From: an uncultured archaeon | GTDB taxonomy: Archaea > Nanobdellota > Nanobdellia > Woesearchaeales > CAIVOO01 | Reading direction: 5' to 3' | Assembly: GCA_903904885.1 (NCBI GenBank) | Contig: CAIVED010000004.1 | Coordinates: 1-63,332 of the forward strand | DNA: 63,332 bases | Shown: positions 1 through 63,332 of the stretch, one piece after another | Position numbering within the stretch: the first letter of the stretch is position 1 | Layout: the number at the start of each line of letters is the position of its first letter | Notes under the pieces: model-generated | What the model saw: the letters and a program-made list of their open reading frames with translations, nothing else | Database searches by the model: none | What the model was told of the DNA's origin: nothing | Made by a program: the position numbers and the translations under genes

Positions 1-1
1 C

Positions 2-247
2 AAAATTGATTTTTATAGAGCAAGCCAGTGCTTTAACAAAATTTTTAAATCAGACTATGATGATTTTGGTTTTCTTTATAGAATAGAAAAAAATGGGCAA
101 GTAAACTCTGTCAAGTTTTGGTATAAACTAAATCATTTAACAGAGAGATTGTACCCAAAAACTAAACTAAGAATAAGCTATATTACTTATGATGGGAAGA
201 ATGTGGGATATTACTTGAGGAAAACAAATGATAATCAAATCCAATAG
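2..247 (+). CDS. 3' end of an unrecognised gene, start outside the window
   Basis: An open frame runs from the left edge to a TAG at 245-247, giving the last 81 residues of a protein. It is Lys- and Tyr-rich. Its end (positively charged strand-like segments, then a terminal GYYLRK-type stretch) resembles by eye the C terminus of the next gene on the opposite strand (terminal TFYFRL), so the two may be distant relatives. I do not recognise a family. It is convergent with the next gene, with about 21 bp between them. Base composition is very AT-rich, as in the whole 1-4.9 kb stretch. Confidence 0.55.
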   Translation, partial: KIDFYRASQCFNKIFKSDYDDFGFLYRIEKNGQVNSVKFWYKLNHLTERLYPKTKLRISYITYDGKNVGYYLRKTNDNQIQ

Positions 248-268
248 ACTAGAAGATGCAATTAATCT

Positions 269-1108
269 TCATAATCTAAAATAAAAGGTAGCAGAGTCTT
301 TTTCTCGTATTATTACCTTAAGATATGAGTCAAGCTTATTCATAAGATAGATAATTTTATTCAAAGCATCATCCTCTACTTTTATGCCGGTACATTTTAT
401 TATATCCCGAAAACATACAGTTTCTTTTATTCCATTCTCTATTTTAGCTCCAACTTTCTTTTTTCCTAAATATCTCTCAGAAATCACAAAATAATTTTGT
501 GAGGAGTATTTTTTATGTATGATGTCCAGGTAATTAATTATATTTTTGATTTTAAGCTTTTTCGCAACATTTTTTTCTTTTTCTAGACTATACAAGTAAT
601 AAATTTTATAGCTCAATTTTTTTGATTTTACAGCATCCACACCAATAAGAGGAAAATATCTGTTTTTTATAAATAATTTATTCTTTCCAAAAATAGAATT
701 GGCCGCAGCTTTCAATTTTTTTAAATCTTTAATAGAATAAAAATTAATATAAAATTTAATCTTAGTCTCTTTTTTATTTTGTTCCAATCCCACGTATAAT
801 GGTCTTCGAAAATTTTTTAATCTTCTGGTTATTTCAAATAGATTTTTATCAATTTTGCCATTGGCGCACTCTATAATATTTTTAAGCAATTTAATTCTTT
901 TTCCATAATAAATAAAATTTTTATATGAGAAGTTATCATAGTTAACTATTCTGAGCGAATTGTCTATCTTACCTTTAATTATCCTTATAGAATATTCAAA
1001 CTCTGTTTTACTGCCATTATCAAATTTGCATATTTCTTTTAAAATTTTTTTTGTTTTCGGTAAAATCTTAATTTTCAACAGTTTTGCTATTTCTTTTATT
1101 TGAAACAT
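269..1108 (-). CDS. Unknown 279-aa protein
   Basis: An intact 279-codon frame with an ATG start, Lys/Ile/Asn-rich, with no signal peptide or membrane segment. The middle and end alternate beta-like stretches (for example KIKFYINFYS near residue 117 and KIYYLYS near 167), which suggests an alpha/beta barrel or sandwich, but I cannot name the family. ABBA-type peptide prenyltransferases share such a pattern, which is only a thought because no diagnostic residues are visible. It is divergent from the radical SAM gene at 1236, so the 127-bp gap probably holds promoters for both, and the location next to a radical SAM cluster makes a tailoring role possible. Confidence 0.6.
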   Translation of the reverse strand: MFQIKEIAKLLKIKILPKTKKILKEICKFDNGSKTEFEYSIRIIKGKIDNSLRIVNYDNFSYKNFIYYGKRIKLLKNIIECANGKIDKNLFEITRRLKNFRRPLYVGLEQNKKETKIKFYINFYSIKDLKKLKAAANSIFGKNKLFIKNRYFPLIGVDAVKSKKLSYKIYYLYSLEKEKNVAKKLKIKNIINYLDIIHKKYSSQNYFVISERYLGKKKVGAKIENGIKETVCFRDIIKCTGIKVEDDALNKIIYLMNKLDSYLKVIIREKDSATFYFRL

Positions 1109-1182
1109 TTAATTAAGAGACCCCCTTTTTAATAAGGGACTAATTGTCCTAACTTATATTTAAATTTAATGTAAAATAGAAA

Positions 1183-1195
1183 GATATATAATTTA
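1183..1195 (+). promoter_or_regulatory. TATA-like element before the radical SAM cluster
   Basis: GATATATAATTTA lies about 41-53 bp upstream of the ATG at 1236, in an AT-rich divergent intergenic region. It is the best archaeal TATA-like match for the plus-strand radical SAM genes. Because the whole region is AT-rich, the match is only suggestive. Confidence 0.4.
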
Positions 1196-1235
1196 GTAGT
1201 GGGATTTAAAAAGACTGAATTGTTGGTGTCTATAA

Positions 1236-1964
1236 ATGATTCAAAATGCAAAATGTTCTTGGGATAGCTTGGGAATCCAGATAGATCAGATGTGGTTTTC
1301 TTTGACAGATGACTGCAACATGAGATGTTCTTATTGTTTTGTACAGAAAGGCCAAAATTACATGGACTTGAAGGTTATGGATCGAGCACTGGATGTGCTT
1401 TTTATGAGCAAAGGCAAGGAAAAAAAGATTATTTTATTTGGAGGCGAGCCTTTAATTAATTTTAAATTAGTTAAAACTTTTACGGAGATTGCCAAAAAAA
1501 AGGCTGGTTTGTTCAACAAAAAAATAAAATTCGGTGTCGGTACTAATTGCCTTAAAATGGATCAGGAAATAATAAAATTTCTCAAAAATGAAGATTTTCA
1601 AATATCTGTTACCTTGGACGGGAAGAGTGAGACGCATAACAGATTCAGGAAAAGCAAGGATGGTAAGCCAACTCATAACGGGATTATTAAAAACATTAGA
1701 AAAATACAGACAACTATAAATTCTTCAAAGTTATGCTGTTTGTTGGGTGTGCATAATAGTGAGATTAGAAATTTATTTTCAAATTGCAATTATATATTCA
1801 AAAACACCGGCATAAAGAGCATTAATATAGAACCAGTACAAACAAATCATGCATGGACTAAGAATGAGCTTACATATTTTAAATTAAATTTGCTAAAAAT
1901 ATTTAATTTTATATTGTCTGAATCAAATAAAAATAATTTTTTTTTTCTTAAACTCTTTGAGTAG
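1236..1964 (+). CDS. Radical SAM protein, 5' part of a frameshifted gene
   Basis: The first 242 residues of a radical SAM enzyme. The 4Fe-4S/SAM motif CNMRCSYC gives Cys27, Cys31 and Cys34, and a GGEP motif at residues 69-72 is the usual SAM-binding second strand. The frame stops at TAG 1962-1964, just after a run of ten T at 1937-1946. Reading one base fewer in that run continues into the frame at 1957-2289 without a stop, giving one protein of roughly 350 residues. The gene is therefore broken, or is read by slippage, or the T-run length is a sequencing error. The N terminus resembles that of the intact radical SAM/SPASM protein at 3712, so peptide or protein maturation is the likely class. 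The substrate is unknown. Confidence 0.75.
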   Translation: MIQNAKCSWDSLGIQIDQMWFSLTDDCNMRCSYCFVQKGQNYMDLKVMDRALDVLFMSKGKEKKIILFGGEPLINFKLVKTFTEIAKKKAGLFNKKIKFGVGTNCLKMDQEIIKFLKNEDFQISVTLDGKSETHNRFRKSKDGKPTHNGIIKNIRKIQTTINSSKLCCLLGVHNSEIRNLFSNCNYIFKNTGIKSINIEPVQTNHAWTKNELTYFKLNLLKIFNFILSESNKNNFFFLKLFE

Positions 1965-2289
1965 GTCCCTGGAAAAAAAGATAAACAAAATAAATGCTGT
2001 TTCTATATTAAGAAAGAACATAGTCATTTTTCCAGAAGGCAAGGTTACTATTAATCCATTTCTTTATTATATTGATGATAAATACATAATTGGTGATGTT
2101 TTTTCTGGTATAGACACAAAAAATGCTAAAATACCCAAGCATATTAGCAAAAAAATTATAGATTTTGATGTGATTAATTTTAGAAATCACATTTGTGATA
2201 AAATGGCAGATTACATCATAGCAAGGTCCAAAAAGAACCTAAGGCTCAGAAGATATATTGATGAGGCTTTAAATAGAATCTTTGAGTGA
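1957..2289 (+). CDS. 3' part of the frameshifted radical SAM gene
   Basis: This frame is joined to the preceding radical SAM frame by a shift at the T10 run (1937-1946). The apparent TTG start at 1957 is not a convincing start, and the same frame is already open through the T-run. The encoded part has beta-like stretches (NIVIFPEGKVTINPFLYYIDDKYIIGDV), as in a C-terminal segment where SPASM proteins read 'dG.iyPC...iGnv', but the usual SPASM cysteines are missing: only one Cys is seen, near residue 83. It ends 3 bp before the ATG of the HemN-like gene (its TGA overlaps a GTG in that frame). It is best treated as the tail of the same gene, not an independent protein. Confidence 0.55.
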   Translation: MSRSLEKKINKINAVSILRKNIVIFPEGKVTINPFLYYIDDKYIIGDVFSGIDTKNAKIPKHISKKIIDFDVINFRNHICDKMADYIIARSKKNLRLRRYIDEALNRIFE

Positions 2290-2291
2290 AT

Positions 2292-3707
2292 ATGAAGAGA
2301 CATCTAAAAAATTATGGAAAGGGACCTATTAAATGCAGAGACTACTTGTTCAAGAAATTAACAGAAAAAATATCTGAAAAAGATTTTACTGGGTATACTA
2401 TCCAATACCCGCCCCTTCTGACATGGGACAAGTTGGAGAATAAAATTTGCAAAGAATGGCAAAAAATAAGCCCTGAAGATAAGCTAGGAATTTATATACA
2501 CATACCATTTTGTGAACAAAAATGCATTTTTTGCAGGTATTATTCCAAGAAAGAAAAGAACAAAAAAGTAATTGAATCATATTTGAGATTTTTGGAAAAA
2601 GAAATAATGATGTACAGAAGATATCTGGCAAATAAACAGATACATTCCTTATATATTGGAGGAGGCACACCAACAATATTCACTCTACAACCGCTAGCCA
2701 AGCTTCTAAGCATTCTCAAATCAAACTTTTTGTTTTCAGAAGATGCGCAAATGTGTATAGAAGTTACTCCGCAATCACTGGATCTTAAAAAACTTTTGTT
2801 GCTGAAAAGATTTGGAATTAATCGCTTAACTATTGGCGTGCAATCATTGAATAAAAATGTCTTAAAAGAAGTTGGCAGATTGCAAAACCCAAAAGAAGCA
2901 ATTAAATTATTGGGTATTGCAAAAGGACTTGGATTCCAAACTGTAAATATAGACCTGATGGCAGGTTTACCAAAAGAAACATTGAGCTCTTTTAAGCGTG
3001 GCCTTGATAAAACACTCAAAAAAAATCCCGATATGGTTCATATACATCCATTTTATCCAATAAAATATACTGAATTTATGAAGTCAGGTTGTTATTTATC
3101 TAAATGCGAAATGGATTTAAGAACAAAAATGTGTGAGTTGGCAGATAAAACCTTGAGATCCAGAGGATTTTGTCCAAAAAAATTTGATGCTTATGGAAAA
3201 AAAGATGATAGCAGAAATATTCAGCTATGTGATGCAATAGAAAATATTAGCTCATACATTGGCTTTGGTGCAGGCGCAGTTTCTCATATAAGAGGCAGTT
3301 TGAGATATGTTAATCATAATGATGTATGTAAATACATATCTTGTATCAAGAAAAAAGTTCCTCCAATCATGAAAGGTATAAATCTAACCAAGAGAGACGA
3401 AATGATTTATTATCTAACAGCATGTTTAAGATATGGATATGTTTTGAAATCTGAGTTTAGAAGGATTTTTGGCAAGGAAGTAACCTCTGTTTTTTCAAAA
3501 GAATTAGCGTATCTGAAAAAAAGAGGAATAGTACATGAAACTGATGAAAAAATAGTCATTAAAGTAAAAAATATTGGTGAATATCTGGTTTTTTCAAAAT
3601 ATTTCTATGACGATGAAATCATAGAAATTTGTAAGCAACATATGGATAAATTAAATATCCCCGAAAGGGAAATAACATTAGATGAAACAAGATATATGTG
3701 TTTATAG
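2292..3707 (+). CDS. HemN/HemW-like radical SAM protein
   Basis: A 471-residue radical SAM enzyme of the coproporphyrinogen III dehydrogenase-like (HemN/HemW) family. Counted from the GTG two codons upstream, the motif CEQKCIFC supplies the cluster cysteines at about 76, 80 and 83, preceded by YIHIPF as in HemN. GGGTPT (about 125-130) and IGVQSLN (about 192) are the family's SAM-binding strands, and a C-terminal winged-helix-like HemN_C region is plausible. I chose ATG 2292 over GTG 2286 because the previous frame ends at 2289. True HemN makes protoporphyrinogen, but relatives act as methyltransferases or cyclopropanases in peptide and natural-product pathways. The setting among other radical SAM genes favours a tailoring role over heme synthesis. 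Confidence 0.8.
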   Translation: MKRHLKNYGKGPIKCRDYLFKKLTEKISEKDFTGYTIQYPPLLTWDKLENKICKEWQKISPEDKLGIYIHIPFCEQKCIFCRYYSKKEKNKKVIESYLRFLEKEIMMYRRYLANKQIHSLYIGGGTPTIFTLQPLAKLLSILKSNFLFSEDAQMCIEVTPQSLDLKKLLLLKRFGINRLTIGVQSLNKNVLKEVGRLQNPKEAIKLLGIAKGLGFQTVNIDLMAGLPKETLSSFKRGLDKTLKKNPDMVHIHPFYPIKYTEFMKSGCYLSKCEMDLRTKMCELADKTLRSRGFCPKKFDAYGKKDDSRNIQLCDAIENISSYIGFGAGAVSHIRGSLRYVNHNDVCKYISCIKKKVPPIMKGINLTKRDEMIYYLTACLRYGYVLKSEFRRIFGKEVTSVFSKELAYLKKRGIVHETDEKIVIKVKNIGEYLVFSKYFYDDEIIEICKQHMDKLNIPEREITLDETRYMCL

Positions 3708-3711
3708 AAAA

Positions 3712-4704
3712 ATGAAAAACAAAAAAGAGCTATTGATTCTTGCACTTTTTATCACGGATAACTGTAATATGCGTTGCAGTTACTGTTTTGTAAAGAAGAG
3801 TAAGAAGAGTATGTCACTAGAGCTGGCCAAAAAAAGCATAGATATGGCATTGGGACTGGGGTATGAAAATGTCATAATAACTTTTTTGGGTGGTGAACCC
3901 CTTTTAGAATATGAAAAAATAAAAAAAATCATAAATTATTCAAAAGAAAGAAATGTTAAACGGTATAATGTAGCTACAAATGGTTTATTGCTCAATAAAA
4001 GTAAGCTTGAATATTTCTGTAAAAGCAATGTAGCAGTACAGTTCAGCTTTGATGGAACGGAGGAAAGCCAAAATATGTGTAGGGTAAAAAAGGATGCAAA
4101 AGGCTCGTATGCTTTACTAAAGGACAAGTTAGAACTTTTTAGCAAATATGCAGACAAAATGCACTTTGAGATAAGGATGACTTTTTCCCCTAAAACAGTT
4201 CCCCACTTGTGCGAATCGATAAACTTTTTACATGCATCGGGATTTACAAATTCACGCATTAACTTAATGCCTGTTGTCTCATGTGTTAAATGGGAAGAGG
4301 ATGATTTTATCTCCTTAAGAGAACAGATACTCAAGATAAAAAACCTGCTCAAAGTAAAAAAAGTTAACCTCTACCTAAATGAATGCCTAGGCGAATGTTC
4401 CAATGTGTCAAAACTCAGTTTAGAACAAATTGTGCCATGCAATGCCGGCACCAGAGTACTTTGTGTGGATAAAAAAGGAGATGCATATCCTTGCTTTGTA
4501 TATGCAGGAATTTCAGACAAAAAGAAAAAAAAGTATTTGCTTGGCAATATTGAAACCAAGTTCAAGCTTGAACGGGGTAAGCAGTTTGCAGAGAAATATA
4601 AAGCAGAGTATCTTAGTTGCCCTACATGGAATTATTTTCTGGGGGACAGGGCTCTCGAAACATACAAGAAAGTTTTTAACCTGTGGAAGGAACTTAAATG
4701 TTAA
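3712..4704 (+). CDS. Radical SAM/SPASM-like maturase
   Basis: 330 residues from ATG 3712, five bases after the previous stop (an in-frame ATG at 3682 would overlap the upstream gene by 26 bp). The radical SAM motif CNMRCSYC gives Cys18, Cys22 and Cys25, with GGEP at 60-63. The C-terminal third has SPASM-type cysteines: a NECLGEC segment, then C-N-A-G-T-R-V-L-C followed by a KGDAYPC strand, and a last SCPTW near the end, consistent with one or two auxiliary Fe-S clusters. SPASM proteins mostly modify ribosomally made peptides or enzymes. No obvious precursor lies next to it on this strand; the nearest candidate is the minus-strand G9-W-C protein at 4969-5361. Confidence 0.82.
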   Translation: MKNKKELLILALFITDNCNMRCSYCFVKKSKKSMSLELAKKSIDMALGLGYENVIITFLGGEPLLEYEKIKKIINYSKERNVKRYNVATNGLLLNKSKLEYFCKSNVAVQFSFDGTEESQNMCRVKKDAKGSYALLKDKLELFSKYADKMHFEIRMTFSPKTVPHLCESINFLHASGFTNSRINLMPVVSCVKWEEDDFISLREQILKIKNLLKVKKVNLYLNECLGECSNVSKLSLEQIVPCNAGTRVLCVDKKGDAYPCFVYAGISDKKKKKYLLGNIETKFKLERGKQFAEKYKAEYLSCPTWNYFLGDRALETYKKVFNLWKELKC

Positions 4705-4707
4705 ACA

Positions 4708-4924
4708 TGGCTGAAGAAAAAGTAAGAATGTGCAAGTTCCTTATGCCTGCAGTTTACATAACCAATTCATGTTACATGAATTGCATCCATTGTTACATGG
4801 AGAAGGGGGGAGGATGAGTTGCTTGGCATGGAATTATATTGTCAATGAGAATACAAAAAAGCCAGCTCACGTTTACAAATACACGTATCAATCTATGGCG
4901 GTCAAATTGGGAGGAAGTTGTTAA
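4708..4924 (+). pseudogene. Remnant of a fourth radical SAM gene with the middle deleted
   Basis: From ATG 4708 a 36-codon frame encodes a start ending in the radical SAM motif CYMNCIHC, then stops (TGA) at a G-rich junction near 4813. In the next frame, directly after it, come residues SCLAWNYIVNE...VYKYTYQ, which match by eye the SPASM end of the neighbouring gene (SCPTWNYFLGD...TYKKVF). The start and end of a radical SAM/SPASM gene are thus joined with nearly all of the middle missing. It follows the intact gene by only 3 bp. It cannot encode a working radical SAM barrel. Confidence 0.7.
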
Positions 4925-4968
4925 ATGTGAATAACTATGAAGTATAGGTCTTGCTAGCATAAATTTTT

Positions 4969-5361
4969 CTAACACCACCCGCCTCCTCCGCCTCCTCCGC
5001 CCCCATCGTCATGATAGGAGCTAGCATGCTGTCCGTGCGTTTCAACGCAATTGGAATGGCTCATTATAAGTCTTCCAAACACGTTTTTAACATTCAGGTT
5101 GTTGCTATGGGCAGCATTGGTGTATCCTGTACCAGGCCATATGTGATTAAGGGTGACCGGGTCAGCTTTTGCATCAATGCCTGGGCAGTCTCCGTTATAC
5201 GTAATGGTATCTGTTGCAATAAGCCCCGCCTTTGCCGGTTTAGCAGACAGGGCAATGGCCCCAAGGACAATTCCCGCCTTCAAAATTGATGCCTTAGAAA
5301 TCTTGCCTTCTTCCTTGAGCAGAAAATCCCCTATCTTATGTTTCAAATCAAATGTTTTCAT
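4969..5361 (-). CDS. Precursor-like protein with G9-W-C terminus (HxsA-like candidate)
   Basis: 130 residues from ATG 5361 (a TTG six codons upstream is less likely). The N terminus has a leader-like segment, GDFLLKEEGKISKASILKAG (residues 11-30), followed by a hydrophobic stretch to residue 40. From memory this EEGKISK-plus-hydrophobic style is shared with His-Xaa-Ser (HxsA-type) precursors. The rest is rich in His, Asn and Ser (His73, 85, 102, 109, 112, 117; one exact H-x-S at 112-114), has Cys59, Cys105 and Cys130, and ends in nine glycines then Trp-Cys. It lies 46 bp after the HxsB-like maturase and has its own TATA box. It is probably a secreted or membrane-anchored substrate of that maturase. 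Which residues are modified is unknown. Confidence 0.72.
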   Translation of the reverse strand: MKTFDLKHKIGDFLLKEEGKISKASILKAGIVLGAIALSAKPAKAGLIATDTITYNGDCPGIDAKADPVTLNHIWPGTGYTNAAHSNNLNVKNVFGRLIMSHSNCVETHGQHASSYHDDGGGGGGGGGWC

Positions 5362-5416
5362 CACTTTAAAATAAATCAAACTACCTTTTTATATCTTTTT
5401 AGTCACTTTAAAGTGA
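5361..5416 (-). promoter_or_regulatory. Promoter of the precursor with two TTTAAAGTGA sites
   Basis: On the minus strand a TATA-like AGATATAAAAAGG (about 5384-5396) lies roughly 25-30 bp before ATG 5361, so the precursor can be transcribed alone with almost no leader. It is bracketed by two copies of TTTAAAGTGA, at 5403-5412 and 5361-5370, 42 bp apart. The upstream copy is half of a perfect 14-bp palindrome, TCACTTTAAAGTGA (5403-5416), that overlaps the stop codon of the maturase. The spacing is about four helix turns, as for operator pairs. The downstream copy overlaps the start codon and may double as a GTGAT ribosome contact. Confidence 0.5.
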
Positions 5417-6841
5417 AATCCAGCTTTTTACTATTTTCTGGAATTCACTGTCCTGGATTTTTTCAAAGATATAATTAAACTGGGCATCATGAACCTTGCA
5501 TCTGAAATGCTCGCTAACTGATGGGATTAAGCTGTTTGTTTCTGAAAATCCTATAACCGGGCATATGCCGCAATAGGGTTTCCAGACGCACTCGTCACAG
5601 CTGGTGTTGCTGATTACTGAGGAAGATATAATCATGCAGCTCTTGTCGCAGCCTACTACTTCCGGATATTCCTGGCTTACATTTCCCACTTTGAATATGT
5701 CAAAATCCCTGCCCTCATCACAGCTGTAGATTGAGCCGTCATAATCATAGGCCAATTGGCTCAGGCAGGCGCCGCAGGGGCTTCTCATGTCAGTGTAGCC
5801 GGCGTCCTGCTGCCCAAGGATTTTTGAAAGGATTATAACCATTGTCCTTTCTCTTATCCGAACTCCCTTTTTGTTCAGCTCTATTATGTAATCAGCGCAT
5901 TTTTTCCAGAAATCTATGAACTCTTCAGGCGAATAGCCTATCTGCCCGAAATTTTTAGAGGAAAAACCGAGGAATTTCATGTCTCTTACAGACATATTCA
6001 CAAACCCCTGCTTAACATACTCGTCAACAATCTCCCTTGGCTTTTTCAGCGAATTCTTTGTTATTGTTAATAATGCCTCTATTCTCCAGTTCTTTTTTTG
6101 TTTGTTGCACTCTTCCCTTATTTTTTTAATCCAGAATGAAACATTTTCATGGCAGTTGAATTTATTGTCCTCGCAGATTCTGTTGGCATTATGAATGTCC
6201 GCAGGGCCGTCAAGCGAAGTGCAGATTGAAACGTCATTCTTCATCAAAAAATCCAGTTTTTCATCATCCATCGGCCTGAGATTTGTGACCACTGAAAATT
6301 TCAAATTCTTCTTTATTTTCTTGTTTTTTTCTTTTGCATAGCCAACAATAAACTGCAGCACTTCAAAATTTAGCAGCGTTTCACCGCCCTGGAATTCAAT
6401 CATGATGCTCTTTGAAGGGCTCTGGAATATGAAATCAACGGTTTTTTTTGCTGTTTTTTTTGTCATGTCAAACTCTTTGGCATCAGAGTTCTTCACGCTG
6501 GCATGGCAGTATACGCATTTATGGTCGCATCTTTTTGTCAGAATCACAATATGCAATGAAACTCCCTGGGCAAGAAAACTGAGCCGTTCCTTGTAATAAT
6601 TCTCAATAATCCCCTCATTTTTTAATGTAATAATTATTCCCTTTTCCTCCAGAAGATTGAACAGCTTGGACTCCCGGTCCAATTCCCCGTTTTCAAGCAG
6701 GTCAAATTCGGCGTCATTCAAAATAACCCACTGCCCGTGCTCTGCCACAACAAGGTTCTGGCAGTTTATTTTTTTTGATGTGTAATTAAACGGAACATAG
6801 CCCTTATGCAGTATTTCTTCTTTGGTTATTGAAAACGCCAT
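5408..6841 (-). CDS. Radical SAM/SPASM maturase, HxsB-like
   Basis: 477 residues. The N terminus (about 10-75) is a PqqD-like or HxsB-type front region. The radical SAM motif CDHKCVYC places Cys105, Cys109 and Cys112, with GGET at 152-155. The SPASM region is complete: CGAC (356-359), then a YDYDGSIYSCDEGR strand with Cys374, Cys398 and Cys402, then CDECVWKPYCGIC (415-427) and Cys448. The YDYDG...DEGR and C..C-x5-C-x2-C signatures match what I know of HxsB, the maturase of His-Xaa-Ser systems, and two HxsD-like genes precede it in the operon. Its ATG shares one base with the preceding stop, so translation is coupled. The probable substrate is the G9-W-C protein just downstream. Confidence 0.85.
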   Translation of the reverse strand: MAFSITKEEILHKGYVPFNYTSKKINCQNLVVAEHGQWVILNDAEFDLLENGELDRESKLFNLLEEKGIIITLKNEGIIENYYKERLSFLAQGVSLHIVILTKRCDHKCVYCHASVKNSDAKEFDMTKKTAKKTVDFIFQSPSKSIMIEFQGGETLLNFEVLQFIVGYAKEKNKKIKKNLKFSVVTNLRPMDDEKLDFLMKNDVSICTSLDGPADIHNANRICEDNKFNCHENVSFWIKKIREECNKQKKNWRIEALLTITKNSLKKPREIVDEYVKQGFVNMSVRDMKFLGFSSKNFGQIGYSPEEFIDFWKKCADYIIELNKKGVRIRERTMVIILSKILGQQDAGYTDMRSPCGACLSQLAYDYDGSIYSCDEGRDFDIFKVGNVSQEYPEVVGCDKSCMIISSSVISNTSCDECVWKPYCGICPVIGFSETNSLIPSVSEHFRCKVHDAQFNYIFEKIQDSEFQKIVKSWISL

Positions 6842-7068
6842 TATACAATCCCCTTGTTTTTCATCAGCTTGAGGACATAGTTCAAGAATTCATAGCCGCA
6901 TTTTTCGGCATCAGCGTTTTTTTTTATTTTCACCAAAAAATATTCCCCCTCATCCAGTTCAGCATCAGCCTCTTTTTTAAGCTCTGCAAATGCCTCGATT
7001 ACAGATTTTTTGTCATAGAGTGATGAGTTCAGCTTAAGAGAAATGAAATTATTGTTTTTTGATATCAT
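6841..7068 (-). CDS. Small HxsD-like protein (75 aa)
   Basis: 75 residues, acidic and soluble. It starts with a beta strand (NFISLKLNSSLYDKKSVIEAFAELKKEA), the same 'strand, then x-x-Y, then helix' start seen in the larger HxsD-like neighbour and in PqqD/HxsD-type small partners, then a second strand (GEYFLVKIKK) and a terminal helix. Its start lies 20 bp inside the upstream gene and its stop overlaps the HxsB-like ATG by one base. It is probably a short paralogue of the 147-aa protein, acting as a peptide-binding or chaperone partner of the maturase. The assignment is by pattern and position only. Confidence 0.65.
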   Translation of the reverse strand: MISKNNNFISLKLNSSLYDKKSVIEAFAELKKEADAELDEGEYFLVKIKKNADAEKCGYEFLNYVLKLMKNKGIV

Positions 7069-7492
7069 TTTTGTCTTTGTTCGTCTCTTCCCATGGCACT
7101 GCTATTTTTTCAGGATCCTGTTCATTGTTATTTTTTTCTTTTTCAGTGTCATCCACAGAAAGGGTGCCGTTGGTGAAAAGTGCCCTGTAAAGAATAAGAT
7201 TTCTTACGGTTTCATTCTCCTTCATCTTCTGCTTGTAGACCTGATAGCTCAATAGCCTGTTGCAGAACCGCCTTCCCAGCTCTTCAAGATTTTTCCCTTT
7301 TTCCATTGGCTTGAGTTCTGCAATTATCTCAATCTCCTCATCGCCATCAAGCAGAACATATGCATCTCTTGTAAACGCATGGGCAGCGCCGTAAATAACG
7401 CTCAATGCGTAAATTTTTGGATTAATGCTTACCCTTACAACGCCCTCTTTTTTGTCAATCTCAAGATTTCCTATATTGTCTGTTTCTTCCAT
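7049..7492 (-). CDS. HxsD-like protein (147 aa)
   Basis: Residues 17-110 show the pattern I associate with His-Xaa-Ser system protein HxsD: VRVSINPKIYALSVIYGAAHAFTRDAYVLLDGD as separate short motifs (strand, N-P-K-I-Y, amphipathic helix, strand), then an acidic strand, then a helix with FCNRLLSYQVYKQKMKEN followed by V-R-N-L-I-L-Y-R-A, like the LLNDYxLRE-type ending of that family. The last 40 residues are a charged, probably disordered tail. The ATG directly follows the stop of the prepilin peptidase gene. The molecular role of HxsD is unknown; presenting the precursor to the radical SAM enzyme is a reasonable guess. Confidence 0.7.
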   Translation of the reverse strand: MEETDNIGNLEIDKKEGVVRVSINPKIYALSVIYGAAHAFTRDAYVLLDGDEEIEIIAELKPMEKGKNLEELGRRFCNRLLSYQVYKQKMKENETVRNLILYRALFTNGTLSVDDTEKEKNNNEQDPEKIAVPWEETNKDKNDIKKQ

Positions 7493-8557
7493 TTAAAACA
7501 ACCCCCATAACATCTGAAAAATATAGCTTAACAGATATATAAGATTTGCTATATTCCCAAAGATAAGTGTTATTGCAACGCCTGCAAACATGGCCGGTGC
7601 GAAAGGCGCTGTTTCTGCCACGGGGACTGTTTTTATTCTCTTCTTTTTGCAGAATGCCCTTATTTTTTTAACTTCTTCGGCAGTCAGGCCTTCGGCGCAG
7701 GGCGTGCTAAAGCCCTTTTCCTTTTTGCTTTCCTTATTGCACACAATATCCCCTTCCCTAAGCATTAAAACCGGGATATTTTTAACCGTGTTTTCAGATA
7801 CAATCTTATACACGGTTCTTAGCAAAAAGGAATACAAAACCGCGCTTATCAATATGCCAATGATAAAATCAAGGTTCAAAACGCCGTTAAAGCCAAAAAT
7901 AATTCTTATGGCAATTAGCGCCAGGTATATGTGCAGCGGCCTTATTTTTTTAATCCTGAGCAAGGAAAGTGTTTTTGTTATGGCCAGGTCAGCAACAGCA
8001 TAAACCGCGGCATACAGGACAAATGAATAAAAAATGCTGCCTGTGGCGAAGCTTCCCCCAATCAGCCGGGCAAACCAGCTTACCGCAAATATTGATATCA
8101 AAAGCTCCGGAAATTTTTTCAGGCTGCCAGCGAGCGCTTTTTTTATTGTTTTTGGCGGTATGATGAATATATTTTTTGCAATCAGGTAAATGAAAAACAG
8201 TACAACCACATTCACAAACATGTCAAAGGCCGGGAAAAAGCTGATGAAGGGCGCGGGATAAACCGCAGCGGGGATAAGCGCAGAGTAGGCAATGAAAAGC
8301 TTCCCGTCACCGGCGCTCCAGAACTTGAAGTTCCACAGCAGGAATGAGAAAGCTATTGCGATTGCAAAATTTATCAGGCTCAGATATACCTCATTAAGCG
8401 TTATATTTTTGCCAAGGAAAAGAAAAAGGTAGGCTGCAAAAGAAAATGCAACCGCCCCAAGCACCCATTTGTTCCGTATTTTTCCGGATTTTATGTCTTC
8501 ATAGGAGGTTATAACGCCCAGAAAAATGATTGCTGGAATGAAGTAGTAGGCAAGCAT
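7493..8557 (-). CDS. Prepilin peptidase-like A24 aspartyl protease
   Basis: 354 residues with about 8-9 membrane helices. The first helix is followed by YEDIKSGKIRNKW, carrying the first catalytic Asp, and a second motif, SAGDGKLF (near residue 82), carries the second Asp in the A24 'GD' position. Such enzymes cut class III signal peptides of archaeal pilins and archaellins after a (K/R)(G/A/S) site. A soluble insert with two Cys lies near residues 275-310 before the last helices. It is the first gene of the operon with the HxsD-like and HxsB-like genes and is divergent from the 40-kb surface block, so it could process that block's pilin-like proteins, the G9-W-C precursor, or both. A near-leaderless start is likely (TATA-like GGTTTAAATTC about 26 bp upstream). 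Confidence 0.82.
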   Translation of the reverse strand: MLAYYFIPAIIFLGVITSYEDIKSGKIRNKWVLGAVAFSFAAYLFLFLGKNITLNEVYLSLINFAIAIAFSFLLWNFKFWSAGDGKLFIAYSALIPAAVYPAPFISFFPAFDMFVNVVVLFFIYLIAKNIFIIPPKTIKKALAGSLKKFPELLISIFAVSWFARLIGGSFATGSIFYSFVLYAAVYAVADLAITKTLSLLRIKKIRPLHIYLALIAIRIIFGFNGVLNLDFIIGILISAVLYSFLLRTVYKIVSENTVKNIPVLMLREGDIVCNKESKKEKGFSTPCAEGLTAEEVKKIRAFCKKKRIKTVPVAETAPFAPAMFAGVAITLIFGNIANLIYLLSYIFQMLWGLF

Positions 8558-8570
8558 GATTATAATATTT

Positions 8571-8616
8571 CAATTGCGAATTTAAACCTTTTCCAACTGC
8601 GAAAGCTTTATAAACC
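8571..8616. promoter_or_regulatory. Divergent promoter region with paired CAAYTGCGAA repeats
   Basis: Between the protease operon (minus) and the surface block (plus) lie two direct repeats: CAATTGCGAA at 8571-8580 and CAACTGCGAA at 8594-8603, 23 bp apart. Each is followed by a TATA-like sequence: TTTAAACC, which reads as a TATA box for the minus gene, and CTTTATAAACC (about 8606-8616) for the plus gene. The arrangement suggests one regulator acting on both directions. Confidence 0.45.
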
Positions 8617-8650
8617 AAAACTCCTTTGGTTTTTAAAAGTGAAGAGTGCA

Positions 8651-11600
8651 ATGATGAATAAAGTAGGCGTATTTTTCCTTTTGGTTATTCTCGCTTTAGT
8701 AACCGCAATTTCAGCCTATGCGCAAGCTTCGCTTTCAATTACGTTTCCAGTTACCCCGCTATGCAACTACTCAGTCAGCCGGTCGCCCAGTGCACTTGCA
8801 GTAGGAGATTATAATGCTCTTGCCTCTCTTCTAAGACTGGGAGACTCATCCTGCATTCTTCAGGTTTCTGTATCTGGGCTTAAGGATTCAACAAAACTCG
8901 GCCAGGCATATGAGAAACATGTGGATGTTACTCCGTTGGTAGGCGCAGAGCGATGGAATTGCAACGGCGCACTGTATCCCATAGGACAGTGCGTACAGGA
9001 GACTGTATGTTCATCCACTGATTCTGATACAGGGCTCTGCTCTAGCGAGATTACACAATGGAACTGCGCCGGCGTCAGCAGATACCCAGAGAGCTATTGC
9101 CATAAGGAAACCCCATCTTCAGGCGTAACAAATCAGGAGGATGTTGTTTTGGACCCGGACAAGTTCTGGGATTATTTCAGCGGCAATTCCGGCACTTTTT
9201 TTCGGGAGCAGAGCATAACCAAAGTGCAGTTTATAGAAGACCCGTTTGTACTGCTCAATTCAGTGGCGCCCTTCGGTCCCTACTGGACATTCCATGACGG
9301 CTATGGCGATGCTTCATTGCATTGCTCTGCAACAGTGCTCTCCAAAGGAGAGGTCAGCAGCCCGTCAGAATGCATTGAATATTCTTTATCACCAAAATTT
9401 TTAAGCTGCAATGGCGAGATAAACGGAAATCCCTGCTGCGGGGATGATGATTTAATTAACCCGGGGTTTGAGGCAACCGAGGCAGAGCCAAACCTTGATG
9501 TCTGGCAGATAAACTGCAAGGGAGGGCACTGCTACAGGGATGGTTCGGAAAAGCATTCGGGCGGTTATAGTCTCCTCATGAGGCAGTGCGATCAAGCAGG
9601 GACGGTTAGCCAGACCGCAACTCTTCCTGGCGGGGCATATCGTATCTCTTTTTGGGCAAAGTCAAGCAATGTTGTGCCTACGCAGGTGGGCAGCTTTGCT
9701 GCTTACCTCCTAGGCGGTTCCAGCGGGCCGGCGTTAATTTCTAGCTCTGTCATATACATCCCGGCAAATACCGGCGACTGGCACCATTATTCTTCTACAT
9801 TCCAAATAATTGGTGAGCAGACTATCAATTTTCAGTTTTACATTGGCACAGACGCAAGCAGCACCCCAACTGGCACAATATACATTGACGATGTCCATCT
9901 TTTAAGCACGCCTTGGCCAATCGGAACTTTTCTTACAGACTACGGAACAGTTTCAAGGACCATAGGCACAGAACAGAAGCCATATCTCTGCTATCACAAT
10001 CAGTCAATATGGCAGTGGATGGACCCTGACCAGGAGCAGTTCAAAATAATCCATGTCAATGGTTTTGACATGATTTCCAATTCGCTGCTATGGCATGCTT
10101 GCAATGCAAACGGTGTTGCAGCAACTATAGAAAACAATCCTGCTGATGTCGAATTAACTCCGAACTATGGTATTGTGACATGGAACCAGTCTATAATCAG
10201 CTCAACAATTATAGAGCTTGGCCAGTATACTCCAGGCCAGTACGGATTCAGCGATGAAGATACCAGGTTTATTGACCAGAATGATTTTGAGCCTGGGCTG
10301 GTATATCCCCTTGAGCAGCCTACAGGAGCCCCGGCCCATTGCTATAACAACATAACTGACGGAGGGGAGACAGACAAGGACTGCGGAGACGGATGCGCCA
10401 AATGTGCCGACGGGAAGCATTGCAACTCAAGCGAGGACTGCATTTTTGGCTACTGCGATCCGGAGGATAAAATCTGCTCGGGGAGTATTCCTGACATAAA
10501 TGCGAAAGAAAAAATTGCCCAGCGCTTTATCTGCTCCCAGATGGATGAAATCTCTGCCTATACAGAATGCTGCGGCTACAGCCTGACTTCCTGCAAGAAC
10601 ACAAATCTGAGGTCAAACATAAGAAGGGCTGGAAATCCTCTTTACGACATTTTTGACTTTCCAATAGCCCTTGACAACAAAAATTATGTAATCGCACTGG
10701 GCCTTTTGGACTCCCAGACAGAGGATTATAATTATCCTTTTGTGATGGCCAATGCAGACAACAAGCTTTACGACTGGACAGGCTATTCCTATTTGGAATT
10801 CTACATAGACTTTGCCCTGCCGCCGGTTACAAGAAATGGAGCTCCATACTTTAAGCTGCTCGTCCTTGACGAAGCCCCTGAATCGCCTTTCACAAGAACA
10901 TATCCCCATCTTTATTATGAGCCAAATAATCCGGGATATGAAGAGCATGTCCTTTTCAGGGGGGATTTAAGAAATTTCATAACAGGGCAAATCCAGAACG
11001 GAAAATGGCTGAAGGTCAGGATTCCGATAGGCACGTCCCCCGACAAAACACAGGCAATCCAGCCAAGCCAGCATGTTAAGCTTGTTTCCCTGTTTGCCTA
11101 CAACGGCGATGTTCCGGAGTATCAGGTTTTCCATGAAAAATTCAAGCAGGGAGATTCGTACATACAATTCAGGAACATAATTGCCATAGACAGGCTGAAC
11201 CTCATACCCGCAGGCCATGCCCAGATGTATTGCTCAAACCTGCCTCCAAAGCCTGGCAGTTCAATAAAAAGTTATTGGACAGACAACATGAATACCAAGG
11301 AGGAAGACCTCGGTAACAATAAAATAGGCCAGGGAATATGCGAAAACACCCCTGGCTTTGCCTGGACAGGAAACGCCTGCTGCGGGGATGATGTATATGC
11401 AAGCTCTGCAGGCTTCCTCCCGCTGAATCCAGTATTTGTATCTGAATCCTATGCAGACTCTCTGAGCGGCTGCGTAAAGGGCTTCCCGCTGAAAAACAAC
11501 ACCGCAATGACGCTTGTTTATAACAATGGCTACGGCATAGGCAACGCTTCTCTTGAATTTTACAACGGGAAGTTTTTTACCTGCAACAAAAATGTCCAGT

Positions 11601-14600
11601 CATTAATAGATCCCATAGTCGTGGAGCTTTGGAATGGCGGCAACGATGGGGTGCTGCCGGTGCATGTTTACCAGTCATTCCAGAACATAAACACTCAAGA
11701 TAACTCCTCTCCCGAATGCTTCAACCTTGGAAGCTGGTACTGCGATTTTGATTTCGCCTGGAAAAACACTTCAGCGCTTCCAAACCAGATGATAAATTCG
11801 TCGGTGAACCTTTCAAACCTTAATCCTGCCAATCCTCCAAAGGCCTGCTGCCCTTCGGGATGGTGCTACTTTGGCAACAACACTGCGCCGTATTCCTGCG
11901 TGCCAAGCCAGTCAAGTTACTTCCAGTACACCGAGGCGAATGGAACTCCGTATTTATTCAATGCATCACAATTATATGCAGGCATTTACGGCGACAATAA
12001 TTCCTACAGGTGCATTGCCGGAAACTGGATGCCTGCGGAGATTAAGTGGAATCCGAACTATCCTGAAAATGGAGACAGGGGCTACTGCCCGAAAAAATCG
12101 CAGTGCTACCTGAATGCTTCAATGTGCGTTGACTCGGGATATTTCAGCGCAGATGATTACTGCGAGAACGGAAGCTGGTCAAGCAGGACAAAGCTTGTGG
12201 CAAAGCAGCTTCTTAGAATGGCTGCAAAGGCCATCAACCAGTCAGGCTGGGAAAGCAGCGTAGAAACAATTTATTGCGACAAGTTCAACGAGTCTCTTGC
12301 CCAGGTTGATTACATTGACATAGCCCTAAGCAACCTTAAAATAAGCGAAATAATAACAGGAGGCGCAGGGGGCTGCCCGGGCCTCAGCGGAAAGCCATGC
12401 GCAAACAATTTCTGCGCCCTTTCAATTAAAAATGATTTGGGAGAGAAAATATTCATAGGGACAAGCATGAACCTGCCGGTCAACACCCCGGAAAATGCAA
12501 ACGTATCCATACTTGAGCTTTTCAGCGAGGCGCAGTCATCAGCAGTTTCATACAACAATTTCTGCGACGGCGCGTTAAGGCAGTCAAATATTACAAATGA
12601 TTATGTCGGCTGCAAGGCAAACTATGCCAATGCAACTCCAGGTCATACAGCAAACATCTGGATTGACAACGCAACCCAGACATTAATCTATTCAAAGGAA
12701 GAATTTGACATCAACAATACATTAGCCTCCTCTGAAATCTTTAATCTTTTCCTGAAGCATCCTTTGCAGGCCATATACTATTGGGCGAGAACCCGCTTTA
12801 TTGGAGCAGAATCCCCTCTTGAAGATTCAGAGGGATTCCTTACAAACACCTCAAAGTTCAGGAAGCTTTACATTTCAGTATCCCCCGACACATCCGATTC
12901 CTCAAAAAACAAGGAAATAAGGGGCGTTGTGGAGCCGCCAAATTTAATGGCCATCGGCTACAAGAACGTGGAGGAAAACCTATGCTATGGCAATAAAACC
13001 TCCCAAAAGCTTGGCATCGGATCTTATGATGTTGCCGCATCCTGCAACTTCAGGATAAATGAAACTGAATTCTGGCAGAATCTTTACACCGCAGCCATCA
13101 CAGAACTTATCCTATGGAAGGATTTGACATCAAACACAAGGCTTGAGGGCACATACACTCCACAGCTTCTTGCTTCCACTGTTAAAGTGTCAGGGCCGGC
13201 ATTGGCATTGGTTGGCGCAGAAAATCCGCTGGCATACACAATTAATGTTTCACCAGCTGCCGGCGAGACAATAATTGCAACATCCATTGATTTCGGGGAC
13301 GGAACGTCCTACTCAATAAGAGGCGTGCCTCCGGAAGGCGGAATAATGAATCTTAACCATATATTTGTAAATTCCGCCTTAAACAGCACAATAACTGCAG
13401 GAATAATCGGAGACAACTACCGCATCAGGTCAGACAGCATGGTTGTCAGCCTCGGGAGGCCCATCAGCCTGCTCTATCGGACAAATGAGAGCACATCAGG
13501 AAAGCTGACAAATTTCACACTCAACCTTTCTGGATATGGCCCATACAATCCTAATCTGACATTCAACGACAGCTGGCTGAACTGCTCGCCTGTTGACAGC
13601 AATATGCTTGTATGCTTCCCTTGGCTAAACCAGCACGGAACAGGAAATGCCAACATAACTATTTCATCCGGCTCGGAGAACATGACATTCCCGCTGTCAA
13701 TAACTGTTAATCCGGTAAATACCCCTCCTGCATTCGGGGCAATGCCTGAAAGCCTCGCATTCCCTGAGGACAGCACGCCGGTAATTCTTCTTGACGTATC
13801 GGACTATGTTGCGGACATAGAAACCGGAAACGGGTCCTTGCTGTATTATATGACTGGTCTGCATGCCCCTGATGAAACGCTAAGGATAGAGCTCGGATGC
13901 GATGTGATGAACCGGACCTCTGGCCTGGAAACAAAAAAATCCCTTGAGTGCGTGGGAAACAAAACCGATTATTTCGGAATGTTCAGGTTGAACTTGACAG
14001 TCACAGACCTTGGGGATGGTGCATCAGCGCCAAAGGGCAGTTCCAGAATAATTAACGTAACAGTTACGCCGGTAAATGACCCTCCGAGCCTTTCAATTCT
14101 CAACGTGACCATGAATACGCATCAGGTCTATGGAAACATAGCCTATGGTACGCTAATCCATGACATAGACACTGCCCCTTCAAACTTTACACTAATTTGC
14201 ATTTTTGTTTCAGGAACAGCATCTCCCGAACCTAACGTAACTGCAAACAATATAACCAAGATATTGAAAATAGAGAGTTATGGGGCAGAAGGGGAGTTTT
14301 TTTACAACTGCACAGCAAGTGACGGGGAGCTTACCTCACAAAGCAATTTCAAAGTCAATGTAACCGCGAATAAAATAGCACCAGCACTTTATGTTGCAGG
14401 CTTTGCAGAGAATTTTACTGTTAACGAGGGAGACATAATGGCAGTGCAGCTGACTGCCTTAGACCCGGACACATATGAGACATTTAACTTTAGCTATTCA
14501 GTTATTTTCGGAGGATCCATTGATTCAAACCTCACGAGAATCGCTCCGAACAAGGTGAATTTTACATGGAATACAACGGGCCTAAAACAGCTGCCAAACA

Positions 14601-15700
14601 GCATGGTGGTGACAGATCCTGTGTATGACAAGAGCCTGTATAAAGTAAACATAAATGTTACAGACAGCCAGAACCTGACTGCTGAAACTAATATTAGCCT
14701 AATCCTTAACAGGGGCCCTGCGGAAAACATAAAGAATGGAGCCTATCTTGACAATACGACCTGGTTTGACAGCAGGTACATTGATATCAAGAAAACAGTC
14801 TATGTTTTCAACGGCTCCTATATTTTCTATGTAAACACCAGCGATCATGACTTGCTTAGATCATGCAATATTGACTTCGGAGACAATACAATAAATCCCA
14901 TACACTCATGCGAAGCGGACGTAGTCAATGGGCCGACCCACTTCTCCAGCTCTAATGTGAATCACAGGTATAACAGTTTTACTGGCAGCAGCTATAATGT
15001 TTCCTTTAATGCCACAGATTGGTTGGGTGCAATTTCCACTGTAACCCTTGCTGTAAATTACAATGATGTCTCAGCACCAATTGCTGCAATAACCAGCCCT
15101 CCTGATGGAAGTTCTGTCGGGTCGACTGTTACAATGGAATATAACTCTCAGGACCATATTGCATACTGCGGATACTTCGTTGACAGCAACATAAGCAATT
15201 ATGAGCCTTATGTTCTGTTGAATCTGCCTGCCGGAGGATTGACATATCTTGCTTCCTGCTCTGGAATCACCCAGGTTGCAGGACCGCTAACGAACATAAC
15301 ATTCTTTGCGGTTGACAGCATGGGCAGGGCAGACTATGATATGGTGAAATTAACTGCTGCCCAGGCTGGAGACACGACTCCGCCGGTATTGGTAAGCATA
15401 GACAGCCCTGCGGCAGGAACGCTGACAGAACCTTCTGTGCCTGCAGCAATAACAATACAAATACAAGCAAGTGATGCAGACTCGGGACTAGAGAATATAG
15501 CATATACAATATATGACTCTTCAGACACTCCAGTGGCAACTAATTCAAAAGATTACGCTTCAAAAGTAAATCCCAGGCAATGGACTGATTCAGCAGAAAT
15601 CCCGGCATTTGGAGCGTATTATATTATAGTGGCCCTTACAGATTTTGCAGGCAATCAATATGTTTCAGATGCAAGGTATTTCAATGTTGTGCAGGGTTAA
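8651..15700 (+). CDS. Giant secreted multidomain surface protein (about 2350 aa)
   Basis: A secretion signal (hydrophobic VGVFFLLVILALVTAISAYA then AQ) starts a protein of about 2350 residues without a C-terminal membrane anchor. Visible blocks: Cys-containing N-terminal regions; a carbohydrate-binding-like jelly roll near residue 270-400 (NPGF...SGGYSLLM...FWAKSS); a Cys module with DGGETDKDCGDGCAKC near 570; PKD-like repeats near 1546 (IDFGDGTSY) and 2073 (IDFGDNT); cadherin-like repeats near 1690-1900 (FPEDS, VNDPPSL); Ig-like repeats to the end. Many N-x-S/T sites fit glycosylation by the STT3-like genes at 60-63 kb. ATG 8651 is chosen; GTG 8639 and ATG 8654 are possible. The likely role is adhesin or stalk. 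Confidence 0.85.
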   Translation: MMNKVGVFFLLVILALVTAISAYAQASLSITFPVTPLCNYSVSRSPSALAVGDYNALASLLRLGDSSCILQVSVSGLKDSTKLGQAYEKHVDVTPLVGAERWNCNGALYPIGQCVQETVCSSTDSDTGLCSSEITQWNCAGVSRYPESYCHKETPSSGVTNQEDVVLDPDKFWDYFSGNSGTFFREQSITKVQFIEDPFVLLNSVAPFGPYWTFHDGYGDASLHCSATVLSKGEVSSPSECIEYSLSPKFLSCNGEINGNPCCGDDDLINPGFEATEAEPNLDVWQINCKGGHCYRDGSEKHSGGYSLLMRQCDQAGTVSQTATLPGGAYRISFWAKSSNVVPTQVGSFAAYLLGGSSGPALISSSVIYIPANTGDWHHYSSTFQIIGEQTINFQFYIGTDASSTPTGTIYIDDVHLLSTPWPIGTFLTDYGTVSRTIGTEQKPYLCYHNQSIWQWMDPDQEQFKIIHVNGFDMISNSLLWHACNANGVAATIENNPADVELTPNYGIVTWNQSIISSTIIELGQYTPGQYGFSDEDTRFIDQNDFEPGLVYPLEQPTGAPAHCYNNITDGGETDKDCGDGCAKCADGKHCNSSEDCIFGYCDPEDKICSGSIPDINAKEKIAQRFICSQMDEISAYTECCGYSLTSCKNTNLRSNIRRAGNPLYDIFDFPIALDNKNYVIALGLLDSQTEDYNYPFVMANADNKLYDWTGYSYLEFYIDFALPPVTRNGAPYFKLLVLDEAPESPFTRTYPHLYYEPNNPGYEEHVLFRGDLRNFITGQIQNGKWLKVRIPIGTSPDKTQAIQPSQHVKLVSLFAYNGDVPEYQVFHEKFKQGDSYIQFRNIIAIDRLNLIPAGHAQMYCSNLPPKPGSSIKSYWTDNMNTKEEDLGNNKIGQGICENTPGFAWTGNACCGDDVYASSAGFLPLNPVFVSESYADSLSGCVKGFPLKNNTAMTLVYNNGYGIGNASLEFYNGKFFTCNKNVQSLIDPIVVELWNGGNDGVLPVHVYQSFQNINTQDNSSPECFNLGSWYCDFDFAWKNTSALPNQMINSSVNLSNLNPANPPKACCPSGWCYFGNNTAPYSCVPSQSSYFQYTEANGTPYLFNASQLYAGIYGDNNSYRCIAGNWMPAEIKWNPNYPENGDRGYCPKKSQCYLNASMCVDSGYFSADDYCENGSWSSRTKLVAKQLLRMAAKAINQSGWESSVETIYCDKFNESLAQVDYIDIALSNLKISEIITGGAGGCPGLSGKPCANNFCALSIKNDLGEKIFIGTSMNLPVNTPENANVSILELFSEAQSSAVSYNNFCDGALRQSNITNDYVGCKANYANATPGHTANIWIDNATQTLIYSKEEFDINNTLASSEIFNLFLKHPLQAIYYWARTRFIGAESPLEDSEGFLTNTSKFRKLYISVSPDTSDSSKNKEIRGVVEPPNLMAIGYKNVEENLCYGNKTSQKLGIGSYDVAASCNFRINETEFWQNLYTAAITELILWKDLTSNTRLEGTYTPQLLASTVKVSGPALALVGAENPLAYTINVSPAAGETIIATSIDFGDGTSYSIRGVPPEGGIMNLNHIFVNSALNSTITAGIIGDNYRIRSDSMVVSLGRPISLLYRTNESTSGKLTNFTLNLSGYGPYNPNLTFNDSWLNCSPVDSNMLVCFPWLNQHGTGNANITISSGSENMTFPLSITVNPVNTPPAFGAMPESLAFPEDSTPVILLDVSDYVADIETGNGSLLYYMTGLHAPDETLRIELGCDVMNRTSGLETKKSLECVGNKTDYFGMFRLNLTVTDLGDGASAPKGSSRIINVTVTPVNDPPSLSILNVTMNTHQVYGNIAYGTLIHDIDTAPSNFTLICIFVSGTASPEPNVTANNITKILKIESYGAEGEFFYNCTASDGELTSQSNFKVNVTANKIAPALYVAGFAENFTVNEGDIMAVQLTALDPDTYETFNFSYSVIFGGSIDSNLTRIAPNKVNFTWNTTGLKQLPNSMVVTDPVYDKSLYKVNINVTDSQNLTAETNISLILNRGPAENIKNGAYLDNTTWFDSRYIDIKKTVYVFNGSYIFYVNTSDHDLLRSCNIDFGDNTINPIHSCEADVVNGPTHFSSSNVNHRYNSFTGSSYNVSFNATDWLGAISTVTLAVNYNDVSAPIAAITSPPDGSSVGSTVTMEYNSQDHIAYCGYFVDSNISNYEPYVLLNLPAGGLTYLASCSGITQVAGPLTNITFFAVDSMGRADYDMVKLTAAQAGDTTPPVLVSIDSPAAGTLTEPSVPAAITIQIQASDADSGLENIAYTIYDSSDTPVATNSKDYASKVNPRQWTDSAEIPAFGAYYIIVALTDFAGNQYVSDARYFNVVQG

Positions 15701-15706
15701 TTACAA

Positions 15707-16201
15707 ATGCCAAAGAAATCAGAAATCAGCACGGTTTTCATCTACGCAATTTCTGTGATTATAATCATTGTTGTTCTTTACTTCGGTTACCGCGGGGTCA
15801 GCGGCATACAGAAGGCAAATGAAGATGCAAAAATGGAAAAAATGCAGCTGAGGCTGAATGCGGACATGAGGGCGCTTTCAATCCGCTACGGCTCTGTCGG
15901 GAGATTCAGCTATGACCTCAACAGCGATTTCCGGAAGCTATGCTTTGTTGACCTGAATGTGGCAGGAGTTAACGCCACAGCAAGGAATAGCTATCTTGCG
16001 AATTTCCTGGTTATTAATGACAGCGTTGCAAGCGGGAAGTCGGAAAATGCTTTTTTAGTCGGCAAAACAACCATTGCCTTGGACGTGGGCAAGGTCAGGG
16101 TTAGCTGCAACCCATTTGTGTTCTGCATCAACTCTTCCGGCGGCAGGATAAGTTTTTTCGCAGAGGGAGGGGGGGATTCTGTGCTGATAAACTGCAGTTA
16201 A
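15707..16201 (+). CDS. Pilin-like protein A
   Basis: 164 residues. The N terminus PKKSEISTVFIYAISV looks like a class III (pilin-type) signal: a KKS site then about 20 hydrophobic residues ending YFGY. The body has a pattern shared with the genes at 16243 and 32175: a helix, RYGSVGRF, CFVD, INDSVASGKSENAFLVG, and a Gly-rich GGGDS near the end. Such proteins should be cut by an A24 peptidase like the one at 7493-8557. It lies 3 bp after the giant protein, as the paralogue at 32175 follows another large exoprotein, so each large protein may have its own pilin partner. Confidence 0.75.
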   Translation: MPKKSEISTVFIYAISVIIIIVVLYFGYRGVSGIQKANEDAKMEKMQLRLNADMRALSIRYGSVGRFSYDLNSDFRKLCFVDLNVAGVNATARNSYLANFLVINDSVASGKSENAFLVGKTTIALDVGKVRVSCNPFVFCINSSGGRISFFAEGGGDSVLINCS

Positions 16202-16208
16202 CGGCAGT

Positions 16209-16221
16209 TATATTTATAAAT
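16209..16221 (+). promoter_or_regulatory. TATA box before the 624-aa pilin-fusion gene
   Basis: TATATTTATAAAT lies 22-34 bp before ATG 16243, the standard distance for a near-leaderless archaeal transcript. Confidence 0.55.
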
Positions 16222-16242
16222 AAATAAGGTTTAGGGCTTAAA

Positions 16243-18117
16243 ATGAAAAAGGGGCAGGGGACAGCGGCACTGTTATATATTCTTGGAGGTGTTGTAATGG
16301 CCCTCGCGATATACTACGGAGTCAGCTCTGTAGCGCAGGTGAAGCAAGAGGGAACAGAGGCCGGGCTCTTGCTTTTGGAAAGCACAATCAAGACAGACAT
16401 AGGGAGAATCAGCAGCCAGTACGGCTCCAACAGGTCTATCAATTACAATCTTGGCTCGGATTTCACCAGGATTTGCTTTGCAGATACAACAAAGAAAAAT
16501 CTGATAAAACAGGATGTTTCTGTTCCTTTGATTATTAATGACAGCGTTTCAGCAGGCTCAAGCAACAATGTTTTCCTTCTCGGGCCTAAAACAGAGGCGT
16601 TTTACGGCGGGGAGATACGAGTTTGCCTGAAAAATGTTTCCTGCTTTAATGCCAGCAGGGGCGTTGCGAATGTGAGGATGTTCGGCGGAGGGGGCTTTGC
16701 CATGTTTGACCCCTGCGGGCCTCCGGTATTTTCAATACCTCAGGTAGTGAACTGGACAGTTGCGAAGGAGATTAAAACAGAGATTTATCCCCCACAGCTT
16801 GGCCTGAGTCCGGTAAACTTTCCGCTGGTTGCAAATGCCACAGACCCTCGCGGGAACGGGCTTGTCGATTTCAAGTGGGTTATAAAAAATATTACATCAG
16901 GAAGCACGGTGGAAACGCCAGTATATGCCATTTCAGGGGGGCCATATTCTTCTAAAATAATCGATATGGCAAGTAACCGCGGTCCTTTTATTGTTTACAA
17001 TTACAGCGAATTTTACATAACGCTTGTGGTTACGAACAACGTATCGCAGAAGGGCTCTTTCACTTTCAAGAGAAGCGTAGTTGAGCCGGGAACGCATTTC
17101 CCCGAAGCGAGGATTATCTGGCTGCCAAGCAGCCCTGCTTCATTTAAAGGCCTGATGAACGATTCATCAAGCGGCTATCTCAATTACAGCTGGAATTGGG
17201 GAGACGGAAACAGCGTTGGGCCGTTGCCGACAGGGGCCAGAGCAGCGAACCAGTCAGTGGAAAATGACCAGATTCATCCATTTGCGCCCTCTCCTGTTTC
17301 AAGGACTGTAATATTCAAGGTTACAAACCAGCTGGGTTACAGCGCAACTGACACACTGGTTATCATGAACAATACCGCTCCATGGATTGATTTGATATAT
17401 CCTGCAGAGGATGCTTTTTTACCAAGCCTGAATGTGAACTTCAGATTTGTTCCCCATGACAATGAGCAGGTAAATTTAAGCTGCCAGCTGCTGCTGGACG
17501 GAAGCGTTATTCCAATTAATGAGAATTTGGCAAGAGACCAGGAAAATACAACAACAGTCCCCAACGTTGCATTGGGCGAGCATCACTGGGCAGTCACCTG
17601 CTCTGACGGCGTAGCATCAAACACATCGGAAACAAGAAAGTTCACAGTTGTTTCTTTGCCGCTGCTGAGATGTGAAGTTTCCTCAATCTGCCCGTCAGGA
17701 GAGGTTGCGATGCTTTCCATTTCAGACAAAACAAATGCGCACGTTTCATCAAATGTCGGGGATTATGCTTACAAGCTGTGCTGCAATCTCTCAAACGGCG
17801 GAGTTTTAAGCCCGCAGGCATCAACATCATGCAGCAATCCATTCATAACATTATCCTCATCTCTTGGAAATGCGCACGCTGCATCAAAGGGTGACACAAC
17901 GTACCTAGCGGGAGGAACAATGGTTTGCTTTAGCTCTTCAAAATCAGGGGTTTCATTTGACTGCTCAACAAAAGCAGCATGCAATGAGAATGAAACCTGC
18001 GTTTTGACATTGTCCAGCGATTTGACAAACAATGTTAATTCCCATGCAGCAACCTGCAATTCAACCCAGGCATATGCATATCTATATGAAATCTGCTGCA
18101 ATGCGACGTCAAGCTAA
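16243..18117 (+). CDS. Pilin-like domain fused to long PKD/Cys extension (624 aa)
   Basis: The first 155 residues match the pilin-like proteins at 15707 and 32175: MKKGQ (a textbook archaeal class III site), a hydrophobic helix, QYGSNRSINYNLGSDF, ICFAD, INDSVSAGSSNNVFLLG and a GGGG turn. After CGPP the protein continues for 460 residues with PKD-like repeats (WNWGDGNS near 325), an Ig-like repeat (LIYPAEDAFLPS near 385) and a C-terminal pair of Cys modules (CCNLSN and CCNATSS ends). It is probably a surface tip or adhesive minor pilin. A hairpin-rich non-coding region follows its stop. Confidence 0.75.
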   Translation: MKKGQGTAALLYILGGVVMALAIYYGVSSVAQVKQEGTEAGLLLLESTIKTDIGRISSQYGSNRSINYNLGSDFTRICFADTTKKNLIKQDVSVPLIINDSVSAGSSNNVFLLGPKTEAFYGGEIRVCLKNVSCFNASRGVANVRMFGGGGFAMFDPCGPPVFSIPQVVNWTVAKEIKTEIYPPQLGLSPVNFPLVANATDPRGNGLVDFKWVIKNITSGSTVETPVYAISGGPYSSKIIDMASNRGPFIVYNYSEFYITLVVTNNVSQKGSFTFKRSVVEPGTHFPEARIIWLPSSPASFKGLMNDSSSGYLNYSWNWGDGNSVGPLPTGARAANQSVENDQIHPFAPSPVSRTVIFKVTNQLGYSATDTLVIMNNTAPWIDLIYPAEDAFLPSLNVNFRFVPHDNEQVNLSCQLLLDGSVIPINENLARDQENTTTVPNVALGEHHWAVTCSDGVASNTSETRKFTVVSLPLLRCEVSSICPSGEVAMLSISDKTNAHVSSNVGDYAYKLCCNLSNGGVLSPQASTSCSNPFITLSSSLGNAHAASKGDTTYLAGGTMVCFSSSKSGVSFDCSTKAACNENETCVLTLSSDLTNNVNSHAATCNSTQAYAYLYEICCNATSS

Positions 18118-18179
18118 TCTTAGCTGATAATAAAATTCCTTTTTTCTGGGCAGTTCTTAATCCAGTTTATTGCTTCTGA

Positions 18180-18425
18180 TTGTTGCCTTTACTGCCAGAA
18201 CTGCTTAAGCTACTTTCGCTGCGCTCAGTAGCCAATATTATATTCTTGCGCAAGAAAATGCTGTGGCATTTTCTGCGCGCAGAAAAGGCTTTGCCTTTTC
18301 TTGCGCATGGCACTCGGGCAGAAGAAGCGGACTAAACAGCAAGATTACAAGAAAATGTCGAGCATTTTCTGTACAGAAAATCCCAAAGGGATTTTCTTGT
18401 AATGCAAGAACCAGAAACCAGCTTT
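18180..18425. repeat. Hairpin-rich interspersed element, copy 1
   Basis: The 423-bp gap 18118-18550 has no gene. It holds two twin hairpins. The first (about 18248-18306) reads GCGCAAGAAAATGC, loop, GCATTTTCTGCGC then GCGCAGAAAAGGC, loop, GCCTTTTCTTGCGC. The second (about 18344-18403) has the same frame with different stems: ATTACAAGAAAATG with CATTTTCTGT, then ACAGAAAATCCC with GGGATTTTCTTGTAAT. Flanking unique parts (CTTTACTGCCAGAACTGC near 18187; TAATGCAAGAACCAG near 18400) recur in reverse complement at 51.26-51.46 kb. It looks like a MITE- or REP-like mobile repeat, or a structured RNA. A short frame across it (18263-18448) is not a gene. Confidence 0.7.
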
Positions 18426-18515
18426 TTGTTTTTAGAACTTACATATGAACATAACCCAAGAACCAGTAAAAGTTTTTTATTTTTAGAATAACCGCATTTT
18501 CAATTAAAGCAGGCT

Positions 18516-18529
18516 AAATCTTTATAAAT
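18516..18529 (+). promoter_or_regulatory. TATA box before the 1035-aa pilin-like gene
   Basis: AATCTTTATAAATG lies about 25-35 bp before ATG 18551 and fits a leaderless transcript. It follows the hairpin element, so the element sits directly upstream of this promoter. Confidence 0.55.
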
Positions 18530-18550
18530 GGATTTTTCTTTTTGCTTTCC

Positions 18551-21500
18551 ATGCTTGGCATTCAAAAAAGGGCGCAAATCTCCATTTTCATTATTCTCGG
18601 CATACTTATAATCGCAATCTTCGGCTTCATGTTTTTCCTGACCTCTGAGGTTGGGAGAATAAAGCTTGAAACCCAGGCCAACCAGATTGTTGACAGCGTT
18701 CTGGCTACGACCTCCATAAATTATTACGTGACCCTCTGCCTTGAGGAGGCGACAAAATCCGCCATTAACCTCAGCGGCGAGAAGGGAGGAATGATAACCG
18801 ACGCGCAAATTGCCCATTACCTGGAATATAGAGTCAATTCTAATAATCCCGGTCCTGATGCATATCCTTGCAATGCCAATATGCCAAATTTCTCAACCAC
18901 CCCCCAATACTGCCTCTTCCTGGATAATATCAACAAATTTCCTTCATTGATTAACACAACCCTTGGCCAGACAGGAATTTCCATATCTCCCATGCTGTGC
19001 GAGAGAAACGACCAGTGCGCAGAGGTAAGCGATTTTAATATTTCAATTCAGGGGGTTAACGCGACCAGACACCCGCTGTTTTTTGACAGTCTCAACAGCA
19101 TACAAAAAGAAATTGAGAATTACACTGCATACCATGTCTACAACTGCTCAAAAGGCATACTTAATGTTTCTGCAAGCAACCTCACCGCATTCAAGAAATT
19201 CAACATAACTGCGGGGCAAGTTAACGTAAGCACTGTTTTCGGCTACAATGGAATTGAAGTTACAGCAGACTATCCTCTAATAATCAAAATCCAGGATGTG
19301 GAGCCGATAATAAGAATCCTGAAGTTCAGCTATTTCAGCCCTGTGCGCTACAAATATGTCTATCTCCTTGCAAGGTGGGTTGCCGAGCAGGAATCAAGCG
19401 ACCTTGATTTTGCAATTGAAAGTGACTGGCAGAAAAATTCTGCATATGCCCTTGAGGGATTTTTGCTTTCAACAAACAGGATGGCTGATGGCAATACGAG
19501 CGTAATCATTCAGGACAGAGATAAAAACCATCTTTTAAGGGCAGGGCCTTTTGAATTCAAGTTTGTAATTGAAAACAGGCCGCCTGTTCTGGACTACATT
19601 CAGGAATATGATGTTGGAGAATACGGGAATTACAATGGCAGGGACTACGATGTTTACACAGTTGAGGGAACAACTGTTGAGCTTCGTCCGAAGGGCTATG
19701 ACCCCGACGGAGACCCGATAAATTACAGCTATTCCGGCTGGAAGGAAACAAGCGATGCGTATTTTGACAATAGCTTGCTGCCTAGTGATGGCTGCAGAAA
19801 CTTTCCGCAGCAATGCGTTGTTCCCGCAGCAAATGTTCCCCATAACTGGACGCAATCATCCCTGTTCACAGACTCTAGTCATCCTGAAACTTACCATAGG
19901 GCTGCAAACTACCAGACAAACCATTCTGACATAGGAATCCATATAGTAAAAATCTGCGTCAATGAAACAACTGCGCCTTTCAGGGGAGACTGCCAGAATG
20001 TGAGGATTTTCGTTGATGACAAATTCCTCGTGATAGCAAACATTACAATGTCAAGGTGCTTTGCGGGAATCACCAACAATTCCCTGATATCTGTTGAGGA
20101 CCCGGTGTGCCTCGATTCCGATGTCATTGATTATTTCAATCCCAAGGCAACAAAATATCTCTGGTCAATAACCCCTGAAACTGCAAGACCTTCAACAATC
20201 TACGACGGAAAAAATGATTCTGTCAACCTGCCGAGGGACTACGAACCCGGGCGGTACAAGCCGGGTTTGGTAAATTATTTTACCCAGGCTAACATGATGA
20301 AATTTTTCAATCTCGGGGTATTGCGGGGAATCGGACCGGGCGCAACAAGCGGGACAGACCAGGTTAATGCAACAGCCAGGCAATGCATTCCTTATAGGGG
20401 CATAACAACCGTCGGAGGATACAAATTCTGCCATTCATATCCGTTTAACGACATTGACTATGGCTCAGAGACATCTCTTCTTTCACGCTGCAGCGACCCC
20501 TTCCTGGGAAATCACACCTGCTGCGAGGGGAATATTGCATCGCCAACCGGCGATGACTGGGCACGTTCTGACAAGGGAAAGGAGTGCTTCAATTATGATG
20601 AGTATGGCTGGTTTAATGCATCGTTTGTTGAAATTGGGGAACAGGCTGGGAAGTCTTTTACAAATGATACTAAATATGCAGAAATACCCGGAACAAGGAA
20701 CACGCCAGTTTATCCTCAAGACAATGATATTGTCCTTAGAAATTTCACATCCTATTGCAACGGGACCAGCGGGAATGTTTGCAATTACAACACCAATGCG
20801 AATTATTCAATCATTGTAACCTGCCCAGATAAATTGGATCAATATTATCTTCAAAGATGCCAGGGCGCAAACAAAACAGCAAAACATTATGCTGGTGCAA
20901 CTCCTGCATGCGAACAATTCACAGACACAACATTTGAACAATATGTCGGGCAGACAGACAATCCAGTCTGCGGGCCTGCGAGATGCACGTCGGACCAGAA
21001 TGTTTATGAGAACGAAAGGTATACTTGGGACAAAGCAAACTGGCTATGCAACGCGACATGCAATAGCGGAGATTGCGATAAGGTTTACGATTGCGTTAAT
21101 TGCAGGACAGGCGGTTTATGCACCAAGCCAGGTCCCCAGAATGTGCCAGATGCATACAAAGTCCGGCAGATAACAACAGCCAGAGTAAAGGAATGTTCGC
21201 CACGAACCGATTCCGATGTTTGCCAGCTAAGAGCAGAAAATACTTTGGAAGACCGTTGTGATGCAACCGATTCAGACAAATTGATAGAGTACGGATGCCA
21301 TGCCCCACTAAACTACCCTGAAGCAAATTTCTCTACGGAAGTAAGCTGCAGCGGCACTTTCGAAACACCGGCAATTATTAATGCCGGTACCTGCACTCCC
21401 GGAAACAAATCTACCTGCCAGACTGGAGCATGTGTTATCCTTCCTCCAGCAACGACACTTGTTGAATCCTGCGACACGCCGAACAAGATATATTACAATG

Positions 21501-21655
21501 TGACTGTCTGGGACACAAATTCAAATGGGATTTTTGAATCCTGCCTCCGGGAACCAGTTAGACCTCCTTTTGATCAAGAGGCTTGTTTGAGCTGCAACTA
21601 CCAATGGATAAGTGGCAGTTGCTGCGGTGATGCTGCTGGGGAAATTTGCCCATGA
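18551..21655 (+). CDS. Large pilin-like surface protein (about 1035 aa)
   Basis: The N terminus QKRAQISIFIILGILIIAIFGFMFF is a pilin-type signal anchor of a kind I associate with DPANN genomes (K-x-Q-[IV]-S-[IV]-F-I-I). The next 60 residues (V-L-A-T-T-S...CLEEATKSAINLSGEKGG) also follow that family. Later parts have Ig/PKD-like pieces (RPKGYDPDGDPINYSYSG near 380), many N-x-S/T sequons and several Cys-rich modules in the last 400 residues (CCEGN, CVNCRTGGLC, CLSCNYQW...CCGD). ATG 18551 is chosen over TTG 18542 because of the TATA distance. The role is probably a large minor pilin or surface anchor. Confidence 0.75.
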   Translation: MLGIQKRAQISIFIILGILIIAIFGFMFFLTSEVGRIKLETQANQIVDSVLATTSINYYVTLCLEEATKSAINLSGEKGGMITDAQIAHYLEYRVNSNNPGPDAYPCNANMPNFSTTPQYCLFLDNINKFPSLINTTLGQTGISISPMLCERNDQCAEVSDFNISIQGVNATRHPLFFDSLNSIQKEIENYTAYHVYNCSKGILNVSASNLTAFKKFNITAGQVNVSTVFGYNGIEVTADYPLIIKIQDVEPIIRILKFSYFSPVRYKYVYLLARWVAEQESSDLDFAIESDWQKNSAYALEGFLLSTNRMADGNTSVIIQDRDKNHLLRAGPFEFKFVIENRPPVLDYIQEYDVGEYGNYNGRDYDVYTVEGTTVELRPKGYDPDGDPINYSYSGWKETSDAYFDNSLLPSDGCRNFPQQCVVPAANVPHNWTQSSLFTDSSHPETYHRAANYQTNHSDIGIHIVKICVNETTAPFRGDCQNVRIFVDDKFLVIANITMSRCFAGITNNSLISVEDPVCLDSDVIDYFNPKATKYLWSITPETARPSTIYDGKNDSVNLPRDYEPGRYKPGLVNYFTQANMMKFFNLGVLRGIGPGATSGTDQVNATARQCIPYRGITTVGGYKFCHSYPFNDIDYGSETSLLSRCSDPFLGNHTCCEGNIASPTGDDWARSDKGKECFNYDEYGWFNASFVEIGEQAGKSFTNDTKYAEIPGTRNTPVYPQDNDIVLRNFTSYCNGTSGNVCNYNTNANYSIIVTCPDKLDQYYLQRCQGANKTAKHYAGATPACEQFTDTTFEQYVGQTDNPVCGPARCTSDQNVYENERYTWDKANWLCNATCNSGDCDKVYDCVNCRTGGLCTKPGPQNVPDAYKVRQITTARVKECSPRTDSDVCQLRAENTLEDRCDATDSDKLIEYGCHAPLNYPEANFSTEVSCSGTFETPAIINAGTCTPGNKSTCQTGACVILPPATTLVESCDTPNKIYYNVTVWDTNSNGIFESCLREPVRPPFDQEACLSCNYQWISGSCCGDAAGEICP

Positions 21656-21683
21656 TTCTCGTAAATATATATGGCAATATATC

Positions 21684-21757
21684 AAAAGGTTTATAAATAA
21701 AGATTTATTAGGTTCTAGTAGCATTTATAAATGACTTTTATAAATAAAAAGCGGTGC
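21684..21757 (+). promoter_or_regulatory. Triple TATA-like promoter region
   Basis: Three TATA-like boxes stand in a row before ATG 21763: AGGTTTATAAATAAAG (about 21686), CATTTATAAATG (about 21721) and CTTTTATAAATAAAAAG (about 21736). The last lies about 25 bp from the start. GCGGTGCAAT just before the ATG gives a GGTG ribosome contact. The triplication could mean several start sites or overlapping small elements. Confidence 0.5.
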
Positions 21758-21762
21758 AATAG

Positions 21763-24700
21763 ATGAAGAAAGAGGGATTATTAATCGCAGCTATTTTCTC
21801 ATTTTTGGTATTGTTTTCATCAGCTGTTTATGCTGAAAACTGCTGCCTAAGACCCCAGTCAAACTTTTGCACAGATGTTTCTGCCCAGAGTTGCTGCGGA
21901 ACAGATGCCAACTGCCTGAATACCCAGTATTTCCAGGGCGCATCTTGCAGTGATTTCTGTTTTGGGGGAAAAGGCTGCTGCCTGGATTCCTGCACAGATG
22001 CATGGATAGCAGGAACCTCAACGCCAATTGCCTGCTCAAGCCCCCAGGTTTACAGCCAGAAACCATGCGCTGAATATTCAGAATGCACATCCGGCTGCGC
22101 TTTCTGCTCGAATTATACAGCTTCAATAGGAAACTTCCCGCTGTTTATTGCATCGCAAAAATGCAGCAACCTCAGTAGGCGGTTGTCACTCTTTAACACA
22201 TCAACCACTGCCTGCATGAATATAAGCCAGGCATCATCCACTCTTTTCTCTGTTTCAGGAAAAGTAACCGATGCCGGCGGGGCTCCTGTTCCAGGCGTCA
22301 GCATTAAGATAGCTGGCTCAGCGGCAACAACCACTTCTTCTGGAAATTATCGCATCACCAACCTGCCTGTCGGCAATTTTACAGTGAGGGCATGGCATAT
22401 TAATTACAATGAGAGCCTGACTCCGCTGTTCATAGACAGCAACAAGACATTTGACATAGTTCTCCAAAAGATTCAGACCGCAACCCTTACAGTTAATGTA
22501 TTCAATTCAGACAATTCTCCTGCAGACGGAGCTGCAGTTACCGCAGACAGCGCTTCATTAACCGCCGCAGGCGGAATTGCTGTTTTTTCAGATTTGCCGA
22601 TACTCCAGCCGAACGGGCTCAGGAGATATTACCGGATAACTGCTTCTCTTGGAGGGGCCCAGAATTCAGCAACAATCAACCTGTCTTCGGGCGCAAACAC
22701 AGTTTCAATAACACTGCCTTCGGCAGTTGTAGGGACAGGCTCGCTAAGTGGATACATTATCAATTCATCCGGCTTCCCGGTAAATGGCGCAACTGTCAGC
22801 ATTGCAGGAAGGGAGTATTTTACTTTAGCCAATGGTTTATACCAGTTTTCTGATTTGCCTGCAACATCCTATGAAATTACTGCCATGCCTCCCCAACCAT
22901 ATCTCCAGAAAACAGACAGCATTTCAATAGCTGCGGGAGAGGTGCTGGCCCACAACATAACTGTCAATGCGCTGTCTGCAGAGAATGTGGCAATCCTTAC
23001 TGTTGAGGTTGTAAATTGGACAGACACTTTCGAAAAGATTGAAGGCGCAACAGTTACAATAAGGTTGGCGGGCGCAATAACCCCTGAGGCTGTTCTTACA
23101 ACAGGGGCAGACGGCAAAGCGGTTGTCACGCTGCCGGTTGCAGAGTATTTTGTAACCGCTGAAAAAGCCGGCTACCAGATGACAGTTCCGCCTCAATATG
23201 TAGATCTTTCAGGGGACAAAACAGAGCAGGTATGGCTGAAGAAACTCATTTTTGTTGGGTTCTCGCTTTCCGGAACAGTTACCGATGTTGAGACAATGAA
23301 GCCAATTGACCGCGCATCTGTTTCAGTCAGGGGAGCCGCAGGAAACTATTACGCTGTAACTGGGGAGGACGGGAGCTATGTTATCAATGATATTCCCAGT
23401 TCATTGCTCCCTCCCAATTCATTGGTTCCCTACGCTCTTGTAACATCAAAATTAGACTACGCAGGGGATACACAGTCGATTTCAATTATTGCAAATACGC
23501 AAAAAAACATAATGCTCCGGAAGGCAGCCTGCTTTTCCAATGTTGCTCCGCCCGAGATAACCCTGCTTGAAATGATAAAAAACGAAACCCATCTCAAATT
23601 CAGCAGCCCCTGCCAGATAAAAGGATACTATGTTTACCGGTGCGAGGGGGCTTCATGCACTGGCACAAAGCCAATAACAAACATGATTGGCCCAAGCCAA
23701 ACTGAATTTTTTGACACCAAGGTAGAGCCAAATAAGTGGTACACATACGAAATACATGCCTATTTTGAATCCCCACTTGTGCAGGAAAAGATTTCCGGCC
23801 AAAAAAGCATCTACACCGGGGCAAAGGAATGCTTTAATCCGGATACCAGCGAATTCTGCTACAACAACACCCGCTCTGTTTGCGATGCCAATAATACCAT
23901 ATTGACGGTATATGGCGGAGAGGCGGGGCCTGATGACTTCTGCATGCAGGACGGCCTGAACACAGAATATGTCAGCAAAATAAACTGCTCTGTTGAATGC
24001 AATACGCCGATGGGAATGTTTTCAATATTCGGATTGTTTTCAAGCACAAACTGCTCCCAGCCGTCGCTGCTGAGCTCGCTTGCCTACTGCTATAAGGATT
24101 ACACAAAAACTGTAGTAAGCAGGTTCTATTCCTGTGAGGGAACCAAAACATGCTATGATTATCTTTCAAAAGATGCCTGCAATAAGAACTCCTGCGGCCT
24201 GGACCAGGCAGGAGACTGCGCCTGGAGGTCATATTCACAGGATTTAAGCCTGGGCGTATGCATGCCAAAGAATGAGAAATACTGGAACTGCAGCAGGTGC
24301 AACCAGGCGGACAAGTTCAACAATCTGTTCGGCCAGTGCAACAGCGAAATCTGCGATTTGTACGGCGGAAATGTTGGCAGCAGCGGTAATGCCGAGTCCC
24401 ACTACTGCTTTTTTTCAGGAGGCCTGTGCGCTGCAAAAAACCAGAGAAGCTGCGATGATTATTACACAAACCAAAGCCAGTGCCTCGGTGATGATGGAAA
24501 CGTTTCAGTCAGAATAGAAAGTGACAATGAGATAACAAAAAGAAGCAAGGACTGGCTTGATTTCGGGCTGTGCAGGTTCGGCTCTTCAAATGACACGCCC
24601 TACACTGCCAGGTGCTTCAAGGACGCAAACAACAATTACCTGCACGACCCAAATGCAAATGACATGCAGGTTCCTTACACATCGGTAATACATCCGACTG

Positions 24701-27700
24701 CAGCAAACAGAATAGATTTCAATTTCACTGTTTATGACAATGAGAATAACATGACTGCTGTGCTTTCAACTGCGCAGACCTATTCAAAGGTAACCCGTGG
24801 CGGTTTCGGAAGGCCGACAGTGCTTGCCCAAAACGGCCGCATAACCGAGCCGAGTGTATTAGACAACGTGACTTACAAGGTATGGTTCTATTCAAAAGAC
24901 AATGCAGACAACCTAGAGGTTGTCAAGTCATTTGCCATATTCATAGACCGAAGCCCTCCAACAATAAATTTCGGCCAGGCATTTTTAAACTCAACAAGAA
25001 CGCTGACAGTTTACCTGAATTCCACAGAGAATGTAACCTGCAACGCCAAGCTTTATGATGACAATTACAACCTAATCCCACCCCAGCTTGTTGACGGGCT
25101 TGGCACCGAATTTGCGTCTTCATACCCGGACACTGCAGACGGAGTTTACTTTTATGAATATTCCTGCCTTGACTGGGTAGGAAACAATGTTTCAGATTCA
25201 AAGATAATAACCATAGACACTGACGGGATGATTTACAACGGCCAGCCAAACTCAACAATAAAAGACGGCCCTGCCCTTACAATCTCTGTAAACACCAGGG
25301 CAGATGGAAATTGCAAGTATCTCGATGTCCCAACGGTCAATGGCTCCTTTGTTTACAAGAATCTTGCCGATGCAGTTGCAGCGGGAGAAACATTTGACAC
25401 AATGACTCCTTTCACAACCACCGGAGCAAAATACCATGAGGCAGGCGTCACTGTTAATGATGATTCAATTGCAAAGCTCTATCTTGTAAGATGCCTGTTG
25501 AATGAAACAAATGAGTTCACAAAAAGCAACATCTCTGCAATAAGGTTCACTGTTGACCGGCTTTATCCAACAACAAAATTCTATGAGGCATATCAGGTTA
25601 CAGCCCCGATTGATTACAATTTCAGCATCTGGAGAAATCAGGCAGGCCTTAAGATTGCCTGCTTTGACCCCCCATCACCGCCTCTAAGGCCTTCAAGCTA
25701 TTCACCTAAGGAATTCGGCTGCAATTATGTAAGCTACTGCGTTGACTATGGCGCCTGCGAGCCTGTTGTTGCAACGCTGAATGCCAACATTTCAGGAACA
25801 GGCAATTCAACAAACGCAACAAACGCTACAGAGGCAGGCTTTTTACTGAATGAAACTCAGATGGTTTGCTTCAGCTCAGCCGACAAAGGAAATAACACAG
25901 AGCCTGTTGGCTGTACGCTTGTCAGGATAGACACGACAAGCCCAAGGGTAAAGATAAAAAGCGCTTCGGGATTTTGCACAGTGGATGAGAACGGCGTACC
26001 GGAATGCAGGACAAATGTTCCGGAGCTAATCGTAAACGGCACAGTGGACAATGTTGCCTACTGGTCTGACAAGGGAGGGCTGATGCCTTACTTTGCAAAT
26101 TTCACTTTCAATGCCACAGTCAGTTCTGCAGATGTTTCAGAAGTGGTGTTTGACTGGCTGGCCCAGGACTCATATGATTATGTACAGCTAAATTTCAAGC
26201 AAAACCAGCTTGCCTATGGCAGCCCAAACAATCCGCATGCAATAAGCCTGGCTTTGACTCCTAATGAACCGGTTAATCTTACAATAACAGCATCCGGCTT
26301 AAATGCTGAGATATTCATCAACGGAGTTTCGCAGGTGGTGTTTGAAAGGTCAAACCCTGAGGGATGGATAAGGTCAGATAACATAACTGTATCTAATGTT
26401 GTTATTGACTCTGAAAATGCGTCATCACCCCTTTATGAAGAGTTTTTGACTGTGGTGATAAACGAAATAAATCAGACGCAGAAAATTCCAATTGTGAACG
26501 GGAGATTTGACGATGTTCTGGATATTTCAAGCCTCCTAAGCAATCCGACAGGATTCATCGAGCTCAGGGTGGCTGACAGCGCAGGAAATGCAGGCGAAGA
26601 TTCAATGATAGTAATCTTTGACACAATAGGGCCGTTAATTCCTCCTTTGTTTGACCCGCCGATAAACGATTCATTGAACTATTTCAGGGAAAATTATGAT
26701 AATCTTGGTTACCCGATTCATTATGACCCGCAGAGCGTTCCCCCAACTTATTATGTTGGCGCCGGCGGAGGGAAAATCTATCTTACCGGCTACACATCAG
26801 AGCCGGGAGAAAGGATAGAATTCTGGGTCAATGACACCCAAAATCCTGTGAATTACACCGAGCCGCCAAATGAGACCTATTCGCGGATAGGCGTGAATCT
26901 TACTGCGAATGAAAAGTCAGATGCAGGAAGCAGCCAGGTGACAATCAGGGGAAGCGCACTCACATCTCTGGGCGATGAAAAGTATATCGTGTTCGACGGC
27001 CACCACAGGACAGGATACGGCCATTACGGAGAGGCCTATGAAATAACCAGCATTAACTCTACTCATTTGGGTACGGTAATCAAGCTAAACACCCCTCTTG
27101 AGCAGGAGGTCAAGCAAAATGAAGGCATGATTATCAGCAACATGCTAAGGCCAACTGACAGGTTCAATATTTCATTTGACATGAATCCTCCAAATCCCTA
27201 CGGCCAGGAGACCTGGCAGCTCCTGCAGTTTGATGATTTGAACAACCCGGGCGCAGCTTCAGAGCAAATGGAGGTGGTTTACGATTCTATCCCGCCTAAA
27301 ATTGTTTCAGCCTCTCCGAGTTTTTTCTCAGGAAGAATCTATGACATCGGGAACATAACCGTTGACGTGCTTGAAAACGGCTCCGGCCTGAGATATGATA
27401 ACATTAACCTCACAATAAACGGCCAGCGCATCGCTTTAACCAACATAAATGTAACTACTTTGGTTTCCTATTTCATGGATGATGCCCACGGGCTTATCGC
27501 AAAATACAGGATTTACTATGATTGTTCAGCCTACTCAGATGGCGATTACCTGATAAAATTGATACTTTCGGACAAGGCAAACAACAGGATAACCCAAACC
27601 TGGAACCTTACAATGGACAAGGCATATCCCATGGATCCTGTATTCACAGTAACCAACGGCGTGCTTATTGACATAGATGACTTGAATCCTGGGCAAATAT

Positions 27701-29163
27701 GGCATTTTGTTAACGGAACTCCGGAAGTTAAAGCAGACTATGTTCCGTCTATCTCCCCATACTCGCCGCCTGTCATCGTGCTGAGAAGCGTGGGGCTGGT
27801 TCCGCCAAGTTCGGCAATTACCTGGAGCGCAAACTGCACAAGGATTGAAGCCAACAGGGACAGGTTCAACTGCACAATGAATATTTCATCATTTGATGAC
27901 GGAGACTACCAGCTGTCAATACTGCCTGCAAAGACCTTTGCAGACGGCACTTTCAGGGAAAAGGACAGGTATGATATTTTCAGCTTTGTAAGGGACACCC
28001 AGAAGCCGGTTGTTTCGCGTTTCAACCTGACCAACAAATACATTAATTTCCTCAGGAGCAATGTGTCAATAAACTTCACAGCAACCGTGGCAAATGAAAG
28101 GCACAATCTTAAGGTCAGGCTAAGCCTTACGGACAATAATGCAAAAGTATTCAGTCTTGATACTGATTCTGCAAAGTATAGTGACATGGATTTATTCGGG
28201 AAGGTCACAGAAGCAACCCTCAACAAGGCAAAGGCAGACGGGCTTTCGCTTGTTGACGGCCATGCTTACCCTGTAAGGATAAATGTTTCTGACTATGCCG
28301 GAAATTACAATGATGCTGTAGCGGAAATACTGACCATAGACAACACCCCTCCTTTTATTGACCCTCAGAACATAACTGTAAACGCTATACCGATTTATCA
28401 GTATGTTGTCCCGGGGACTTTCGGAGAAAATGAGTCAACAACATACATTGTAAGAAAAGACATATTGAACATATCGGGAATTGTGCCCGCTGATGTGGCA
28501 GGGCTTTTCTTTTACCGGGTGAAAGGAGACGGCACATCGGAACTGCTTGACAGCATTAAAAGCTGTACAACGTCATCTGTGCTGGGCTGCGTAAGTCCCC
28601 AGACAGGAAGATTTGTGCTTCCTGCAAAGAACACCACAGTTGTCGGGACTCTAGGAGAGGTCATGGCAAACAGGATAAGGATAGTTGCGGTTGACAGGGC
28701 GGGAAATACCGATGAGATAACAAAGCTTGTCTACACTGACCTTGAGAAGCCGGGAATTATCATATGCGTTTCGCCAACAGAATGCACTTCCTACCAGGAA
28801 AATGTACCGCCAGTAACCAATTTGAACGATGTAAAAGCAAGCTGCTCAGCAGATCCCAGTAAAGTGGTTACCTGCTACTGGAATCTTATCAGCCAGATGT
28901 GCCTTGATGAAAACAACAATCCAAAATACCTTTGCCGCGAAAAAGCCCTTGCAGATATAGCATCACTCGGAGACACAAATGTGGCCAAGTTATGCGCAGA
29001 TGATTTTGTTCCAAATTATGTAACAAACTGCATAAGGGATGTTGCAGTCAACTCCTGCAGCAAGGACATTTGCGGAAAGCTGTCAAATCTTCAGAACGTC
29101 GCTGATTGTGAATCAGATGTAAACGCCAGGCTAAATAACCCGAATCACGTATGTCCATATTAA
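21763..29163 (+). CDS. Giant secreted surface protein with CarboxypepD_reg-like repeats (2466 aa)
   Basis: An N-terminal signal (LLIAAIFSFLVLFSSAVYA) precedes a Cys-rich block (residues 26-130). About five carboxypeptidase-regulatory/SpaA-like beta sandwiches follow at residues 161-583 (recurrent SGKVTDAGGAPVPGVSI and GYIINSSGFPVNGATVSI patterns). A second Cys-rich block spans roughly 690-960 with C-x2-Y...C...C modules such as GTKTCYDYLSKDACNKNSC. Long Ig/cadherin-like stretches continue to about 2350, and a last Cys block closes the protein. There is no membrane anchor. It is probably an extracellular fibre or adhesin, and the next gene, starting 3 bp after its stop, may be its membrane-anchored partner. 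Confidence 0.85.
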   Translation: MKKEGLLIAAIFSFLVLFSSAVYAENCCLRPQSNFCTDVSAQSCCGTDANCLNTQYFQGASCSDFCFGGKGCCLDSCTDAWIAGTSTPIACSSPQVYSQKPCAEYSECTSGCAFCSNYTASIGNFPLFIASQKCSNLSRRLSLFNTSTTACMNISQASSTLFSVSGKVTDAGGAPVPGVSIKIAGSAATTTSSGNYRITNLPVGNFTVRAWHINYNESLTPLFIDSNKTFDIVLQKIQTATLTVNVFNSDNSPADGAAVTADSASLTAAGGIAVFSDLPILQPNGLRRYYRITASLGGAQNSATINLSSGANTVSITLPSAVVGTGSLSGYIINSSGFPVNGATVSIAGREYFTLANGLYQFSDLPATSYEITAMPPQPYLQKTDSISIAAGEVLAHNITVNALSAENVAILTVEVVNWTDTFEKIEGATVTIRLAGAITPEAVLTTGADGKAVVTLPVAEYFVTAEKAGYQMTVPPQYVDLSGDKTEQVWLKKLIFVGFSLSGTVTDVETMKPIDRASVSVRGAAGNYYAVTGEDGSYVINDIPSSLLPPNSLVPYALVTSKLDYAGDTQSISIIANTQKNIMLRKAACFSNVAPPEITLLEMIKNETHLKFSSPCQIKGYYVYRCEGASCTGTKPITNMIGPSQTEFFDTKVEPNKWYTYEIHAYFESPLVQEKISGQKSIYTGAKECFNPDTSEFCYNNTRSVCDANNTILTVYGGEAGPDDFCMQDGLNTEYVSKINCSVECNTPMGMFSIFGLFSSTNCSQPSLLSSLAYCYKDYTKTVVSRFYSCEGTKTCYDYLSKDACNKNSCGLDQAGDCAWRSYSQDLSLGVCMPKNEKYWNCSRCNQADKFNNLFGQCNSEICDLYGGNVGSSGNAESHYCFFSGGLCAAKNQRSCDDYYTNQSQCLGDDGNVSVRIESDNEITKRSKDWLDFGLCRFGSSNDTPYTARCFKDANNNYLHDPNANDMQVPYTSVIHPTAANRIDFNFTVYDNENNMTAVLSTAQTYSKVTRGGFGRPTVLAQNGRITEPSVLDNVTYKVWFYSKDNADNLEVVKSFAIFIDRSPPTINFGQAFLNSTRTLTVYLNSTENVTCNAKLYDDNYNLIPPQLVDGLGTEFASSYPDTADGVYFYEYSCLDWVGNNVSDSKIITIDTDGMIYNGQPNSTIKDGPALTISVNTRADGNCKYLDVPTVNGSFVYKNLADAVAAGETFDTMTPFTTTGAKYHEAGVTVNDDSIAKLYLVRCLLNETNEFTKSNISAIRFTVDRLYPTTKFYEAYQVTAPIDYNFSIWRNQAGLKIACFDPPSPPLRPSSYSPKEFGCNYVSYCVDYGACEPVVATLNANISGTGNSTNATNATEAGFLLNETQMVCFSSADKGNNTEPVGCTLVRIDTTSPRVKIKSASGFCTVDENGVPECRTNVPELIVNGTVDNVAYWSDKGGLMPYFANFTFNATVSSADVSEVVFDWLAQDSYDYVQLNFKQNQLAYGSPNNPHAISLALTPNEPVNLTITASGLNAEIFINGVSQVVFERSNPEGWIRSDNITVSNVVIDSENASSPLYEEFLTVVINEINQTQKIPIVNGRFDDVLDISSLLSNPTGFIELRVADSAGNAGEDSMIVIFDTIGPLIPPLFDPPINDSLNYFRENYDNLGYPIHYDPQSVPPTYYVGAGGGKIYLTGYTSEPGERIEFWVNDTQNPVNYTEPPNETYSRIGVNLTANEKSDAGSSQVTIRGSALTSLGDEKYIVFDGHHRTGYGHYGEAYEITSINSTHLGTVIKLNTPLEQEVKQNEGMIISNMLRPTDRFNISFDMNPPNPYGQETWQLLQFDDLNNPGAASEQMEVVYDSIPPKIVSASPSFFSGRIYDIGNITVDVLENGSGLRYDNINLTINGQRIALTNINVTTLVSYFMDDAHGLIAKYRIYYDCSAYSDGDYLIKLILSDKANNRITQTWNLTMDKAYPMDPVFTVTNGVLIDIDDLNPGQIWHFVNGTPEVKADYVPSISPYSPPVIVLRSVGLVPPSSAITWSANCTRIEANRDRFNCTMNISSFDDGDYQLSILPAKTFADGTFREKDRYDIFSFVRDTQKPVVSRFNLTNKYINFLRSNVSINFTATVANERHNLKVRLSLTDNNAKVFSLDTDSAKYSDMDLFGKVTEATLNKAKADGLSLVDGHAYPVRINVSDYAGNYNDAVAEILTIDNTPPFIDPQNITVNAIPIYQYVVPGTFGENESTTYIVRKDILNISGIVPADVAGLFFYRVKGDGTSELLDSIKSCTTSSVLGCVSPQTGRFVLPAKNTTVVGTLGEVMANRIRIVAVDRAGNTDEITKLVYTDLEKPGIIICVSPTECTSYQENVPPVTNLNDVKASCSADPSKVVTCYWNLISQMCLDENNNPKYLCREKALADIASLGDTNVAKLCADDFVPNYVTNCIRDVAVNSCSKDICGKLSNLQNVADCESDVNARLNNPNHVCPY

Positions 29164-29166
29164 AAA

Positions 29167-32100
29167 ATGAAAAGAATAATATTATTGTCTGCATTTGTAA
29201 TCGTAACAATCAGCCTAATTTACTCCTCTTTGGCAATTGTTGAAAGGTCATCGGCATTTCCTCAGATAACTCTCACGTTCACAAAAAACTATTCCAACTT
29301 TGACCCTTCCTACAAGGTCCTGGTTGATGTAAGCAGCATAAAACTGAACATAACCGACGAGCGCGGGAGGAACTACCCCTACAATTTCACAAGCATCCCT
29401 TTGGGAGGCCTAGGAAATACCTTTGCGCTGACCACGCTTGAGCCGCTGATGAACGGAAATTACACTCTTCAGGTTTTTGCAAAAGACATCGTGGGGAATG
29501 AGATAAACACGACGCAGACATTGGATGTAGAAGTTCCCTACATGGGCATAGCAATAGGCAGCCCTCCGCTTTCAGTTTCTCCAAAGCCTGTGTTTGACCT
29601 CGTAATCAAAACAGAAGGCGATGCCTACGGCTGCAAGTATGATTCCTTCCCCGTGATTTACAGCGATGCCTCTTTCACTTTTCAGGATTTGAACCCGAGA
29701 GACCATGCCAAGCTGAATTTCAACAATGATTCTGCAAAAACATTCTTTGGCCTGCAGGACGGCAGGGAATCGCCAATCTACCTATTCTGCAAGGACAATG
29801 AGTCAAACAGGATAAACCCCCAGATATTGAACATTTCCTATGACACAACTCGCCCTTCAATATCATTCCTGAACGACCAGATAATTATAACAGACACTGT
29901 GGGCGGAAAAGTTCTTGCAACAGCGGATGTACTTTCCAACGACAAAGTAGTTTGCAGATATGGCCCGCTGTTCAACCAGACAGAGGATGCGGAAGGCATA
30001 AAATTTGCCTCAACCCAGTCAAATTTTTCCGAGATGACTGGATTTTTCGGAAGAAGCGAAGATGAGGCTAATGAAAGCCAGTATTCAATAAAGCCTGAAA
30101 CAACAATAGACCTTACGGATAAGGTTGTTAACATAACCACAGTTTATACATTCAAAATAAACATTGCCTGCATAAACAGGGCAACATTAAACCTAAATGA
30201 CTACGGCGCCCAGAGGGTTTCGGCAACATTGCCTCTGACAGTAATCGTAAATCTCATCAAGCCAATCACAATACAGAAAATAAGCCCGGCTGACTTCACC
30301 GCTGAAAGTTTAATTTTCATTAATCTCACAACCAACAGGATTGCAACCTGCTCCTATAAATTTAATGGCACCCTGGCTGGAATCCTGGCTGCTTCTGCAG
30401 ACGAAAGGGTTCACAATGCTTCGCTTGGGGAATTTCAAGATGGAAGCTATGATCTGGATATAAACTGCACAGGAAGGGCGGCTACATCAAAAAACGAAAG
30501 ATTCCGGATAACAATAGACAATACGCCACCATCACAGGCATCGGTAATCTCTCCCAATGCGACCTGCACAAAAGAGCTTTCAGCGGATTTTGATGCGGTT
30601 GACAACGAGTCAGACATTGCCGGATACAATTACAGCATAGTCGGGCTTGACATTAATGATAAATTTACATCTTCCAACTCGGTTAGCCAAAGCAATCTTA
30701 ATCTTTCAAACCAGTCTTCATATTCTTTCACCGCAGTTGCCATCAACAGGGCAGGGCTCCCAGGACCGTCGGGCCAGGGCAACAACATTGTCTATGACCC
30801 CACAGGAGTTTTGTGCGACAGGAGGCCGCCTTCAATTTTCATCAAGCAGAATACAACTGCAACAGGGGTCTTTGTGATGCTCATATGCATAGACAGCGAA
30901 ACAGAATGCAATAACAATTCCTATTCATACCTGGTTTCAGCGGACAGCAACTGCGAGGGTTCTTTCCAGCCGATTACCTATGATGCAGAAAAAGAGATAT
31001 TCGGGGTTTTGGTCACCCAGGAAGGCTATTTCTGCTATGAGGCAGAGGACCTTGGGGGGAACAAGGCAAAGGGCTCGGAAAAAATAAAATTCCAGAGCTC
31101 CTCAAACTGCTACAACAGCATTGAGGACGGCGGCGAGACCGATGTTGACTGCGGCGGAATGTCCTCCTGCGTAAGATGCGACATCGGCAAGAAATGCGGG
31201 CTGGATTCTGATTGCGTTTCGTTGTACTGCCAGGGAGGGCTTTGCCAGGAGCCGTTATGCACTGACAATCTGAAAAACGGCTACGAAACTGATGTTGACT
31301 GCGGCGGCAGTGCCTGCGGCAAGTGCGGGGCAAACAAAAGCTGTATTTCCAATTCAGACTGCGAATTAAATTACTGCAACGCACTGCTGTTATGCGATGT
31401 TCCTGCCTGCAATGACCTTACAAAAAACGGAAATGAGACTGATGTTGACTGCGGCGGCAGTGCCTGCAACAAGTGCGCGCTGGGCAAGTTCTGCATAGAG
31501 AATTCAGACTGTGTAACCTCAGACTGCTTCGGGGGAGAATGCGTCCAGCAGCCAATCCCGATAAATCAAACACAGCCGATTGCACCTGAGACAGGCCTGC
31601 TGTTCAAGATTCTTAAAATAATCTTCCTGATGCTTGGCGTTTTAGGCATATTTGGCGGGTCAGGATATTTGTACTATAAAAAATCAAAGCCAAAGAAACC
31701 GGCGCCGTTGAGCGGGGCAAAGTCGCAGACCGCGGTTTCCGAGGAAAAAGCAATTGCAAAGCCAAGGGCGCTTACGCCGGAAGAGAAGATAAGGAAGCTG
31801 ACTGTCCAGGAGCAGATGAAAAGGGAAAAGGAGGAGACATCTGCAAAGCGGGAAAAGCTTTTTGGGCTTTTCGGGGCTCCGGGAAAGATTCCGCCGAAAG
31901 AGGCGCCGAATGCCCCTAAATTGCCGGCAGCGCCTGTCAGAAGAATAACCATTCCGCAGATTCCAAAGCAGCAGCCTGCTGCTGCAAAAAAGCCCGAGCA
32001 GAAGCCGGAGGACATATTCGGCAAACTGGGGAGGATGAAGCCCCGGGAGGGCAAGGAGGCAGGCATATTCGAAAAACTCGGGCTGCTGAAAGGGCAGACA

Positions 32101-32178
32101 GAATTTGAAAAGCTTGAAAATATTGGCAAGGGCAAAAAAGCAGAGGAGATAGAAAAGCTTAAGAAAAAAAGAAAATGA
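29167..32178 (+). CDS. Membrane-anchored surface protein with cytoplasmic tail (1003 aa)
   Basis: A signal peptide (IILLSAFVIVTISLIYSSLA) leads into Ig-like exodomains (to about 640), then three tandem Cys modules at about 645-795, each with a (G)xETDVDCGG(S)xxCxxC core. One membrane helix follows (about 808-832: ILKIIFLMLGVLGIFGGSGYLYY), then a basic, Pro/Lys-rich cytoplasmic tail of 170 residues. The tail repeats a short F-x-K-L-G motif (IFGKLGRMK, IFEKLGLLK, EFEKLENIGK). The tail suggests contact with a cytoplasmic partner, so this may link the giant extracellular proteins to the cell interior. The same Cys module occurs once in the giant protein at 8651. Confidence 0.82.
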   Translation: MKRIILLSAFVIVTISLIYSSLAIVERSSAFPQITLTFTKNYSNFDPSYKVLVDVSSIKLNITDERGRNYPYNFTSIPLGGLGNTFALTTLEPLMNGNYTLQVFAKDIVGNEINTTQTLDVEVPYMGIAIGSPPLSVSPKPVFDLVIKTEGDAYGCKYDSFPVIYSDASFTFQDLNPRDHAKLNFNNDSAKTFFGLQDGRESPIYLFCKDNESNRINPQILNISYDTTRPSISFLNDQIIITDTVGGKVLATADVLSNDKVVCRYGPLFNQTEDAEGIKFASTQSNFSEMTGFFGRSEDEANESQYSIKPETTIDLTDKVVNITTVYTFKINIACINRATLNLNDYGAQRVSATLPLTVIVNLIKPITIQKISPADFTAESLIFINLTTNRIATCSYKFNGTLAGILAASADERVHNASLGEFQDGSYDLDINCTGRAATSKNERFRITIDNTPPSQASVISPNATCTKELSADFDAVDNESDIAGYNYSIVGLDINDKFTSSNSVSQSNLNLSNQSSYSFTAVAINRAGLPGPSGQGNNIVYDPTGVLCDRRPPSIFIKQNTTATGVFVMLICIDSETECNNNSYSYLVSADSNCEGSFQPITYDAEKEIFGVLVTQEGYFCYEAEDLGGNKAKGSEKIKFQSSSNCYNSIEDGGETDVDCGGMSSCVRCDIGKKCGLDSDCVSLYCQGGLCQEPLCTDNLKNGYETDVDCGGSACGKCGANKSCISNSDCELNYCNALLLCDVPACNDLTKNGNETDVDCGGSACNKCALGKFCIENSDCVTSDCFGGECVQQPIPINQTQPIAPETGLLFKILKIIFLMLGVLGIFGGSGYLYYKKSKPKKPAPLSGAKSQTAVSEEKAIAKPRALTPEEKIRKLTVQEQMKREKEETSAKREKLFGLFGAPGKIPPKEAPNAPKLPAAPVRRITIPQIPKQQPAAAKKPEQKPEDIFGKLGRMKPREGKEAGIFEKLGLLKGQTEFEKLENIGKGKKAEEIEKLKKKRK

Positions 32179-32654
32179 ACAAGAAATCACAGATTGGCCA
32201 GGTTTTTATTTATCTCATATCCACATTAGTGATAATACTCGTTCTTTACTTCGGATATAACGCAATCAGCGGGATAACCAAAAAACAGCAGGAGCTTTCA
32301 TTTGTAAAATTCCAGACATCGCTTAAGGACATGGTGTCATACACCAGCTCTGATTACGGAACAGTCAGGGTGGAGGATTTTTACGTGCCAAGCACATTTA
32401 CAGAAGTGTGCTTTGTTGACCCTCACCTTATAACAACCCGGGATTCATCACCCATACTCCAGTCATACCCCGTAATAATTGACAGCGTTGAGAGCGGGGT
32501 TCTTGCAGATGTTTTTGCGCTTCAGGCAGGGGCTCCGTTTTACATTGAAAAAATCAATGTAACCGGGGATTTTCTGTGCGTTCCGGTCACTAACGGCAAG
32601 ATAAGAATCAGGATTGAAGGCAAGGGGGATTCTGCCCAGATAAGCAGCCCTTGA
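32175..32654 (+). CDS. Pilin-like protein B
   Basis: 159 residues, paralogous to the protein at 15707: MNKKSQIGQVFIYLIST signal, hydrophobic helix ending LYFGY, then SDYGTVRV, CFVD, IIDSVESGVLADVFALQ and a terminal GKGDSAQI. The start overlaps the previous stop by four bases (ATGA). Expected to be an A24-processed minor pilin that goes with the membrane-anchored protein just upstream. Confidence 0.75.
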   Translation: MNKKSQIGQVFIYLISTLVIILVLYFGYNAISGITKKQQELSFVKFQTSLKDMVSYTSSDYGTVRVEDFYVPSTFTEVCFVDPHLITTRDSSPILQSYPVIIDSVESGVLADVFALQAGAPFYIEKINVTGDFLCVPVTNGKIRIRIEGKGDSAQISSP

Positions 32655-32656
32655 AG

Positions 32657-33748
32657 ATGAGATTCCCAGGCAAAAAAAAGGGGGCAATTGAAATACAGTT
32701 TAACTGGATTTTTGTCCTTATAGTCGGCGCGTTGATTCTGGTTTTTTTCATCAACATATCAAATTCCCAGAGGAAGGCTGCAGACCAGAAGCTGGCATTT
32801 GACCTTCTATCCAAGGTGGACCTCATAATGAGCGGGGCGCTGACAATCCCCAAGACGGGGCAGGTTTTTGACATGCCAAACATTCCGTTCGGCCTCGAAT
32901 GCAGCAGGATTTCAATGTCCGGGGTCAGCAGGCAGTTCCCTGACAGGATAATTTTCGGGCCTGACCAGCTGAGCGGGAAAAAGCTGATTGTAGTTAGCCA
33001 GGACTGGACAGTGCCTTTCAAGATTTCCAATTTCCTTTATTTGACAACATCCGGTGTCAGGTATGTTGTTGTTGCCAATGCCGACGAGCCGGCGCAGTTC
33101 CAAACAGCAACTGATTTTTTGAACTCGCTTCCTGATAACATAACAAAGGAAGTGGGAAATCTGTCTCCGACAAACGGAATAAATGACAAAAACAACTATA
33201 AGATAAAACTGATATTCCTGAGCGATGTTTTTCCACTGCCATATCAAAAACTTATTGACTTGCAATTGCCTGATTTCATTAAAAGAATGCCGAACAGCGC
33301 AGTGAGCGGGATTTACATTGACGGGTCATCTTCCCCAATTACCGTTCGTTTCATAAAAAAAGAAACAGACCTGTCAGGAGGGGTGGTTCGGCTGAATTTT
33401 GATGGCGAGCCAATACCGGTTTACAAGGAACCCATGATATTCGGCGCAATATTTGCAGAGAACAAGGACGAGTTTAACTGCTCATATCTGAAAGCATTCA
33501 AAAAGCTTCATTATGTGAGTGAAGTATACCGGGAAAGGGAATTGAGCATAAGCAATGACTATTCAACGACCTATTCATACCGAACAGAATGCAAGGTGGC
33601 AGGGATAAGGGCGCCTGAGGAGATAAATGCAATATCTATTGCAGCAACCACCCCCACCCAGAGTATAGGCACAATCTCAACGAATGAGGGGGCAATTTCA
33701 TACGCCAACGCAAATGCATTGCGTTCGTCATGCGCGCCAATCTACTGA
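32657..33748 (+). CDS. N-terminally anchored surface protein (364 aa)
   Basis: The start MRFPGKKKGAIEIQFNWIFVLIVGALILVFF has a KKKGA site and one membrane helix at about residues 14-36, a pilin-like topology. The body is mixed alpha/beta with one potential nucleotide- or Rossmann-like strand order (VRYVVVANADEPAQF, IKLIFLSDVFPL), two Cys late in the chain and a final Cys near the end. I do not recognise the fold. ATG 32657 lies two bases after the previous stop. The following genes share the same style (short cytoplasmic start, one helix, exodomain), so they probably form one apparatus. Confidence 0.7.
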   Translation: MRFPGKKKGAIEIQFNWIFVLIVGALILVFFINISNSQRKAADQKLAFDLLSKVDLIMSGALTIPKTGQVFDMPNIPFGLECSRISMSGVSRQFPDRIIFGPDQLSGKKLIVVSQDWTVPFKISNFLYLTTSGVRYVVVANADEPAQFQTATDFLNSLPDNITKEVGNLSPTNGINDKNNYKIKLIFLSDVFPLPYQKLIDLQLPDFIKRMPNSAVSGIYIDGSSSPITVRFIKKETDLSGGVVRLNFDGEPIPVYKEPMIFGAIFAENKDEFNCSYLKAFKKLHYVSEVYRERELSISNDYSTTYSYRTECKVAGIRAPEEINAISIAATTPTQSIGTISTNEGAISYANANALRSSCAPIY

Positions 33749-33751
33749 AAA

Positions 33752-34258
33752 ATGAAAAAATCACAGCTGAAAATCGGGGAAAGCGTGGCAGTGCTTATGA
33801 TATTCTTTGTCCTGGTAATAGTTGGAATCGTATTCTGGTCGAGGTACAGCCAGGTGCAGATAAAGTCCCAGCAGGAAACTGATTTGCTGTCCCAGGCGAT
33901 TAAAATCTCCCAGACCGTGACATTCCTGTCAGAGCTGCAGTGCTCAACCCTGGAGGTCATAAAATTCAGCTGCTTTGATGTTTACAAAATCAATGCAACG
34001 CGTTCCCTGCTGATGGAGAGCAGCGACGACGAACGGGAAAACAGGACAAGCTATTATTTTGACATTTTCGGGTTCAGCAACATAACTGTCTATTCAATAT
34101 ACCCCTCCCAGCAAAGCTGGAACATATATGATTTCACCGGCGGCAACATAACCGGCTATGTCTCAACCCAGGTGCCGGTTTCAATACTTGATCCCATTAA
34201 CAACCAGTTTTCATTCGGCTATGTCAATGTTGCAGTTTACACGAGGAAGGCGGGATGA
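33752..34258 (+). CDS. Pilin-like protein with one N-terminal helix (168 aa)
   Basis: MKKSQLKIGESVAVLMIFFVLVIVGIVFW: a KKSQ-type start, a Glu at +6, then a 20-residue helix, then a soluble domain with two Cys (about 63-74) and Asn-linked glycosylation sites. The layout is that of archaeal pilins and minor pilins. Its end overlaps the next start by four bases. The substrate or partner is unknown. Confidence 0.68.
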   Translation: MKKSQLKIGESVAVLMIFFVLVIVGIVFWSRYSQVQIKSQQETDLLSQAIKISQTVTFLSELQCSTLEVIKFSCFDVYKINATRSLLMESSDDERENRTSYYFDIFGFSNITVYSIYPSQQSWNIYDFTGGNITGYVSTQVPVSILDPINNQFSFGYVNVAVYTRKAG

Positions 34259-34779
34259 TAAAAAAGGCGCAGACAGAGATGCTTGGCATAGCCATTGTGG
34301 TGATTCTGGTTTCAATAGGGATACTTTTCATAGTCACCAACGCAATCCGAAGCTCCGGCAGCCAGTCCCAGAAAACCGATTTTTCAGAAAAGCAGCTTGC
34401 AACAAACATACTGGCTTCAATACTTTCCACTTCTTCAAAGGCTGATGATTGCCAGGGAGACAGGATAAGCACGCTCATGATTGACTGCGGCAAGGGAACC
34501 GGCAGGACCTGCCTGCTTAACGGAAATGAGGTTGATGTTTGCGAATACCTCAATGTGACCATAGATACGCTGCTTAACGCAACAATTAAAGTGTGGAACA
34601 AGAAGTACCAGTTCCTCGCATACAAGAGCCTGGCATCCGGTGTGCAGATTAACATCACAAGCAGGATTGAGCAGTGCCTCGCAGGGGATGGCACAGGCCT
34701 CCAGTATGTACAGAAAGATTCTTATTACCTGCCGCTTTACCCGGAAACAATGACTGTGGAGTTGTCGCTATGCAGCTGA
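34255..34779 (+). CDS. Pilin-like protein (174 aa)
   Basis: MIKKAQTEMLGIAIVVILVSIGILFIV is a very clear class III start (KKAQ-T-E: cut after A, Glu near +3) with a hydrophobic helix. The exodomain has Cys pairs and sequons (NVT, NAT, NIT). The short protein after it begins inside its last codons, so the two are coupled. Confidence 0.7.
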   Translation: MIKKAQTEMLGIAIVVILVSIGILFIVTNAIRSSGSQSQKTDFSEKQLATNILASILSTSSKADDCQGDRISTLMIDCGKGTGRTCLLNGNEVDVCEYLNVTIDTLLNATIKVWNKKYQFLAYKSLASGVQINITSRIEQCLAGDGTGLQYVQKDSYYLPLYPETMTVELSLCS

Positions 34780-34892
34780 AGAAAGCCCAAACATCGATAG
34801 CAAGGTACATAATGCTGGTTGCCCTGATGATAGCCGCATTTGTAATAATCTGGATTATACTTAACAACATTCTTTCGAGGACCCTTGTATGA
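34770..34892 (+). CDS. Tiny pilin-like membrane peptide (40 aa)
   Basis: A 40-codon frame from ATG 34770 overlaps the previous gene by 10 bp and the next by four. It encodes QLKKAQTSIARYIMLVALMIAAFVII and a few more residues: a KKAQ pilin-type site and one helix, with almost no exodomain. It is easy to miss because of its length, but the signal and tight spacing make it credible as a small subunit or spacer pilin. Confidence 0.6.
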   Translation: MQLKKAQTSIARYIMLVALMIAAFVIIWIILNNILSRTLV

Positions 34893-35644
34893 GAAAAAAA
34901 GCAGTGGCGGAAAGCGTAACAACTGTTGTGCTAGCTCTCGTAATCTTTGTCATACTTCTTGTATTTTCAACAGCAATCAATACCTATCTGAATGAGGTGC
35001 ACCAGCGCGAGAACTGCAAGCTCAGCATAGTTGCGGTTGAACTCGGCAAGTTTATCACAAGAGGCGTTGCATCACCAAAAATTGACTGCCCTATGCAGCA
35101 GGTAACCATTGCAAAGAAAGACCTTCCAAAAGGTGATTCTGCCAATTTTGTAAAGACAAAATTCGCCCAGGAAATGTGGGACACATGGTATGTTGCGGGC
35201 AGGGGTGAAAACAGAAAATTCCAGGATGCCTGGCAGGGAGGGCAGGTTCACTGTCTGCTCTATGCCCGAATAAATTTCAAGGACAATATCGGGCTTCAGA
35301 AAACCGATTTGGGCAGCATGACCCAATGGCTGACCACTAATAATCCGAGAGAATCCTCACAGTCTTACTTCAAATATCTCACCTATAAGGACCAGAGGGC
35401 ATTTCACATAGTTGATGCTTCTGACCCCGCAAATATAAAGGACATTGAAGAAATTGACCCAGCAAAAAATTACTATGTGCTGTATTATGCAGTAATGTGG
35501 GATTCGGGAATGGTAGGAAGGCTAAATCCCCTCCAGCAGTTTGCGATTTTGAAAGATCTGGTTGGCTCGGGGAGCATTCCCCAGGTATTTGTCGTCCAGG
35601 AGGACCAGTTCGCAAACCTGGGTTGCGACCGGCTGCTTAACTAA
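34889..35644 (+). CDS. N-terminally anchored surface protein (251 aa)
   Basis: MRKKAVAESVTTVVLALVIFVILLVF has a KKA site, a Glu and one helix. The rest is an exodomain with Cys at about 43, 67 and 112, and a closing GCDRLLN. The next gene (35646) resembles it in layout and in details (C-K-x-x-V pattern after the helix, INCP versus IDCP then x-x-I-x-K, a central W/C-x-x-Y-A block and a final LGC-(D/E)-x-L), so the two are likely paralogues in tandem. Confidence 0.68.
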   Translation: MRKKAVAESVTTVVLALVIFVILLVFSTAINTYLNEVHQRENCKLSIVAVELGKFITRGVASPKIDCPMQQVTIAKKDLPKGDSANFVKTKFAQEMWDTWYVAGRGENRKFQDAWQGGQVHCLLYARINFKDNIGLQKTDLGSMTQWLTTNNPRESSQSYFKYLTYKDQRAFHIVDASDPANIKDIEEIDPAKNYYVLYYAVMWDSGMVGRLNPLQQFAILKDLVGSGSIPQVFVVQEDQFANLGCDRLLN

Positions 35645-35645
35645 A

Positions 35646-36566
35646 ATGGACACGAAAGAAAAGGTTTTGATAGGATTCATAATCTGCATAATAGCAGCTG
35701 TGCTGATTCTTGTGATGTTTGACAAGGTAAAGACCTTCAGCTCAGAGCAGACCAGCAAGGAGATATGCAAAAGGCAGGTGCAGATTAATGCCTATTCTTC
35801 ATCATTGCAGGCAAACATAAACTGCCCCATAAATTACATCACAATAAAATCACCTCCAAACTCAGATGGCACAAAAAGGAGGCTTGCTGAGCTGATGAAT
35901 GATGTGAGGGATATTTATGACAAGGCCTGGACAGGGAGCGTGATTTTTCCTGCAAAGTCAGGCACATTCTGCGCGGTTTATGCTATTGTGGATTTCAGCC
36001 AGAAGGGGCAGTACATTGATGATTTTGACAAATTTTTGATAGATAACCGGCCCACATATTTGAGTGACCAAAGCTACATGGACTATTTCACCACAGGAAT
36101 TGCAGGCACTTCAAAGGCATTTTCTTCCAAGATAGCCCCTTCAAAAATACCAACCAGCGACAAGTACGCAATAATATTCAAGTACTCAAAGACATACCAG
36201 GACTTTGAGAGTTTCACAAACAAGATTGGGGCGTTTGCATCCGGTCAGGGTGTCGGCGGGCTTCCGGTTCCCCAGGCAGGGATAGCAGGCAAAAGCATTG
36301 TTGTGATTGGAGGCGGGATTGTTGCAGGGGTTGCAACCGCAGCTGTGCTTTACACAGCGAGCGTTCCTCTTGGAATAGTATTTTTGGGGCTTACTGCAGG
36401 AGGGATGGTTACCGGTTCGACATTGACTTCCGTAGGGATTTTAGCAGCAGACAACGCGCAAGTGCTCACGCCAAGCGTATTGCTCATAACATATAATGGC
36501 GAAAGCGAGCTGAAAGACCTTGGCTGCGAATACCTACCGGTTTCAGCAGGTACAAGACCGCAATGA
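35646..36566 (+). CDS. Paralogue of the preceding protein with extra hydrophobic region (306 aa)
   Basis: The start at ATG 35646, one base after the previous stop, gives MDTKEKVLIGFIICIIAAVLILVMF, an anchor helix without a classical class III site. Downstream motifs parallel the 34889 protein (INCPINYITIK; TFCAVYAIVDF; LGCEYL near the end). An insert at about 205-265 is Gly/Ala-rich and hydrophobic (IVVIGGGIVAGVATAAVLY; IVFLGLTAGGMVTGS), which could be two further membrane segments or a pore-like hairpin. The function is not recognised. The upstream in-frame extension from 35562 overlaps the previous gene and is rejected. Confidence 0.66.
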   Translation: MDTKEKVLIGFIICIIAAVLILVMFDKVKTFSSEQTSKEICKRQVQINAYSSSLQANINCPINYITIKSPPNSDGTKRRLAELMNDVRDIYDKAWTGSVIFPAKSGTFCAVYAIVDFSQKGQYIDDFDKFLIDNRPTYLSDQSYMDYFTTGIAGTSKAFSSKIAPSKIPTSDKYAIIFKYSKTYQDFESFTNKIGAFASGQGVGGLPVPQAGIAGKSIVVIGGGIVAGVATAAVLYTASVPLGIVFLGLTAGGMVTGSTLTSVGILAADNAQVLTPSVLLITYNGESELKDLGCEYLPVSAGTRPQ

Positions 36567-36596
36567 TTAAAAATGAAATGCAATTATAAAATCAAA

Positions 36597-36752
36597 ATGA
36601 AAAAAGCATCATTGTCCTGGGATGAATTGGGCAAATGGGTTCTTTTCCTTATTCTGTTAGTCGTGCTGATTATTGTGATTGTCCTGGTTTTCGGGGGCGC
36701 TTCAGGCATATGGGAAAGAATAAAGGAAGTGCTGAGGTTTGGGGTTTCATGA
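36597..36752 (+). CDS. Small single-helix membrane protein (51 aa)
   Basis: A 51-codon frame from ATG 36597: a short KKASLSWDELGKWV start, a helix of about 22 residues (LFLILLVVLIIVIVLVF), then GGASGIWERIKEVLRFGVS. It ends with a four-base ATGA overlap with the next gene, strong support for a real gene. It is probably a minor subunit of the same apparatus. Confidence 0.6.
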   Translation: MKKASLSWDELGKWVLFLILLVVLIIVIVLVFGGASGIWERIKEVLRFGVS

Positions 36753-38377
36753 GAAAAAAAGGGGAAGGACCAAATATTTTTGAGCCAGCTATCATGGTCA
36801 TAGTCATAGTTGTTCTTGTAATCATACTTGCCGGAGTTTTTTTGCTGCCCAAATCCGCAAGCGCAAACTTTCTCACAGACCTAAGGGACAAGTACACCTA
36901 CGGAACCCAGTGGAAGGACATGGAGGCGCTTCAGAAGCGAACAAATTATGTGCTTGACTGCGCAGGCGGCGGGGGAAATGTGGTGACAGACATACAGTAC
37001 AAGATTGACCATTTTCCTGCGGACATATCCCAGAGCATGCGCACAAGATACAGCGACCTGCTGACCGAGGCAAAGCTCAACCAGCAGTACTGCGGAGCAG
37101 TCTCTTCTTTTGAAAGCGTTCCAAATTTCGATGGGGTGCACGAAACAGAATTCAAGGATGCCCTCAGAAAAGCGAAAACAAGCATAGCCACTCTCCAGCA
37201 GACCAGGTTCCAGGCAGGGATACTTGCCAAGGAGAAGTCTGACATTATTGACGGGATTCTGAATGACTGCAAGGCTTTCAGCGGAAGCAAGAAGGAGAGT
37301 TGTGACTTTGCAAAAACAAAGCACTACTGCGTTCTCGACGGAGAAAATTGCAGGCCCACGGTTTGCTCAAAGGCATCAACAGATGAGAAATACTGCAATC
37401 TTCTTGCAGACAAGTCAAAGCTCTGCTTTTCCGGCTATGAAAGCAGGCAAACTCTGGGTTCAACATTCTCAAAAACTCCGCAGTTCTTTTATGTATTTAA
37501 TTCATGCAAGCCATGCCTGGGCATGAGCGATTGCTTTGGCTATGGGCTGAATGAAAAGGCCTGCACCTCTGACGTTTGCGGCAAGGGTGGCGGCGCATGC
37601 AGCTTCCCAAAGCTAACCCAAAACAGCCCCTGCAGGCCTGCCGGTGTTGGGGAAATATGCGCAGACCATAATCAGGACTACCAAAACTGCAAGCCTGAAA
37701 AAGGATGTTTCTGGACTTCATCAGGGCTTTGTGTTGACTGCAGCACAATCAAAAGCTGCGAGGATTACGCATCGGACAAATTAATGAAGCCATCTTCTTA
37801 CGATTTGACAACCGCGTGCGAGCCAGACATATGCGCAGGGATATCAAAAAGAGATAAACTGGGCTGCAAATTAGATCCAACATTCGCAGGCCAAAAATGC
37901 ATATCCCTAAAATGCGAAGCGGTGATATATGAATCCTCATGCAAATCCTATGACAAATGCATCTGGGATGAAAAGATAGCCGGCTACAACAAATGCGCTG
38001 AAAAAAATGCCTGTGAGAAACTGGCAAAGTCAAGCTGCGGGAAAACCCGCGGACTCAACTGTGTTTTTGTCAACACAGAGGTTTTGAGGAGTGCGCTAGA
38101 TTCTCCGCTGTTTCCCTACTCTTCCATATGGCCTATGTGCAGGGACTGCAGCCAGATAAAAAGCTGCGCTGACTACGGGACAATTGAGGTAGCCACAAGC
38201 GGATTACCAAGCTATACTCCAAAATACAAGGTTGGCGATTTCCCTTCCTGCGAAAATGATGTGTGCGGAATAGCAGGTGCAACTAAATGCAAAGTAGATG
38301 TGGAAAACAAGCCCGGCTGGGGAGGCCCTACTGTTCTTGTTGGCGAGGGCATGCGGGGTTATTGCGTGGCTGCTTAG
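36749..38377 (+). CDS. Anchored Cys-rich surface protein (542 aa)
   Basis: From ATG 36749 (overlapping the small gene) the protein has an N-terminal helix (IMVIVIVVLVIILAGVFLL), an alpha-helical stretch to about 190, then some 350 residues with at least three similar Cys modules: (D/K)C-x2-(I/M)-x2-C-x2-(Y)...C-x2-D-(V/I)-C-x(5-9)-C. Examples are CLGMSDCFGYG, CSTIKSCEDYA and CSQIKSCADYG. Related modules occur in the giant protein at 21763, so a shared disulfide-bonded repeat runs through this system. It is the last gene before a promoter and the short-pilin array. Confidence 0.72.
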   Translation: MRKKGEGPNIFEPAIMVIVIVVLVIILAGVFLLPKSASANFLTDLRDKYTYGTQWKDMEALQKRTNYVLDCAGGGGNVVTDIQYKIDHFPADISQSMRTRYSDLLTEAKLNQQYCGAVSSFESVPNFDGVHETEFKDALRKAKTSIATLQQTRFQAGILAKEKSDIIDGILNDCKAFSGSKKESCDFAKTKHYCVLDGENCRPTVCSKASTDEKYCNLLADKSKLCFSGYESRQTLGSTFSKTPQFFYVFNSCKPCLGMSDCFGYGLNEKACTSDVCGKGGGACSFPKLTQNSPCRPAGVGEICADHNQDYQNCKPEKGCFWTSSGLCVDCSTIKSCEDYASDKLMKPSSYDLTTACEPDICAGISKRDKLGCKLDPTFAGQKCISLKCEAVIYESSCKSYDKCIWDEKIAGYNKCAEKNACEKLAKSSCGKTRGLNCVFVNTEVLRSALDSPLFPYSSIWPMCRDCSQIKSCADYGTIEVATSGLPSYTPKYKVGDFPSCENDVCGIAGATKCKVDVENKPGWGGPTVLVGEGMRGYCVAA

Positions 38378-38405
38378 CAATCAAATCGCTAACATTCCCC
38401 CCGAA

Positions 38406-38457
38406 ACCTTTAAATACTCCCCTTATTTAGGAATAGTAATAAAAGCTTAAAGAGGTG
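38406..38457 (+). promoter_or_regulatory. Promoter and strong ribosome site of the short-pilin array
   Basis: A TATA-like ACCTTTAAATA (38406-38416) is followed by a GAGGTG ribosome site at 38452-38457, seven bases from ATG 38464. The gap to the previous gene is 86 bp, wide for this block, so the array probably has its own transcript and high translation. Confidence 0.55.
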
Positions 38458-38463
38458 TTAAGA

Positions 38464-38763
38464 ATGATTAAAAAGGCACAGGGAATGTCCCTAAATGTCA
38501 TTATTATTGCAGCATTGGGCCTGCTTGTTCTGGTTGTCCTTGCCATTATATTCACTGGAAGGACAGGGCTATTTGTCAAGGAATCCGACAAGTGCGAAAT
38601 TAAGTACGGCACCACAGGCAAATGCGTTGCCGCAACAACAGATTGCGGGGGAACATATGACAAGGTATTGCTTGGAGCCTGCGATTTGAGCGGAGACAAG
38701 AAGTTCAACTTCAACAATGTTGACAATGACGGATACTGCTGCGTGACTGTGGCGCCTTCTTAA
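38464..38763 (+). CDS. Short Cys-rich pilin-like protein 1 (99 aa)
   Basis: MIKKAQGMSLNVIIIAALGLLVLVVLAIIF: a KKAQ site, a conserved SLN-V-I-I-I-A helix, then a small exodomain with about five Cys ending in CCVTV. It is the first of a tandem family of five. The strong ribosome site decides ATG 38464. Confidence 0.75.
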   Translation: MIKKAQGMSLNVIIIAALGLLVLVVLAIIFTGRTGLFVKESDKCEIKYGTTGKCVAATTDCGGTYDKVLLGACDLSGDKKFNFNNVDNDGYCCVTVAPS

Positions 38764-38764
38764 A

Positions 38765-39070
38765 ATGAACAAGCGCGGGGCTGAGCTATCATTGAATGTC
38801 ATAATAATTGCGGTGATACTTATTGTTGTCCTTGTTGTGCTGGTGATAATATTCTCGGCAAAGACGAGCATATTCACACAGACAACAACCGAGACAGCAA
38901 AGCCCTTCACAGCGAAAACCTGCGATGTTCCTGGAACAGGAAGGTACTGCTCTGACAACTGCGGCTCTGATTCAGATGTTTCATCCCAGTTTACAGGGGG
39001 CCAGTTTGACTGCCTGGATAAAATAACCGGGGGAAGCAGCAAGTGCTGCTGCTGCGGCAGGTTTAAGTGA
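38765..39070 (+). CDS. Short Cys-rich pilin-like protein 2 (101 aa)
   Basis: MNKRGAELSLNVIIIAVILIVVLVVLVIIF: KRGAELSLN signal and helix, then an exodomain of about 65 residues with Cys near the end in a CCCCG cluster. It is a paralogue of its neighbours on both sides. The start is one base after the previous stop. Confidence 0.75.
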   Translation: MNKRGAELSLNVIIIAVILIVVLVVLVIIFSAKTSIFTQTTTETAKPFTAKTCDVPGTGRYCSDNCGSDSDVSSQFTGGQFDCLDKITGGSSKCCCCGRFK

Positions 39071-39072
39071 AA

Positions 39073-39348
39073 ATGAACAGGGAAGGAGCTGAGCTATCGC
39101 TGAACGTTGTTATAATCGCAATAATCCTGATAATTGTGCTGGTAGTTGTTATAATTATATTCGGTGGAAGGCTTAACATCTTCGGCAAGTCATCAACAGC
39201 CTGCCAAACCCAGAGTGGATATTGCACAGCGCCTGTTACTGCCGGCTGCACAGACTCGAGCGGATGCTGCCCTTCAGGCGAGATAAAGATACCCGGGGCA
39301 AAATGCACAACCACTCTGGAGATATGCTGCTTTAAGGCGACCACATGA
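39073..39348 (+). CDS. Short Cys-rich pilin-like protein 3 (91 aa)
   Basis: MNREGAELSLNVVIIAIILIIVLVVVIIIFGG, nearly identical in the first 20 residues to protein 2, then NIFGKSS and an exodomain with about seven Cys, ending EICCFKATT. ATG 39073 is preferred over GTG 39067. It overlaps the next gene by four bases. Confidence 0.75.
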   Translation: MNREGAELSLNVVIIAIILIIVLVVVIIIFGGRLNIFGKSSTACQTQSGYCTAPVTAGCTDSSGCCPSGEIKIPGAKCTTTLEICCFKATT

Positions 39349-39632
39349 ACAAGAAATCAATGGAGCTGTCTTTGAACACAGTTGTTGTTGCCATAATCCT
39401 TCTTATCGTGCTTATTGTGCTGATTTTCCTTTTTGTTACAAGGTCAAACATATTCGGGAAAAGCCTGGAAGGGCAGGCATGCAATGAAAGGGGAGGAAGC
39501 CCAATTTCAAGCGGTCCCTGTCCCGATGGTTATTACATGATTTACGCCAAATCAACACCGGATGCAAAGACGGCAACACCGTGCTGTGTTAAGATAGAGC
39601 TTCCGCAGGCATCTACGCAACCAAGCAAATGA
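39345..39632 (+). CDS. Short Cys-rich pilin-like protein 4 (95 aa)
   Basis: MNKKSMELSLNTVVVAIILLIVLIVLIFLF then SNIFGKSLEGQAC...: same signal and post-helix motif (NIFGKS) as protein 3. It has four Cys, the last two adjacent (PCCVKI). It overlaps both neighbours by four bases. Confidence 0.75.
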   Translation: MNKKSMELSLNTVVVAIILLIVLIVLIFLFVTRSNIFGKSLEGQACNERGGSPISSGPCPDGYYMIYAKSTPDAKTATPCCVKIELPQASTQPSK

Positions 39633-39910
39633 AAAAGAAAGCTGACGTAAACTGGGTATTGATTTCAATGGTAATTGCAGTCATAGTTCTGGCAATAACG
39701 GTTTATCTTTTCTGGAAATATTCAACCCAGTCTGCAAACCAGGCCCAGGGAATTGCCGGATGCAAGGCAAGGGGAGGCAGCTGCATGCCTGCATGCGGCG
39801 AGGGAACGATTAGCATAGGCAAATTCAACTGCAAGCAGGAAACCCAGAGTGACACAGATGTCTGCTGCATACTGGTGATATCGTCAGGAGGAGCAGCCTC
39901 CCCCACTTGA
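39629..39910 (+). CDS. Short Cys-rich pilin-like protein 5 (93 aa)
   Basis: MKKKADVNWVLISMVIAVIVLAITVYLFW: a more divergent member with the KKKA site and helix but without LSLN. The exodomain keeps the pattern GCKARGGSC...C...C...DVCCILV. It shares the Cys ending of the array. Confidence 0.7.
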   Translation: MKKKADVNWVLISMVIAVIVLAITVYLFWKYSTQSANQAQGIAGCKARGGSCMPACGEGTISIGKFNCKQETQSDTDVCCILVISSGGAASPT

Positions 39911-39912
39911 AA

Positions 39913-40806
39913 ATGCGTTCTAAAAAAGCCATAGTCTGGTCGACATTGATTGGAATAACAATTGCTTCGCTTATCCTGATAAATGTTATAGTTCCCATAC
40001 TTGCTGCAGGCTACAGGATTCTTTTTCCTGAGCCGAATTATTCCTCACTGCAGGGATTTGACAGGCTGAGCTATGCTGCAATGAATGCGCCATACAACGG
40101 CAAAATGATTGTGCCAATTGATTTGGAAAACGGGCTGAAAATAACAACAAATGCCAACGACCCGAATTGCGCGATTAATTGCCTTTGCCTGTGCAAGGCT
40201 GACGGATTTGCAAGCGGCCAAAAGCAGCCGGGATGCCTTATAAGGATGTACAAGGAAACCTGCTTTGATTCGCCGGTCAATTTTCACGGCCAGTTCTCTA
40301 CGATAACTCCCGGAGTAATGATTAACGTTGTAGCAATATTGCAGGTTTCCAGAAGCACAAGTGCGATTGACGTAACCGGAGAATATTCAGGCAAATGCTA
40401 CTTTGACAATTACGCTGATTGCGCAAAGGCAGGAGATTGCTTTGTAAAATTTGCCACAGACAAGGCCCTTATTACCGCAGGCAGCTCATACATAATTTGC
40501 ATGGCATGCACAGACAATCTGCCAAAGGGCCAGGCTTCCGGCTCAGAAACGGGAGATACCCAGAAAGTTTCCTGCGAGCGATATTCTTATCATGAGCTAA
40601 AAAGCAGCGCAGGGGCAGCAATTAGCGGAATTTTGTCATATGAAAGAACATTTTCCCTGCCTCAGAATAATCCCAATATTGCCCAGGCAAAGCAGCAGTG
40701 TGAAACAGACAACCCCTGCAAGCTAGCTGTAAAGTGCAAATGGGTTGACAGCACCAATAGCTGCGTTGAGGATACCAGCGCTGCATCACAGCCAGCCAAG
40801 CCCTAG
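39913..40806 (+). CDS. N-terminally anchored Cys-rich protein (297 aa)
   Basis: From ATG 39913: RSKKAIVWSTLIGITIASLILINVIVPIL, a KKA-type anchor helix. The exodomain has about 15 Cys, including CAINCLCLCKADGF (near 78) and CKYF-like blocks, ending with a C...C-x5-CKW-x6-C module. It ends the short-pilin transcript (82 bp and a TATA box follow). The fold is unknown; a larger cap or anchor for the five small pilins is a guess. Confidence 0.65.
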   Translation: MRSKKAIVWSTLIGITIASLILINVIVPILAAGYRILFPEPNYSSLQGFDRLSYAAMNAPYNGKMIVPIDLENGLKITTNANDPNCAINCLCLCKADGFASGQKQPGCLIRMYKETCFDSPVNFHGQFSTITPGVMINVVAILQVSRSTSAIDVTGEYSGKCYFDNYADCAKAGDCFVKFATDKALITAGSSYIICMACTDNLPKGQASGSETGDTQKVSCERYSYHELKSSAGAAISGILSYERTFSLPQNNPNIAQAKQQCETDNPCKLAVKCKWVDSTNSCVEDTSAASQPAKP

Positions 40807-40837
40807 GAATCGCATTAAATCCATCTCAAATAAGAAA

Positions 40838-40850
40838 ATATTTTTAAAGG
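40838..40850 (+). promoter_or_regulatory. TATA box before the 300-aa anchored protein
   Basis: ATATTTTTAAAGG lies about 40-50 bp before ATG 40889. It separates the short-pilin genes from the last surface operon (40889-48223). Confidence 0.45.
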
Positions 40851-40888
40851 CAATTCCTTTAAAATGAGCAAAAAGAGGAGTTTTAGCT

Positions 40889-41791
40889 ATGGAACAAGAG
40901 GAGGAAGAGTTCACACTCGGCTGGGGCCAGTGGTTTGAGCTGATATTTGCGGTTTTGGTTCTTGTGGCAGCGCTTGCCTATTCGGTTTCTGTGGGCACGG
41001 ATATGAGGATAATGAAAGAAAAGTCAGCAAGGGACATGGCGCTTACTGTTGAAACCATGGTCGGCTCTCCCGGAAGCGTGCTTTTCGGCTATGCCGATTC
41101 TTTCGGGTTCCAGTATCAGTTCAGGCCCAACAGGGTAGACGTCTACTCAAGGGATGAGCAAACCTTCAATCCAGCATCAACATATTACATTTTTCCCCAG
41201 GATTCTGAAATGCGGTTTTTGTTTCCGGCCACAATACTTGGCCCCAATGGCGGGGAAAAAACAGTCGTTTCACTGAAGAAGAATTTTGATTCATTCACAT
41301 TTGGCCAGGAGGATTTGACATTTTCTTCCTCAAGCTGCGAAAAAATCACAGTGCCCAAGAGTCCGGTTCTTATACTGCGTTCCTCTGCAGACCCGAAACT
41401 GAAAGAGCTGATAGAAAAAAACCTGATGCCTGCGCTGCGGACAATTGGCGTGGATGCAACGCCCTATGATGACCTGGGCGCGCTGAAAAGCGCATTGTCC
41501 GGGAACAAGGACACTGTTATGCTGGAGATATCAACGCTTGCAGTTGGCCAGGATGACTCAAACAAGAATACAATAAGGATTCTCGCAAACCCCGACAAAA
41601 AAGCGAGAAGGATTTCCTGCATTATCAAGAACAAGCTGCAGGAATCCAATCTGTATTCAACCTCCCTGGCAGACAGCAGCCCTGATTTTGTGACCCCCGT
41701 TTCACTGAAAATCGAAATAAGCGCGGATTTGCCATATGAGACTGTGATTGGGAAAATCGCAGACAGCCTTAAGGAGTATTTCCCAAAATGA
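40889..41791 (+). CDS. Membrane-anchored protein, possible degenerate amidase-like domain (300 aa)
   Basis: An acidic cytoplasmic start (MEQEEEEF), then a helix at about 13-34 and an exodomain of 260 residues. The last 145 residues have an order of strands and helices (VLILRS...LMPALRTIGVDATPYDD...MLEISTLAV...NTIRILANP...ARRISCIIKNKL...SLKIEIS...IGKIADSLKEYF) that reminds me of the N-acetylmuramoyl-L-alanine amidase_3 fold, but I do not see its zinc ligands, so any such domain would be inactive. It is followed by a four-base overlap and by cell-wall hydrolase genes further on. The amidase idea is weak. Confidence 0.6.
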   Translation: MEQEEEEFTLGWGQWFELIFAVLVLVAALAYSVSVGTDMRIMKEKSARDMALTVETMVGSPGSVLFGYADSFGFQYQFRPNRVDVYSRDEQTFNPASTYYIFPQDSEMRFLFPATILGPNGGEKTVVSLKKNFDSFTFGQEDLTFSSSSCEKITVPKSPVLILRSSADPKLKELIEKNLMPALRTIGVDATPYDDLGALKSALSGNKDTVMLEISTLAVGQDDSNKNTIRILANPDKKARRISCIIKNKLQESNLYSTSLADSSPDFVTPVSLKIEISADLPYETVIGKIADSLKEYFPK

Positions 41792-42309
41792 AGGGCAAAA
41801 AAGCAATAAGCACAACAGACTTTTTTCTTTGGATAGGAAAATTGCTTCTTCTGGTGATGCTTCTGATATCCATTTATTTCATTGCAAGGATTTACGAGCA
41901 GAAGGAAATAGACACCGCGGAAATAGAAGCGGGCATTTTCAGGAATTACATTCTCTATTCCCCCCATGCCATTTCCTATAGGGATGTTTATTCAGACAGA
42001 ATCTTTCCTGGCACGGTTGATGTTGCAAATTTAAACTCAGACCTGCTGGAGTCTGCTGCAAATTTCGGAAAGACAAACGACATGATTGCAGCAATAATAA
42101 CATTGTCGGATTCGCAGAAAAAGACAGTAAAGCAGGTTTATTACAATGAGAAAAGGTACAATGACTGGCTTCCCATGGCTCAGAGCACATTTCTTGGAAG
42201 GGGAGCAATTCTAAAGGCAGACAAGGAATCCTATGTTCTATATGTAGACTCTGATGGGAAGACAAAGCCGGGAATTTTGAAAACAGAGGTGCTTGTGCCA
42301 AGAACATGA
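41788..42309 (+). CDS. Anchored protein of the hydrolase operon (173 aa)
   Basis: MKGKKAISTTDFFLWIGKLLLLVMLLISIYFIARIY: one N-terminal helix, then a 130-residue exodomain without Cys. The family is unknown. It overlaps both neighbours by four bases, so it is translated with the 300-aa and 216-aa proteins, probably as membrane partners of the lytic enzyme downstream. Confidence 0.66.
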   Translation: MKGKKAISTTDFFLWIGKLLLLVMLLISIYFIARIYEQKEIDTAEIEAGIFRNYILYSPHAISYRDVYSDRIFPGTVDVANLNSDLLESAANFGKTNDMIAAIITLSDSQKKTVKQVYYNEKRYNDWLPMAQSTFLGRGAILKADKESYVLYVDSDGKTKPGILKTEVLVPRT

Positions 42310-42956
42310 GAAGGCTAAGAAAAAAAGGAACATGGACTTCAGTGATAACCGATGTTTTTGCAGTATTTGCATATTTTATAATTTTCATCATAGTTCTCTT
42401 TTTCATCTCTGACTCTGACTTGAGATCAAAAAAGACAGTAAGCACAGAGGAGTTGAAGGTTGATCTAAACATGGAACTTCTTGACGGGTTGAGGACTCCG
42501 ATAGATTCAGAGGTTCCGGATGCACGGGGATTTCCCATTCATGTAACCATGTCATTTGCAGAGTATATTGCCCAGTTTGCAGACTGCAATCCCGAAGACA
42601 AACCATCCATTGCCACGGCAGACTGGGTCCAAAGCCAGGAGCATGACTTGGAGTATGTCCTTGGGCAGATGGAGCCGTTTTTTAGCTATCTTAAGGGAAG
42701 CAGCACGTGCTTTCGTTTGGAGTATCCCAATGCAGGCCAGTGCAGCTGGCTTAAACCACTGACTGATTCAATATCAAGAAAGGTTGAGGAAAAATCAGGC
42801 GGCTGCCCGAACTTTGCAGCCGGGCTGGCTGGGGCAAGCAGTATGCAGCAGGCATCTGTAAAGTTTCCCAGCAGGCAGAAAAATATTATTACTGCCATGC
42901 TCTGGAGCGCAGGTCTCCCATCATCGCAGGCTTCTGCGCCTGCAGCGGGGCCATGA
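42306..42956 (+). CDS. Anchored protein of the hydrolase operon (216 aa)
   Basis: MRRLRKKGTWTSVITDVFAVFAYFIIFIIVLFFI: a basic start and one helix, then an exodomain with four Cys (one at about 98, the others at about 141-172). The end is Ala/Ser/Pro-rich. I do not recognise the family. The gap to the lytic transglycosylase gene is 9 bp. Confidence 0.66.
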   Translation: MRRLRKKGTWTSVITDVFAVFAYFIIFIIVLFFISDSDLRSKKTVSTEELKVDLNMELLDGLRTPIDSEVPDARGFPIHVTMSFAEYIAQFADCNPEDKPSIATADWVQSQEHDLEYVLGQMEPFFSYLKGSSTCFRLEYPNAGQCSWLKPLTDSISRKVEEKSGGCPNFAAGLAGASSMQQASVKFPSRQKNIITAMLWSAGLPSSQASAPAAGP

Positions 42957-42965
42957 TAAAATAAA

Positions 42966-44282
42966 ATGAAACTGCTGAAAAACAAAAAATCAATGTACTT
43001 TTTGACTATGGTCAGCATATTCCTGATAATCTCGCTGATAGCGCTGCTTTATTTCATCAACAAGAACAAGTCGCTAAGCGAGCAGCAGGGTTATATCGGA
43101 GTGAAGTCAAACAAAATAATCCAGTCTTACCAGACAGGGGAGGCGACCCTTTTCTACATTGACCAGTCTGCCAAGTATGCTGCAGAGACCGCATATTTCA
43201 TGGCAGCTTTCAACGGTGCCATGGCAAGCTGCGGGGATTATTATAATTTCAAGGTCTGGGATTTGGAAGACCCGAACTGCGTTCCCATGGACAGCAACAA
43301 CATGCCAAGCGAGCATCTCAAGAATGCGTTTGAAAATGCGATGAATAAGGCGCTGAATGAGTATTTCTCAGTTCAGCAGGATGCTTCAATTCCCAATAAT
43401 TATGACCTCAATATATTTGAGCGGGCCAATCCTTCAAACCCTGCCGGCGAAAAGCAGCTGGTTTTTGTCGGCCAGGCCCAGACGCCAATCCAGTTTGTGG
43501 TGGAAAAATACCAGCCGGGTGCCCAGGCACCTGTTTCCGCAACAGGAGGCCAGGCGCCTGCAACATACAACCCAGTCAACCTGCCGCTGCCGCCTGCAGG
43601 CAAAACAGACAGGGATCTTATGGTCTATATAAAGCAAAATTATGGTCCCATCATAAGCAAGTATGCCCAGATGTATGGGTTTCCTGCCAGCTATGAGCCG
43701 CTATTTGCAGGCATGATTGCAACAGAGTCAAGCGGAAACACCTATGCACTTGGCTTTGACTACGGGTCTATAGGCCTAACACAGTTTATTGATTCTACTG
43801 CCAGAAGCGAGCAGTTTTCTTCAATATTTGAAGGCAAGATTACCAGCTGCAACTGCGGCACAAGGGTTGGGAGATCTTGCCCGACCAGATGGAGTGCGGG
43901 GTCCTGGGTGCCGTGCAGTCCGAGCAATGATTTAAGATTTGACCCTGATAAAAACATCCAGGGCGGCATAAAATATGTGCATGACAATTATCTGGATATT
44001 AAAAAAATGATGGAAGCAAAAGTCGGTGCAGGGAATGCGAACGAGGAAACGCTTATCCTTTCAGCGATAATGGGCCATAACCGTGGGCTTAACGGAATTG
44101 AGGGGGATATAAGGCAGGCAGGAATAAGCGCAGCCAATGCTCCAAGCGGTTGGAAAGTTGTTTCGGTTACCGGGACCTCAAGCTACGGAAGGCAGTATCC
44201 GCTCAAAGTTTTAAAATATGCAGCGGCCTACAAGGACCTTTCAGGAGCAGAGGATACTGACCTTGGGGAGGGGGGCGTATGA
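42966..44282 (+). CDS. Membrane-anchored lytic transglycosylase-like protein (438 aa)
   Basis: One N-terminal helix (about 10-30), a helical region to 140, a Pro/Ala linker, then an SLT-type lysozyme fold from about 215. The catalytic Glu is most likely Glu254 in the segment FAGMIATESSGN, followed by YGSIGLTQF (267-274), the Gly-Leu-x-Q motif of lytic transglycosylases. A Cys-rich insert (CNCGTRVGRSC) sits between it and a later HNRG motif. Such enzymes cut the glycan of bacterial murein. Archaea lack murein, so the target may be a bacterial neighbour, or the fold has been reused on the cell's own glycans. It overlaps the next hydrolase gene by four bases. Confidence 0.82.
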   Translation: MKLLKNKKSMYFLTMVSIFLIISLIALLYFINKNKSLSEQQGYIGVKSNKIIQSYQTGEATLFYIDQSAKYAAETAYFMAAFNGAMASCGDYYNFKVWDLEDPNCVPMDSNNMPSEHLKNAFENAMNKALNEYFSVQQDASIPNNYDLNIFERANPSNPAGEKQLVFVGQAQTPIQFVVEKYQPGAQAPVSATGGQAPATYNPVNLPLPPAGKTDRDLMVYIKQNYGPIISKYAQMYGFPASYEPLFAGMIATESSGNTYALGFDYGSIGLTQFIDSTARSEQFSSIFEGKITSCNCGTRVGRSCPTRWSAGSWVPCSPSNDLRFDPDKNIQGGIKYVHDNYLDIKKMMEAKVGAGNANEETLILSAIMGHNRGLNGIEGDIRQAGISAANAPSGWKVVSVTGTSSYGRQYPLKVLKYAAAYKDLSGAEDTDLGEGGV

Positions 44283-47200
44283 ACCGGAAGATCTTGATGG
44301 CTGCAATCTGCGCATTTTTGTTTTTGGCAATTATTAATTGCGCACCTGTTGCAAAAGCTGCTGATGCTCCCGCTGCCACTGCAGGCCAGCAGCCGCCCTG
44401 CGGAACAGGGCCAATGGCTCTTATGTACCATACTATAACTGATTCCCCAAGCGGCCAGTGGGAACTGGCAACAGCAACCTTTGAAGCGCAGATGAAATTT
44501 CTCAAGGACAATAACTGCAATGTTGTTGATGCGGATACCTATGCAAGCATAATAAAAAGCGGGGCAAAAACTCCTGCGATATTACTAAGCTTTGACGACC
44601 GTACCCGTGCTTCCCATTACACCGTCGCGTTTCCGATATTGAAGAAATATGGGTTAAGGGCAATATTCTTTGTCCAGTCATCCCAAAAAGGGATTACAAC
44701 AGCGCAGCTGAAAGAAATGATAAGCGCGGGAATGGTTATGGGTTCCCACACAATAACTCATCCAACATCCGCAGGCCAGTGGTCCGGCAAGGAATATGAG
44801 CTAAAGCAGTCAAAGGATGATCTTGAGAAAGAGTTGGGTGTTTCAATAAAATATCTTGCATGGCCTGGAAATTATTACAATTCTGCATTGGTTCAAAAAG
44901 CCAAGGATGCAGGTTATGAAGGGCTGTTTGCAGTGGCGAAGGAGGAGAACAACAAGCAGTTGATGGTTCCGACAACATCCCAGTATGAAATGTTTAGAAG
45001 GGAAATTGGAAATGGCTGCGCTGTGGATATGTTCAAACTTGCAGTTTCTAATAATCTGTGCTGTATCCCAAAGCCGGATGTCAAGATGGACATAAGCCAG
45101 TGCGTTCCCTACAATGCGCAGGCAGTGCAGCCAACTTCTGCATCAAATGCGCCTCCCTCACTTGGCTATCAGGATTGCGCTCCCGGCGCAGTCACAGGTG
45201 GGGGAGCATTGAATCTTCAGGTTGACAGTGAAGGGCTTGTTGAAATTCCCCAGATTGACGGCAAAAGCCTTTGCGTAGACGATGCAGCTAGCCGTCCTGG
45301 AGGCTGCCGCCTTAAGAAGTCTGCTGCAGAGGCAATATATTCACTTTACAAGATGTTCAAGGACAACGGATGCACATTGCAGATAAGCTCTGCCTATAGG
45401 TCTCAGGCGCTGCAGGCAACAATTTTTGCAGCCCTGGGCAGTGGAAAGGCCTGCGGTCCGGGGAAGGATAACTTTGCACACTGCCCCCATGTTTCAGGCG
45501 GGGCCATAGATATAATGACCGCAAGTTGCCCTGACTATGAAAAGAGGATGAAGCTTGCCTGCCAGGCAGGATGGATGAATTATAATAATGAAGGTTGGCA
45601 TTTTGAATTCGGCACAACCAGCTGGAAAGGGGCTGTATCACAGCAGCACTGCCAGTTCCCGTTCGTCGCAACAGCGGGCTATGGTGGGGGAGCATATGCT
45701 GGCCACCAGTCTGTGAAATTTAATGAGCTTGCCCAGCAGCCTAATTTCAATCCCCAGTCTGCAGGAGCGCCTTCATCGGTTGCCGCCCAATCAATCAGCA
45801 TTAAGGAGCTGCCAACTGTAACTGCGGGAGGGAGCACAATAAATAATGTAAAAATAATTGAAATTGACCCAAAATATTATGACATCAAAACAATGTCTGC
45901 AAAGACAATCATCCAGACTTTTGGCGGAGCCAGCTGCGACAACTGCAAAATAAACATTGTAGATGCCAAAAAGAAATATCCTTCACTGAATATTGTTGCA
46001 GGGGTAAATGCGGGGTTCTTTGACAATGCTGCAGACAAGTCGTTTGTCAGCACTCTTAACCCTGGAACGGGTGCTGCAGAAAAGTTAATTACCGGTTATC
46101 TTGCCCTGGGGGATGCTGTTGATTACAGTGCCTATGGCTATCCTGTAAATGATTACGTTGAAAATGGGAAGCTCATCAAGGGCAAGCCGGACGACAAGCT
46201 GGGCATGTATTTTGTTGTTGACAACGGAGCAGCAAAAATAATCAAAAAATCAGATTTCTCGTTCAGCCCTTCAATAACTTCCGCTGTAAGCGGCTCTTCC
46301 TCCGCAGAGGGCGAGACCTCAAGAACAATGGCATGCATAGAGAAGGACGGCAAAATAAAGCTGGTTACTGCAAAAAGTGCAAGCGCATCGGCACTTAAGG
46401 ATTATCTCACTTCATCCGAAAACTGCGGCCAGACCATCAATCTTGATGGAGGCGGCTCAACAATGATTTACTATAATGATGGCGCAAAAAAAGTTGAGGA
46501 TGCAGGCTCAGACTCTGGAGGAAGGGCAGTTGCAAATTTCCTTGTTGCAGTTCCAAAAGCAGGAATGGGCGGGGTCGCATCGCTGACGTCTCCTGTGCCA
46601 TGCCCGCCGGCTTCTGTTTACAATTCCCAGGGCGCATGGTATGCAACCTATCTTCTGCCTGGCTCATTTTCAACTGTTCTCAACCAGAATCTGCAGCCAT
46701 ATACGCAGGTCCAGGACACAATGGTTTCAACAGCAAAGGAGCCTTCCTGCGGAGTTGACTGCTTTGACCAGAAAACAAACGACCCCGCATTGGGGAATAA
46801 GGATTATACATTTTACTACAAGCAGAATGCAAAGGTTAAGGACGGCAAGGAGAGCGACTGGAGCAAATACTGCGAAAGCCCTGACGAGGCATTCTTCAGC
46901 GACTTTGCAGAGTTTTTTGACAACTGCATCGGGGCAGCCGGGCAGAACTGCAACTGTAAAATTACCCCTGATCCAAAGGCGCTTGAAAAGTCATCAATTA
47001 AATTCAGCAAGATGTCAGGCACAAGAACAGACATTTCCCTTACGGGCTATGACAAAACATTCCAGATGTTCACAAAGGACTATTCAGTTGCTTTCCCGTC
47101 GGAAATAAAAAATGATGGGGGAATTAGGCTTGCTTACTCTGCAACTGATGCGTATAACCCCGGGGCTTCTGTTAAGATGAGCACAATATACCTGAACAAG

Positions 47201-48223
47201 GAGGGCAAAAAAATCAGTTTCTCAAGCTCGCCGTTGGGGGGAGACTGCAATGCAGAAAGCCAGGTAATAAAAGTTTGCGCAGTCAGCAAGAGCATAACCC
47301 AGAAAATGGACAATCCTGTCACAGGCAAATTCGAGGAAATGCCGCTTACCTTCAGGTTTGCATTCACTCCGCCGAACACTCCGCCCCCTGATGTGGCGGG
47401 AGTTGCTGTATCAGATTTAAAATACGCAAGCGGCGCCGTTGTTCTCAGCTGGTACAAGAGCACGGTGAGTAATGTCGAGAAATACGACATCTACCAGCAG
47501 GCCAGCGATTTCAAGGGAAAGAAATCAGACGAAGTGAAGAAAACTGCAGCCCCTGCAACCGTTGAAATAAAAAATGAAAAGGACGTGCAGTCAGTTGACT
47601 GGGTGCCGAAATGCAAGCAGAAGGGAACAAAGCAGTGCGATTTTGAGCTTGAGGCGAAGTCTCTCCCGGATGGGGCAGCATCGCAGAGAATTCCAATGGC
47701 TGCGGGGACGCTAATCTATGAAGCGGGCACCGGAAAATATTATTACATAACTGCCTTGGCAGACAAAACCCCAATGAATTTCGGGGTAACTGCTGAAAAC
47801 AAAAAAGGAATCCAAAGCGCAGCATTTGTGGAAACTCCGGCAGGGATTTCAATTGATGATATCCCCCCCGGCTATTCTGACTATTCCGGGGCAATGGTTA
47901 GCGGGAATACAAGAACATTTGAAATGCCCCAAGCAAACATAGATGGGACTGTTCTTGGGCCTTTCATGAAACTTTACTATTATATTGTTGAATCATGCCC
48001 TTCAGGCAACAGGGCAATAGCGCAGTACCCTTCAGATGCGGGAAAACCCCTTTCACTAACCCAGCAGGCAATCCCTTCAATCTCCGGGGGCTGTTCGTAT
48101 AAGCTTATTGTCCAGAAAGATGTATCAAGCTTGACAATGGTTCAGGCATATTCACCATTTGTAAACAATGTGGACTTCCAGGGAACAAAGGACTTGGAAG
48201 TTATCAACTATCTACTCCAGTAG
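44279..48223 (+). CDS. Secreted deacetylase, M15 peptidase and phosphodiester glycosidase fusion (1314 aa)
   Basis: A signal peptide (residues 1-28) is followed by a NodB polysaccharide deacetylase domain (about 45-260: SFDDR at 104-108, zinc histidines in HTITH at 157-161). An M15/VanY-type D-Ala-D-Ala carboxypeptidase comes next (about 315-450: SAYRSQ at 371-376, zinc ligands His404, Asp411 and His441 in GWHFEF). A phosphodiester glycosidase (NAGPA-like) domain follows at about 510-760: VNAGFFDN at 576-583, NLDGGGSTM at 721-729. The rest (760-1314) is beta-rich with a fibronectin-like stretch. All three active sites look intact. In bacteria these act on peptidoglycan or wall polymers. It has no anchor, so it is probably released or held by the neighbouring membrane proteins. 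Confidence 0.85.
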   Translation: MNRKILMAAICAFLFLAIINCAPVAKAADAPAATAGQQPPCGTGPMALMYHTITDSPSGQWELATATFEAQMKFLKDNNCNVVDADTYASIIKSGAKTPAILLSFDDRTRASHYTVAFPILKKYGLRAIFFVQSSQKGITTAQLKEMISAGMVMGSHTITHPTSAGQWSGKEYELKQSKDDLEKELGVSIKYLAWPGNYYNSALVQKAKDAGYEGLFAVAKEENNKQLMVPTTSQYEMFRREIGNGCAVDMFKLAVSNNLCCIPKPDVKMDISQCVPYNAQAVQPTSASNAPPSLGYQDCAPGAVTGGGALNLQVDSEGLVEIPQIDGKSLCVDDAASRPGGCRLKKSAAEAIYSLYKMFKDNGCTLQISSAYRSQALQATIFAALGSGKACGPGKDNFAHCPHVSGGAIDIMTASCPDYEKRMKLACQAGWMNYNNEGWHFEFGTTSWKGAVSQQHCQFPFVATAGYGGGAYAGHQSVKFNELAQQPNFNPQSAGAPSSVAAQSISIKELPTVTAGGSTINNVKIIEIDPKYYDIKTMSAKTIIQTFGGASCDNCKINIVDAKKKYPSLNIVAGVNAGFFDNAADKSFVSTLNPGTGAAEKLITGYLALGDAVDYSAYGYPVNDYVENGKLIKGKPDDKLGMYFVVDNGAAKIIKKSDFSFSPSITSAVSGSSSAEGETSRTMACIEKDGKIKLVTAKSASASALKDYLTSSENCGQTINLDGGGSTMIYYNDGAKKVEDAGSDSGGRAVANFLVAVPKAGMGGVASLTSPVPCPPASVYNSQGAWYATYLLPGSFSTVLNQNLQPYTQVQDTMVSTAKEPSCGVDCFDQKTNDPALGNKDYTFYYKQNAKVKDGKESDWSKYCESPDEAFFSDFAEFFDNCIGAAGQNCNCKITPDPKALEKSSIKFSKMSGTRTDISLTGYDKTFQMFTKDYSVAFPSEIKNDGGIRLAYSATDAYNPGASVKMSTIYLNKEGKKISFSSSPLGGDCNAESQVIKVCAVSKSITQKMDNPVTGKFEEMPLTFRFAFTPPNTPPPDVAGVAVSDLKYASGAVVLSWYKSTVSNVEKYDIYQQASDFKGKKSDEVKKTAAPATVEIKNEKDVQSVDWVPKCKQKGTKQCDFELEAKSLPDGAASQRIPMAAGTLIYEAGTGKYYYITALADKTPMNFGVTAENKKGIQSAAFVETPAGISIDDIPPGYSDYSGAMVSGNTRTFEMPQANIDGTVLGPFMKLYYYIVESCPSGNRAIAQYPSDAGKPLSLTQQAIPSISGGCSYKLIVQKDVSSLTMVQAYSPFVNNVDFQGTKDLEVINYLLQ

Positions 48224-48225
48224 AT

Positions 48226-48239
48226 AAATATTTATAAAC
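48226..48239 (+). promoter_or_regulatory. TATA box before the RPA-like gene
   Basis: AAATATTTATAAAC, two bases after the stop of the hydrolase fusion and about 25-35 bp before ATG 48261, marks the end of the surface block and a new transcript. Confidence 0.6.
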
Positions 48240-48260
48240 ACTCAGTCTGAACACAGCCCT

Positions 48261-49256
48261 ATGCTGAATTTGCCCTACGATAAAATTGTGGAAATCATAA
48301 AAGCAAAATCAGGGCTTTCTGAAGACGATATAAACGACAGGGTAAAGGACAAGATAAAGCAGCTTTCTGACCTCGTTTCAAGGGAGGGCGCTGCCCATAT
48401 TGTTGCCAACCAGCTTGGGGTTTCGCTGATGAACATCGCAAAAAAGCTGAAGATTTGCGACATCAGGGAAGGAATGAGAAATATTGAGGTTGTTGGCAAG
48501 GTATCAAAGGTTTTTGACATGAGGGAGTTCACTGTCGGAGAGCGTGAGGGAAAGGTTGGCTCCATGTTTATCGGGGATGAAACCGGCTCCATAAGGGTAA
48601 CCATGTGGGGCGAGATGGCTGAGAATGTAAAAAAGCTGAAAGAGGGGGATGTTGTAAAGGTAAAAGAAGCATACACAAAGATGAACAACAGCTCCCCTGA
48701 AATCCACCTGAATGAAAAAAGCATTCTTCTCATAAATCCAGAGGGTGAAACAATTTCGGATGTAAAAACAAATCTATATTCGCGGAAATACCTTGCTGAG
48801 GCAAAGGAGGGAGAAAAGGTTGAGGTGCTTGGAACAATTGTCCAGATTTTTGAGCCAAGATACTTTGAACTGTGCCCTGACTGCATGAAAAGGGCAAGGC
48901 AGAAGGAAGACGGATTTTTCTGTGAGATACACGGAAAGGTTGAGGCGCCGAGGGTGTCCTATGTATTCAACCTCGTTCTTGACGACGGCACAGACAACAT
49001 AAGGGTTGTTCTTTACAAGCAGCAGGCAGAGGAGCTTTTTGGCAAGGCTGAGCAGGAGATTGTTTCTGCAAGGGGCGACGGGCAGAAGATTGAGGCGCTG
49101 AAAAGCGAAGTATTCGGGAAAACGATAAAAATAGCGGGAAGGATACAGGCAAATCCTCTTTTTGAGAGGCAGGAGCTGGTTGCACAGAAGGTTTCAGGGG
49201 AAATTAATCCGGAAGAGGAAACCAAAAGGGTTGAAGAAGCAATTGTAGTGAACTAG
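48261..49256 (+). CDS. RPA-like single-stranded DNA-binding protein
   Basis: 331 residues with two OB folds: the first at about 70-160 (IEVVGKVSKVFDMREF...GSMFIGDETGSIRVTMWG), typical of archaeal replication protein A, and the second at about 180-310 (VEVLGTIVQIFEPRYFELCPDC...). A zinc knuckle of the form C-x2-C-x11-C-x2-H (CPDC...CEIH) lies inside the second OB fold. The N-terminal 60 residues are helical. It binds ssDNA in replication and repair, and the nearby topoisomerase VI and radB genes fit this setting. Confidence 0.85.
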   Translation: MLNLPYDKIVEIIKAKSGLSEDDINDRVKDKIKQLSDLVSREGAAHIVANQLGVSLMNIAKKLKICDIREGMRNIEVVGKVSKVFDMREFTVGEREGKVGSMFIGDETGSIRVTMWGEMAENVKKLKEGDVVKVKEAYTKMNNSSPEIHLNEKSILLINPEGETISDVKTNLYSRKYLAEAKEGEKVEVLGTIVQIFEPRYFELCPDCMKRARQKEDGFFCEIHGKVEAPRVSYVFNLVLDDGTDNIRVVLYKQQAEELFGKAEQEIVSARGDGQKIEALKSEVFGKTIKIAGRIQANPLFERQELVAQKVSGEINPEEETKRVEEAIVVN

Positions 49257-49345
49257 CAACATGATGTATAAAAAATCACAGGCCGATTTCGGATGCGGAA
49301 CATTTTTGATGAGTTTTGGAGTGATTTTTTATGCTCAAAATTCCT

Positions 49346-49352
49346 GAGGTGA
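49346..49352 (+). promoter_or_regulatory. Ribosome binding site of the YdjM-like gene
   Basis: GAGGTGA is a full match to the 3' end of archaeal 16S rRNA, ten bases before ATG 49363. It selects that ATG over the TTG at 49360. Confidence 0.6.
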
Positions 49353-49362
49353 AGGAATTTTG

Positions 49363-49812
49363 ATGTTTAAAACCCATGTTGCCTTCGGTTTTCTTGCAGG
49401 GATATTGTCGCTTCACTATCTTAATCCCTTAAACCAGATAATGTTCATTGCCCTGGTCCTGCTTGGGGCAACGCTTCCTGACATAGACCACCCAAATTCT
49501 AAACTGGGAAGCAAGTTCAAATTCATTGGATTCCTGTTTGAGCACAGGGGTTTTTTCCACAGCTTTCTTGTAATCCCATTAATATCATTGGCAATATATT
49601 ATTTTACGCATTCTTACACATACATCATGCCTTTGGGAATAGGGTATGCGTCTCATCTTGTTTCCGATGCCGTTACAAAAGAGGGCATCATGCCATTGCA
49701 CCCGTTGACAAGGTTGAGAGTAAGGGGTTTTGTCAGGACAGGAGGGGCTTTGGAATATATTTTCTTTTTTGGTGTGTTAGTATTTGCCGTTTACAGAACA
49801 ATTAGTCTTTAA
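49363..49812 (+). CDS. YdjM-family membrane-bound metal-dependent hydrolase
   Basis: 149 residues, four membrane helices. Conserved polar motifs are THVAFG at the start, LLGATLPDIDHPNS (Asp-x-Asp-His), HRGFFHS (His-Arg-x3-His-Ser) and the helix YASHLVSDAVTKEGI: the metal-binding pattern of the YdjM/DUF457 family (related to phospholipase C-type and LexA-regulated membrane proteins). The substrate is unknown. It is convergent with the minus-strand gene, overlapping its end by 11 bp. Confidence 0.82.
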   Translation: MFKTHVAFGFLAGILSLHYLNPLNQIMFIALVLLGATLPDIDHPNSKLGSKFKFIGFLFEHRGFFHSFLVIPLISLAIYYFTHSYTYIMPLGIGYASHLVSDAVTKEGIMPLHPLTRLRVRGFVRTGGALEYIFFFGVLVFAVYRTISL

Positions 49813-50560
49813 GCTTTTTAATCAGGAATATGCTTATGGAACCCAAGGCCAGGATTATTATGGCCAGTATTGGCGCGAAAATCATTTCATGGAATGCTAT
49901 TGCAGCCGCAGGATTTTTATTGCTGTCTATGAAAAGAAACTTGTAGGGGTATCCCAGCAGGTAGAATAGCAGGAAATATGCGCCAATCACTGCAATGTTA
50001 AAGAGCAGAATCTTCAGGTATCCCCGAAGTTTTGCAGAAAAAAGGCTGCCTAGGGCGTTTTTAGCACTCAAAAAAATCCTTTTTCTCTCGATGAATTCGA
50101 ACTGGAAAAAAAGCAGGAAGGGATAGAAAAAAATCATGAAAACCGCAAGGAAAATGGCGCCTGCAAGAGGGGCGTCATTGAAGCTGTAGGCTATGAATGA
50201 GCCCACCAAGGCCAGGATGGCAAATGAAACCGCCAAAATTGCCAGGTTTGCAAGGAAAAATCCTCCCAGGCTCTCAAATGATTTTTTTGAAACCTTGTTT
50301 TTGGATACAAGCTCGATAATTAGGAGCTTAAGGATGCAGTAGACAAACAAAAGTATGATAAAATATATTGCAACTATCAAAATTGCAAGAATGGGATTTG
50401 ACTCCTTGTTTTTTGAGAATATCGGGGAAAAGGATTTGCCGATGGCGAAGGCAATAATGAATATAAGTGCATAGAAAAACGCGACCGCTGCTATTCTCTT
50501 GGGTTTCCTGAAAATCTCCCTTAGCTCATGAAACAGCCTCATGGACTGACTGATTTCCAC
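49802..50560 (-). CDS. Polytopic membrane protein of unknown function (252 aa)
   Basis: About six membrane helices in three pairs, with a conserved-looking basic loop before the third pair (FIERKRIFLSAKNALGSLFSAKLRGYLKILL). This layout resembles DUF4013-like archaeal integral membrane proteins, but I cannot confirm the family. It is divergent from the wHTH regulator at 50596, with only 35 bp between starts, so its expression is probably tied to that regulator. Confidence 0.65.
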   Translation of the reverse strand: MEISQSMRLFHELREIFRKPKRIAAVAFFYALIFIIAFAIGKSFSPIFSKNKESNPILAILIVAIYFIILLFVYCILKLLIIELVSKNKVSKKSFESLGGFFLANLAILAVSFAILALVGSFIAYSFNDAPLAGAIFLAVFMIFFYPFLLFFQFEFIERKRIFLSAKNALGSLFSAKLRGYLKILLFNIAVIGAYFLLFYLLGYPYKFLFIDSNKNPAAAIAFHEMIFAPILAIIILALGSISIFLIKKLKD

Positions 50561-50561
50561 A

Positions 50562-50571
50562 GGCTTTTTAA
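50562..50571. promoter_or_regulatory. Shared divergent TATA region
   Basis: CTTTTTAAAG is nearly palindromic and lies in the 35-bp gap between the two divergent starts (50560 minus, 50596 plus). It can serve as TATA for the plus gene (about 25 bp before ATG 50596). It also sits next to the minus start, so repression by the encoded wHTH protein would affect both genes. Confidence 0.4.
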
Positions 50572-50595
50572 AGTTTTGCTGCGTTAATGCGGAAA

Positions 50596-51150
50596 ATGGA
50601 AGAGAAAATAACCCTGGAAAAGGACGTTTTCAAGGCGCTTGCCTCAGACACAAGAATAGCAATCCTGAAGATTCTTGACAAACGGAGGCATACCCAGTCA
50701 GAGCTTGCTGTTACTCTCAAACTTTCAGTTCCAACAGTCAAGGAGCATCTTGATGCAATGGACAAGGCCGGGCTGGTAAAGCCGATTGATGAGGGCTATA
50801 AGTGGAAATATTACGAACTGACAGAGAAATCCAAGTGCATACTTGACCCTGAAAGGAAAAAGGTCTGGATTTTGCTGGGATTCTGGATTGTTGCTGCTGT
50901 GGGAACATTTGCGGTTTTCTTTTCAAAAACATTCCTTTTTGCGGGAGCATCAACAGCCTCAATGAAAGCAATATCTGCCCAGGAGACTGTTCTTTCAGCA
51001 GCATCCCCTGCAGCAGATTCCACAAGGGCTGCAATTGCGGTTTCAAAGCCGTTTCCGTATGTTGAGGCCGTTGTAATCGGCATTCTGGTTATCTTAACTG
51101 CTTTGCTTATTTATTTTGTCTCAAGAAGCAGGCTGCTTAAAAAACATTAA
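50596..51150 (+). CDS. ArsR-type wHTH regulator with C-terminal membrane segments
   Basis: 184 residues from ATG 50596 (an ATG at 50587 is possible). Residues 5-85 form a winged helix: FKALASDTRIAILKILDKRRHTQSELAVTLKLSVPTVKEHLDAMDKAGLV and a wing around YKWKYYELT, as in ArsR/MarR-like archaeal regulators. Two membrane helices follow (about 95-117 and 155-175) with an exposed loop between them. It may therefore be a one-component membrane-bound regulator. The divergent membrane protein is its most likely target. Confidence 0.8.
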   Translation: MEEKITLEKDVFKALASDTRIAILKILDKRRHTQSELAVTLKLSVPTVKEHLDAMDKAGLVKPIDEGYKWKYYELTEKSKCILDPERKKVWILLGFWIVAAVGTFAVFFSKTFLFAGASTASMKAISAQETVLSAASPAADSTRAAIAVSKPFPYVEAVVIGILVILTALLIYFVSRSRLLKKH

Positions 51151-51263
51151 GGGATTTGCCTAAACAAAAAAACGGGTATTTATACCTCTCAGTTATTTAT
51201 GCAACCCAGGCAGTGGTGAAGGCGTTGTGAAATAAGAATAGTGTTCTTAAAATAAAATTTATC

Positions 51264-51459
51264 TTTCTGGTTCTTGCATTACTTTGGACGTTTATTTGGC
51301 TTCTTCTGCTACGCAAGAAAACTTGGGGGTTTTCTGCGCGCAGAAAATGGCAAAGCCATTTTCTTGCGGAGTGCCATGCAAGAAAGAATTATTTATCTGT
51401 CAAGCGCAGCGCAGACAGATTGGGGCAGTTCTGGCAGTTGAGGCAAACAGCAAGATACG
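51264..51459. repeat. Hairpin-rich interspersed element, copy 2 (inverted relative to copy 1)
   Basis: Contains one twin hairpin (51312-51368): CGCAAGAAAAC, loop, GTTTTCTGCGC then GCGCAGAAAATGGC, loop, GCCATTTTCTTGCG, the same design as at 18248-18306 with changed but still paired stems. Flanks match the reverse complement of copy 1: CTGGTTCTTGCATTAC (51268), GGCTTCTTCTGC (51298), GGAGTGCCATGC, and GGGCAGTTCTGGCAGT (51423). The second twin hairpin of copy 1 is absent. Like copy 1 it lies in a non-coding gap (51151-51798). Confidence 0.68.
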
Positions 51460-51532
51460 GAATTGAAGGTAAGATCTGCCTAAAATGAATTTTTTGATTT
51501 TAAAATTCTCAGGGTGTAAAGCATTAGAAAAA

Positions 51533-51608
51533 GTGCCTAAACCCCTATTCGGGGTTTTCGGCTCTTTTTTTGGGGGTTTGATGAGCGGAATTTCGCTCTT
51601 TTTGGCAC
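51533..51608. ncRNA. Strongly folded non-coding stretch
   Basis: GTGCC at 51533 pairs with GGCAC at 51604-51608, closing two inner hairpins: AAACCCC-TATT-CGGGGTTT and GAGCG-GAATTT-CGCTC, the latter followed by a T-run. A further hairpin AAGTGGGCCC-TTGC-GGGCCAACTT follows at 51634-51657. No protein gene is convincing here. It could be a small structured RNA, or the terminator region of the wHTH gene. The strand is not decided. Confidence 0.4.
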
Positions 51609-51667
51609 ACATTCAGACACATCTTAACCATACAAGTGGGCCCTTGCGGGCCAACTTGCTGGGTAAA

Positions 51668-51772
51668 GAGGTGTTTAGATGAGTGTAACTAGTTAGTAGT
51701 AATAACTACTATATAAATCTTTCGTTTTTAACTACCTATTAGAGGTGAAAAATAAGGTTCAGGTTTATAAAT
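51668..51772 (+). promoter_or_regulatory. Upstream region of the KH-top6BA operon
   Basis: Two TATA-like boxes: CTATATAAATC (51709-51719, after an AGTAGT-AATA-ACTACT inverted repeat) and GGTTTATAAATAAG (51762-51775), the latter about 25-35 bp before ATG 51799. A GAGGTG ribosome-type site near 51668 precedes an ATG with only a five-codon frame (MSVTS), and another GAGGTG occurs at 51742. These could be leader peptides or remnants. Confidence 0.45.
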
Positions 51773-51798
51773 AAGCCAATTTTCCCCATGGAAGATCA

Positions 51799-52356
51799 AT
51801 GTACCAATACGAAATAAAGATACCAAAGGACAGGATTGCGGTTTTGATAGGCATAAAAGGCGCAATAAAGAGGCAAATAGAGGAAGCCACCTCTTCCAGG
51901 CTCAAGGTTGACTCAAAAGAGGGGGATGTTTTCATAACCGGCGAAGACGGTCTTGGCCTGATGATTGCAAGGGACATAATCCGGGCAGTTGGAAGGGGTT
52001 TTAATCCCGAGATTGCAATGCAGCTTTTGAAGCAGGACTATTGTTTCGAATCGATAGACATGACTGATTTTGCAAGAAATTCAAATGATGTTGCCAGAGT
52101 AAGAGGACGGGTTATCGGAACAAATGGCAAGTCAAGAAAAAAATTAGAGGATCTGACAGAAACCCGCATTTCCATTTACGGAAAAACAGTGGGTGTAATC
52201 GGCCAGATAGAAAAGGTTGTCCTTGCAAAAAATGCCATAGAAAGCCTTTTAAACGGGAGCCCTCACACAAAAGTTTATTCCAAACTGGAAAGAAATAAAA
52301 AAGAAAATTTCCGTCGGGGAATTCTCGGGACAAAGAGGCGAGAAGAGGATGGCTGA
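51799..52356 (+). CDS. KH-domain protein, Pno1/Dim2-like
   Basis: 185 residues with two KH domains. The first starts [26 protein letters not shown] (a GxxG loop as GIKG), the second has [29 protein letters not shown] (GTNG loop), as in archaeal Pno1/Dim2 and Krr1 homologues, which assist 16S rRNA 3' end maturation and bind near the ribosomal platform. The gene overlaps top6B by eight bases. A KH gene next to topoisomerase VI is a recurrent archaeal arrangement as far as I recall. Confidence 0.85.
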
Positions 52357-53998
52357 AGAGAAAGAAATTGCATACAGGCTTGCTGAAAAGCAGAAAGAGG
52401 TTTCTGTTGCGGAATTTTTTGAGAGAAACAGGCATCTTCTCGGATTTGATAATAAAAGAAAAGCGCTGATGACTGTCATTAAGGAGGCAGTTGACAATGC
52501 CCTGGATGCCTGCGAAGAGGCAAAGATACTTCCTGAAATCAAGGTTGAGATTATTGAGATGTCTGAGGACAGATTCAGGGTTATTGTAGAAGATAATGGT
52601 CCCGGAATAATAAAAGAGCAGATCCCAAAAATATTTGCAAAGTTACTCTATGGAAGCAAATTCCACACGCTGAAGCAGGCAAGGGGCCAGCAGGGAATAG
52701 GCATAAGCGCAGCGGTTTTGTATGCGCAATTGACCACCGGAAGGCCGACAAAAATCATTTCTAAAATCAGGACAAAATCAGAGGCCAATTATTATGAATT
52801 GCACATAAATACCCAAAAAAACAATCCTGAAATTGTAAAGGAATCAACTCTCGAATGGAAAAAGGAGCACGGCACAAAAATAGAGATGGACATAGAGGCA
52901 TCCTATCAAAAGGGGGCCCAAAGCGTTGATGAATACCTGAAGGAAACAGCAATTGTAAACCCTCACGCAACTATAATTTATACCAATCCCAAGGCAGAGC
53001 AGGTGATTTTTGCCCGTTCAACAAATGATCTTCCAAAAGAGCCGAAAGAAATAAAGCCCCATCCCTACGGCGTTGAACTCGGGATTCTTCTTAAGATGCT
53101 GAAGGCCACTGAAGGAAGAACTCTTCAGAGCTTTTTCACGAATGATTTCTCAAGAGTGGGGCCTACAACTGTCAAGGAAATCTGCGAAAAGGCAGCAATT
53201 CCCCCAAGCATAAAGCCGTCTGAGGTTAATATGCAGATGGCTGAGAGGTTAATTAAGGCAATAAGGGAAACAAAAATAATCGCCCCGCCCACGGATTGCA
53301 TTTCTCCGATTGGAAAAGATTTGCTTTTGAGCGGCCTGAAAAAGGAAATTCCGGCGGAGTTTTACACTGCAACTACCAGGCCTCCTTCTGTTTACAGGGG
53401 GATGCCATTCGTTATAGAATGCTGCATCGCCTATGGAGGCAGCCTTGACAAGGAATCTTCTGCCAATGTCCTGAGATTTGCAAACCGCGTTCCATTGCTT
53501 TACCAGCCGGGAGCATGCGCAATAACAAAATCAATAATTGGAACAGCCTGGCGTTCCTATGGTTTAAACCAGAGTTCAGGCGCATTGCCTGCGGGCCCGG
53601 TTGTCATTCTTGTCCATCTTGCATCAGTCTGGCCGCCTTTCACTTCCGAGGCAAAGGAGGCAATTGCCCATTATCCGGAGATAATAAAAGAGATAAAGCT
53701 CGCAATCCAGGAGTGCGGCAGGGAGCTGGCGAGATATGTCCTGAAAAAAAGAAGGGTTTCGGACTCAATACAGAAGAAGGGGTATATAGAGAAGTATCTT
53801 AATCATGTTGGCGGGGCGCTGAAGGAATTATTGAGCCTTTCTGACAAGGAAGAAGCAAGAATAAATGATTCGCTGAAGGACATACTTGAGAAATCAAGAA
53901 AAATAGAGGAGATTGAGAAAGTTGAGCATGATGGTTCAGAGGAAAGGCTCGGTATCCTGCAAAATGATGAGGAATCAGAGGTAGGGGAAGATGGCTGA
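52349..53998 (+). CDS. top6B: DNA topoisomerase VI subunit B
   Basis: 549 residues. The GHKL ATPase fold is clear: [10 protein letters not shown] (metal-binding Asn, near 51), DNGPGI (near 79) and the lid [10 protein letters not shown] (near 113). A helix-two-turn-helix segment (GIL...[21 protein letters not shown], near 260) and a transducer domain with the conserved Lys strand follow, then a long charged helical C-terminal tail (510-549). It supplies the ATP-dependent gate of topoisomerase VI. It overlaps its partner gene by eight bases. Confidence 0.95.
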
Positions 53999-55079
53999 AG
54001 AAAATATGCTCGCAAAGATAAAGAAAACTGCCACAGAGATTTACAGGCAGATTATGGCCAAGGAAAAGCCCCACCTTAAGATGCCCCTTCGTTCGCTTTC
54101 AAATGTGAACTACGATTCAAAAGAAGGATATTTTGAGATGTCTAATGAGTTCAAGGAGAGAACCCTGACAGTTAACACAATAAAAACATTTGCACAGACA
54201 TTGAGGATGCTTTCGCTTTCTAAGACACTTGTCGAGACCGATGACATTGCGACAAAAAGAGAGGCCTATTACATTTCAAAGAATTGGGGAGATGCTAAGT
54301 TTGTAGAGCAGCCGGAGTCTGACACAGTAATGGACGACATTGAAGCCATGTTCATGGTCAACAGGGAGCAAATGGGCTTTATTTCTGATGAGCACGGCGG
54401 TTCTGTTTCAGGAGAGCTGATTGTTGTTGACATTGATCCTTCCACAAATAAAGAGATAAAAATCGACTGCACTAAAATGGGAACTGGTTCATACTCTGTT
54501 CCAACAAGGGTTGAGCATTTGAAATTTGAGACAAATGCCAAATTTGTTTTGGCAATAGAAACCCAGGGCATGTATGAACGATTGGTTAAGCATTCCTATT
54601 GGAAAACTGCGAACTGCATACTTATTTCTCTTACCGGTGTCCCATCAAGGGCCTGCAGGAGATTTATCAGGAAATTATCCGATGAGAAGAAACTGCCGGT
54701 TTATGTTTTCACAGACGGCGACCCTTACGGGTGGCTTAATATTTACAGGACTTTGAAAGTGGGTTCCGGGAATGCAGCTCACATAAACAAGTATTTCTGC
54801 GTTCCAAATGCAAAATTCATCGGGATTACTGCAAGGGATATTGTTGACTATGACCTGCCATCCCATCCTTTGAAGGATATAGACATAAAGAGGGTTGTTG
54901 ATGGAATGAAAAACGATCCATTTGTCAAGTTCCATCCTGAGTGGCAGAAGGAGCTCAACATGCTGGTCAAAATGAAGAAAAGGGCAGAACAGCAGGCGCT
55001 TGCAGCCCACGGCCTGAACTTCGTTATTTCTGACTATTTGCCTAAGAAGCTGAAAGACCCCAAGAGCTGGCTTCCTTAA
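53991..55079 (+). CDS. top6A: DNA topoisomerase VI subunit A
   Basis: 362 residues. The winged-helix CAP-like domain has the tyrosine motif [10 protein letters not shown] (Tyr93/Tyr94, one being the catalytic DNA-cleaving tyrosine). The Toprim domain has the Glu of [11 protein letters not shown] and the DGDPYGW acid pair for Mg. It is the Spo11-related subunit that makes the double-strand break. The ATG lies in a GAAGATGGCTGAAG context inside the end of top6B, so translation is coupled. The gene appears complete. Confidence 0.95.
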
Positions 55080-55091
55080 CTACTGCTAAGT

Positions 55092-55103
55092 GGTTATAAA
55101 TAG
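55092..55103 (+). promoter_or_regulatory. TATA box before the transglutaminase-like gene
   Basis: GGTTATAAATAG lies about 35-45 bp before ATG 55138. A second AT-rich box (GATTTAAAAAG) is nearer the start. Confidence 0.45.
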
Positions 55104-55137
55104 AAAGATTTAAAAAGGGGGTTTGTATTGATTTCTC

Positions 55138-55719
55138 ATGAACCTGCAAAAAGAATTAGCCAAATGTTTTTACACCCAAAGAGATAGGAGAATTAGTATT
55201 CCTGATGTTACTTGTGCAGATAAGCATACAGAGCTATTGACAGCATATGAGACATTCAAAAATGCAGGTTTGGAAGTAATATATCGCGTTCATAATTTCA
55301 AATATGATGACCTGGCATTGCCTAAGAATGTTATTGCGATTCCTCATGAAAATAATGATGAGCATGTGAATCTGGAGGTCAAATTGGGTGGAAAATGGTA
55401 CACTGTGGATGCTACCTGGCCGCAGGAGCTTAGCATTGTAAAAGAGAATGGCAAATCTTTTTCAGTTAATAGATGGAATAATCTTACGAGGAATATGATA
55501 ACTGCTGTTGCGGACCCCATAACTTGGTCTCCTGAAAAAAGTTACGAAAGCATGGAAAATGATATAGAATCAGGAGAGCAGTACCGCGAGGGAGAGGAGG
55601 AGGCAAATGGCAAATTTTATGATGCAGTTAACCAATTTTTTACAGAGACCAAAGAAGAGTATGTGAGATGGCGTCATGCGCCTCGCAGGCTATTCTATTA
55701 TTTGGACAAAAGTTTATAA
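55138..55719 (+). CDS. Transglutaminase-like cysteine protein (193 aa)
   Basis: A Cys-His-Asp arrangement typical of the transglutaminase-like superfamily is visible: DVTCADKHTELLTAY (Cys near 29 at a helix start), NDEHVNLEVKLGGKWYTVDATW (His near 79, Asp near 94 before an aromatic). These proteins act as proteases, amidases or peptide cyclases. There is no signal peptide, so it is likely cytoplasmic. The C-terminal third is acidic then basic. The substrate is unknown. Confidence 0.72.
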   Translation: MNLQKELAKCFYTQRDRRISIPDVTCADKHTELLTAYETFKNAGLEVIYRVHNFKYDDLALPKNVIAIPHENNDEHVNLEVKLGGKWYTVDATWPQELSIVKENGKSFSVNRWNNLTRNMITAVADPITWSPEKSYESMENDIESGEQYREGEEEANGKFYDAVNQFFTETKEEYVRWRHAPRRLFYYLDKSL

Positions 55720-55744
55720 ACAACTTATTCTGCTTTTGACTCAT

Positions 55745-55833
55745 GGGCCTGTAGCCTAGCCTGGATAGGGCGACAGCCTTCTAAGCTCTGCAAAGAGAGC
55801 TGTAGATCGAGGGTTCGAATCCCTTCAGGCCCG
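55745..55833 (+). tRNA. tRNA-Arg(TCT) with a 14-nt intron
   Basis: Acceptor GGGCCTG pairs with CAGGCCC (55826-55832), discriminator G. Anticodon stem ACAGC (55773-55777) pairs with GCTGT (55799-55803). Loop CTTCTAA gives anticodon TCT at 55780-55782. The sequence AGCTCTGCAAAGAG (55784-55797) sits at the canonical 37/38 site and must be spliced out. T arm GAGGG-TTCGAAT-CCCTT is regular. A TATA-like GTTTATAAAC lies about 30 bp upstream. CCA is not encoded. Confidence 0.88.
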
Positions 55834-55851
55834 CTTATATTCAAAGGAAAA

Positions 55852-56262
55852 ATGAAAAAAGAGTGTGTTTTTTGCACCATCAAAAAAGAGGAGAAGATTC
55901 TCGAAACTAAACATTGCTACGTCTACCCGGACAAATACCCTCTTTCAAGAGGGCATATTCTGATAGTGCCGAAGAAACATTATGAAAGCATAATGGCAAT
56001 GCCTGATGAGGTTCTTTTTGATGTAATCAAAACAGTCAAATTAATGGAAAAACGATTGATCCAAAGGCTGAAAGTAGAGGGAATGGATTTCCGGGAAAAC
56101 TACAGGCCTTTTGTCCCTGAAAGCAATCTCCGAAAAGCCCACATCCATTTTCACATAATTCCCCGGACGTTTAAGGACATGATTTACAGGGCAAAAGGGG
56201 AAATCAAAAGGAAGGAGATTTCTGAGAAAGATAAGGCTTGGCTTATTAAAAAACTGAAATAA
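55852..56262 (+). CDS. HIT-family nucleotide hydrolase
   Basis: 136 residues. The N-terminal C-x2-C start (CVFCTI) and the histidine triad KAHIHFHIIPR (near residues 101-111) mark a HIT protein, active on nucleotide-phosphoryl substrates such as diadenosine polyphosphates or adenylylated proteins. The mid-part LSRGHILIVPKKHYESI is the usual HIT strand-helix. It starts 18 bp after the tRNA. Confidence 0.9.
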   Translation: MKKECVFCTIKKEEKILETKHCYVYPDKYPLSRGHILIVPKKHYESIMAMPDEVLFDVIKTVKLMEKRLIQRLKVEGMDFRENYRPFVPESNLRKAHIHFHIIPRTFKDMIYRAKGEIKRKEISEKDKAWLIKKLK

Positions 56263-56270
56263 AAAACAGA

Positions 56271-56281
56271 AGATATTTAAA
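56271..56281 (+). promoter_or_regulatory. TATA box upstream of the endonuclease/tRNA locus
   Basis: AGATATTTAAA stands about 22-26 bp before GCGGGGG at 56297, exactly where transcription of a tRNA beginning there would need it. It is also about 30 bp before the endonuclease ATG. Confidence 0.5.
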
Positions 56282-56296
56282 TTATTAATTTATTAT

Positions 56297-57175
56297 GCGG
56301 GGGTATGGTAACACTTAGAAAAAGCTCAGACCTCGCTAAATTGGTTGGCCTTATTACCGGAGATGGCCACCTCCAACTTAAGGGATGGCGAGGATTGGTT
56401 TCTTTTTACTCAGAAGATATTGGAGATATAAAGAGCATTAATGAATTGTTTAAGAAATTATTTGATAAAGGGGGCAGAGTATACCAAGATTTTAGTAAGG
56501 GTATCGCAAAGAAATCAATAATGCGGTATAAAATATTTCTGATATCCAAAGAAATTACTAAAAATCTCAATCAAATAGGGATACCTAAAGGGAATAAAAC
56601 AAATACTCTCTTTTTAGTGCCCGATTGGATAGTAAACGGTAGCAAGCCCATCAAAAAAGCGTATCTCAGCGCAATATATGACTGTGAAGGATGCATTTAT
56701 GAAACCAAGTCCGAAAGTTCAAGCAGATGGAGAATTGCCCTGGAAATGTATAAAAGAGATGACCTTGCGGGTAATGGCGTTAAGTTTTTTGAACAAATAA
56801 AGGGGATGTTAAAGGATTTTGGAGTAGAAACGTCTAATGTCCGGTTTAAGAAGGGCAATCTAAGAAAGGATGGCTCGATAAGCAAGGGATTGATTTTTGA
56901 CATAGAAAAACCCAGTTTTAGAAACTTTTATAAACGTGTGAACTTCGAAAATACTGTCAAACGGAGGAAGCTGGAAACAGCTCTTAATACTTGACCATTT
57001 GCGGGGGTTATTTCATAAGATTAGCGTCTTTTGAATTCCCTAGAGCCAAGTGGTTAAGGTCGGCATATGGAAGTATGCTGATAACAAGCGTTCGGCTGCA
57101 AAGATCAGGCTGATGAGCAATTAGCGATGATAAGTAGAGCCCGATCATGCGGGGGTTCGAATCCCCCTCCCCGCT
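56297..57175 (+). tRNA. Probable tRNA-Cys(GCA) with multiple introns, one perhaps encoding an endonuclease
   Basis: The 3' part is certain: T arm GGGGG-TTCGAAT-CCCCC (57151-57167), acceptor TCCCCGC, then T at 57175 (T73 fits Cys). Working backwards: variable CATGC; 3' anticodon stem CCGAT (57141-57145); an intron of about 38 nt; loop CTGCAA with anticodon GCA (57098-57100) and stem TTCGG (one T-T mismatch); G26; an intron of about 29 nt (57060-57088); D arm GCC-AAGTGGTTAA-GG/C (57045-57059). The 5' acceptor GCGGGGGT occurs twice: at 57001, which makes an 8/9 intron of about 35 nt, and at 56297 behind a good TATA box, which makes a 739-nt intron holding the LAGLIDADG gene. Which is used cannot be settled by eye. 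Confidence 0.6.
56305..56994 (+). CDS. LAGLIDADG homing endonuclease
   Basis: 229 residues with two LAGLIDADG helices: LAKLVGLITGDGHL (about 10-23, acid Asp20) and KKAYLSAIYDCEGCI (about 117-131, acid Glu near 129). It is therefore a two-domain, single-chain enzyme, and the active acids look intact. It is bracketed by direct repeats of GCGGGGGT (56297-56304 and 57001-57008), which are also the 5' acceptor strand of the tRNA behind it, so it may be an intron ORF of that tRNA or an insertion that copied the acceptor. Its ATG overlaps the first repeat's end. Confidence 0.88.
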   Translation: MVTLRKSSDLAKLVGLITGDGHLQLKGWRGLVSFYSEDIGDIKSINELFKKLFDKGGRVYQDFSKGIAKKSIMRYKIFLISKEITKNLNQIGIPKGNKTNTLFLVPDWIVNGSKPIKKAYLSAIYDCEGCIYETKSESSSRWRIALEMYKRDDLAGNGVKFFEQIKGMLKDFGVETSNVRFKKGNLRKDGSISKGLIFDIEKPSFRNFYKRVNFENTVKRRKLETALNT

Positions 57176-57326
57176 TTATTTTAAAGTATGTGTTTTAGGG
57201 ATTCATACTTCTTGAGTATTATGTTGTGGTCGCTATGGCATTATATTTATAAACCTAAACTGGTTAAGAAGCCAAATCCTCCGAAAGCACACAAAGATTG
57301 TGGGATGTACAACTGGTTAAGGCAAT

Positions 57327-57698
57327 ATGATTGACTGCAAGAAAAAGAAATATGGAATTTCAGAGGAACTTTGCGAGAAGATTAAGGAAAGAGATAAGCG
57401 TTGCATATATTGTGATAAAGAATTCAAAGAATACCCTTATTCTGACAAAGCAACAATAGAACATATGGATACTCCGAGTGTTAAAAATCCAGAAGAATGG
57501 AGGGTGGGTATCTGTTGCCATTCGTGTAATGCAAGCAGAAAAGGAAAAAATGAAGATTGGGATACTTGGTTTGAATCAGATTTCTGCAAAAAAAGAAAAA
57601 TTAACAAAGACACAGTAGCCCAATTTGTGAAAGATTATAGGAAAAGAATTCAAGGTGAGGTAAAAAATGACCCAGTGCGAAATGTGCGGCAGGAATGA
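57327..57698 (+). CDS. HNH endonuclease-like protein (123 aa)
   Basis: The layout is C-x2-C (CIYC, 26-29), then a T-I-E-H-M-D core with His46, then a C-x2-C (CHSC, 64-67) followed by NASRKG. This is the zinc-supported HNH fold. It may be a free-standing mobile endonuclease. The end overlaps the mbf1 start by 32 bp, and a TATA-like ATATTTATAAACC lies at about 57243. The 57176-57326 gap has two CTGGTTAAG repeats resembling the tRNA D arm and a possible hairpin (AGTATG...CATACT, 57185-57211). Confidence 0.78.
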   Translation: MIDCKKKKYGISEELCEKIKERDKRCIYCDKEFKEYPYSDKATIEHMDTPSVKNPEEWRVGICCHSCNASRKGKNEDWDTWFESDFCKKRKINKDTVAQFVKDYRKRIQGEVKNDPVRNVRQE

Positions 57699-58104
57699 AG
57701 CAGAGTTATCCGCTCTAATTGAGGATGTGGAGCTGAAGGTCTGCCAGCACTGCTCTAAATTCGGCCAGATTCTTAAAAAACCCACCTTTGCAGAAGCGCC
57801 GAAGAAAAGGGTTGTAATAGACGGGCCGGAGATAATTGTTGTTGAGAACTACGCCAAACTAATCAAGGAAAAGAGAGAGGATTTGGGGCTTATGCAGGAG
57901 GATTTTGCCAAGATGCTCAATGAAAAGCTCTCAACATTCCAGAGCATAGAAAGCGGTCATTTAAAACCAGACATCAAGTTTGCGGAAAAAATGAAGAAAA
58001 TGTTCGGGCTGATTCTGACAAAGGAAATAAAGAAAGCAGACATCAAGATTGAGAAGTCAAAAACAGCCGGGTTTACGCTGGGCGATTTTATTAAAAAGAA
58101 TTAA
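57667..58104 (+). CDS. mbf1: Archaeal multiprotein bridging factor 1 homologue
   Basis: 145 residues. The N-terminal zinc ribbon has Cys4, Cys7, Cys26 and Cys29. A linker leads to a lambda-repressor-type HTH (YAKLIKEKREDLGLMQEDFAKMLNEKLSTFQSIESGHLKPD, about 62-105) and a helical tail. Archaeal MBF1 binds ribosomes or transcription complexes. A GGTGAGGT ribosome site lies just before the ATG. It converges with the minus-strand thioredoxin-like gene, with a four-base overlap. Confidence 0.88.
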   Translation: MTQCEMCGRNEAELSALIEDVELKVCQHCSKFGQILKKPTFAEAPKKRVVIDGPEIIVVENYAKLIKEKREDLGLMQEDFAKMLNEKLSTFQSIESGHLKPDIKFAEKMKKMFGLILTKEIKKADIKIEKSKTAGFTLGDFIKKN

Positions 58105-58787
58105 GCACAAGCTTCCGGTTTCTCCCAGTAAAGAGGGCAAATCTTTGCCATTATCGCGTCGCTGTCATGGAAGCCTGCAGTAGAATTCTCCTCAATAACA
58201 AGCGAAGGGTATTCTGAGATGTTGTATGTTTTTATCAGCATGTCTATAAGCGGCTCGTCCTCGAATGTGGAATCAAAGGAGAATATCAGGATTTTGTCCT
58301 GCAGTTTCTGCTTTAAATATGTCAAAACAAATCCCTGGTTGTCGCAGTCACTGCAATGCTCAGTAGGGGCATAGAAATAAAGTATGGTAATAAAGTCATT
58401 TTTGCATATTTCTTTTGTCTTTTGGGCGAGCATCCAATAGTTGACCTGGGCCTGCACATACTCCTTTTTCAGGACATTAAAGTCTTTTTTATTAAGCGTG
58501 GCATCCTTTTCATATTCTATCAGCCTTTCCTCGGTTTTCATCAGCTCTTTCAGGTAACTATCGAATGTTGCTGAAACAGCGGGGCAGTTCTTCTGCTGGC
58601 TGAGCTCTGATATCAATTGGTACTGAATCTGCAGGCTTATGAAATCAAGTTTCTGCGCTTCCCCCTGGTTCTGTATGTAATCAGCCCTTTTGCCCTCTAT
58701 AACAAGGCCAAGCAGCATTCCAAGTATGAAAATGAGTGCGGTTATGAAACCCGCAAGCAGGTATTTTCCCTTCATTTCTCTCTGCAT
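58101..58787 (-). CDS. Membrane-anchored thioredoxin-like protein (228 aa)
   Basis: One N-terminal helix (about 8-30), a helical coiled region (about 40-135), then a thioredoxin-like domain: strand FITILYFYAP then TEHCSDCDNQG with the C-x2-C redox pair (CSDC), and a later EYPSLVIEE strand with the cis-Pro. It is probably an extracytoplasmic disulfide oxidoreductase, useful for the many Cys-rich surface proteins encoded upstream. It is the last gene of the GT operon; ATG 58787 is chosen over two GTG codons. Confidence 0.8.
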   Translation of the reverse strand: MQREMKGKYLLAGFITALIFILGMLLGLVIEGKRADYIQNQGEAQKLDFISLQIQYQLISELSQQKNCPAVSATFDSYLKELMKTEERLIEYEKDATLNKKDFNVLKKEYVQAQVNYWMLAQKTKEICKNDFITILYFYAPTEHCSDCDNQGFVLTYLKQKLQDKILIFSFDSTFEDEPLIDMLIKTYNISEYPSLVIEENSTAGFHDSDAIMAKICPLYWEKPEACA

Positions 58788-58789
58788 TT

Positions 58790-60037
58790 TCACCACGTTT
58801 GCTTTCTTCGTATGGCCAGGTCAAATATGACCCCCAGCCAGGCCAGTCCCATCACCAGATAATAATAGATGAAAAAGAATGAAACAGGGAGTATCCCCTG
58901 CTTTAAAATCTTTTCGTTGCTGTGCTGGAAGGCCTTTGCCATTATTGTGGCGGAAAGGATGAATGCAACAATGGAGGTGCATACCAGCGCAAAATTCAGG
59001 TCAAAAACGATGAAATTGAAATTAATGTTTTTTATCAGCGTCCAGAAGTCAAAGTTCACAAATCTCATGTCCACAAGGTCCTTCAGATACTCATAAACCC
59101 CGAAATAGAGGGTTATCAGAAGCAGCGAAACTGCAATTCCGCCCGAAAGGATTACTGTTGGAAGCTGTATAAACGCGAAATCACCGTATTTCTTGTTGAA
59201 TATCATGCCCCTGTATCTCAGGGTGTTTAAAAAAGCGCCCTTGAACCACCTGTTTCTCTGGCGGTAGATCTCCCTGAAGTTTTTAGGAGCTATTGTGTAA
59301 ACAAAAGTGTTCATCAGCTGTATTATCTTGTACTGGTATTTCTGCAGCCGGTATGTTATCTCCAGGTCTTCGGTAAGGTTTTTGCTGTCATAGCCACCGA
59401 TTTTTCTGAGTGTTTCTGTTCTGAATACGCTGAATGGGCCTGGCGCAACATGGATGCAGTTCATGTAGCTCATAAGCCTCTTGTAAAACATGTTAACAAC
59501 ATACTCAGAACTCTGGACCCTGCTCCAGAAACTCTCTGGCTGGTACACCTTCATGGAAGGGAGCACGCAGCCAACACTTTTGTCTTCCATGTGCGGCAGC
59601 ATTTCCATAAGGGAGTTGGGCATTGCAACAGAATCAGCATCAAGGCATACAAAAAATTCCCCCTTTGCGCGCTCAAGAGCCACATTCATAGGCTTTCCCT
59701 TTCGCTCCCCGGGATTTCTGCGGATTGAAATTATTTTGACCCGGTCTTTGAATTTTTTCATTATCTCCAAGGTTCGGTCAGAGGAACCGTGGTCTACTAC
59801 GATAATCTCAAGCTTGTCTTTTGGGTAATTGAGGGCCAGGGCAGACTTTATGGTCATCTCAACATTGGATTCCCGATTATAGGCAGGGATTGCTACGGTA
59901 ACCAGGGGAAATTTCCTAAGCTTTTTTACAGAATCTTTCGGAATCCCCGAGTAGGTAAATGTGAGAAACCAGAATACTGCAAAGTAAAGCCCCACAAAAT
60001 ATGTTATCCATATTACTATATTCGTTGCCAGGTTCAT
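58790..60037 (-). CDS. GT2 glycosyltransferase, membrane-bound
   Basis: 415 residues: one N-terminal helix, a GT-A domain (VTVAIPAYNRESN; IIVVDHGSSDRT; CLDADS as the DxD-type site; a later LTEDLEITYR acid; QRNRWFKG as the QxxRW motif of processive GT2 enzymes), then 3-4 C-terminal helices. The motifs are those of cellulose or hyaluronan synthase-like enzymes. It probably makes a surface glycan or lipid-linked sugar. It is coupled to both neighbours (four-base overlap upstream; the next gene begins in its end). Confidence 0.88.
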   Translation of the reverse strand: MNLATNIVIWITYFVGLYFAVFWFLTFTYSGIPKDSVKKLRKFPLVTVAIPAYNRESNVEMTIKSALALNYPKDKLEIIVVDHGSSDRTLEIMKKFKDRVKIISIRRNPGERKGKPMNVALERAKGEFFVCLDADSVAMPNSLMEMLPHMEDKSVGCVLPSMKVYQPESFWSRVQSSEYVVNMFYKRLMSYMNCIHVAPGPFSVFRTETLRKIGGYDSKNLTEDLEITYRLQKYQYKIIQLMNTFVYTIAPKNFREIYRQRNRWFKGAFLNTLRYRGMIFNKKYGDFAFIQLPTVILSGGIAVSLLLITLYFGVYEYLKDLVDMRFVNFDFWTLIKNINFNFIVFDLNFALVCTSIVAFILSATIMAKAFQHSNEKILKQGILPVSFFFIYYYLVMGLAWLGVIFDLAIRRKQTW

Positions 60038-61398
60038 TTTGCGTAGTAGACTATCCTAACACCCCCGCTGTCGTATACTGTCGGGAATGTTTCCTGATTT
60101 GTCAGCAGGAAAAGCAGACCGTCATTTTTGTTTTTCCATACCCCTCCGTTAACCATATTGTCATCAATCATTATGTAGCTTATATCGTATTTATTTAAAA
60201 GCCTCTCTGTTTTTTCGAGAGTTCTGGAGTAAAAAATTTCATTTGAGTCGTTCAGGAGCCTCCCAAAATCTGCAGTGTTGTAGAAAAGGGCATCTCCCAC
60301 TGCCTTTCTTCCGGCAACGGATTCTATTACCAGCCCATTTTGAAATGAAGACAGGATAACCGAACCGCTTCCAGTATTCTTATTCAGCCAGTTTGCTGCC
60401 TCGATAACACCCGCAGAAGGGCCGGTTTCTTTCAAAACATTGACATGGGATGCAGCAGAAAAAACAATGCCACCTATCATCAGGAAGTTCATGGTCTGCT
60501 TGAGATTGTTAAGCTTCCATTTCTTTGCAATGAAGTTGTTAAGGCCTGCCCCTGCAAATGCGCATATAACTGCATTGCCGTAGACTAGTGTGACTGGTGC
60601 TATCAGGAATGATATTGCAAGACAGATTATTGCCGGATAGGCATATTCCCTTTTTTTTGAAACAATCAGCCCGACAATAAAGAATATTGCCGTGAAAACA
60701 GAAACCCCCATCATGCCTCCAAGGTCTGAAAAAAGGTTTGACAGGGGAGACAGGCCGGACATGGAATAGCTGACTGCAAAATTTGGCCTGAGCCAGGAAA
60801 GGGTAAGGAATACCAAAGCGCAGCTTGAAGCTGCAAAGTATTTCTTATCTCTTTTTACCAGGAAATAGGTGGCATAGGCTACCAAAGCCATTATTGCTGC
60901 AAACATGCTGTTCAACGAGGCAATCAGGAATGGTGCTATGGCCATATATGGCAGATATCTTTTTTCCTGCACAAGCAAAAATGCCCCCAGCAGCAAAAGG
61001 AACAAAGGAATCATCTCTGCAGAGTTCGCTGAAAAAATGTAAATGAACGGCGGGGAAAGGATGAAAATTATTGAGGCATAGAATGCACTCGTTTTATCAA
61101 TAATTCTTTTTGAGACCAGATAAAACAAAACTGCGCATACTGCCCCAATTATAATGGGAAATATTTTCATAAAAAGAATAGGATTGAAAAATAAAAATGC
61201 CGCCCCAAGAAGATAGTCATACTCCGAAGCAAAAACCGGCCTTTCAATTGCTGTCATTGAGTTTTTTTCCTGGGTGGAAGCAACGGACAGATGGTAGTAT
61301 GCCTCTTCACCTGCAAGAATGCCCCCGGGCCTTGCAATTGTTATTACTGAAAGCAGAATCGCTGCCAAAACCATTATGATTATTATTTCTTTTTTCAT
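60034..61398 (-). CDS. GT-C membrane glycosyltransferase, STT3-like (454 aa)
   Basis: Ten or more helices, with a first outer loop containing GEEAYYHLSVA (an acidic pair before a Tyr-His like the D-x-D/YYH region of STT3 and PMT enzymes). The C-terminal soluble part (about 330-454) starts AANWLNKNTGSGSVILSSFQNG, close in design to the neighbour's LWLRENSSENSVIAGSVKDG. The two are likely paralogues. ATG 61398 overlaps the upstream stop by four bases. It is a candidate oligosaccharyltransferase or mannosyltransferase-like enzyme for N-glycosylating the surface proteins. Confidence 0.72.
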   Translation of the reverse strand: MKKEIIIIMVLAAILLSVITIARPGGILAGEEAYYHLSVASTQEKNSMTAIERPVFASEYDYLLGAAFLFFNPILFMKIFPIIIGAVCAVLFYLVSKRIIDKTSAFYASIIFILSPPFIYIFSANSAEMIPLFLLLLGAFLLVQEKRYLPYMAIAPFLIASLNSMFAAIMALVAYATYFLVKRDKKYFAASSCALVFLTLSWLRPNFAVSYSMSGLSPLSNLFSDLGGMMGVSVFTAIFFIVGLIVSKKREYAYPAIICLAISFLIAPVTLVYGNAVICAFAGAGLNNFIAKKWKLNNLKQTMNFLMIGGIVFSAASHVNVLKETGPSAGVIEAANWLNKNTGSGSVILSSFQNGLVIESVAGRKAVGDALFYNTADFGRLLNDSNEIFYSRTLEKTERLLNKYDISYIMIDDNMVNGGVWKNKNDGLLFLLTNQETFPTVYDSGGVRIVYYAK

Positions 61399-62873
61399 TC
61401 CAGCTGGCACCAGGTTTTGTATATTTTTACATTATTCTCATCAAAGACGTTCAAAAAGCATTTTTTGTCCTCAAAATTCAGCTTTGAAGCATTGTACTCA
61501 GTTCTCACATTTTTCCCGAAGAATATGTATTTTGAACTGTATTTGTTCATCAGCTCCAGGGCGCTGGTTTCAAAATTCGTGGTGTACAGGGCTGAAACAT
61601 CCTGGAATCTCTCCTCGCTGTAGGGATTCATGAGAAAATTACCGTCAATTATGTTTCGCCTTTTCGCAACCTCGTTTATCATGAACCCGTCTTTTACGCT
61701 TCCTGCTATGACCGAGTTCTCGCTGCTGTTTTCCCTGAGCCAAAGCATCCCGTTTATCTCGCTTTCGCCCGGAATGCTTTGTTTTGAAGCCTGGAAATAT
61801 CCGAAGGCTGGAATTGCTGCGCTAAAAAGGAAAAATATTGCAAGCAGGGCCATCACAAGCCTTGCTTTCCTGAATCTTATTTTCTGGAAATAGTCCATAA
61901 ACTGCTTGATAGTGTCCACGGATATTACTGAGATGCCGAGGCCGAGAAAAATCATGCCTGTCTGCACAGGTATAAGCCTTGCCCATATTAGAATTCCTGC
62001 AGCAAGAGCGATGGCAACAAAAAGAGATGACGACTCTTTCTTTTTTTCAAAGGAAAACATGTATATGTAGTAGATTCCAAAGATAAAAGGAAGAATGCCT
62101 ATGTTGGCAATTATGTCAAGGATGCTTACCTGGGCGAAATAATTCCTGATTATCTCCGCAGGTATGTTCTGCCAGATGACGCTTGCTCCGTTTGCAAGTA
62201 TGGCATTTTTATAGAACAGGAACTGGGTAAGTACTATGAAAAATGTTGAGAAAATGCTCACCTCAACAAGCTCGCTCTCAATTTTTGTCTTGCCTACGCG
62301 GAGGAACAGGAGATAGCCCCACAGAATCGGTATGGCAATGATGGAAATGGGGCTGGAAAATGCTGCGATAACGACAGAAACCAGAAACTTGCTTATCCTG
62401 TGGGGGTCATTTTCCTTTACAACGCAGTAAAACGCGTAAAAAATTGCAGGAATTGTTATGCACAAAGGATTAAGGGAAAAAATGTTTGACCATAAAACAG
62501 GCATGAAAGCCACAACAACCGGCGCAATTAGCGCCAGCTTGCGTTTTCCGGTTATCTCGTTTGCAATATAATATGATAATGGAACAAGGAGAGCGTAGAG
62601 CACATTTGGGACTATTTTCCCGATTATTCCTATTGGGACTATTAAAGAAAGGGCAGCCATCAGATAATGGAACAGGGGGGAGAAGACAAAAACGCCCCCG
62701 CCGTAGCTTAGTTGGTCATTCCAGGCAGGAAGGCCTGTTTGGGCGATATTCTCAATATGCTTTATGTGAAAATAGGAGTCATAGTCAAAATAGGGGCTGC
62801 TGAACGCTATGGCCAGCCTTATGATTACAATTGCAAGGAAGAGCAGCCAAACCAGCTTTCTGTAGTCTTTCAT
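61395..62873 (-). CDS. GT-C membrane glycosyltransferase, STT3-like (492 aa)
   Basis: About 12 helices. The first outer loop holds SPYFDYDSYFHIKHIENI, with D-Y-D then Y-F-H, similar to the catalytic first loop of oligosaccharyltransferase STT3/AglB and its relatives. A soluble C-terminal segment carries W-L-R-E-N-S-S...VIAGSVKDGFMINEVAKRR. The WWDYG-type signature of true STT3 is not evident, so the reaction is uncertain. First gene of the minus operon. Confidence 0.74.
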   Translation of the reverse strand: MKDYRKLVWLLFLAIVIIRLAIAFSSPYFDYDSYFHIKHIENIAQTGLPAWNDQLSYGGGVFVFSPLFHYLMAALSLIVPIGIIGKIVPNVLYALLVPLSYYIANEITGKRKLALIAPVVVAFMPVLWSNIFSLNPLCITIPAIFYAFYCVVKENDPHRISKFLVSVVIAAFSSPISIIAIPILWGYLLFLRVGKTKIESELVEVSIFSTFFIVLTQFLFYKNAILANGASVIWQNIPAEIIRNYFAQVSILDIIANIGILPFIFGIYYIYMFSFEKKKESSSLFVAIALAAGILIWARLIPVQTGMIFLGLGISVISVDTIKQFMDYFQKIRFRKARLVMALLAIFFLFSAAIPAFGYFQASKQSIPGESEINGMLWLRENSSENSVIAGSVKDGFMINEVAKRRNIIDGNFLMNPYSEERFQDVSALYTTNFETSALELMNKYSSKYIFFGKNVRTEYNASKLNFEDKKCFLNVFDENNVKIYKTWCQLE

Positions 62874-62914
62874 TTTTATTTATAAGTCTGCGTCTGTTAA
62901 AAACCTTTAGCAAA

Positions 62915-62924
62915 CTATTTAAAA
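62915..62924 (+). promoter_or_regulatory. TATA box of radB
   Basis: CTATTTAAAA lies about 25-32 bp before ATG 62947 and implies a near-leaderless transcript. Confidence 0.55.
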
Positions 62925-62946
62925 AGAATTCCCTTTTTAAATACTT

Positions 62947-63332
62947 ATGAACGATTTGCTGATGAGCTCGGGAAGCGCTGTTTTTGACAGGCTGCTTGAT
63001 GGTGGCTATGAAAAGGACGTAATTACAACAATATATGGGCCTGCCGGTTCCGGCAAGACCCTGGCATGCCTTTTGTGCGCAATTTCAGCTGCAAAAAAAG
63101 GCAAGGTTATTTACGTGGACACAGAAGGCGGATTTTCGCCCGAAAGGCTGAAGCAACTCACAAGGGATTACCAGAGAGTTATGGAAAACACATTTTTTCT
63201 GAAGCCCACAACATTTGCTGAGCAGAAAAAGAATTTTGAGAAACTTAAGCAGCTGGTCAGCGATAAAATCTGCCTGATAGTTGTTGACAGCATTTCAATG
63301 CTCTACCGTTTGGAGCTGAAGCAGGAGGAGGC
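62947..63332 (+). CDS. radB: RadB-like recombinase, 5' part (cut by window edge)
   Basis: The first 128 residues of a RecA/RadA-family ATPase that lacks the N-terminal HhH domain of RadA, as in RadB. Walker A is GPAGSGKT (about 31-38), the VIYVDTEGGFSPERL segment carries the conserved ATP-site Glu region, and Walker B is ICLIVVDSISMLYRLE (about 107-122). It assists or modulates homologous recombination. Confidence 0.85.
   Translation, partial: MNDLLMSSGSAVFDRLLDGGYEKDVITTIYGPAGSGKTLACLLCAISAAKKGKVIYVDTEGGFSPERLKQLTRDYQRVMENTFFLKPTTFAEQKKNFEKLKQLVSDKICLIVVDSISMLYRLELKQEE

Follow-up and report, generated by a model that had tools for sequence, protein, structure and literature searches.

A pilin-type peptidase of their own in archaeal and Omnitrophota HXS loci points to an undescribed peptide maturation route

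The window, the whole 63,332-nucleotide stretch of DNA analysed here, contains an HXS operon that begins with the gene for an A24-type membrane peptidase. HXS loci elsewhere among archaea and in Omnitrophota likewise have a pilin-type peptidase of their own, which points to an undescribed peptide maturation route. On sequence grounds these loci probably represent a second architectural type of HXS RiPP system, in which the dedicated A24 peptidase cuts the leader of the precursor after a conserved Gly.

The features of the operon are listed in Table 1. On re-reading, the gene order given in the initial annotation (A24, two HxsD-type genes, HxsB and a precursor with a Gly9-Trp-Cys end) proved exact, as did the spacings of 0, -20 and -1 bp between A24, HxsD1, HxsD2 and HxsB; the gap between HxsB and the precursor is 46 bp. 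The C-terminal end of the precursor reads HDDGGGGGGGGGWC. A TTG at 5379 is a possible alternative start for this gene.

Table 1. Features of the HXS operon in the window.
Feature	Position	Strand	Basis
HXS-A24, A24-type membrane aspartyl peptidase, 354 aa; opening gene of the operon	7493..8557	-	PF01478
HxsD1, 147 aa	7049..7492	-	TIGR03976, below cut-off
HxsD2, small HxsD-like protein, 75 aa	6841..7068	-	NF038315
HxsB radical SAM/SPASM maturase, 477 aa, with CxxxCxxC	5408..6841	-	TIGR03978
Precursor peptide, 130 aa from ATG 5361	4969..5361	-	profile of relatives' precursors
Leader, precursor residues 1-19, MKTFDLKHKIGDFLLKEEG, proposed cut after Gly19 (before KISKAS)	5305..5361	-	inferred
Nine Gly codons, where relatives have the (HGS)n core	4978..5004	-	
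Trp-Cys codons after the nine Gly codons	4972-4977	-	

The HxsB and HxsD identities passed the HMM check that had been proposed for them. HxsB scored 437 bits against TIGR03978 (cut-off 370), with the second-best family at 134 bits, and HxsD2 scored 46.3 bits against NF038315 (HxsD_rel), above the cut-off of 41. HxsD1 fell just below the cut-off of 50 for TIGR03976 (44.3 bits, E 1.8e-11); its homologues were found in almost all relatives. The observation that a single maturase is present without HxsC was borne out well beyond the window: HxsC (TIGR03977) was above cut-off in none of the 35 HxsB genomes, the host genome included, and we therefore do not file the operon as canonical HXS. Some relatives contain a second, HxsC4-like enzyme. 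A sequence search of the PDB gave the radical SAM protein 5wgg as the nearest structure to HxsB and no relative of HxsD or A24. The predicted model of HxsD1 (pLDDT 71) has the order beta-beta-alpha-beta-beta-alpha, and its best matches in a structure search were an RPB11 subunit (Z 7.2) and a type III secretion chaperone (Z 6.9), all Z-scores being below 8 and none of the matches clear; no RiPP recognition element (RRE) was among the matches listed. There is no mention of HxsD in the RRE paper (PMC12710340).

Against PF01478 the window A24 scored 27.6 bits in a six-frame search and 25.0 bits with hmmscan, and hence is borderline at a cut-off of 26.5; most of its relatives pass this cut-off. 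Two catalytic Asp residues mark an A24 peptidase, one before I-x-N and one in a GD motif, and both are present as the predicted catalytic residues Asp21 and Asp84 (AGD). Among 26 relatives D84 is invariant and D21 is conserved in at least 90%. An AlphaFold model built from two sequences reached a pLDDT of 41, too low to judge the fold by. None of the NCBIfam models matches HXS-A24, and scanning viral contigs with the A24 profile returned no relative. The window A24 is a dedicated second copy, of a family separate from the housekeeping A24: the housekeeping enzymes of the same genomes form their own clade (support 100/100) and are present alongside HXS-A24 in nearly every genome that has it. 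In the host genome the ordinary A24 lies elsewhere, at C12.

Moreover, HXS-A24 tracks HxsB across genomes. Within 371 genomes of the host's phylum, its profile found a match in 32 of the 35 HxsB genomes and in 8 of the 336 others (p = 3e-35), and in Omnitrophota in 26/26 HxsB genomes versus 3/259 others (p = 7e-34), related genomes being counted as independent in these p-values. Proteins bearing the leader occur in 32 of the 371 genomes; all 32 have HXS-A24 and 26 have HxsB. In the HxsB-negative genomes leader and HXS-A24 were found together in 6/6 cases (p = 1.5e-11, with the same counting), some of which represent assembly gaps or a divergent HxsB (G213, G286, G183). No A24 was detected in three of the HxsB genomes and no leader in nine; some of these cases lie at contig ends. 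HxsB and precursors were counted by TIGR03978 and alignments A1 and A2; the jackhmmer labels for HxsB took in all radical SAM proteins, and those for precursors, some of which were false, are not the basis of later counts.

The order A24-HxsD-HxsD-HxsB-precursor recurs in at least 17 families, and the operon is therefore beyond chance. A search of other archaeal genomes for the protease-HxsD-HxsB order had been suggested at the outset, and the order turned out to be widespread. The description of the operon as archaeal holds for many archaea but is too narrow, given the Omnitrophota bacteria with HxsB and HXS-A24. In Omnitrophota the A24 gene often lies at a distance of several kb, on the opposite strand, and a scan of genome contigs gave two Omnitrophota loci only.

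The window precursor scored 93.6 bits (E 9.9e-27) against a profile of its relatives' precursors and is the sole copy in the host genome. Its match to HxsA3 (NF038309), at 16 bits, covers the leader region only. The precursors share the leader motif E-[ED]-G-x-[IV]-S-K, and E17, G19 and K23 are invariant in an alignment of 20 of them. Position -1 relative to the proposed cut is Gly, with Ala in three precursors; as part of the precursors compared here were chosen by a motif search that permitted only G or A, independent support comes from the 20-precursor alignment. Archaeal prepilins also have Gly or Ala at -1 (PMC4371748, Table 1). At -2 Glu or Asp predominates, and +1 is Lys, Arg, Thr or Asn (Phe in Omnitrophota), whereas K/R-G and Gln are usual in class III signals. 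Furthermore, the leaders have a conserved Lys at +4, and often at +9, and the hydrophobic stretch begins some residues later, in contrast to the hydrophobic helix directly behind the cut of a class III signal. Judged by its residues, the HXS leader is no textbook class III signal.

In the proposed route HxsB, aided by the two HxsD-type proteins, would modify the C-terminal core of the precursor in the cytoplasm, and the dedicated A24 membrane peptidase would afterwards remove the N-terminal recognition segment. The cut would fall after the conserved Gly of the motif, ahead of the hydrophobic stretch and on its cytoplasmic side, in the manner in which EppA, FlaK and PibD act on prepilins and archaellins. 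We suggest that HxsD is the substrate-binding partner of the precursor, because two genomes (G104 and G174) encode an HxsD domain joined to the leader in one protein. A wider version, possible if doubtful, is that radical SAM peptides mature by the pilin route: the leader would be a prepilin-like signal cut by the dedicated A24, the product would stay anchored by its hydrophobic helix or become part of a filament, with the modified His- or Gly-rich tail displayed at the cell surface.

An A24 peptidase dedicated to the HXS locus could have another target, with signal peptidase I removing the leader at an A-x-A-like site. Many precursors do end their hydrophobic stretch in this way (PAKA|G in the window), and canonical HxsA proteins begin with ordinary signal-like peptides without any A24. 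We consider this unlikely, however, given that the leader is always accompanied by HXS-A24 in the 371 genomes, HxsB-negative ones included, and that no other small substrate common to the loci was seen.

The core of the window precursor differs from that of its relatives. Most relatives' precursors are rich in H-x-S, mostly as (His-Gly-Ser)n ending in Tyr or Trp, whereas we counted a single H-x-S triplet in the window precursor, in line with the initial annotation of few triplets behind an intact EEGKISK-type leader. That annotation had also raised the occurrence of this gene order with a Gly-Cys precursor in other archaea; the gene order is indeed common, but the poly-Gly-Trp-Cys ending was found in the host genome alone. 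With one triplet left and one precursor copy in the genome, the system could be decaying in this host, the H-x-S core lost and the Gly-Trp-Cys tail a product of drift, while those of its relatives function. This seems quite improbable, as none of the five genes is interrupted, HxsB reaches 437 bits, the leader is intact and the leaders of G183, G174 and G104 are likewise followed by Gly- and Cys-rich cores. The A24 might also sit beside HXS by chance and serve the pilin-like proteins and large secreted ones encoded in the divergent cluster at 8639-44282 (+), which begins about 80 bp from it and has many class III-like N-termini (KKGQGTAALL, KRAQISIFII, KKSQIGQVFI). This is scarcely credible, since in about 20 further archaeal loci A24 shares the strand of HxsD and lies upstream of it, and since A24 co-occurs with HxsB in two phyla and has a normal counterpart in the host genome.

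The enzymes that usually remove RiPP leaders are transporter-linked proteases, subtilisin-like proteases or metalloproteases, and we know of no RiPP leader that is removed by a prepilin peptidase. Our literature searches found no paper that mentions prepilin peptidase alongside radical SAM and RiPP, and on HXS chemistry gave passing mentions only. If cleavage by the dedicated A24 holds true, the orphan HXS family would gain a maturation step and a cut site, and, in DPANN-like archaea and Omnitrophota, peptide modification would be tied to the export route of pili. Moreover, A24 together with the leader would serve as a marker by which to find further precursors, among them Gly-rich and Hint-fused peptides that escape searches for H-x-S.

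Lastly, we compared the operon with known systems. Canonical HXS, as outlined where Haft and Basu are cited in PMC9062424, is hxsA/hxsA2-hxsD-hxsB-hxsC (TIGR03976-TIGR03979). Shared with it are an HxsB above cut-off, an HxsD-type partner and, in most relatives, H-x-S-rich precursors. The window type differs in lacking HxsC, in adding a second HxsD-like protein and the dedicated A24, and in the N-terminal extension of the precursor with its E-[ED]-G-x-[IV]-S-K motif. Canonical HxsB proteins fall on one side of a tree branch with a support of 100; ten canonical bacterial hxsB-hxsC loci on plasmids contained no A24 (top profile score 7 bits), and the leader motif was absent from those of their precursors that were read. 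NCBIfam models for related precursors and partners are known already, namely HxsA3, HxsA4 (NF038313), HxsD_rel and HxsC4 (NF038332). The relatives' precursors resemble HxsA3 and HxsA4, leader included, and one of them (L137) passes HxsA4 with 74 against a cut-off of 55. With FlaK and PibD, the archaellin and general archaeal prepilin peptidases, HXS-A24 shares family A24, the two conserved Asp and its nature as a membrane protein, but it stands apart from the housekeeping clade of the same genomes. EppA of methanococci, a second A24 that is dedicated to pilins and has a site specificity of its own, provides a precedent (PMC4371748, PMC4390842). Like HXS-A24, it exists beside a general enzyme and has its own substrate set; Gly or Ala at -1 is a shared feature, as is, in many cases, Glu at +5, whereas the proposed substrates of HXS-A24 are radical SAM precursors with acidic residues at -2/-3 and a basic or aromatic residue at +1.

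The gene order and the 0, -20 and -1 bp spacing proposed in the initial annotation were borne out by five genes on the minus strand, with a gap of 46 bp before the precursor (see table). When searched against the NCBIfam models, the maturase HxsB and the shorter of the small proteins, HxsD2, exceeded their cut-offs and HxsD1 fell under its own; for HxsB the runner-up family was 300 bits below. The match of the precursor to HxsA3 was confined to the leader, and the A24 peptidase gave a borderline score to PF01478. The host is an archaeon, its 16S rRNA scoring 1363 bits to the archaeal model, the best in its clan; a genome size of 1.3 Mb and its many-family order point to a probable DPANN lineage.

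Genes of the window operon and leader-bearing loci in genomes lacking HxsB (scores from NCBIfam)
Feature	Position or length	Strand	Description
A24, HxsD1, HxsD2, HxsB, precursor	4969-8557	-	five-gene set of the window
HxsD1	147 aa	-	44.3 bits for HxsD, cut-off 50
HxsD2	75 aa	-	46.3 bits for HxsD_rel, cut-off 41
HxsB	477 aa	-	437 bits, cut-off 370
Precursor	130 aa	-	C-terminal end of nine Gly, Trp, Cys
G158 operon	L079:1701-8130	-	HXS-type A24 and precursor of (HSTHGT)n, His-x-Thr replacing His-x-Ser
G158 second precursor	L186:4733-5230	+	elsewhere in the genome, outside the L079 operon
G174 HxsD-leader fusion	L190:4396-6342	-	HxsD domain precedes HXS leader
G104 HxsD-leader fusion	L189:5064-5651	-	HxsD domain precedes HXS leader

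Among 371 genomes of the host's phylum, HxsB was over the cut-off in 32 and clear or partial in 3 more, and the comparison covered the HxsB neighbourhoods of these 35 genomes. The A24 gene precedes HxsD1, in the same orientation, in about 20 of the 35 loci, and the search for the window's order in archaeal genomes, as initially proposed, showed all five genes arranged in this way in 14 of the 35. Loci with conserved order span at least 17 families and more than one taxonomic order. A profile built from the locus peptidases (alignment A1; hereafter HXS-A24) matched 40 of the 371 genomes at 118-411 bits, the next matches reaching no more than 51 bits. HXS-A24 is present in 32/35 HxsB genomes versus 8/336 others (p = 3e-35). 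Beside the locus copy, which scores 18-41 bits to PF01478, nearly all HxsB genomes carry an ordinary A24 elsewhere that mostly reaches 45-68 bits. Ordinary A24s cluster in the tree as one clade (100/100 support on a branch of length 2.1), separately from the HXS copies; the divergent HXS copy of L079 joins the base of this clade.

An alignment of 20 precursors revealed a common leader plan, E-[ED]-G-x-[IV]-S-K and then a hydrophobic stretch, in which E17, G19 and K23 are invariant. The Gly19 position is taken by Ala in locus L058 and both G158 precursors, a tolerance known for archaeal A24 substrates at the -1 position (PMC4371748). Cores of relatives are usually HGS/HSS runs ending in SY, SW or C. 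The window core has a single H-x-S plus poly-Gly, and therefore the Gly-rich end first remarked upon, although present, is a local feature. Searching whole genomes with the precursor profile identified leader-bearing proteins in 32/371. Part of the leader counts come from a motif search that required Lys at +4 and accepted no residue but Gly or Ala at the conserved Gly, and for these residues the counts give no independent evidence. In our leader tabulation, the rows for L116 and L142 were picked at the wrong place. All 32 leader genomes contain HXS-A24 and 26 contain HxsB; the leader thus tracks the peptidase more closely than the maturase.

Three genomes are solid cases of the leader without HxsB. 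In G158 the precursors bear His-x-Thr repeats. HxsB is absent from the G158 operon, whose three radical SAM genes belong to other types; one of the three has a weak B12-binding match. G174 and G104 have HXS-A24 and lack HxsB; the G174 fusion continues beyond the leader with Gly-rich sequence and three Hint (intein-like) domains. G183, with a divergent HxsB, and G213 and G286, which are fragments, weigh less. A G183 product (L188:3838-4548, minus strand) has an HXS leader, a Gly/Cys-rich stretch (GGGGCACACAGSCSGGGGGSCGC) and a Hint-like domain beginning at Cys, and is possibly a self-cleaving precursor.

Two Omnitrophota bacteria were among the matches of the HxsB query. Across 285 Omnitrophota genomes, 26 contain HxsB (E below 1e-40) and 29 match the HXS-A24 profile, the peptidase being found in 26/26 HxsB genomes versus 3/259 others (p = 7e-34). 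Both genes share a contig in 21/26, mostly 0.5 to 17 kb apart. Omnitrophota precursors keep the archaeal-type leader; their +1 residue is mostly Phe, against Lys or Arg in archaea. The system originally called archaeal therefore extends to these bacteria.

We propose that HxsB, together with HxsD1 and HxsD2, would modify the core. In two genomes an HxsD domain and the leader are part of a single protein, suggesting a substrate-handling role for HxsD. The HxsD1 model (pLDDT 71) has a beta-beta-alpha-beta-beta-alpha order, with weak likeness to RPB11-like subunits and type III secretion chaperones (Z 7.2 and less). The A24 peptidase would cut the leader after Gly19. This putative site is acidic at -2 and basic or aromatic at +1, whereas the neighbouring pilin-like proteins are basic at -2, a difference that would explain a separate enzyme.

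Those pilin-like proteins belong to a long cluster (8639-44282, plus strand) divergent from A24 and starting about 80 bp away, which encodes secreted proteins of very large size (2353 and 2466 aa) along with numerous small proteins with class III (pilin-like) N-termini. A convergent cluster (1236-4704, plus strand) has two PapB-like radical SAM genes and a HemN-like gene, with no clear precursor within it. The first PapB-like gene (1236-1964) appears cut short, and 1957-2289 comes after it in another frame. A small ORF (4730-4924, plus strand) contains SCLAWNY, similar to the SCPTWNY close to the end of the immediately upstream radical SAM gene (3682-4704), and may be a partial duplication. 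Long radical SAM arrays, some frames of which reach 600-1100 aa with several radical SAM matches, occur in G124:C2, G369:C46, G333:C12, G268:C393 and G329:C116; those of G124 and G369 share a contig with an HXS locus.

Lastly, we compared ten canonical plasmid HXS loci from Aeromonas, Leptospira, cyanobacteria, Bacteroidota and alpha-, beta- and gammaproteobacteria. In these, hxsB adjoins hxsC, annotated in 9/10; in the Calothrix locus an unnamed gene of similar size occupies the corresponding position. No A24 was found within 5-8 kb either side of the ten loci, nor an archaeal-type leader where a precursor was read, and their HxsB proteins are set apart by a branch supported at 100. HxsC exceeds the cut-off in none of the archaeal HxsB genomes, upholding the early observation of a single maturase; some of these genomes carry another radical SAM gene, to which HxsC4 is nearest. 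Given the missing HxsC and a window precursor without repeats, the window system is a variant of HXS RiPP systems other than canonical HXS. We found no NCBIfam model and no paper that includes this A24 peptidase; models of the HxsA3 and HxsA4 precursor types have already been made by NCBI curators. Taken together, HXS loci of archaea and Omnitrophota have a conserved, dedicated A24 peptidase tied to the leader type. EppA is a precedent for such a dedicated second A24, acting on pilins with Gln at +1 and leaving archaellins to FlaK (PMC4371748, PMC4390842).

Follow-up and report, generated by a model that had tools for sequence, protein, structure and literature searches.

The twin hairpin that occurs three times in the window (the whole 63,332-nt stretch of DNA analysed here) belongs to a short dispersed repeat, repeat B, which, judged from sequence comparisons, is most likely a non-autonomous, scarless mobile palindromic DNA element. 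Its mobility is read from its dispersal, from empty sites seen both in paralogous repeats and in protein homologues, from nesting, and from insertions in relatives that lie in frame within conserved protein genes or within an RNase P RNA gene. The arms of B show near-pure Watson-Crick pairing and its hairpin tips are found inverted. The host sequence is an archaeal rather than an organellar chromosome and belongs to the Woesearchaeota; by TopoVI-B, it comes closest among named relatives to Woesearchaeota and to uncultured archaea of lake sediments.

Twin-hairpin units and the distribution of repeat B

The three units described in the initial annotation are all present and intergenic (Table 1), the span 18344–18403 given there for the second being the unit listed in the table plus two paired T/A positions on each side. 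The boxes AAGAAAA/TTTTCTG/CAGAAAA/TTTTCTT and the inner stems GGCTTTGCC, TCCCAAAGGGA and TGGCAAAGCCA had also been correctly recognised. Units 1 and 3 have TTTTCTGCGCGCAGAAAA at their centre, while unit 2 has TTTTCTGTACAGAAAA and with it a shorter centre (GTAC); on paper, a four-way junction may form at this point. A detail absent from that annotation is the one-base bulge of each unit, arranged as a mirror image: the bulged base is an A that follows the first three bases in hairpin 1 and a T that precedes the final three in hairpin 2. Hairpin 1 thus has the layout NNN-A-AGAAAA-stem-loop-stem-TTTTCT-NNN, and is directly followed by its mirror image, NNN-AGAAAA-stem-loop-stem-TTTTCT-T-NNN.

Table 1. 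Copies of host repeat A and of the twin hairpin (repeat B) in the window
Feature	Position	Strand	Length	Ends and parts	Site
Host repeat A, copy 1	18132..18427	-	~185 nt without its two B inserts	ends approximate	
Host repeat A, copy 2	51254..51495	+	~185 nt without its one B insert	ends approximate	
Twin hairpin, copy 1	18249..18305	.	57 nt	CGCAAG..CTTGCG; hairpin 1 18249-18277, hairpin 2 18278-18305	host repeat A, at TTCTTG^CATGG
Twin hairpin, copy 2	18346..18401	.	56 nt	TACAAG..CTTGTA; subtype ACAAG..CTGTACAG..CTTGT; base stems 2-3 bp	same repeat A copy as copy 1, at GATT^AATGC
Twin hairpin, copy 3	51312..51368	.	57 nt		second repeat A copy, near GCAGAAG..GAGTGCC; site common to C12:152582, C24:107035, C37:18847

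Across its copies, repeat B measures 51–64 nt and consists of two adjacent imperfect hairpins, each with a base of 2–3 bp, an A/T-rich box (AAGAAAA/TTTTCT) and a bulge, beyond which come a variable inner stem and a loop of 3–4 nt. Most copies in the own genome have the terminal inverted repeats CGCAAGAAAA..TTTTCTTGCG, and the ends differ where the two base triplets differ. Further copies exist both in this genome and in its relatives. When the own genome was searched at the DNA level, 72 matches came up, most of which are accounted for by two nested repeats, A and B. A covariance model of B (R1), for which 16 own-genome copies were used, located 26 full B places in this 1.31-Mb Woesearchaeota genome. 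The best E-value there (7e-16) arises partly by construction, as the model was made from 16 of the genome's own copies; the best value in other genomes, which is independent of model building, was ~1e-14. Chance does not account for the units. Matches were found in 24 of 40 relatives (own genome counted) and, at a cut-off of E 1e-4 or better, in 87 of the 279 genomes of the phylum, 75 of them from the same order and 12 from other orders of the class. Copies are also present in a named genome, the assembly that contains Archaeon GW2011_AR15 (CP010425.1). Viral contigs gave only weak matches (E 0.004 or worse), which were taken as chance, and a pattern scan of genome contigs for the CGC subtype returned nothing, a scan from which the own-genome records may have been missing. 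The inner stems vary strongly between copies and no one master copy stands out, a feature that counts against a mobile element.

Four of the own-genome copies lie outside repeat A. When 24 own-genome loci were classified by their neighbouring genes, these were tandem at 12 loci, convergent at 11 and ambiguous at one, and at none were they divergent, which would be a promoter position; all informative copies adjoin the 3' end of a gene. In one relative (G012) two copies (L107 and L108) are situated at the extreme 3' end of a gene, where the CGCTAG of the element seems to provide a new stop codon.

Empty sites, nesting and copies within genes

Repeat A, the host of B at both loci of the window, is present at about 40 places genome-wide and has inverted ends of the form AAAATTCCGTTTGCTGG. 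Its first copy in the window, with the termini AAAATTCC..AAAAAGC, contains a central hairpin (GCTACTTTCGCTGCGCTCAGTAGC) in addition to two large ones; the two large hairpins, or halves, look like inverted homologues placed around the covarying central one. Repeat A is probably itself a mobile element. No autonomous parent was recognised for it, nor for a larger repeat found in the relative G132.

Copies of repeat A without B at a position that is filled in other copies provide the empty sites. At the site occupied by the first twin hairpin of the window, for example, sister copies without an insert read TTCTTGCATGG. B is found at this site (TTCTTG^CATGG) in four copies of repeat A, at GGCANTC^GCAGAAG in another four, in the central hairpin in eight, and at TTTAAG^GCCTGCC and GCATT^A in two each, those at TTTAAG^GCCTGCC being identical inserts 3.3 kb apart. 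Some of the repeat A copies filled at the same site may represent one insertion that was copied along with A. Comparison of filled and empty sites revealed no target-site duplication, and the flanks contain no fixed target motif, only a weak A/T preference. B is also nested inside B, in three cases (C3:17608, C37:14040 and C11:14085).

Two further observations concern these sites. One repeat A copy (L012; G000:C24, ~107000) reads TTCTTGCGCATGG where others have TTCTTGCATGG, and its two extra bases could be the footprint of an element that was lost. In addition, TTTGAT(C/T)AAA or TTTGATT stands directly 5' of B at several loci in unrelated genomes (L043 of the own genome, G000; L051 of G002; L121/L122 of G037; L053 of G018; L059 of G014), which is possibly a target preference or possibly another host repeat.

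Three relatives (G132, G069 and G187) contain copies of B that are identical, or differ by one or two tip changes, in differing surroundings, and here too B is carried by larger repeats rich in hairpins, each of which has it at a single site. At L237–L254 (G132 and G069) the larger repeat is a different one (TGTCAAGAACCAC...), with B at the fixed site GTGGTT^CTTGAG. Since B rides inside repeat A and inside the larger repeat of G132 and G069, part of its spread is passenger or composite amplification. That B never moved, and that its hairpins were born locally by template switching and converged on similar sequences, is hardly credible. Perfect hairpins can be generated by template switching (PMC8794818), as can inverted spacers (PMC8604942), and both effects are seen in B, but local birth, unless there was strong convergence, is refuted by the shared box sequence and by exact insertions of 18 codons; it is also at odds with a bulge and a length that are common to dozens of families, and with identical or near-identical copies in unrelated surroundings.

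These insertions are found within genes of the relatives; in the own genome no copy of B was found inside a protein gene. The relative G006 has a copy within its RNase P RNA gene (L049:1501–1553, inside an RF00373 match at 1345–1693). A frame remains open through B in the GDT1 antiporter, a P-type ATPase and CoaBC of G011, in Bud32, triosephosphate isomerase (TIM), a metallophosphatase and enolase of G128, in an Lhr-like helicase and Kae1 of G288, and in DUF357 (G292), ribonucleotide reductase (G014), the tail of ribosomal S19e (G009) and a T4SS pilin (G262). Thirteen of the proteins with an in-frame B, all from relatives, are recognised by Pfam. At the protein level B typically reads [A/S]LENQRFSGHRKSKGFSS, and it adds 18 amino acids that are missing from homologues. 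HMMER alignments of TIM with 4y8f and of Kae1 with 2ivn each show an exact 18-column homologue gap at B, and the TIM insert is specific to G128, being absent from the 28 other family members examined. Removal of the 18 codons (54 nt) from CoaBC leaves a DFP domain of 186 residues for 186 model positions and raises the score from 186.9 to 198.7 bits; the same operation on DUF357 turns a partial match into a full-length one (83.3 to 89.8 bits). A further open frame through B (ALENQRFSVPRNSKNFL) was noticed in a 363-codon frame at L350, in the assembly holding JACPJQ010000004.1.

The in-gene copies have model-reported lengths of 51–59 nt, and 12 of the 15 are multiples of three (Fisher P 0.004), which is not independent evidence because the in-gene copies were selected by their open frame. 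Could such copies be archaeal introns removed from the mRNA, or be bypassed by the ribosome as are mitochondrial byps? The hairpin form and small size do bring to mind the palindromic elements of a yeast mitochondrion that stay untranslated, as these are outlined in PMC6649704. This is nevertheless highly improbable, as one frame is open through B in all in-gene copies found and the lengths, with the bias just described, favour multiples of three.

Covariation and the nature of the fold

In an alignment of 150 matches, all 23 modelled pairs change on both sides, so that the covariation noted initially in three units is significant throughout the stems. With this and with the further copies in the own genome and in relatives, the initial annotation withstands the refutation that it had set for itself. 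Pairing cells make up 95.6% compared with 77.0% in shuffles, and cells with a double change number 552 compared with 135; the alignment holds both strands of symmetric elements, which doubles these counts and those of the controls alike. The initial annotation had taken covariation to indicate selection for the fold, either as RNA or as cruciform DNA. The first of these steps goes too far, given the near-zero G-U content and the flipping of tips, and as to the second, G-U scarcity and tip inversions favour DNA over an RNA fold. Among 74 distinct elements, G-U accounts for no more than 22 of the 1672 stem pairs (1.3%), and there are mismatches at 13 positions, whereas an energy-folded host RNase P RNA has 8 G-U in 97 pairs. 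Loops are of 3 nt in 105 of 148 hairpins. Within near-identical surroundings in G069, tips occur in both orientations, TCCAGAGGA/TCCTCTGGA and TGCAAAGCA/TGCTTTGCA, that is, as AGA/TCT and AAA/TTT flips, and in the own genome TGGCTTTGCCA and TGGCAAAGCCA are both present at the same repeat A site.

Template switching between the arms of inverted repeats is known to homogenise arms and to invert spacers (PMC8604942, PMC8794818), and it is able to create perfect hairpins (PMC8794818) as well as spacer inversions (PMC8604942). Arm homogenisation and spacer inversion being marks of template switching, covariation can arise without selection for the fold, and in DNA palindromes covariation alone is no proof of RNA function. 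The data point to DNA hairpins kept perfect by template switching during replication, rather than to an RNA fold. Bulges, too, ought to disappear through template switching, but the mirror-image bulge is retained in ~60% of the elements, and would therefore seem to be recognised by something. The conserved boxes together with this bulge suggest the same, namely a structure that is a target of recognition.

A structured functional RNA, or a cis-regulatory element of gene 3' ends (terminator, stability or processing hairpin) with a selected RNA fold, would agree with the strong covariation, with the location of the informative own-genome copies beside gene 3' ends and never between divergent genes, and with the covarying stems of host repeat A. 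We consider it quite unlikely, in view of the near absence of G-U pairs, the symmetry of B on both strands, its location within coding sequences and RNase P, and the lack of any orthologous position that is kept. Moreover, an Rfam 15 search of the window recovered a tRNA only and no family matching the twin hairpin, and the flanks yielded only tRNA and RNase P, with no confirmed stable RNA at the insert of L043 or L051. The possibility that insertion takes place at the RNA level, with a transcribed twin hairpin entering RNAs by ligation or reverse splicing and then returning to DNA as a copy, is raised by the insertions in RNase P RNA and in hairpin loops of the host repeat, and by the absence of target duplication. 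It is clearly improbable as well, since near-pure Watson-Crick pairing favours DNA.

Proposed movement of repeat B and comparison with known systems

No associated transposase was found. Y1_Tnp (PF01797) is missing from the own genome (G000, 98.7% complete) and from the copy-rich genomes G012 (a single contig), G037 and G033. The ends of IS200/IS605 elements form imperfect hairpins with extrahelical bases, and these elements insert without target duplication. B resembles them, and REP/BIME, in its imperfect hairpins and extrahelical bases, and the IS family also in the lack of a target duplication; Y1 proteins, furthermore, occur in 12 of the 40 relatives. That a Y1 (HUH) transposase moves B, as a miniature of this type or as a REP-like repeat, is even so very unlikely and has largely been refuted, in that copy-rich genomes have no Y1, G023, G026 and G027 have Y1 and no copies of B, and the flanks contain no constant tetranucleotide or short target beside the left end, only the weak A/T preference. 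A Y1 enzyme that was lost, or that is very divergent, is possible. The IS200/IS605 Y1 transposase was accordingly rejected as the mover. A classical DDE-type MITE is unlikely as well: terminal inverted repeats are present, but there are no target duplications, neither at the filled and empty sites nor in CoaBC, where taking out exactly 54 nt restores the DFP domain.

In the reading as a mobile DNA element, which we favour, B inserts precisely, with neither duplication nor loss of target bases, into A/T-rich and often hairpin-rich DNA, itself included. The following course may be envisaged. When single-stranded, as happens for instance at replication forks, B would fold into its hairpins; a putative enzyme of the host or of the element would recognise boxes and bulge and join the ends into new sites. 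Taken alone, the step of an enzyme acting on single-stranded hairpins has somewhat short of an even chance of being correct. Complementarity of the arms would be maintained by polymerase template switching, which would also remodel them, and copies would persist by doing little harm, lying near gene 3' ends, having lengths in multiples of three with open frames, or forming self-contained RNA folds. A still more tentative proposal is that the Nanoarchaeota host a new class of mobile DNA, either transposase-independent or dependent on a putative enzyme, with twin hairpins formed in single-stranded DNA, scarless insertion, inserts of 18 residues in TIM and Kae1, and arms that evolve by template switching. 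The exact ends, empty sites and nesting, in many related genomes, offer a way to test the mechanism of insertion, both comparatively and biochemically.

Palindromic elements within genes are a long-standing puzzle in Rickettsia, where to our knowledge the mover has never been found. With B, archaea have a system of this sort as well, very widely distributed and apparently distinct from the first. Rickettsia palindromic elements (RPE; Ogata et al. 2000, 2002) are described in PMC2229807 as bacterial and 105–146 bp in length. Like B, these and the protein-coding palindromic repeats of Wolbachia are dispersed, palindromic, intergenic and without a transposase of their own, and RPE share with B the in-frame position inside conserved proteins (for B, in relatives only) and the presence inside RNA genes, including that for RNase P RNA (PMC2229807). 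Length and host set B apart from RPE as these are described: it is 51–64 nt long, archaeal, and always has two adjacent hairpins with mirror-image bulges. B is regarded as a probably separate archaeal twin-hairpin family, RPE-like in kind. An archaeal precedent from a different host phylum, known here by citation alone, is M. jannaschii, in which palindromic repeats with coding potential were reportedly described by Suyama in 2005. In the open-licence literature no report of such repeats in Woesearchaeota was found.

Similarities also exist with the double-hairpin and repetitive hairpin-forming elements of mitochondria (PMC2800124) and with yeast GC clusters (PMC4478555), which like B are short, hairpin-forming and mobile-like, merge and nest, prefer intergenic positions and have no known mover. 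Double-hairpin elements share with B the two adjacent hairpins, in an organellar host as opposed to an archaeal chromosome; GC clusters have putative target-site duplications (PMC4478555), whereas B has none. The mitochondrial hairpin elements, moreover, are not known to encode in-frame inserts such as those of B, which demonstrate one way for short peptides to be brought into even the most conserved proteins. Elsewhere in the window, an ORF at 29167–32178 contains direct repeats with a 150-nt period (31127–31511), and these resemble cysteine-rich coding repeats.

Follow-up and report, generated by a model that had tools for sequence, protein, structure and literature searches.

A pilin-like gene cassette with an exchangeable slot for peptidoglycan-cleaving domains in archaea of the order Woesearchaeales

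What would an archaeon do with a set of enzymes for the bacterial cell wall? The question is raised by two neighbouring genes of an uncultured member of the Woesearchaeales, lying in a stretch of 63,332 nucleotides that was analysed as a whole and is called here the window. That this DNA comes from an archaeon and not from a bacterium, as a preliminary description had held, was borne out by the topoisomerase VI B encoded in the window (E 5e-213), and the genome to which it belongs has an estimated completeness of 98.7% and a contamination of 2.2%. The accompanying idea that its owner makes no murein also held up. Single-family searches, by which this genome was examined, found the Mur ligase middle domain (PF08245) neither there nor in its two family members, and most of the other relatives gave zero or one match, where a murein pathway would need four; these single matches are probably FolC-like. 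Throughout the analysis ORFs were called mechanically, the genomes compared were mostly MAGs, and part of the order was sampled.

The two genes overlap by 4 bases and occupy what we will call the slot, with the following features:

42966..44282, plus strand: slot gene A, 438 aa, with a membrane-anchored N-terminal domain, SLTN (aa 2-160), and an SLT lytic transglycosylase domain (aa 225-342)
43725..43730, plus strand: SLT catalytic motif, codons of E254-S255, conserved in 18 relatives and aligned with the QES of Slt70
44279..48223, plus strand: slot gene B, 1314 aa, secreted protein with three enzyme domains and a C-terminal module; Sec-type signal peptide by sequence
44420..44926, plus strand: NodB polysaccharide deacetylase domain (aa 48-216), Polysacc_deac_1 E 9.2e-20, PgaB/Pda-like
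45305..45634, plus strand: VanY/M15 D,D-carboxypeptidase domain (aa 343-452), Pfam VanY E 2.6e-7
45992..46546, plus strand: NAGPA-like phosphodiester glycosidase domain (aa 572-756), Pfam NAGPA E 6.8e-11
46646..48100, plus strand: conserved C-terminal module, CTD (aa 790-1274), an N-terminal part with no known match followed by FN3-like beta domains; a local profile of it is found in 87 loci

All four Pfam matches (SLT, Polysacc_deac_1, VanY and NAGPA) lie above the curated cut-offs. The first gene had been described as a membrane-anchored SLT-type lytic transglycosylase, and rightly so, given its ORF, its match to PF01464 (E 1.1e-8, 35.1 bits against a curated cut-off of 21.3) and the presence of the catalytic motif, since in alignment E254-S255 coincides with the catalytic QES of Slt70 and MltC. 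Among 18 relatives S255 is invariant and E254 nearly so, and G270 and Q273 of the GLxQ motif are likewise invariant or nearly invariant. A profile of the 18 SLT-slot proteins reached Slt70 and MltC with E values of 1e-18 to 1e-20, EtgA and phage gp16 being also among its matches; single-sequence searches of the PDB with the SLT, VanY and NAGPA parts gave no matches, so that family profiles were required. The AF2 model of the protein shows an MltC/MltE-like domain and a long N-terminal helix (residues 7-83), in models of medium confidence (72 and 68) that did not resolve the fold of SLTN. Proteins with an SLT domain are common in the order, where they occur in 138 of 241 genomes.

For the second gene, the three catalytic domains announced for its 1314-aa product are indeed intact, as judged from the Pfam matches and from the motifs in the translation, which include SFDD and HTITH, the metal motifs of NodB (CE4), and NLDGGG of NAGPA. 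The VanY residues PH..SG.A.D...E.WH are kept, apart from conservative changes, in all five VanY domains found at this site in the order, with the metal site and catalytic glutamate (H75, D82, E109 and H112) invariant. The proposal that the domains act on murein stood in part: SLT and VanY belong to wall-active families, but neither the PgaB-like NodB nor NAGPA is specific for murein, and these two are therefore accessory at best. The CTD gave weak FN3 matches by sequence and by fold, the fold search returning generic FN3 domains at low TM-scores, and neither LysM nor PG_binding_1 was detected by Pfam in the two proteins, which carry the FN3-like CTD instead.

A search for the same fusion of three enzymes in other genomes had been suggested as a check, and did not find it again: it occurs in none of 98 relatives, a scan of GTDB gave bacterial relatives of the NodB domain only (mainly from Veillonellaceae, at ~30% identity), and a scan of viral contigs gave none. 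This last scan lent no support either to a phage or viral origin, which was discarded. In the two other family members, the nearest relatives, the downstream protein consists of the C-terminal part only (502 and 529 aa) and has no enzymes, although one of them (G001) keeps the SLT gene directly upstream of it. To judge from these sequences, the fusion is a local elaboration, inserted into a conserved CTD protein, and not the system itself.

If the fusion is local, what is conserved? The comparison of relatives pointed to the genes around it:

40889..41791, plus strand: cassette gene 1, P40889, single-TM protein of ~300 aa with homologues in 85 of the searched loci
41788..42309, plus strand: cassette gene 2, P41788, pilin-like, present by profile in 232 of 371 genomes from the phylum
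42306..42956, plus strand: cassette gene 3, P42306, pilin-like, 216 aa, conserved in position, with one TM segment and a charged N-terminus
48261..49256, plus strand: RPA-like OB-fold gene, the end marker of the cassette, present in 214 of 241 genomes and adjoining the cassette in most

Because it is present in so many genomes of the order, the RPA-like gene, which is probably not part of the device, was taken as an anchor, and up to ~12 kb upstream of it were examined in 100 more genomes. In this way 82 loci of the order were found in which P40889, P41788 and P42306 are followed, ahead of RPA, by a protein starting with SLTN (an anchored N-terminal domain of ~150 aa), most of them also with the CTD. 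The last cassette gene thus has a recurrent layout of anchored pilin-like N-domain, variable enzyme and conserved C-terminal module, either as one ORF or split: SLTN and a substantial CTD share one ORF in 35 cases, whereas in 14 the CTD has an ORF to itself, as in the window. The P41788 profile reaches beyond its own order into others of the class. In 20 loci examined from sister orders the cassette is present and its last gene is mostly bare (140-300 aa), with one example of Amidase_2. About one cassette in three within the order, and nearly every one examined in sister orders, has no recognisable enzyme, so the core function of the apparatus is something other than wall cutting.

What fills the slot within the order is, by Pfam, SLT (24 cases), M23 (13), NlpC/P60 (6), VanY (5), Amidase_2 (4), 3D (3) and phage lysozyme (2), together with single cases of Amidase_3, M15_4, GH25, CHAP, glucosaminidase and a VgrG3-like lysozyme; NAGPA, GDSL, metallophosphatase and NodB domains accompany them and are not murein-specific. 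By a conservative count, which draws on individual Pfam scans, on A2 totals in the case of SLT and VanY, and on an NlpC motif at a single locus (L121), at least 43 of the 82 loci bear a peptidoglycan-cleaving domain, and none of 94 control proteins from the same neighbourhoods does. The corresponding Fisher test (43/95 versus 0/94) gives p ~5e-16, a value that is indicative only, as the loci are related by descent. The exchange can be followed within a single genus (g39), whose four genomes carry NlpC plus SLT (G183), NlpC plus a VgrG3-type lysozyme (G106), Amidase_2 (G141) and M23 (G038). The first two share 71-75% identity in the RPA anchor, 64% in SLTN, 52% in the NlpC part, 49% in the CTD and 53% in the tail, while the second enzyme is replaced; on these alignments, they are two species of one genus in which SLT was recently exchanged for a VgrG3-type lysozyme within a fixed frame. 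An origin of the enzymes in contaminating bacterial DNA was rejected, since in dozens of genomes they are fused with this archaeal anchor and module or lie next to them, with archaeal RPA genes on their flank.

The substrate shared by these unrelated families is peptidoglycan, which points to bacterial murein as the target, for one peptidoglycan-cutting chemistry replaces another at the same site in cells with no sign of peptidoglycan synthesis. The bacterial wall target suggested at the outset has thereby gained considerable support, now from many unrelated families at one operon position across the order. Altogether, we consider it probable that the two genes of the window are the working end of a pilus-like archaeal apparatus that is conserved throughout the class and bears exchangeable wall-cutters, with murein cut on contact with a bacterium. 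The conserved core would be formed by P40889, P41788, P42306 and SLTN, small single-TM proteins that probably make up a tip complex of the minor-pilin type. In the order, the last of them would bear the exchangeable peptidoglycan-cleaving domain followed by the FN3-containing module, in one or two polypeptides, and upon bacterial contact the slot enzyme would cut murein locally, with passage, attachment, killing, feeding or an exchange of DNA or protein as possible outcomes. The slot enzyme of the window is SLT, and the partner module would have gained the deacetylase, the D,D-carboxypeptidase and the NAGPA enzyme, by which polymers of the wall would be trimmed or stripped. What the sequences support directly is the gene order, the domains, the conservation of catalytic residues, the exchange of domains and the absence of murein ligases, and we infer the assembly of an extracellular filament, the position at its tip, the bacterial contact and what comes of it. 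Display of the enzyme on a pilus-like surface apparatus that cuts bacterial murein on contact is the most likely arrangement, though the tri-enzyme protein, with its Sec-type signal, could instead be freely secreted.

The same enzymes might serve scavenging, that is, surface-tethered digestion of dead bacterial wall debris to free sugars and amino acids, with neither a contact device nor a living target. Extracellular carbohydrate degradation has been reported for Woesearchaeota (PMC9723730), and many accessory hydrolases (NAGPA, GDSL, metallophosphatase, deacetylase) lie alongside. Nevertheless, the enzymes occupy one fixed site of a pilin cassette, fused to an anchored pilin-like domain, rather than catabolic or transporter clusters, and a slot usually holds one or two of them and no degradative set, which makes this explanation unlikely. 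A still less probable one takes the cell's own envelope or a biofilm glycan as the target, whose cleavage would allow the assembly of a pilus or secretion machine. In bacteria, dedicated transglycosylases serve this purpose for machines of both kinds, EtgA and phage gp16 appear among the profile matches, and the NodB domain is PgaB-like; however, there are no murein ligases in the window's genome or its family, and the exchanged amidases, endopeptidases, carboxypeptidases and muramidases fit only a polymer that contains peptide bonds as well as MurNAc-GlcNAc bonds. Moreover, cassettes lacking any enzyme are common, so assembly would proceed without one. Finally, pseudomurein of methanogen partners is a very improbable target in place of bacterial murein, because this polymer has neither the beta-1,4 MurNAc bond that SLT and lysozymes cleave nor D-Ala termini, and no pseudomurein endopeptidase family was found among the slot domains by Pfam. 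In its favour stands the link between Woesearchaeota and methanogens, made in literature cited by PMC9723730.

The preferred reading, a pilus-like apparatus that cuts bacterial murein on contact, depends on the carrier being a pilus of some kind, and here the remainder of the operon comes in:

7493..8557, minus strand: gene for an A24-type prepilin peptidase-like protein, transcribed divergently from the operon (Peptidase_A24 E 2.7e-5, just below the curated cut-off; weak Arc_PepC match)
8639..40806, plus strand: upstream part of the operon, encoding giant Cys-rich secreted proteins and many short single-TM pilin-like proteins, on one strand and with short gaps
8639-15700, 21763-29163 and 29167-32178, plus strand: the giant Cys-rich secreted proteins of this upstream part

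The genes had been placed in one operon with pilin-like anchors, which agrees with what we find upstream, small proteins having charged N-termini that resemble class III signals and one TM helix; in most of them K/R-[GAS] precedes the hydrophobic helix. SLTN and the neighbouring cassette proteins likewise start with a short charged stretch and one hydrophobic helix. By a simple motif, class-III-like N-termini occur in 59 of 82 SLTN proteins and in 177 of 932 background ORFs, among which there are other pilins as well. Several of the upstream genes are syntenic in other families (L060, L063, L066 and L067). Pilus motor proteins, T2SSE/PilB3 and T2SSF, were found among the neighbouring proteins in some relatives: one (G090) has an ATPase homologue inside the region, and in G001 the SLT and CTD genes adjoin a T2SSE ATPase cluster whose counterpart in the window's genome is on contig C21, this genome having three T2SSE ATPases, all on contigs other than the window's. 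Homology to known pilins or pilus tips was detected for none of SLTN, P41788 and CTD, and the P41788 and SLTN profiles had no PDB match; as a known pilin is not matched in sequence, the pilus tip is proposed here rather than observed.

Parts of this picture were already in the literature. Large murein transglycosylases were published for Pacearchaeota and Woesearchaeota by Castelle et al. 2021 (PMC8204110), who, in the part of the paper available, deal with the same lineages and with extracellular SLT-type proteins proposed to act on bacterial walls. These proteins probably overlap with the slot SLT family, but that part describes the transglycosylase alone and mentions neither an operon or a pilin cassette nor an anchoring domain, a C-terminal module or enzyme exchange. 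A vampiristic lifestyle of Woesearchaeota was proposed by Vigneron 2022 (PMC9723730), also with GH23 transglycosylases for attack on bacteria, as single genes plus tlyC and with no apparatus, whereas here we find a pilin-linked cassette. That archaeal peptidoglycan hydrolases kill bacteria is known from Woldo/Danwoldo of Halogranum (PLoS Biol 2025, PMC12352652), in work that shares with ours the bacterial murein as substrate and the patchy, exchangeable domain architectures, and that noted Nanoarchaeota as rich in them. Those hydrolases had been selected for combining a catalytic with a wall-binding domain, and the ones tested are secreted proteins, whereas the enzyme described here is joined to a pilin-like anchor and keeps a fixed place in the operon. 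Among other machines, the type VI secretion spike VgrG3, with its C-terminal muramidase, and phage tail lysozymes place an enzyme on the penetrating end of a contact device, and may work in a similar way; one slot member bears a VgrG3-type domain itself, although neither T6SS genes nor those of a phage tail were recognised and the carrier is pilin-like. The minor-pilin tip complexes of type IV pilus and type II secretion systems are a possible parallel, in view of the class-III-like N-termini (by a simple motif), the four small adjacent pilin-like genes, the prepilin peptidase-like gene (a weak match) and the T2SSE ATPases in the genome. Unlike those tips, the cassette has no detectable homology to known minor pilins, and its filament is a prediction. 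A pilin-linked version of peptidoglycan-cutting enzymes in DPANN was not found in the literature searched. Murein transglycosylases in Woesearchaeota and Pacearchaeota were already known; the pilin-linked exchangeable slot appears to be new.

These data unite the isolated records of murein hydrolases in archaea in a single system that can be tested. All cultured DPANN archaea are reported on archaeal hosts, according to PMC11291902, and an order-wide slot with exchangeable cutters of the bacterial wall on a surface apparatus suggests that many of the widespread, uncultured Woesearchaeota touch bacteria. The slot names genes for tagging or assay and predicts which genomes are without the capacity. 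As a bolder and more tentative generalization, which we would not yet call probable, DPANN archaea may have a class-wide contact device, a four-subunit pilin tip complex whose terminal subunit is a plug-in site for peptidoglycan cutters, replaced as bacterial targets change; built on a pilus, it would be the archaeal equivalent of the lysozymes on phage tails and of evolved VgrG spikes.

Some minor observations were made along the way. The window's genome has a second SLT protein (~690 aa, G000:C34, L065:8602-10686) directly 3' of a pilin-like gene, with a similar pair of pilin-like gene and secreted protein just upstream, as well as an M23 peptidase outside the operon (G000:C25:5335-5631, L220, a 174-aa frame). 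Another conserved locus (L068:9254-12379, L069:7849-10143, L205/L210/L211/L219) encodes large proteins that have no obvious signal peptide and adjoin lipoprotein genes; in two genomes SLT is found at this type of locus, and pairs resembling it lie between SLTN and RPA in some sister-order genomes, with no SLT domain detected there. In secreted proteins of the order an (I/T)TG motif recurs directly behind the N-terminal hydrophobic helix (at the N-termini of the CTD proteins in L060, L066, L147, L153, L169 and L051) and is a possible processing or anchoring signal. Two giant Cys-rich proteins stand at the operon head, 8639-15700 (2353 aa, with a weak match to a carbohydrate-binding domain) and 21763-29163 (2466 aa), and are possibly adhesins or stalks. 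A LAGLIDADG-like endonuclease sequence, noticed by eye, occupies 56305-56994, downstream of a HIT-family-like gene. At the other end of the window, 1236-7492 holds a cluster of radical-SAM-like proteins with two small partner genes (6841-7068 and 7049-7492), three genes of which are syntenic in another family (L057:3265-5547); it is possibly a peptide-modification system.

Follow-up and report, generated by a model that had tools for sequence, protein, structure and literature searches.

By what route do tRNA genes of archaea acquire introns at unusual sites, and why do some of these genes fragment? The question is an open one, and the best-documented case of intron gain that we found concerns one locus and was attributed to a recombinase (PMC3293823). 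The locus considered here raises it in a concrete form. In a window of 63,332 nucleotides (contig CAIVED010000004.1 of an uncultured Woesearchaeales archaeon, with a genome of 1.31 Mb in 44 contigs, 98.7% complete), a gene for a LAGLIDADG protein, a presumptive homing endonuclease gene (HEG), lies between two copies of the 5′ end of an intron-rich tRNA-Cys. The initial annotation of this DNA allowed either that the ORF sits within a tRNA intron at position 8/9 or, as a fall-back, that an insertion duplicated the 5′ end of the tRNA.

Results

The tRNA-Cys gene and its introns

Neither ARAGORN nor Rfam finds a tRNA-Cys in the raw window sequence. Once three introns are taken out, ARAGORN calls a 73-nt tRNA-Cys(gca), which bears out the anticodon GCA, the T73 and the three introns first annotated (Table 1). 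The introns also fall where they had been placed, at 8/9, 24/25 and 37/38, though the middle one can be written as 23/24 or 24/25. The gene is neither split nor permuted, every exon lying in order from 57001 to 57175. When the junctions are examined for bulge-helix-bulge (BHB) motifs, intron 2 forms a clean one with 3-nt bulges, and intron 1 has a central helix of GGGG/CCCT type with an imperfect inner helix. The genome has one splicing endonuclease gene. The initial annotation had proposed looking for another tRNA-Cys in the genome; none of the 35 tRNAs called by ARAGORN at the genome's Rfam tRNA hits is specific for Cys and the D-arm pattern of tRNA-Cys occurs once, so that the gene in the window is the only tRNA-Cys detected.

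Table 1. Features of the tRNA-Cys locus and its neighbours, in window coordinates
Feature	Position	Strand	Basis or remark
HIT-domain gene, left neighbour	55852..56262	+	Synteny with HEG-less G002
TATA-like box TATTTAAAT	56274..56282 (centre ~56278)	+	5′ of copy 1; from sequence, putative function
Copy 1 of tRNA-Cys nt 1-8, GCGGGGGT	56297..56304	+	Exact repeat; site empty in G001 and G002
LAGLIDADG homing endonuclease gene (HEG), 229 aa	56305..56994	+	Pfam, structure, clade of tRNA-Cys-associated HEGs
Copy 2, exon 1 of tRNA-Cys, nt 1-8, GCGGGGGT	57001..57008	+	Exact repeat
Intron 1, 8/9, 35 nt	57009..57043	+	Not in either sister genus
Exon 2, D arm	57044..57058	+	Assembled tRNA
Intron 2, 23/24 (equally 24/25), 29 nt	57059..57087	+	Clean BHB; missing from G001
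Exon 3, anticodon arm 5′ side, anticodon GCA	57088..57101	+	Assembled tRNA
Intron 3, 37/38, 38 nt	57102..57139	+	Also in G001 and G002
Exon 4, rest of anticodon arm, T arm, acceptor, T73 at 57175	57140..57175	+	Assembled tRNA
MBF-like gene, right neighbour	57667..58104	+	Synteny with HEG-less G001

Several features of these tRNAs were noted in passing. The 37/38 intron of tRNA-Cys (intron 3 of the window; also L090, L144, L145 and L195) often holds an internal motif resembling a kink-turn, UGAGC...GCGAUGA, which a loose pattern finds in 14 of 26 intron-bearing tRNA-Cys genes. T-loop introns (GGTTCGAA...CGAAAGTCC) are frequent in tRNAs of the order (L038, L307, L315, L322, L324 and others), and such genes are consequently missed by standard finders. 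At L148, L161, L055, L050 and L058 the acceptor 5′ strand of tRNA-Cys is repeated about 12-16 nt upstream (GCGAGGG, a spacer, then GCGAGGGT), both behind HEGs and in HEG-less tRNA-Cys with an 8/9 intron; these repeats are possibly scars of earlier insertions.

Repeat, ORF and promoter

The presence of GCGGGGGT on both sides of the endonuclease gene is confirmed. The repeat is 9 nt long when the T preceding GCGGGGGT is counted in, and copy 1 also matches at nt 9, where A56305 is the A of the HEG start codon; the 229-codon ORF begins with this ATG, immediately after copy 1. The spacing from copy 1 to copy 2 is 696 bases, and the LAGLIDADG gene is the sole sizeable ORF of the insert.

The better TATA box does lie before copy 1, as had been observed. 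It is about 19 nt from copy 1 and about 27 nt from the HEG ATG, and in the sister genera a TATA box is found about 29 nt 5′ of tRNA-Cys (counted by hand), so the spacing suits the HEG ORF better than a tRNA start at copy 1. Reading the sequence by eye, we found no TATA-like site at the usual distance 5′ of copy 2. Since the box is spaced for a start near the HEG ATG and none precedes copy 2, the tRNA is probably made from the HEG transcript by way of RNase P: the promoter 5′ of copy 1 would drive a single transcript of HEG and tRNA, from which RNase P would free the tRNA at 57001. Simple loss of the HEG region would then be costly.

The protein

The ORF product matches Pfam LAGLIDADG_3 (E 6e-6). 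Its AlphaFold model, built from an 11-row alignment (mean pLDDT 90.4, pTM 0.89), has two alpha-beta-beta-alpha-beta-beta-alpha halves, and the top PDB fold matches of the model are the bI3 maturase, I-WcaI and I-SceI; WhiA, a regulator with the LAGLIDADG fold, is also among the matches. The acidic residues of both LAGLIDADG motifs, D20 and E128, are invariant across the clade of the window protein. The protein has several marks of a LAGLIDADG homing endonuclease: two acidic motifs, a fold of two halves, and a gene within its own target site whose orthologous sites are empty. As with free-standing (intronless) HEGs, the gene lies outside introns and inteins and beside a conserved gene, yet it comes with a rebuilt tRNA half and an intron. 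A single-protein scan of genome contigs with the window protein gave no match; an alignment-based search returned 12 named relatives, and the homologues with named records belong to Woesearchaeota and Nanoarchaeota MAGs.

Empty sites in sister genera

Two genomes from other genera of the same family carry the corresponding locus. In G001 (genus g2, locus L090) the gene order is tRNA-Arg, tRNA-Cys, MBF-like gene, and in G002 (genus g3, locus L092) it is topoisomerase VI A, HIT, tRNA-Cys. The two loci represent the two flanks of the window locus, and both are without the HEG and without the 8/9 intron. In a DNA alignment, from which the window and L090 rows were used, the window carries exactly 35 nt more than G001 at 8/9, as an insertion, and a second insertion, of 29 nt, in the D arm. 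As the sister loci have neither HEG nor 8/9 intron, the insert can be defined as the HEG, a copy of nt 1-8 and the 35-nt intron; these were added, in that order, after nt 8 or 9 of the old gene. The fall-back reading of the initial annotation, an insertion that duplicated the 5′ end of the tRNA, is right.

Directly 3′ of the tRNA-Cys in the window (57327-57698) is a short ORF with similarity to recombination endonuclease VII (PF02945, at an E of 5e-4 that does not reach the cut-off), perhaps a second mobile nuclease, of HNH/EndoVII type, at this tRNA. HEG-less G001 has the MBF-like gene straight after tRNA-Cys.

The same architecture across the order

Related HEGs were found in 201 of the 352 genomes of the order that were searched, and 70 of their loci were inspected. 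By a strict adjacency test, defined as an intact T arm near the HEG end, 45 of the 70 HEGs abut a tRNA, compared to 4 of 66 upstream control windows and 0 of 70 positions inside ORFs; of the remaining 25, many were seen by eye to neighbour a tRNA with an intron in its T arm or to have a tRNA in antisense. HEGs co-oriented with the tRNA stand upstream of tRNA-Gln, Cys, Gly, Val and Pro, and those that converge on it meet tRNA-Phe, His and others at the 3′ end (isotypes by eye). Several HEG stop codons lie within the tRNA, either as the TAG of the D arm or as a TGA antisense to the T loop, and 3′ cases, too, can have a partial copy of the tRNA beyond the HEG (L288, L295, L304, L326).

Exact repeats of 20-22 nt are present at tRNA-Gln in the window genome (L036), in G002 (L037) and in G100 (L039), and at tRNA-Gly (L315); at tRNA-Val (L324) the repeat copy has diverged. 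For instance, the tRNA-Gln(TTG) 5′ exon, CAGCCCCGTGGTGTAGTGGTCAA, stands on either side of a related HEG in the window genome (L036, 26% identity), and the HEG of L037 is flanked likewise by the tRNA-Gln(CTG) 5′ exon, AGCCCCGTAGTCTAGCGGTCAA. Both genomes have another tRNA-Gln, with neither HEG nor D-loop intron. In these five D-loop cases (three Gln, one Gly, one Val) copy 1 runs past exon 1 by exactly the 3-4 nt that come next in the uninterrupted tRNA, as far as nt 24, after which the HEG follows; copy 2 is followed by a 20-42-nt intron, and its match ends at the exon end because the intron starts there. D-stem pairing was used to place the start of exon 2 by hand; for G002 the intronless paralogue L224 was the guide as well. 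That five loci should each match over 3 nt or more of overhang by chance is very unlikely, at about (1/64)^5; copy 1 of the window has one overhang nucleotide only (A9). As the overhang of copy 1 matches the uninterrupted tRNA, the HEGs appear to have entered intronless genes at fixed places, and the contrast between the two copies assigns the intron to the HEG-adjacent one. A flank-repeat test pooled over all loci did not rise above control at low scores, control pairs reaching 21 because they share tRNA sequence, and the long, position-checked cases were used. Other orders of the class also have HEGs of this sort next to tRNAs. Judged by sequence, the architecture of the window is recurrent and order-wide in the Woesearchaeota.

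Some conserved sequences around these genes are of separate interest. After the related HEGs of L365, L376 and L377 there is a conserved non-tRNA sequence (..GATGA..TGAACACCC..AATGAA..CTGATGAGCGC..), which may be a gene for a small RNA of box C/D-like type. The motif CACTGGACA occurs at most 150 nt upstream of 31 of 69 tRNA-HEGs, as against 1 of 69 inside ORFs, typically about 42-52 nt from the start and just 5′ of the TATA box. It is found at L328-L337 and upstream of HEGs in many of L042-L065 and L288-L326, and is absent upstream of the window HEG. The window genome holds only 10 exact copies (reversed control, 2). Other copies precede genes for Hef-like helicase, SPL-like radical-SAM, BRO-like and HTH-like proteins (named by eye), and the motif may be an operator through which many HEGs have become part of a DNA-damage regulon.

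HEG phylogeny and association with introns

Mapped onto a tree built from 75 HEGs, the kind of tRNA requires 22 changes, compared to a mean of 50.4 for shuffled labels, and the protein tree tracks tRNA identity across host families. The window HEG belongs to a clade of 14 with 100% support from at least five host families, 11 of whose members are tRNA-Cys-associated and three unassigned; a second, separate group of tRNA-Cys HEGs has three members.

The presence of the intron was scored in a tRNA-Cys sample drawn regardless of HEGs, about 31 of the 110 loci, mostly with interrupted T arms, being left out of the table as no T arm passed the script's test. The 8/9 intron is found in 6 of 8 genes with a nearby HEG and in 12 of 77 without one (p = 9e-4, from a test that ignores phylogeny). 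One or two of those 12 were mis-scored by the script (L092 has no intron), making the contrast conservative. The D-loop (21/22) intron is present in 10 of 14 HEG-bearing tRNA-Gln genes, a group scored by eye, and in 24 of 114 HEG-less ones (p = 2.5e-4, likewise ignoring phylogeny). Running ARAGORN over all split positions was too permissive to place introns in relatives, and its output was discarded. HEG-bearing tRNAs without an intron at the expected site exist (L048, L080) and many HEG-less tRNAs carry one there, which makes immunity through the intron the weakest step of the model proposed below.

Discussion

A proposed homing model for the locus

We consider it likely that a tRNA-Cys-specific LAGLIDADG HEG was inserted by homing into the 5′ portion of the sole tRNA-Cys gene detected in this genome. 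The HEG most likely lies outside the 8/9 intron; copy 2 and the short introns, so far as the sequence tells, form a complete tRNA directly behind it, and copy 1 would be the left-over 5′ half of the invaded gene, though a length of only 8-9 nt for this copy in the window counts against the model. The enzyme would cut an uninterrupted tRNA-Cys near nt 8-10, and its Gln, Gly and Val relatives would cut near nt 21-24. Repair of the break from an occupied allele would copy in the HEG, a fresh 5′ exon and a short BHB intron as one block; arrival of HEG and intron in a single event and their arrival in sequence would both be compatible with what is seen. The intron would split the recognition site and so protect the occupied allele, and the splicing endonuclease would remove it, so that the tRNA survives. 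Copy 1 would decay unless it still served as promoter or leader.

Other explanations

It is improbable that the HEG is carried inside a 739-nt intron at 8/9, with copy 1 spliced to exon 2 at 57044 and the second GCGGGGGT a relic within the intron. The promoter does stand before copy 1, the spliced product would be identical, and HEGs in archaeal BHB introns are known (PMC6125680). However, copy 2 with its 35-nt intron is complete and fits a BHB by itself, HEG-less relatives carry a similar short 8/9 intron alone, and the sequence after copy 1 cannot pair into an inner helix with the 3′ splice region (hand comparison). What lies behind the ORF is a complete tRNA with short introns of its own, and the ORF does not appear to be bounded by usable splice sites. 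The TATA spacing suggests a transcript start near the ATG, past copy 1; in relatives with longer copies, the overhang means that copy 1 contains exon-2 nucleotides; and the convergent 3′ cases are impossible as ORFs of sense-strand introns. The placing of the ORF within the 8/9 intron is therefore not upheld.

A tRNA-targeting integrative element, in which site-specific recombination made the direct repeat and the LAGLIDADG gene is a passenger, seems to us very unlikely; it is the model put forward for the tRNA-Thr of Caldiarchaeum. A direct repeat of part of a tRNA, a reconstituted tRNA and intron gain look alike in such a case (PMC3293823), and the border repeat of a tyrosine-integrase element of SSV or pNOB8 type is present, though common to the homing model; but the ORF is a LAGLIDADG gene, an integrase gene is absent, the insert holds nothing else between the copies, and HEG clades track tRNA kind. 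We would give as little credence to a domesticated maturase or regulator, immobile now, that aids splicing or expression of the adjacent intron-rich tRNA. The bI3 maturase is the best PDB fold match of the model and WhiA matches too, but the closest family relatives have no HEG at the same tRNA, both motif acids are invariant, and a patchy distribution, with degraded ORFs bearing stops in some genomes, fits a homing life cycle. BHB introns are not known to require a maturase. A chance repeat or an assembly artefact beside an unrelated free-standing HEG is the least credible account: the window repeat is short and the sequence is an assembled contig, but exact 20-22-nt repeats stand at the same place in other genomes, and tRNA adjacency across the order and the structure of the tree speak against it as well.

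Relation to known systems

The open-access literature searched yielded no account of LAGLIDADG genes that sit at the ends of tRNAs together with a rebuilt exon and an intron. The closest precedent is a single locus, the insertion in tRNA-Thr(GGU) of Caldiarchaeum subterraneum (Sugahara et al. 2012, PMC3293823). It shares with the window a 5′ tRNA fragment, a same-strand ORF directly upstream, and a complete tRNA with an intron gained near the break, and an intron-lacking allele exists in the population (PMC3293823). It differs in that its insert measures 1.87 kb and includes an additional repeated region; SVMProt assigned the 813-bp ORF to the recombinases, and a pNOB8-type plasmid was taken to be the cause, a homing endonuclease not being considered (PMC3293823).

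A similar example is T4 SegB, a free-standing HEG outside introns and next to tRNA genes for which homing has been proposed; it is, however, a GIY-YIG enzyme, lies between phage tRNA genes and has an intergenic target, with no rebuilt tRNA half and no intron (PMC2988022). In collaborative or trans homing, a free-standing HEG targets the insertion site of a nearby HEG-less intron, and since the specificity of the nuclease is then the intron insertion site, HEG and intron can move together, as they might here (PMC2988022). Those are group I introns in protein genes, whereas the window has BHB introns in an archaeal tRNA gene, with the exon between HEG and intron duplicated. Archaeal rRNA genes, including those of Woesearchaeota and Pacearchaeota, contain HEG-encoding BHB or group I introns; the LAGLIDADG HEGs and the location of introns at conserved RNA genes are alike, but there the HEG is inside the intron (PMC6125680). 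Fungal mitochondria have partial cob and atp6 duplications with degenerate HEGs, and LAGLIDADG ORFs separate a partial gene copy from intact cob; these are protein genes, unlike ours, and no BHB intron was gained (PMC6279837).

Implications for tRNA introns in Woesearchaeota

We also lean slightly towards a broader interpretation, namely that the Woesearchaeota host a radiation of tRNA-isotype-specific homing elements, each made up of a HEG, a rebuilt tRNA end and a BHB intron, in which the nuclease spreads the intron to tRNA genes that are uninterrupted and loss of the HEG leaves 'orphan' non-canonical introns. The architecture offers a specific agent, one LAGLIDADG nuclease per tRNA kind. 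Tolerance by the host would be explained by the rebuilt tRNA end and the splicing of the intron, and the intron may persist for the reason that it would block re-cutting. An order-wide set of filled, empty and degraded sites is available for testing. Insertions at the tRNA genes of this order could help to explain the origin of archaeal tRNA introns and, if the broader interpretation is true, homing beside the intron, and not within it, would be a main engine of tRNA intron gain in these archaea.
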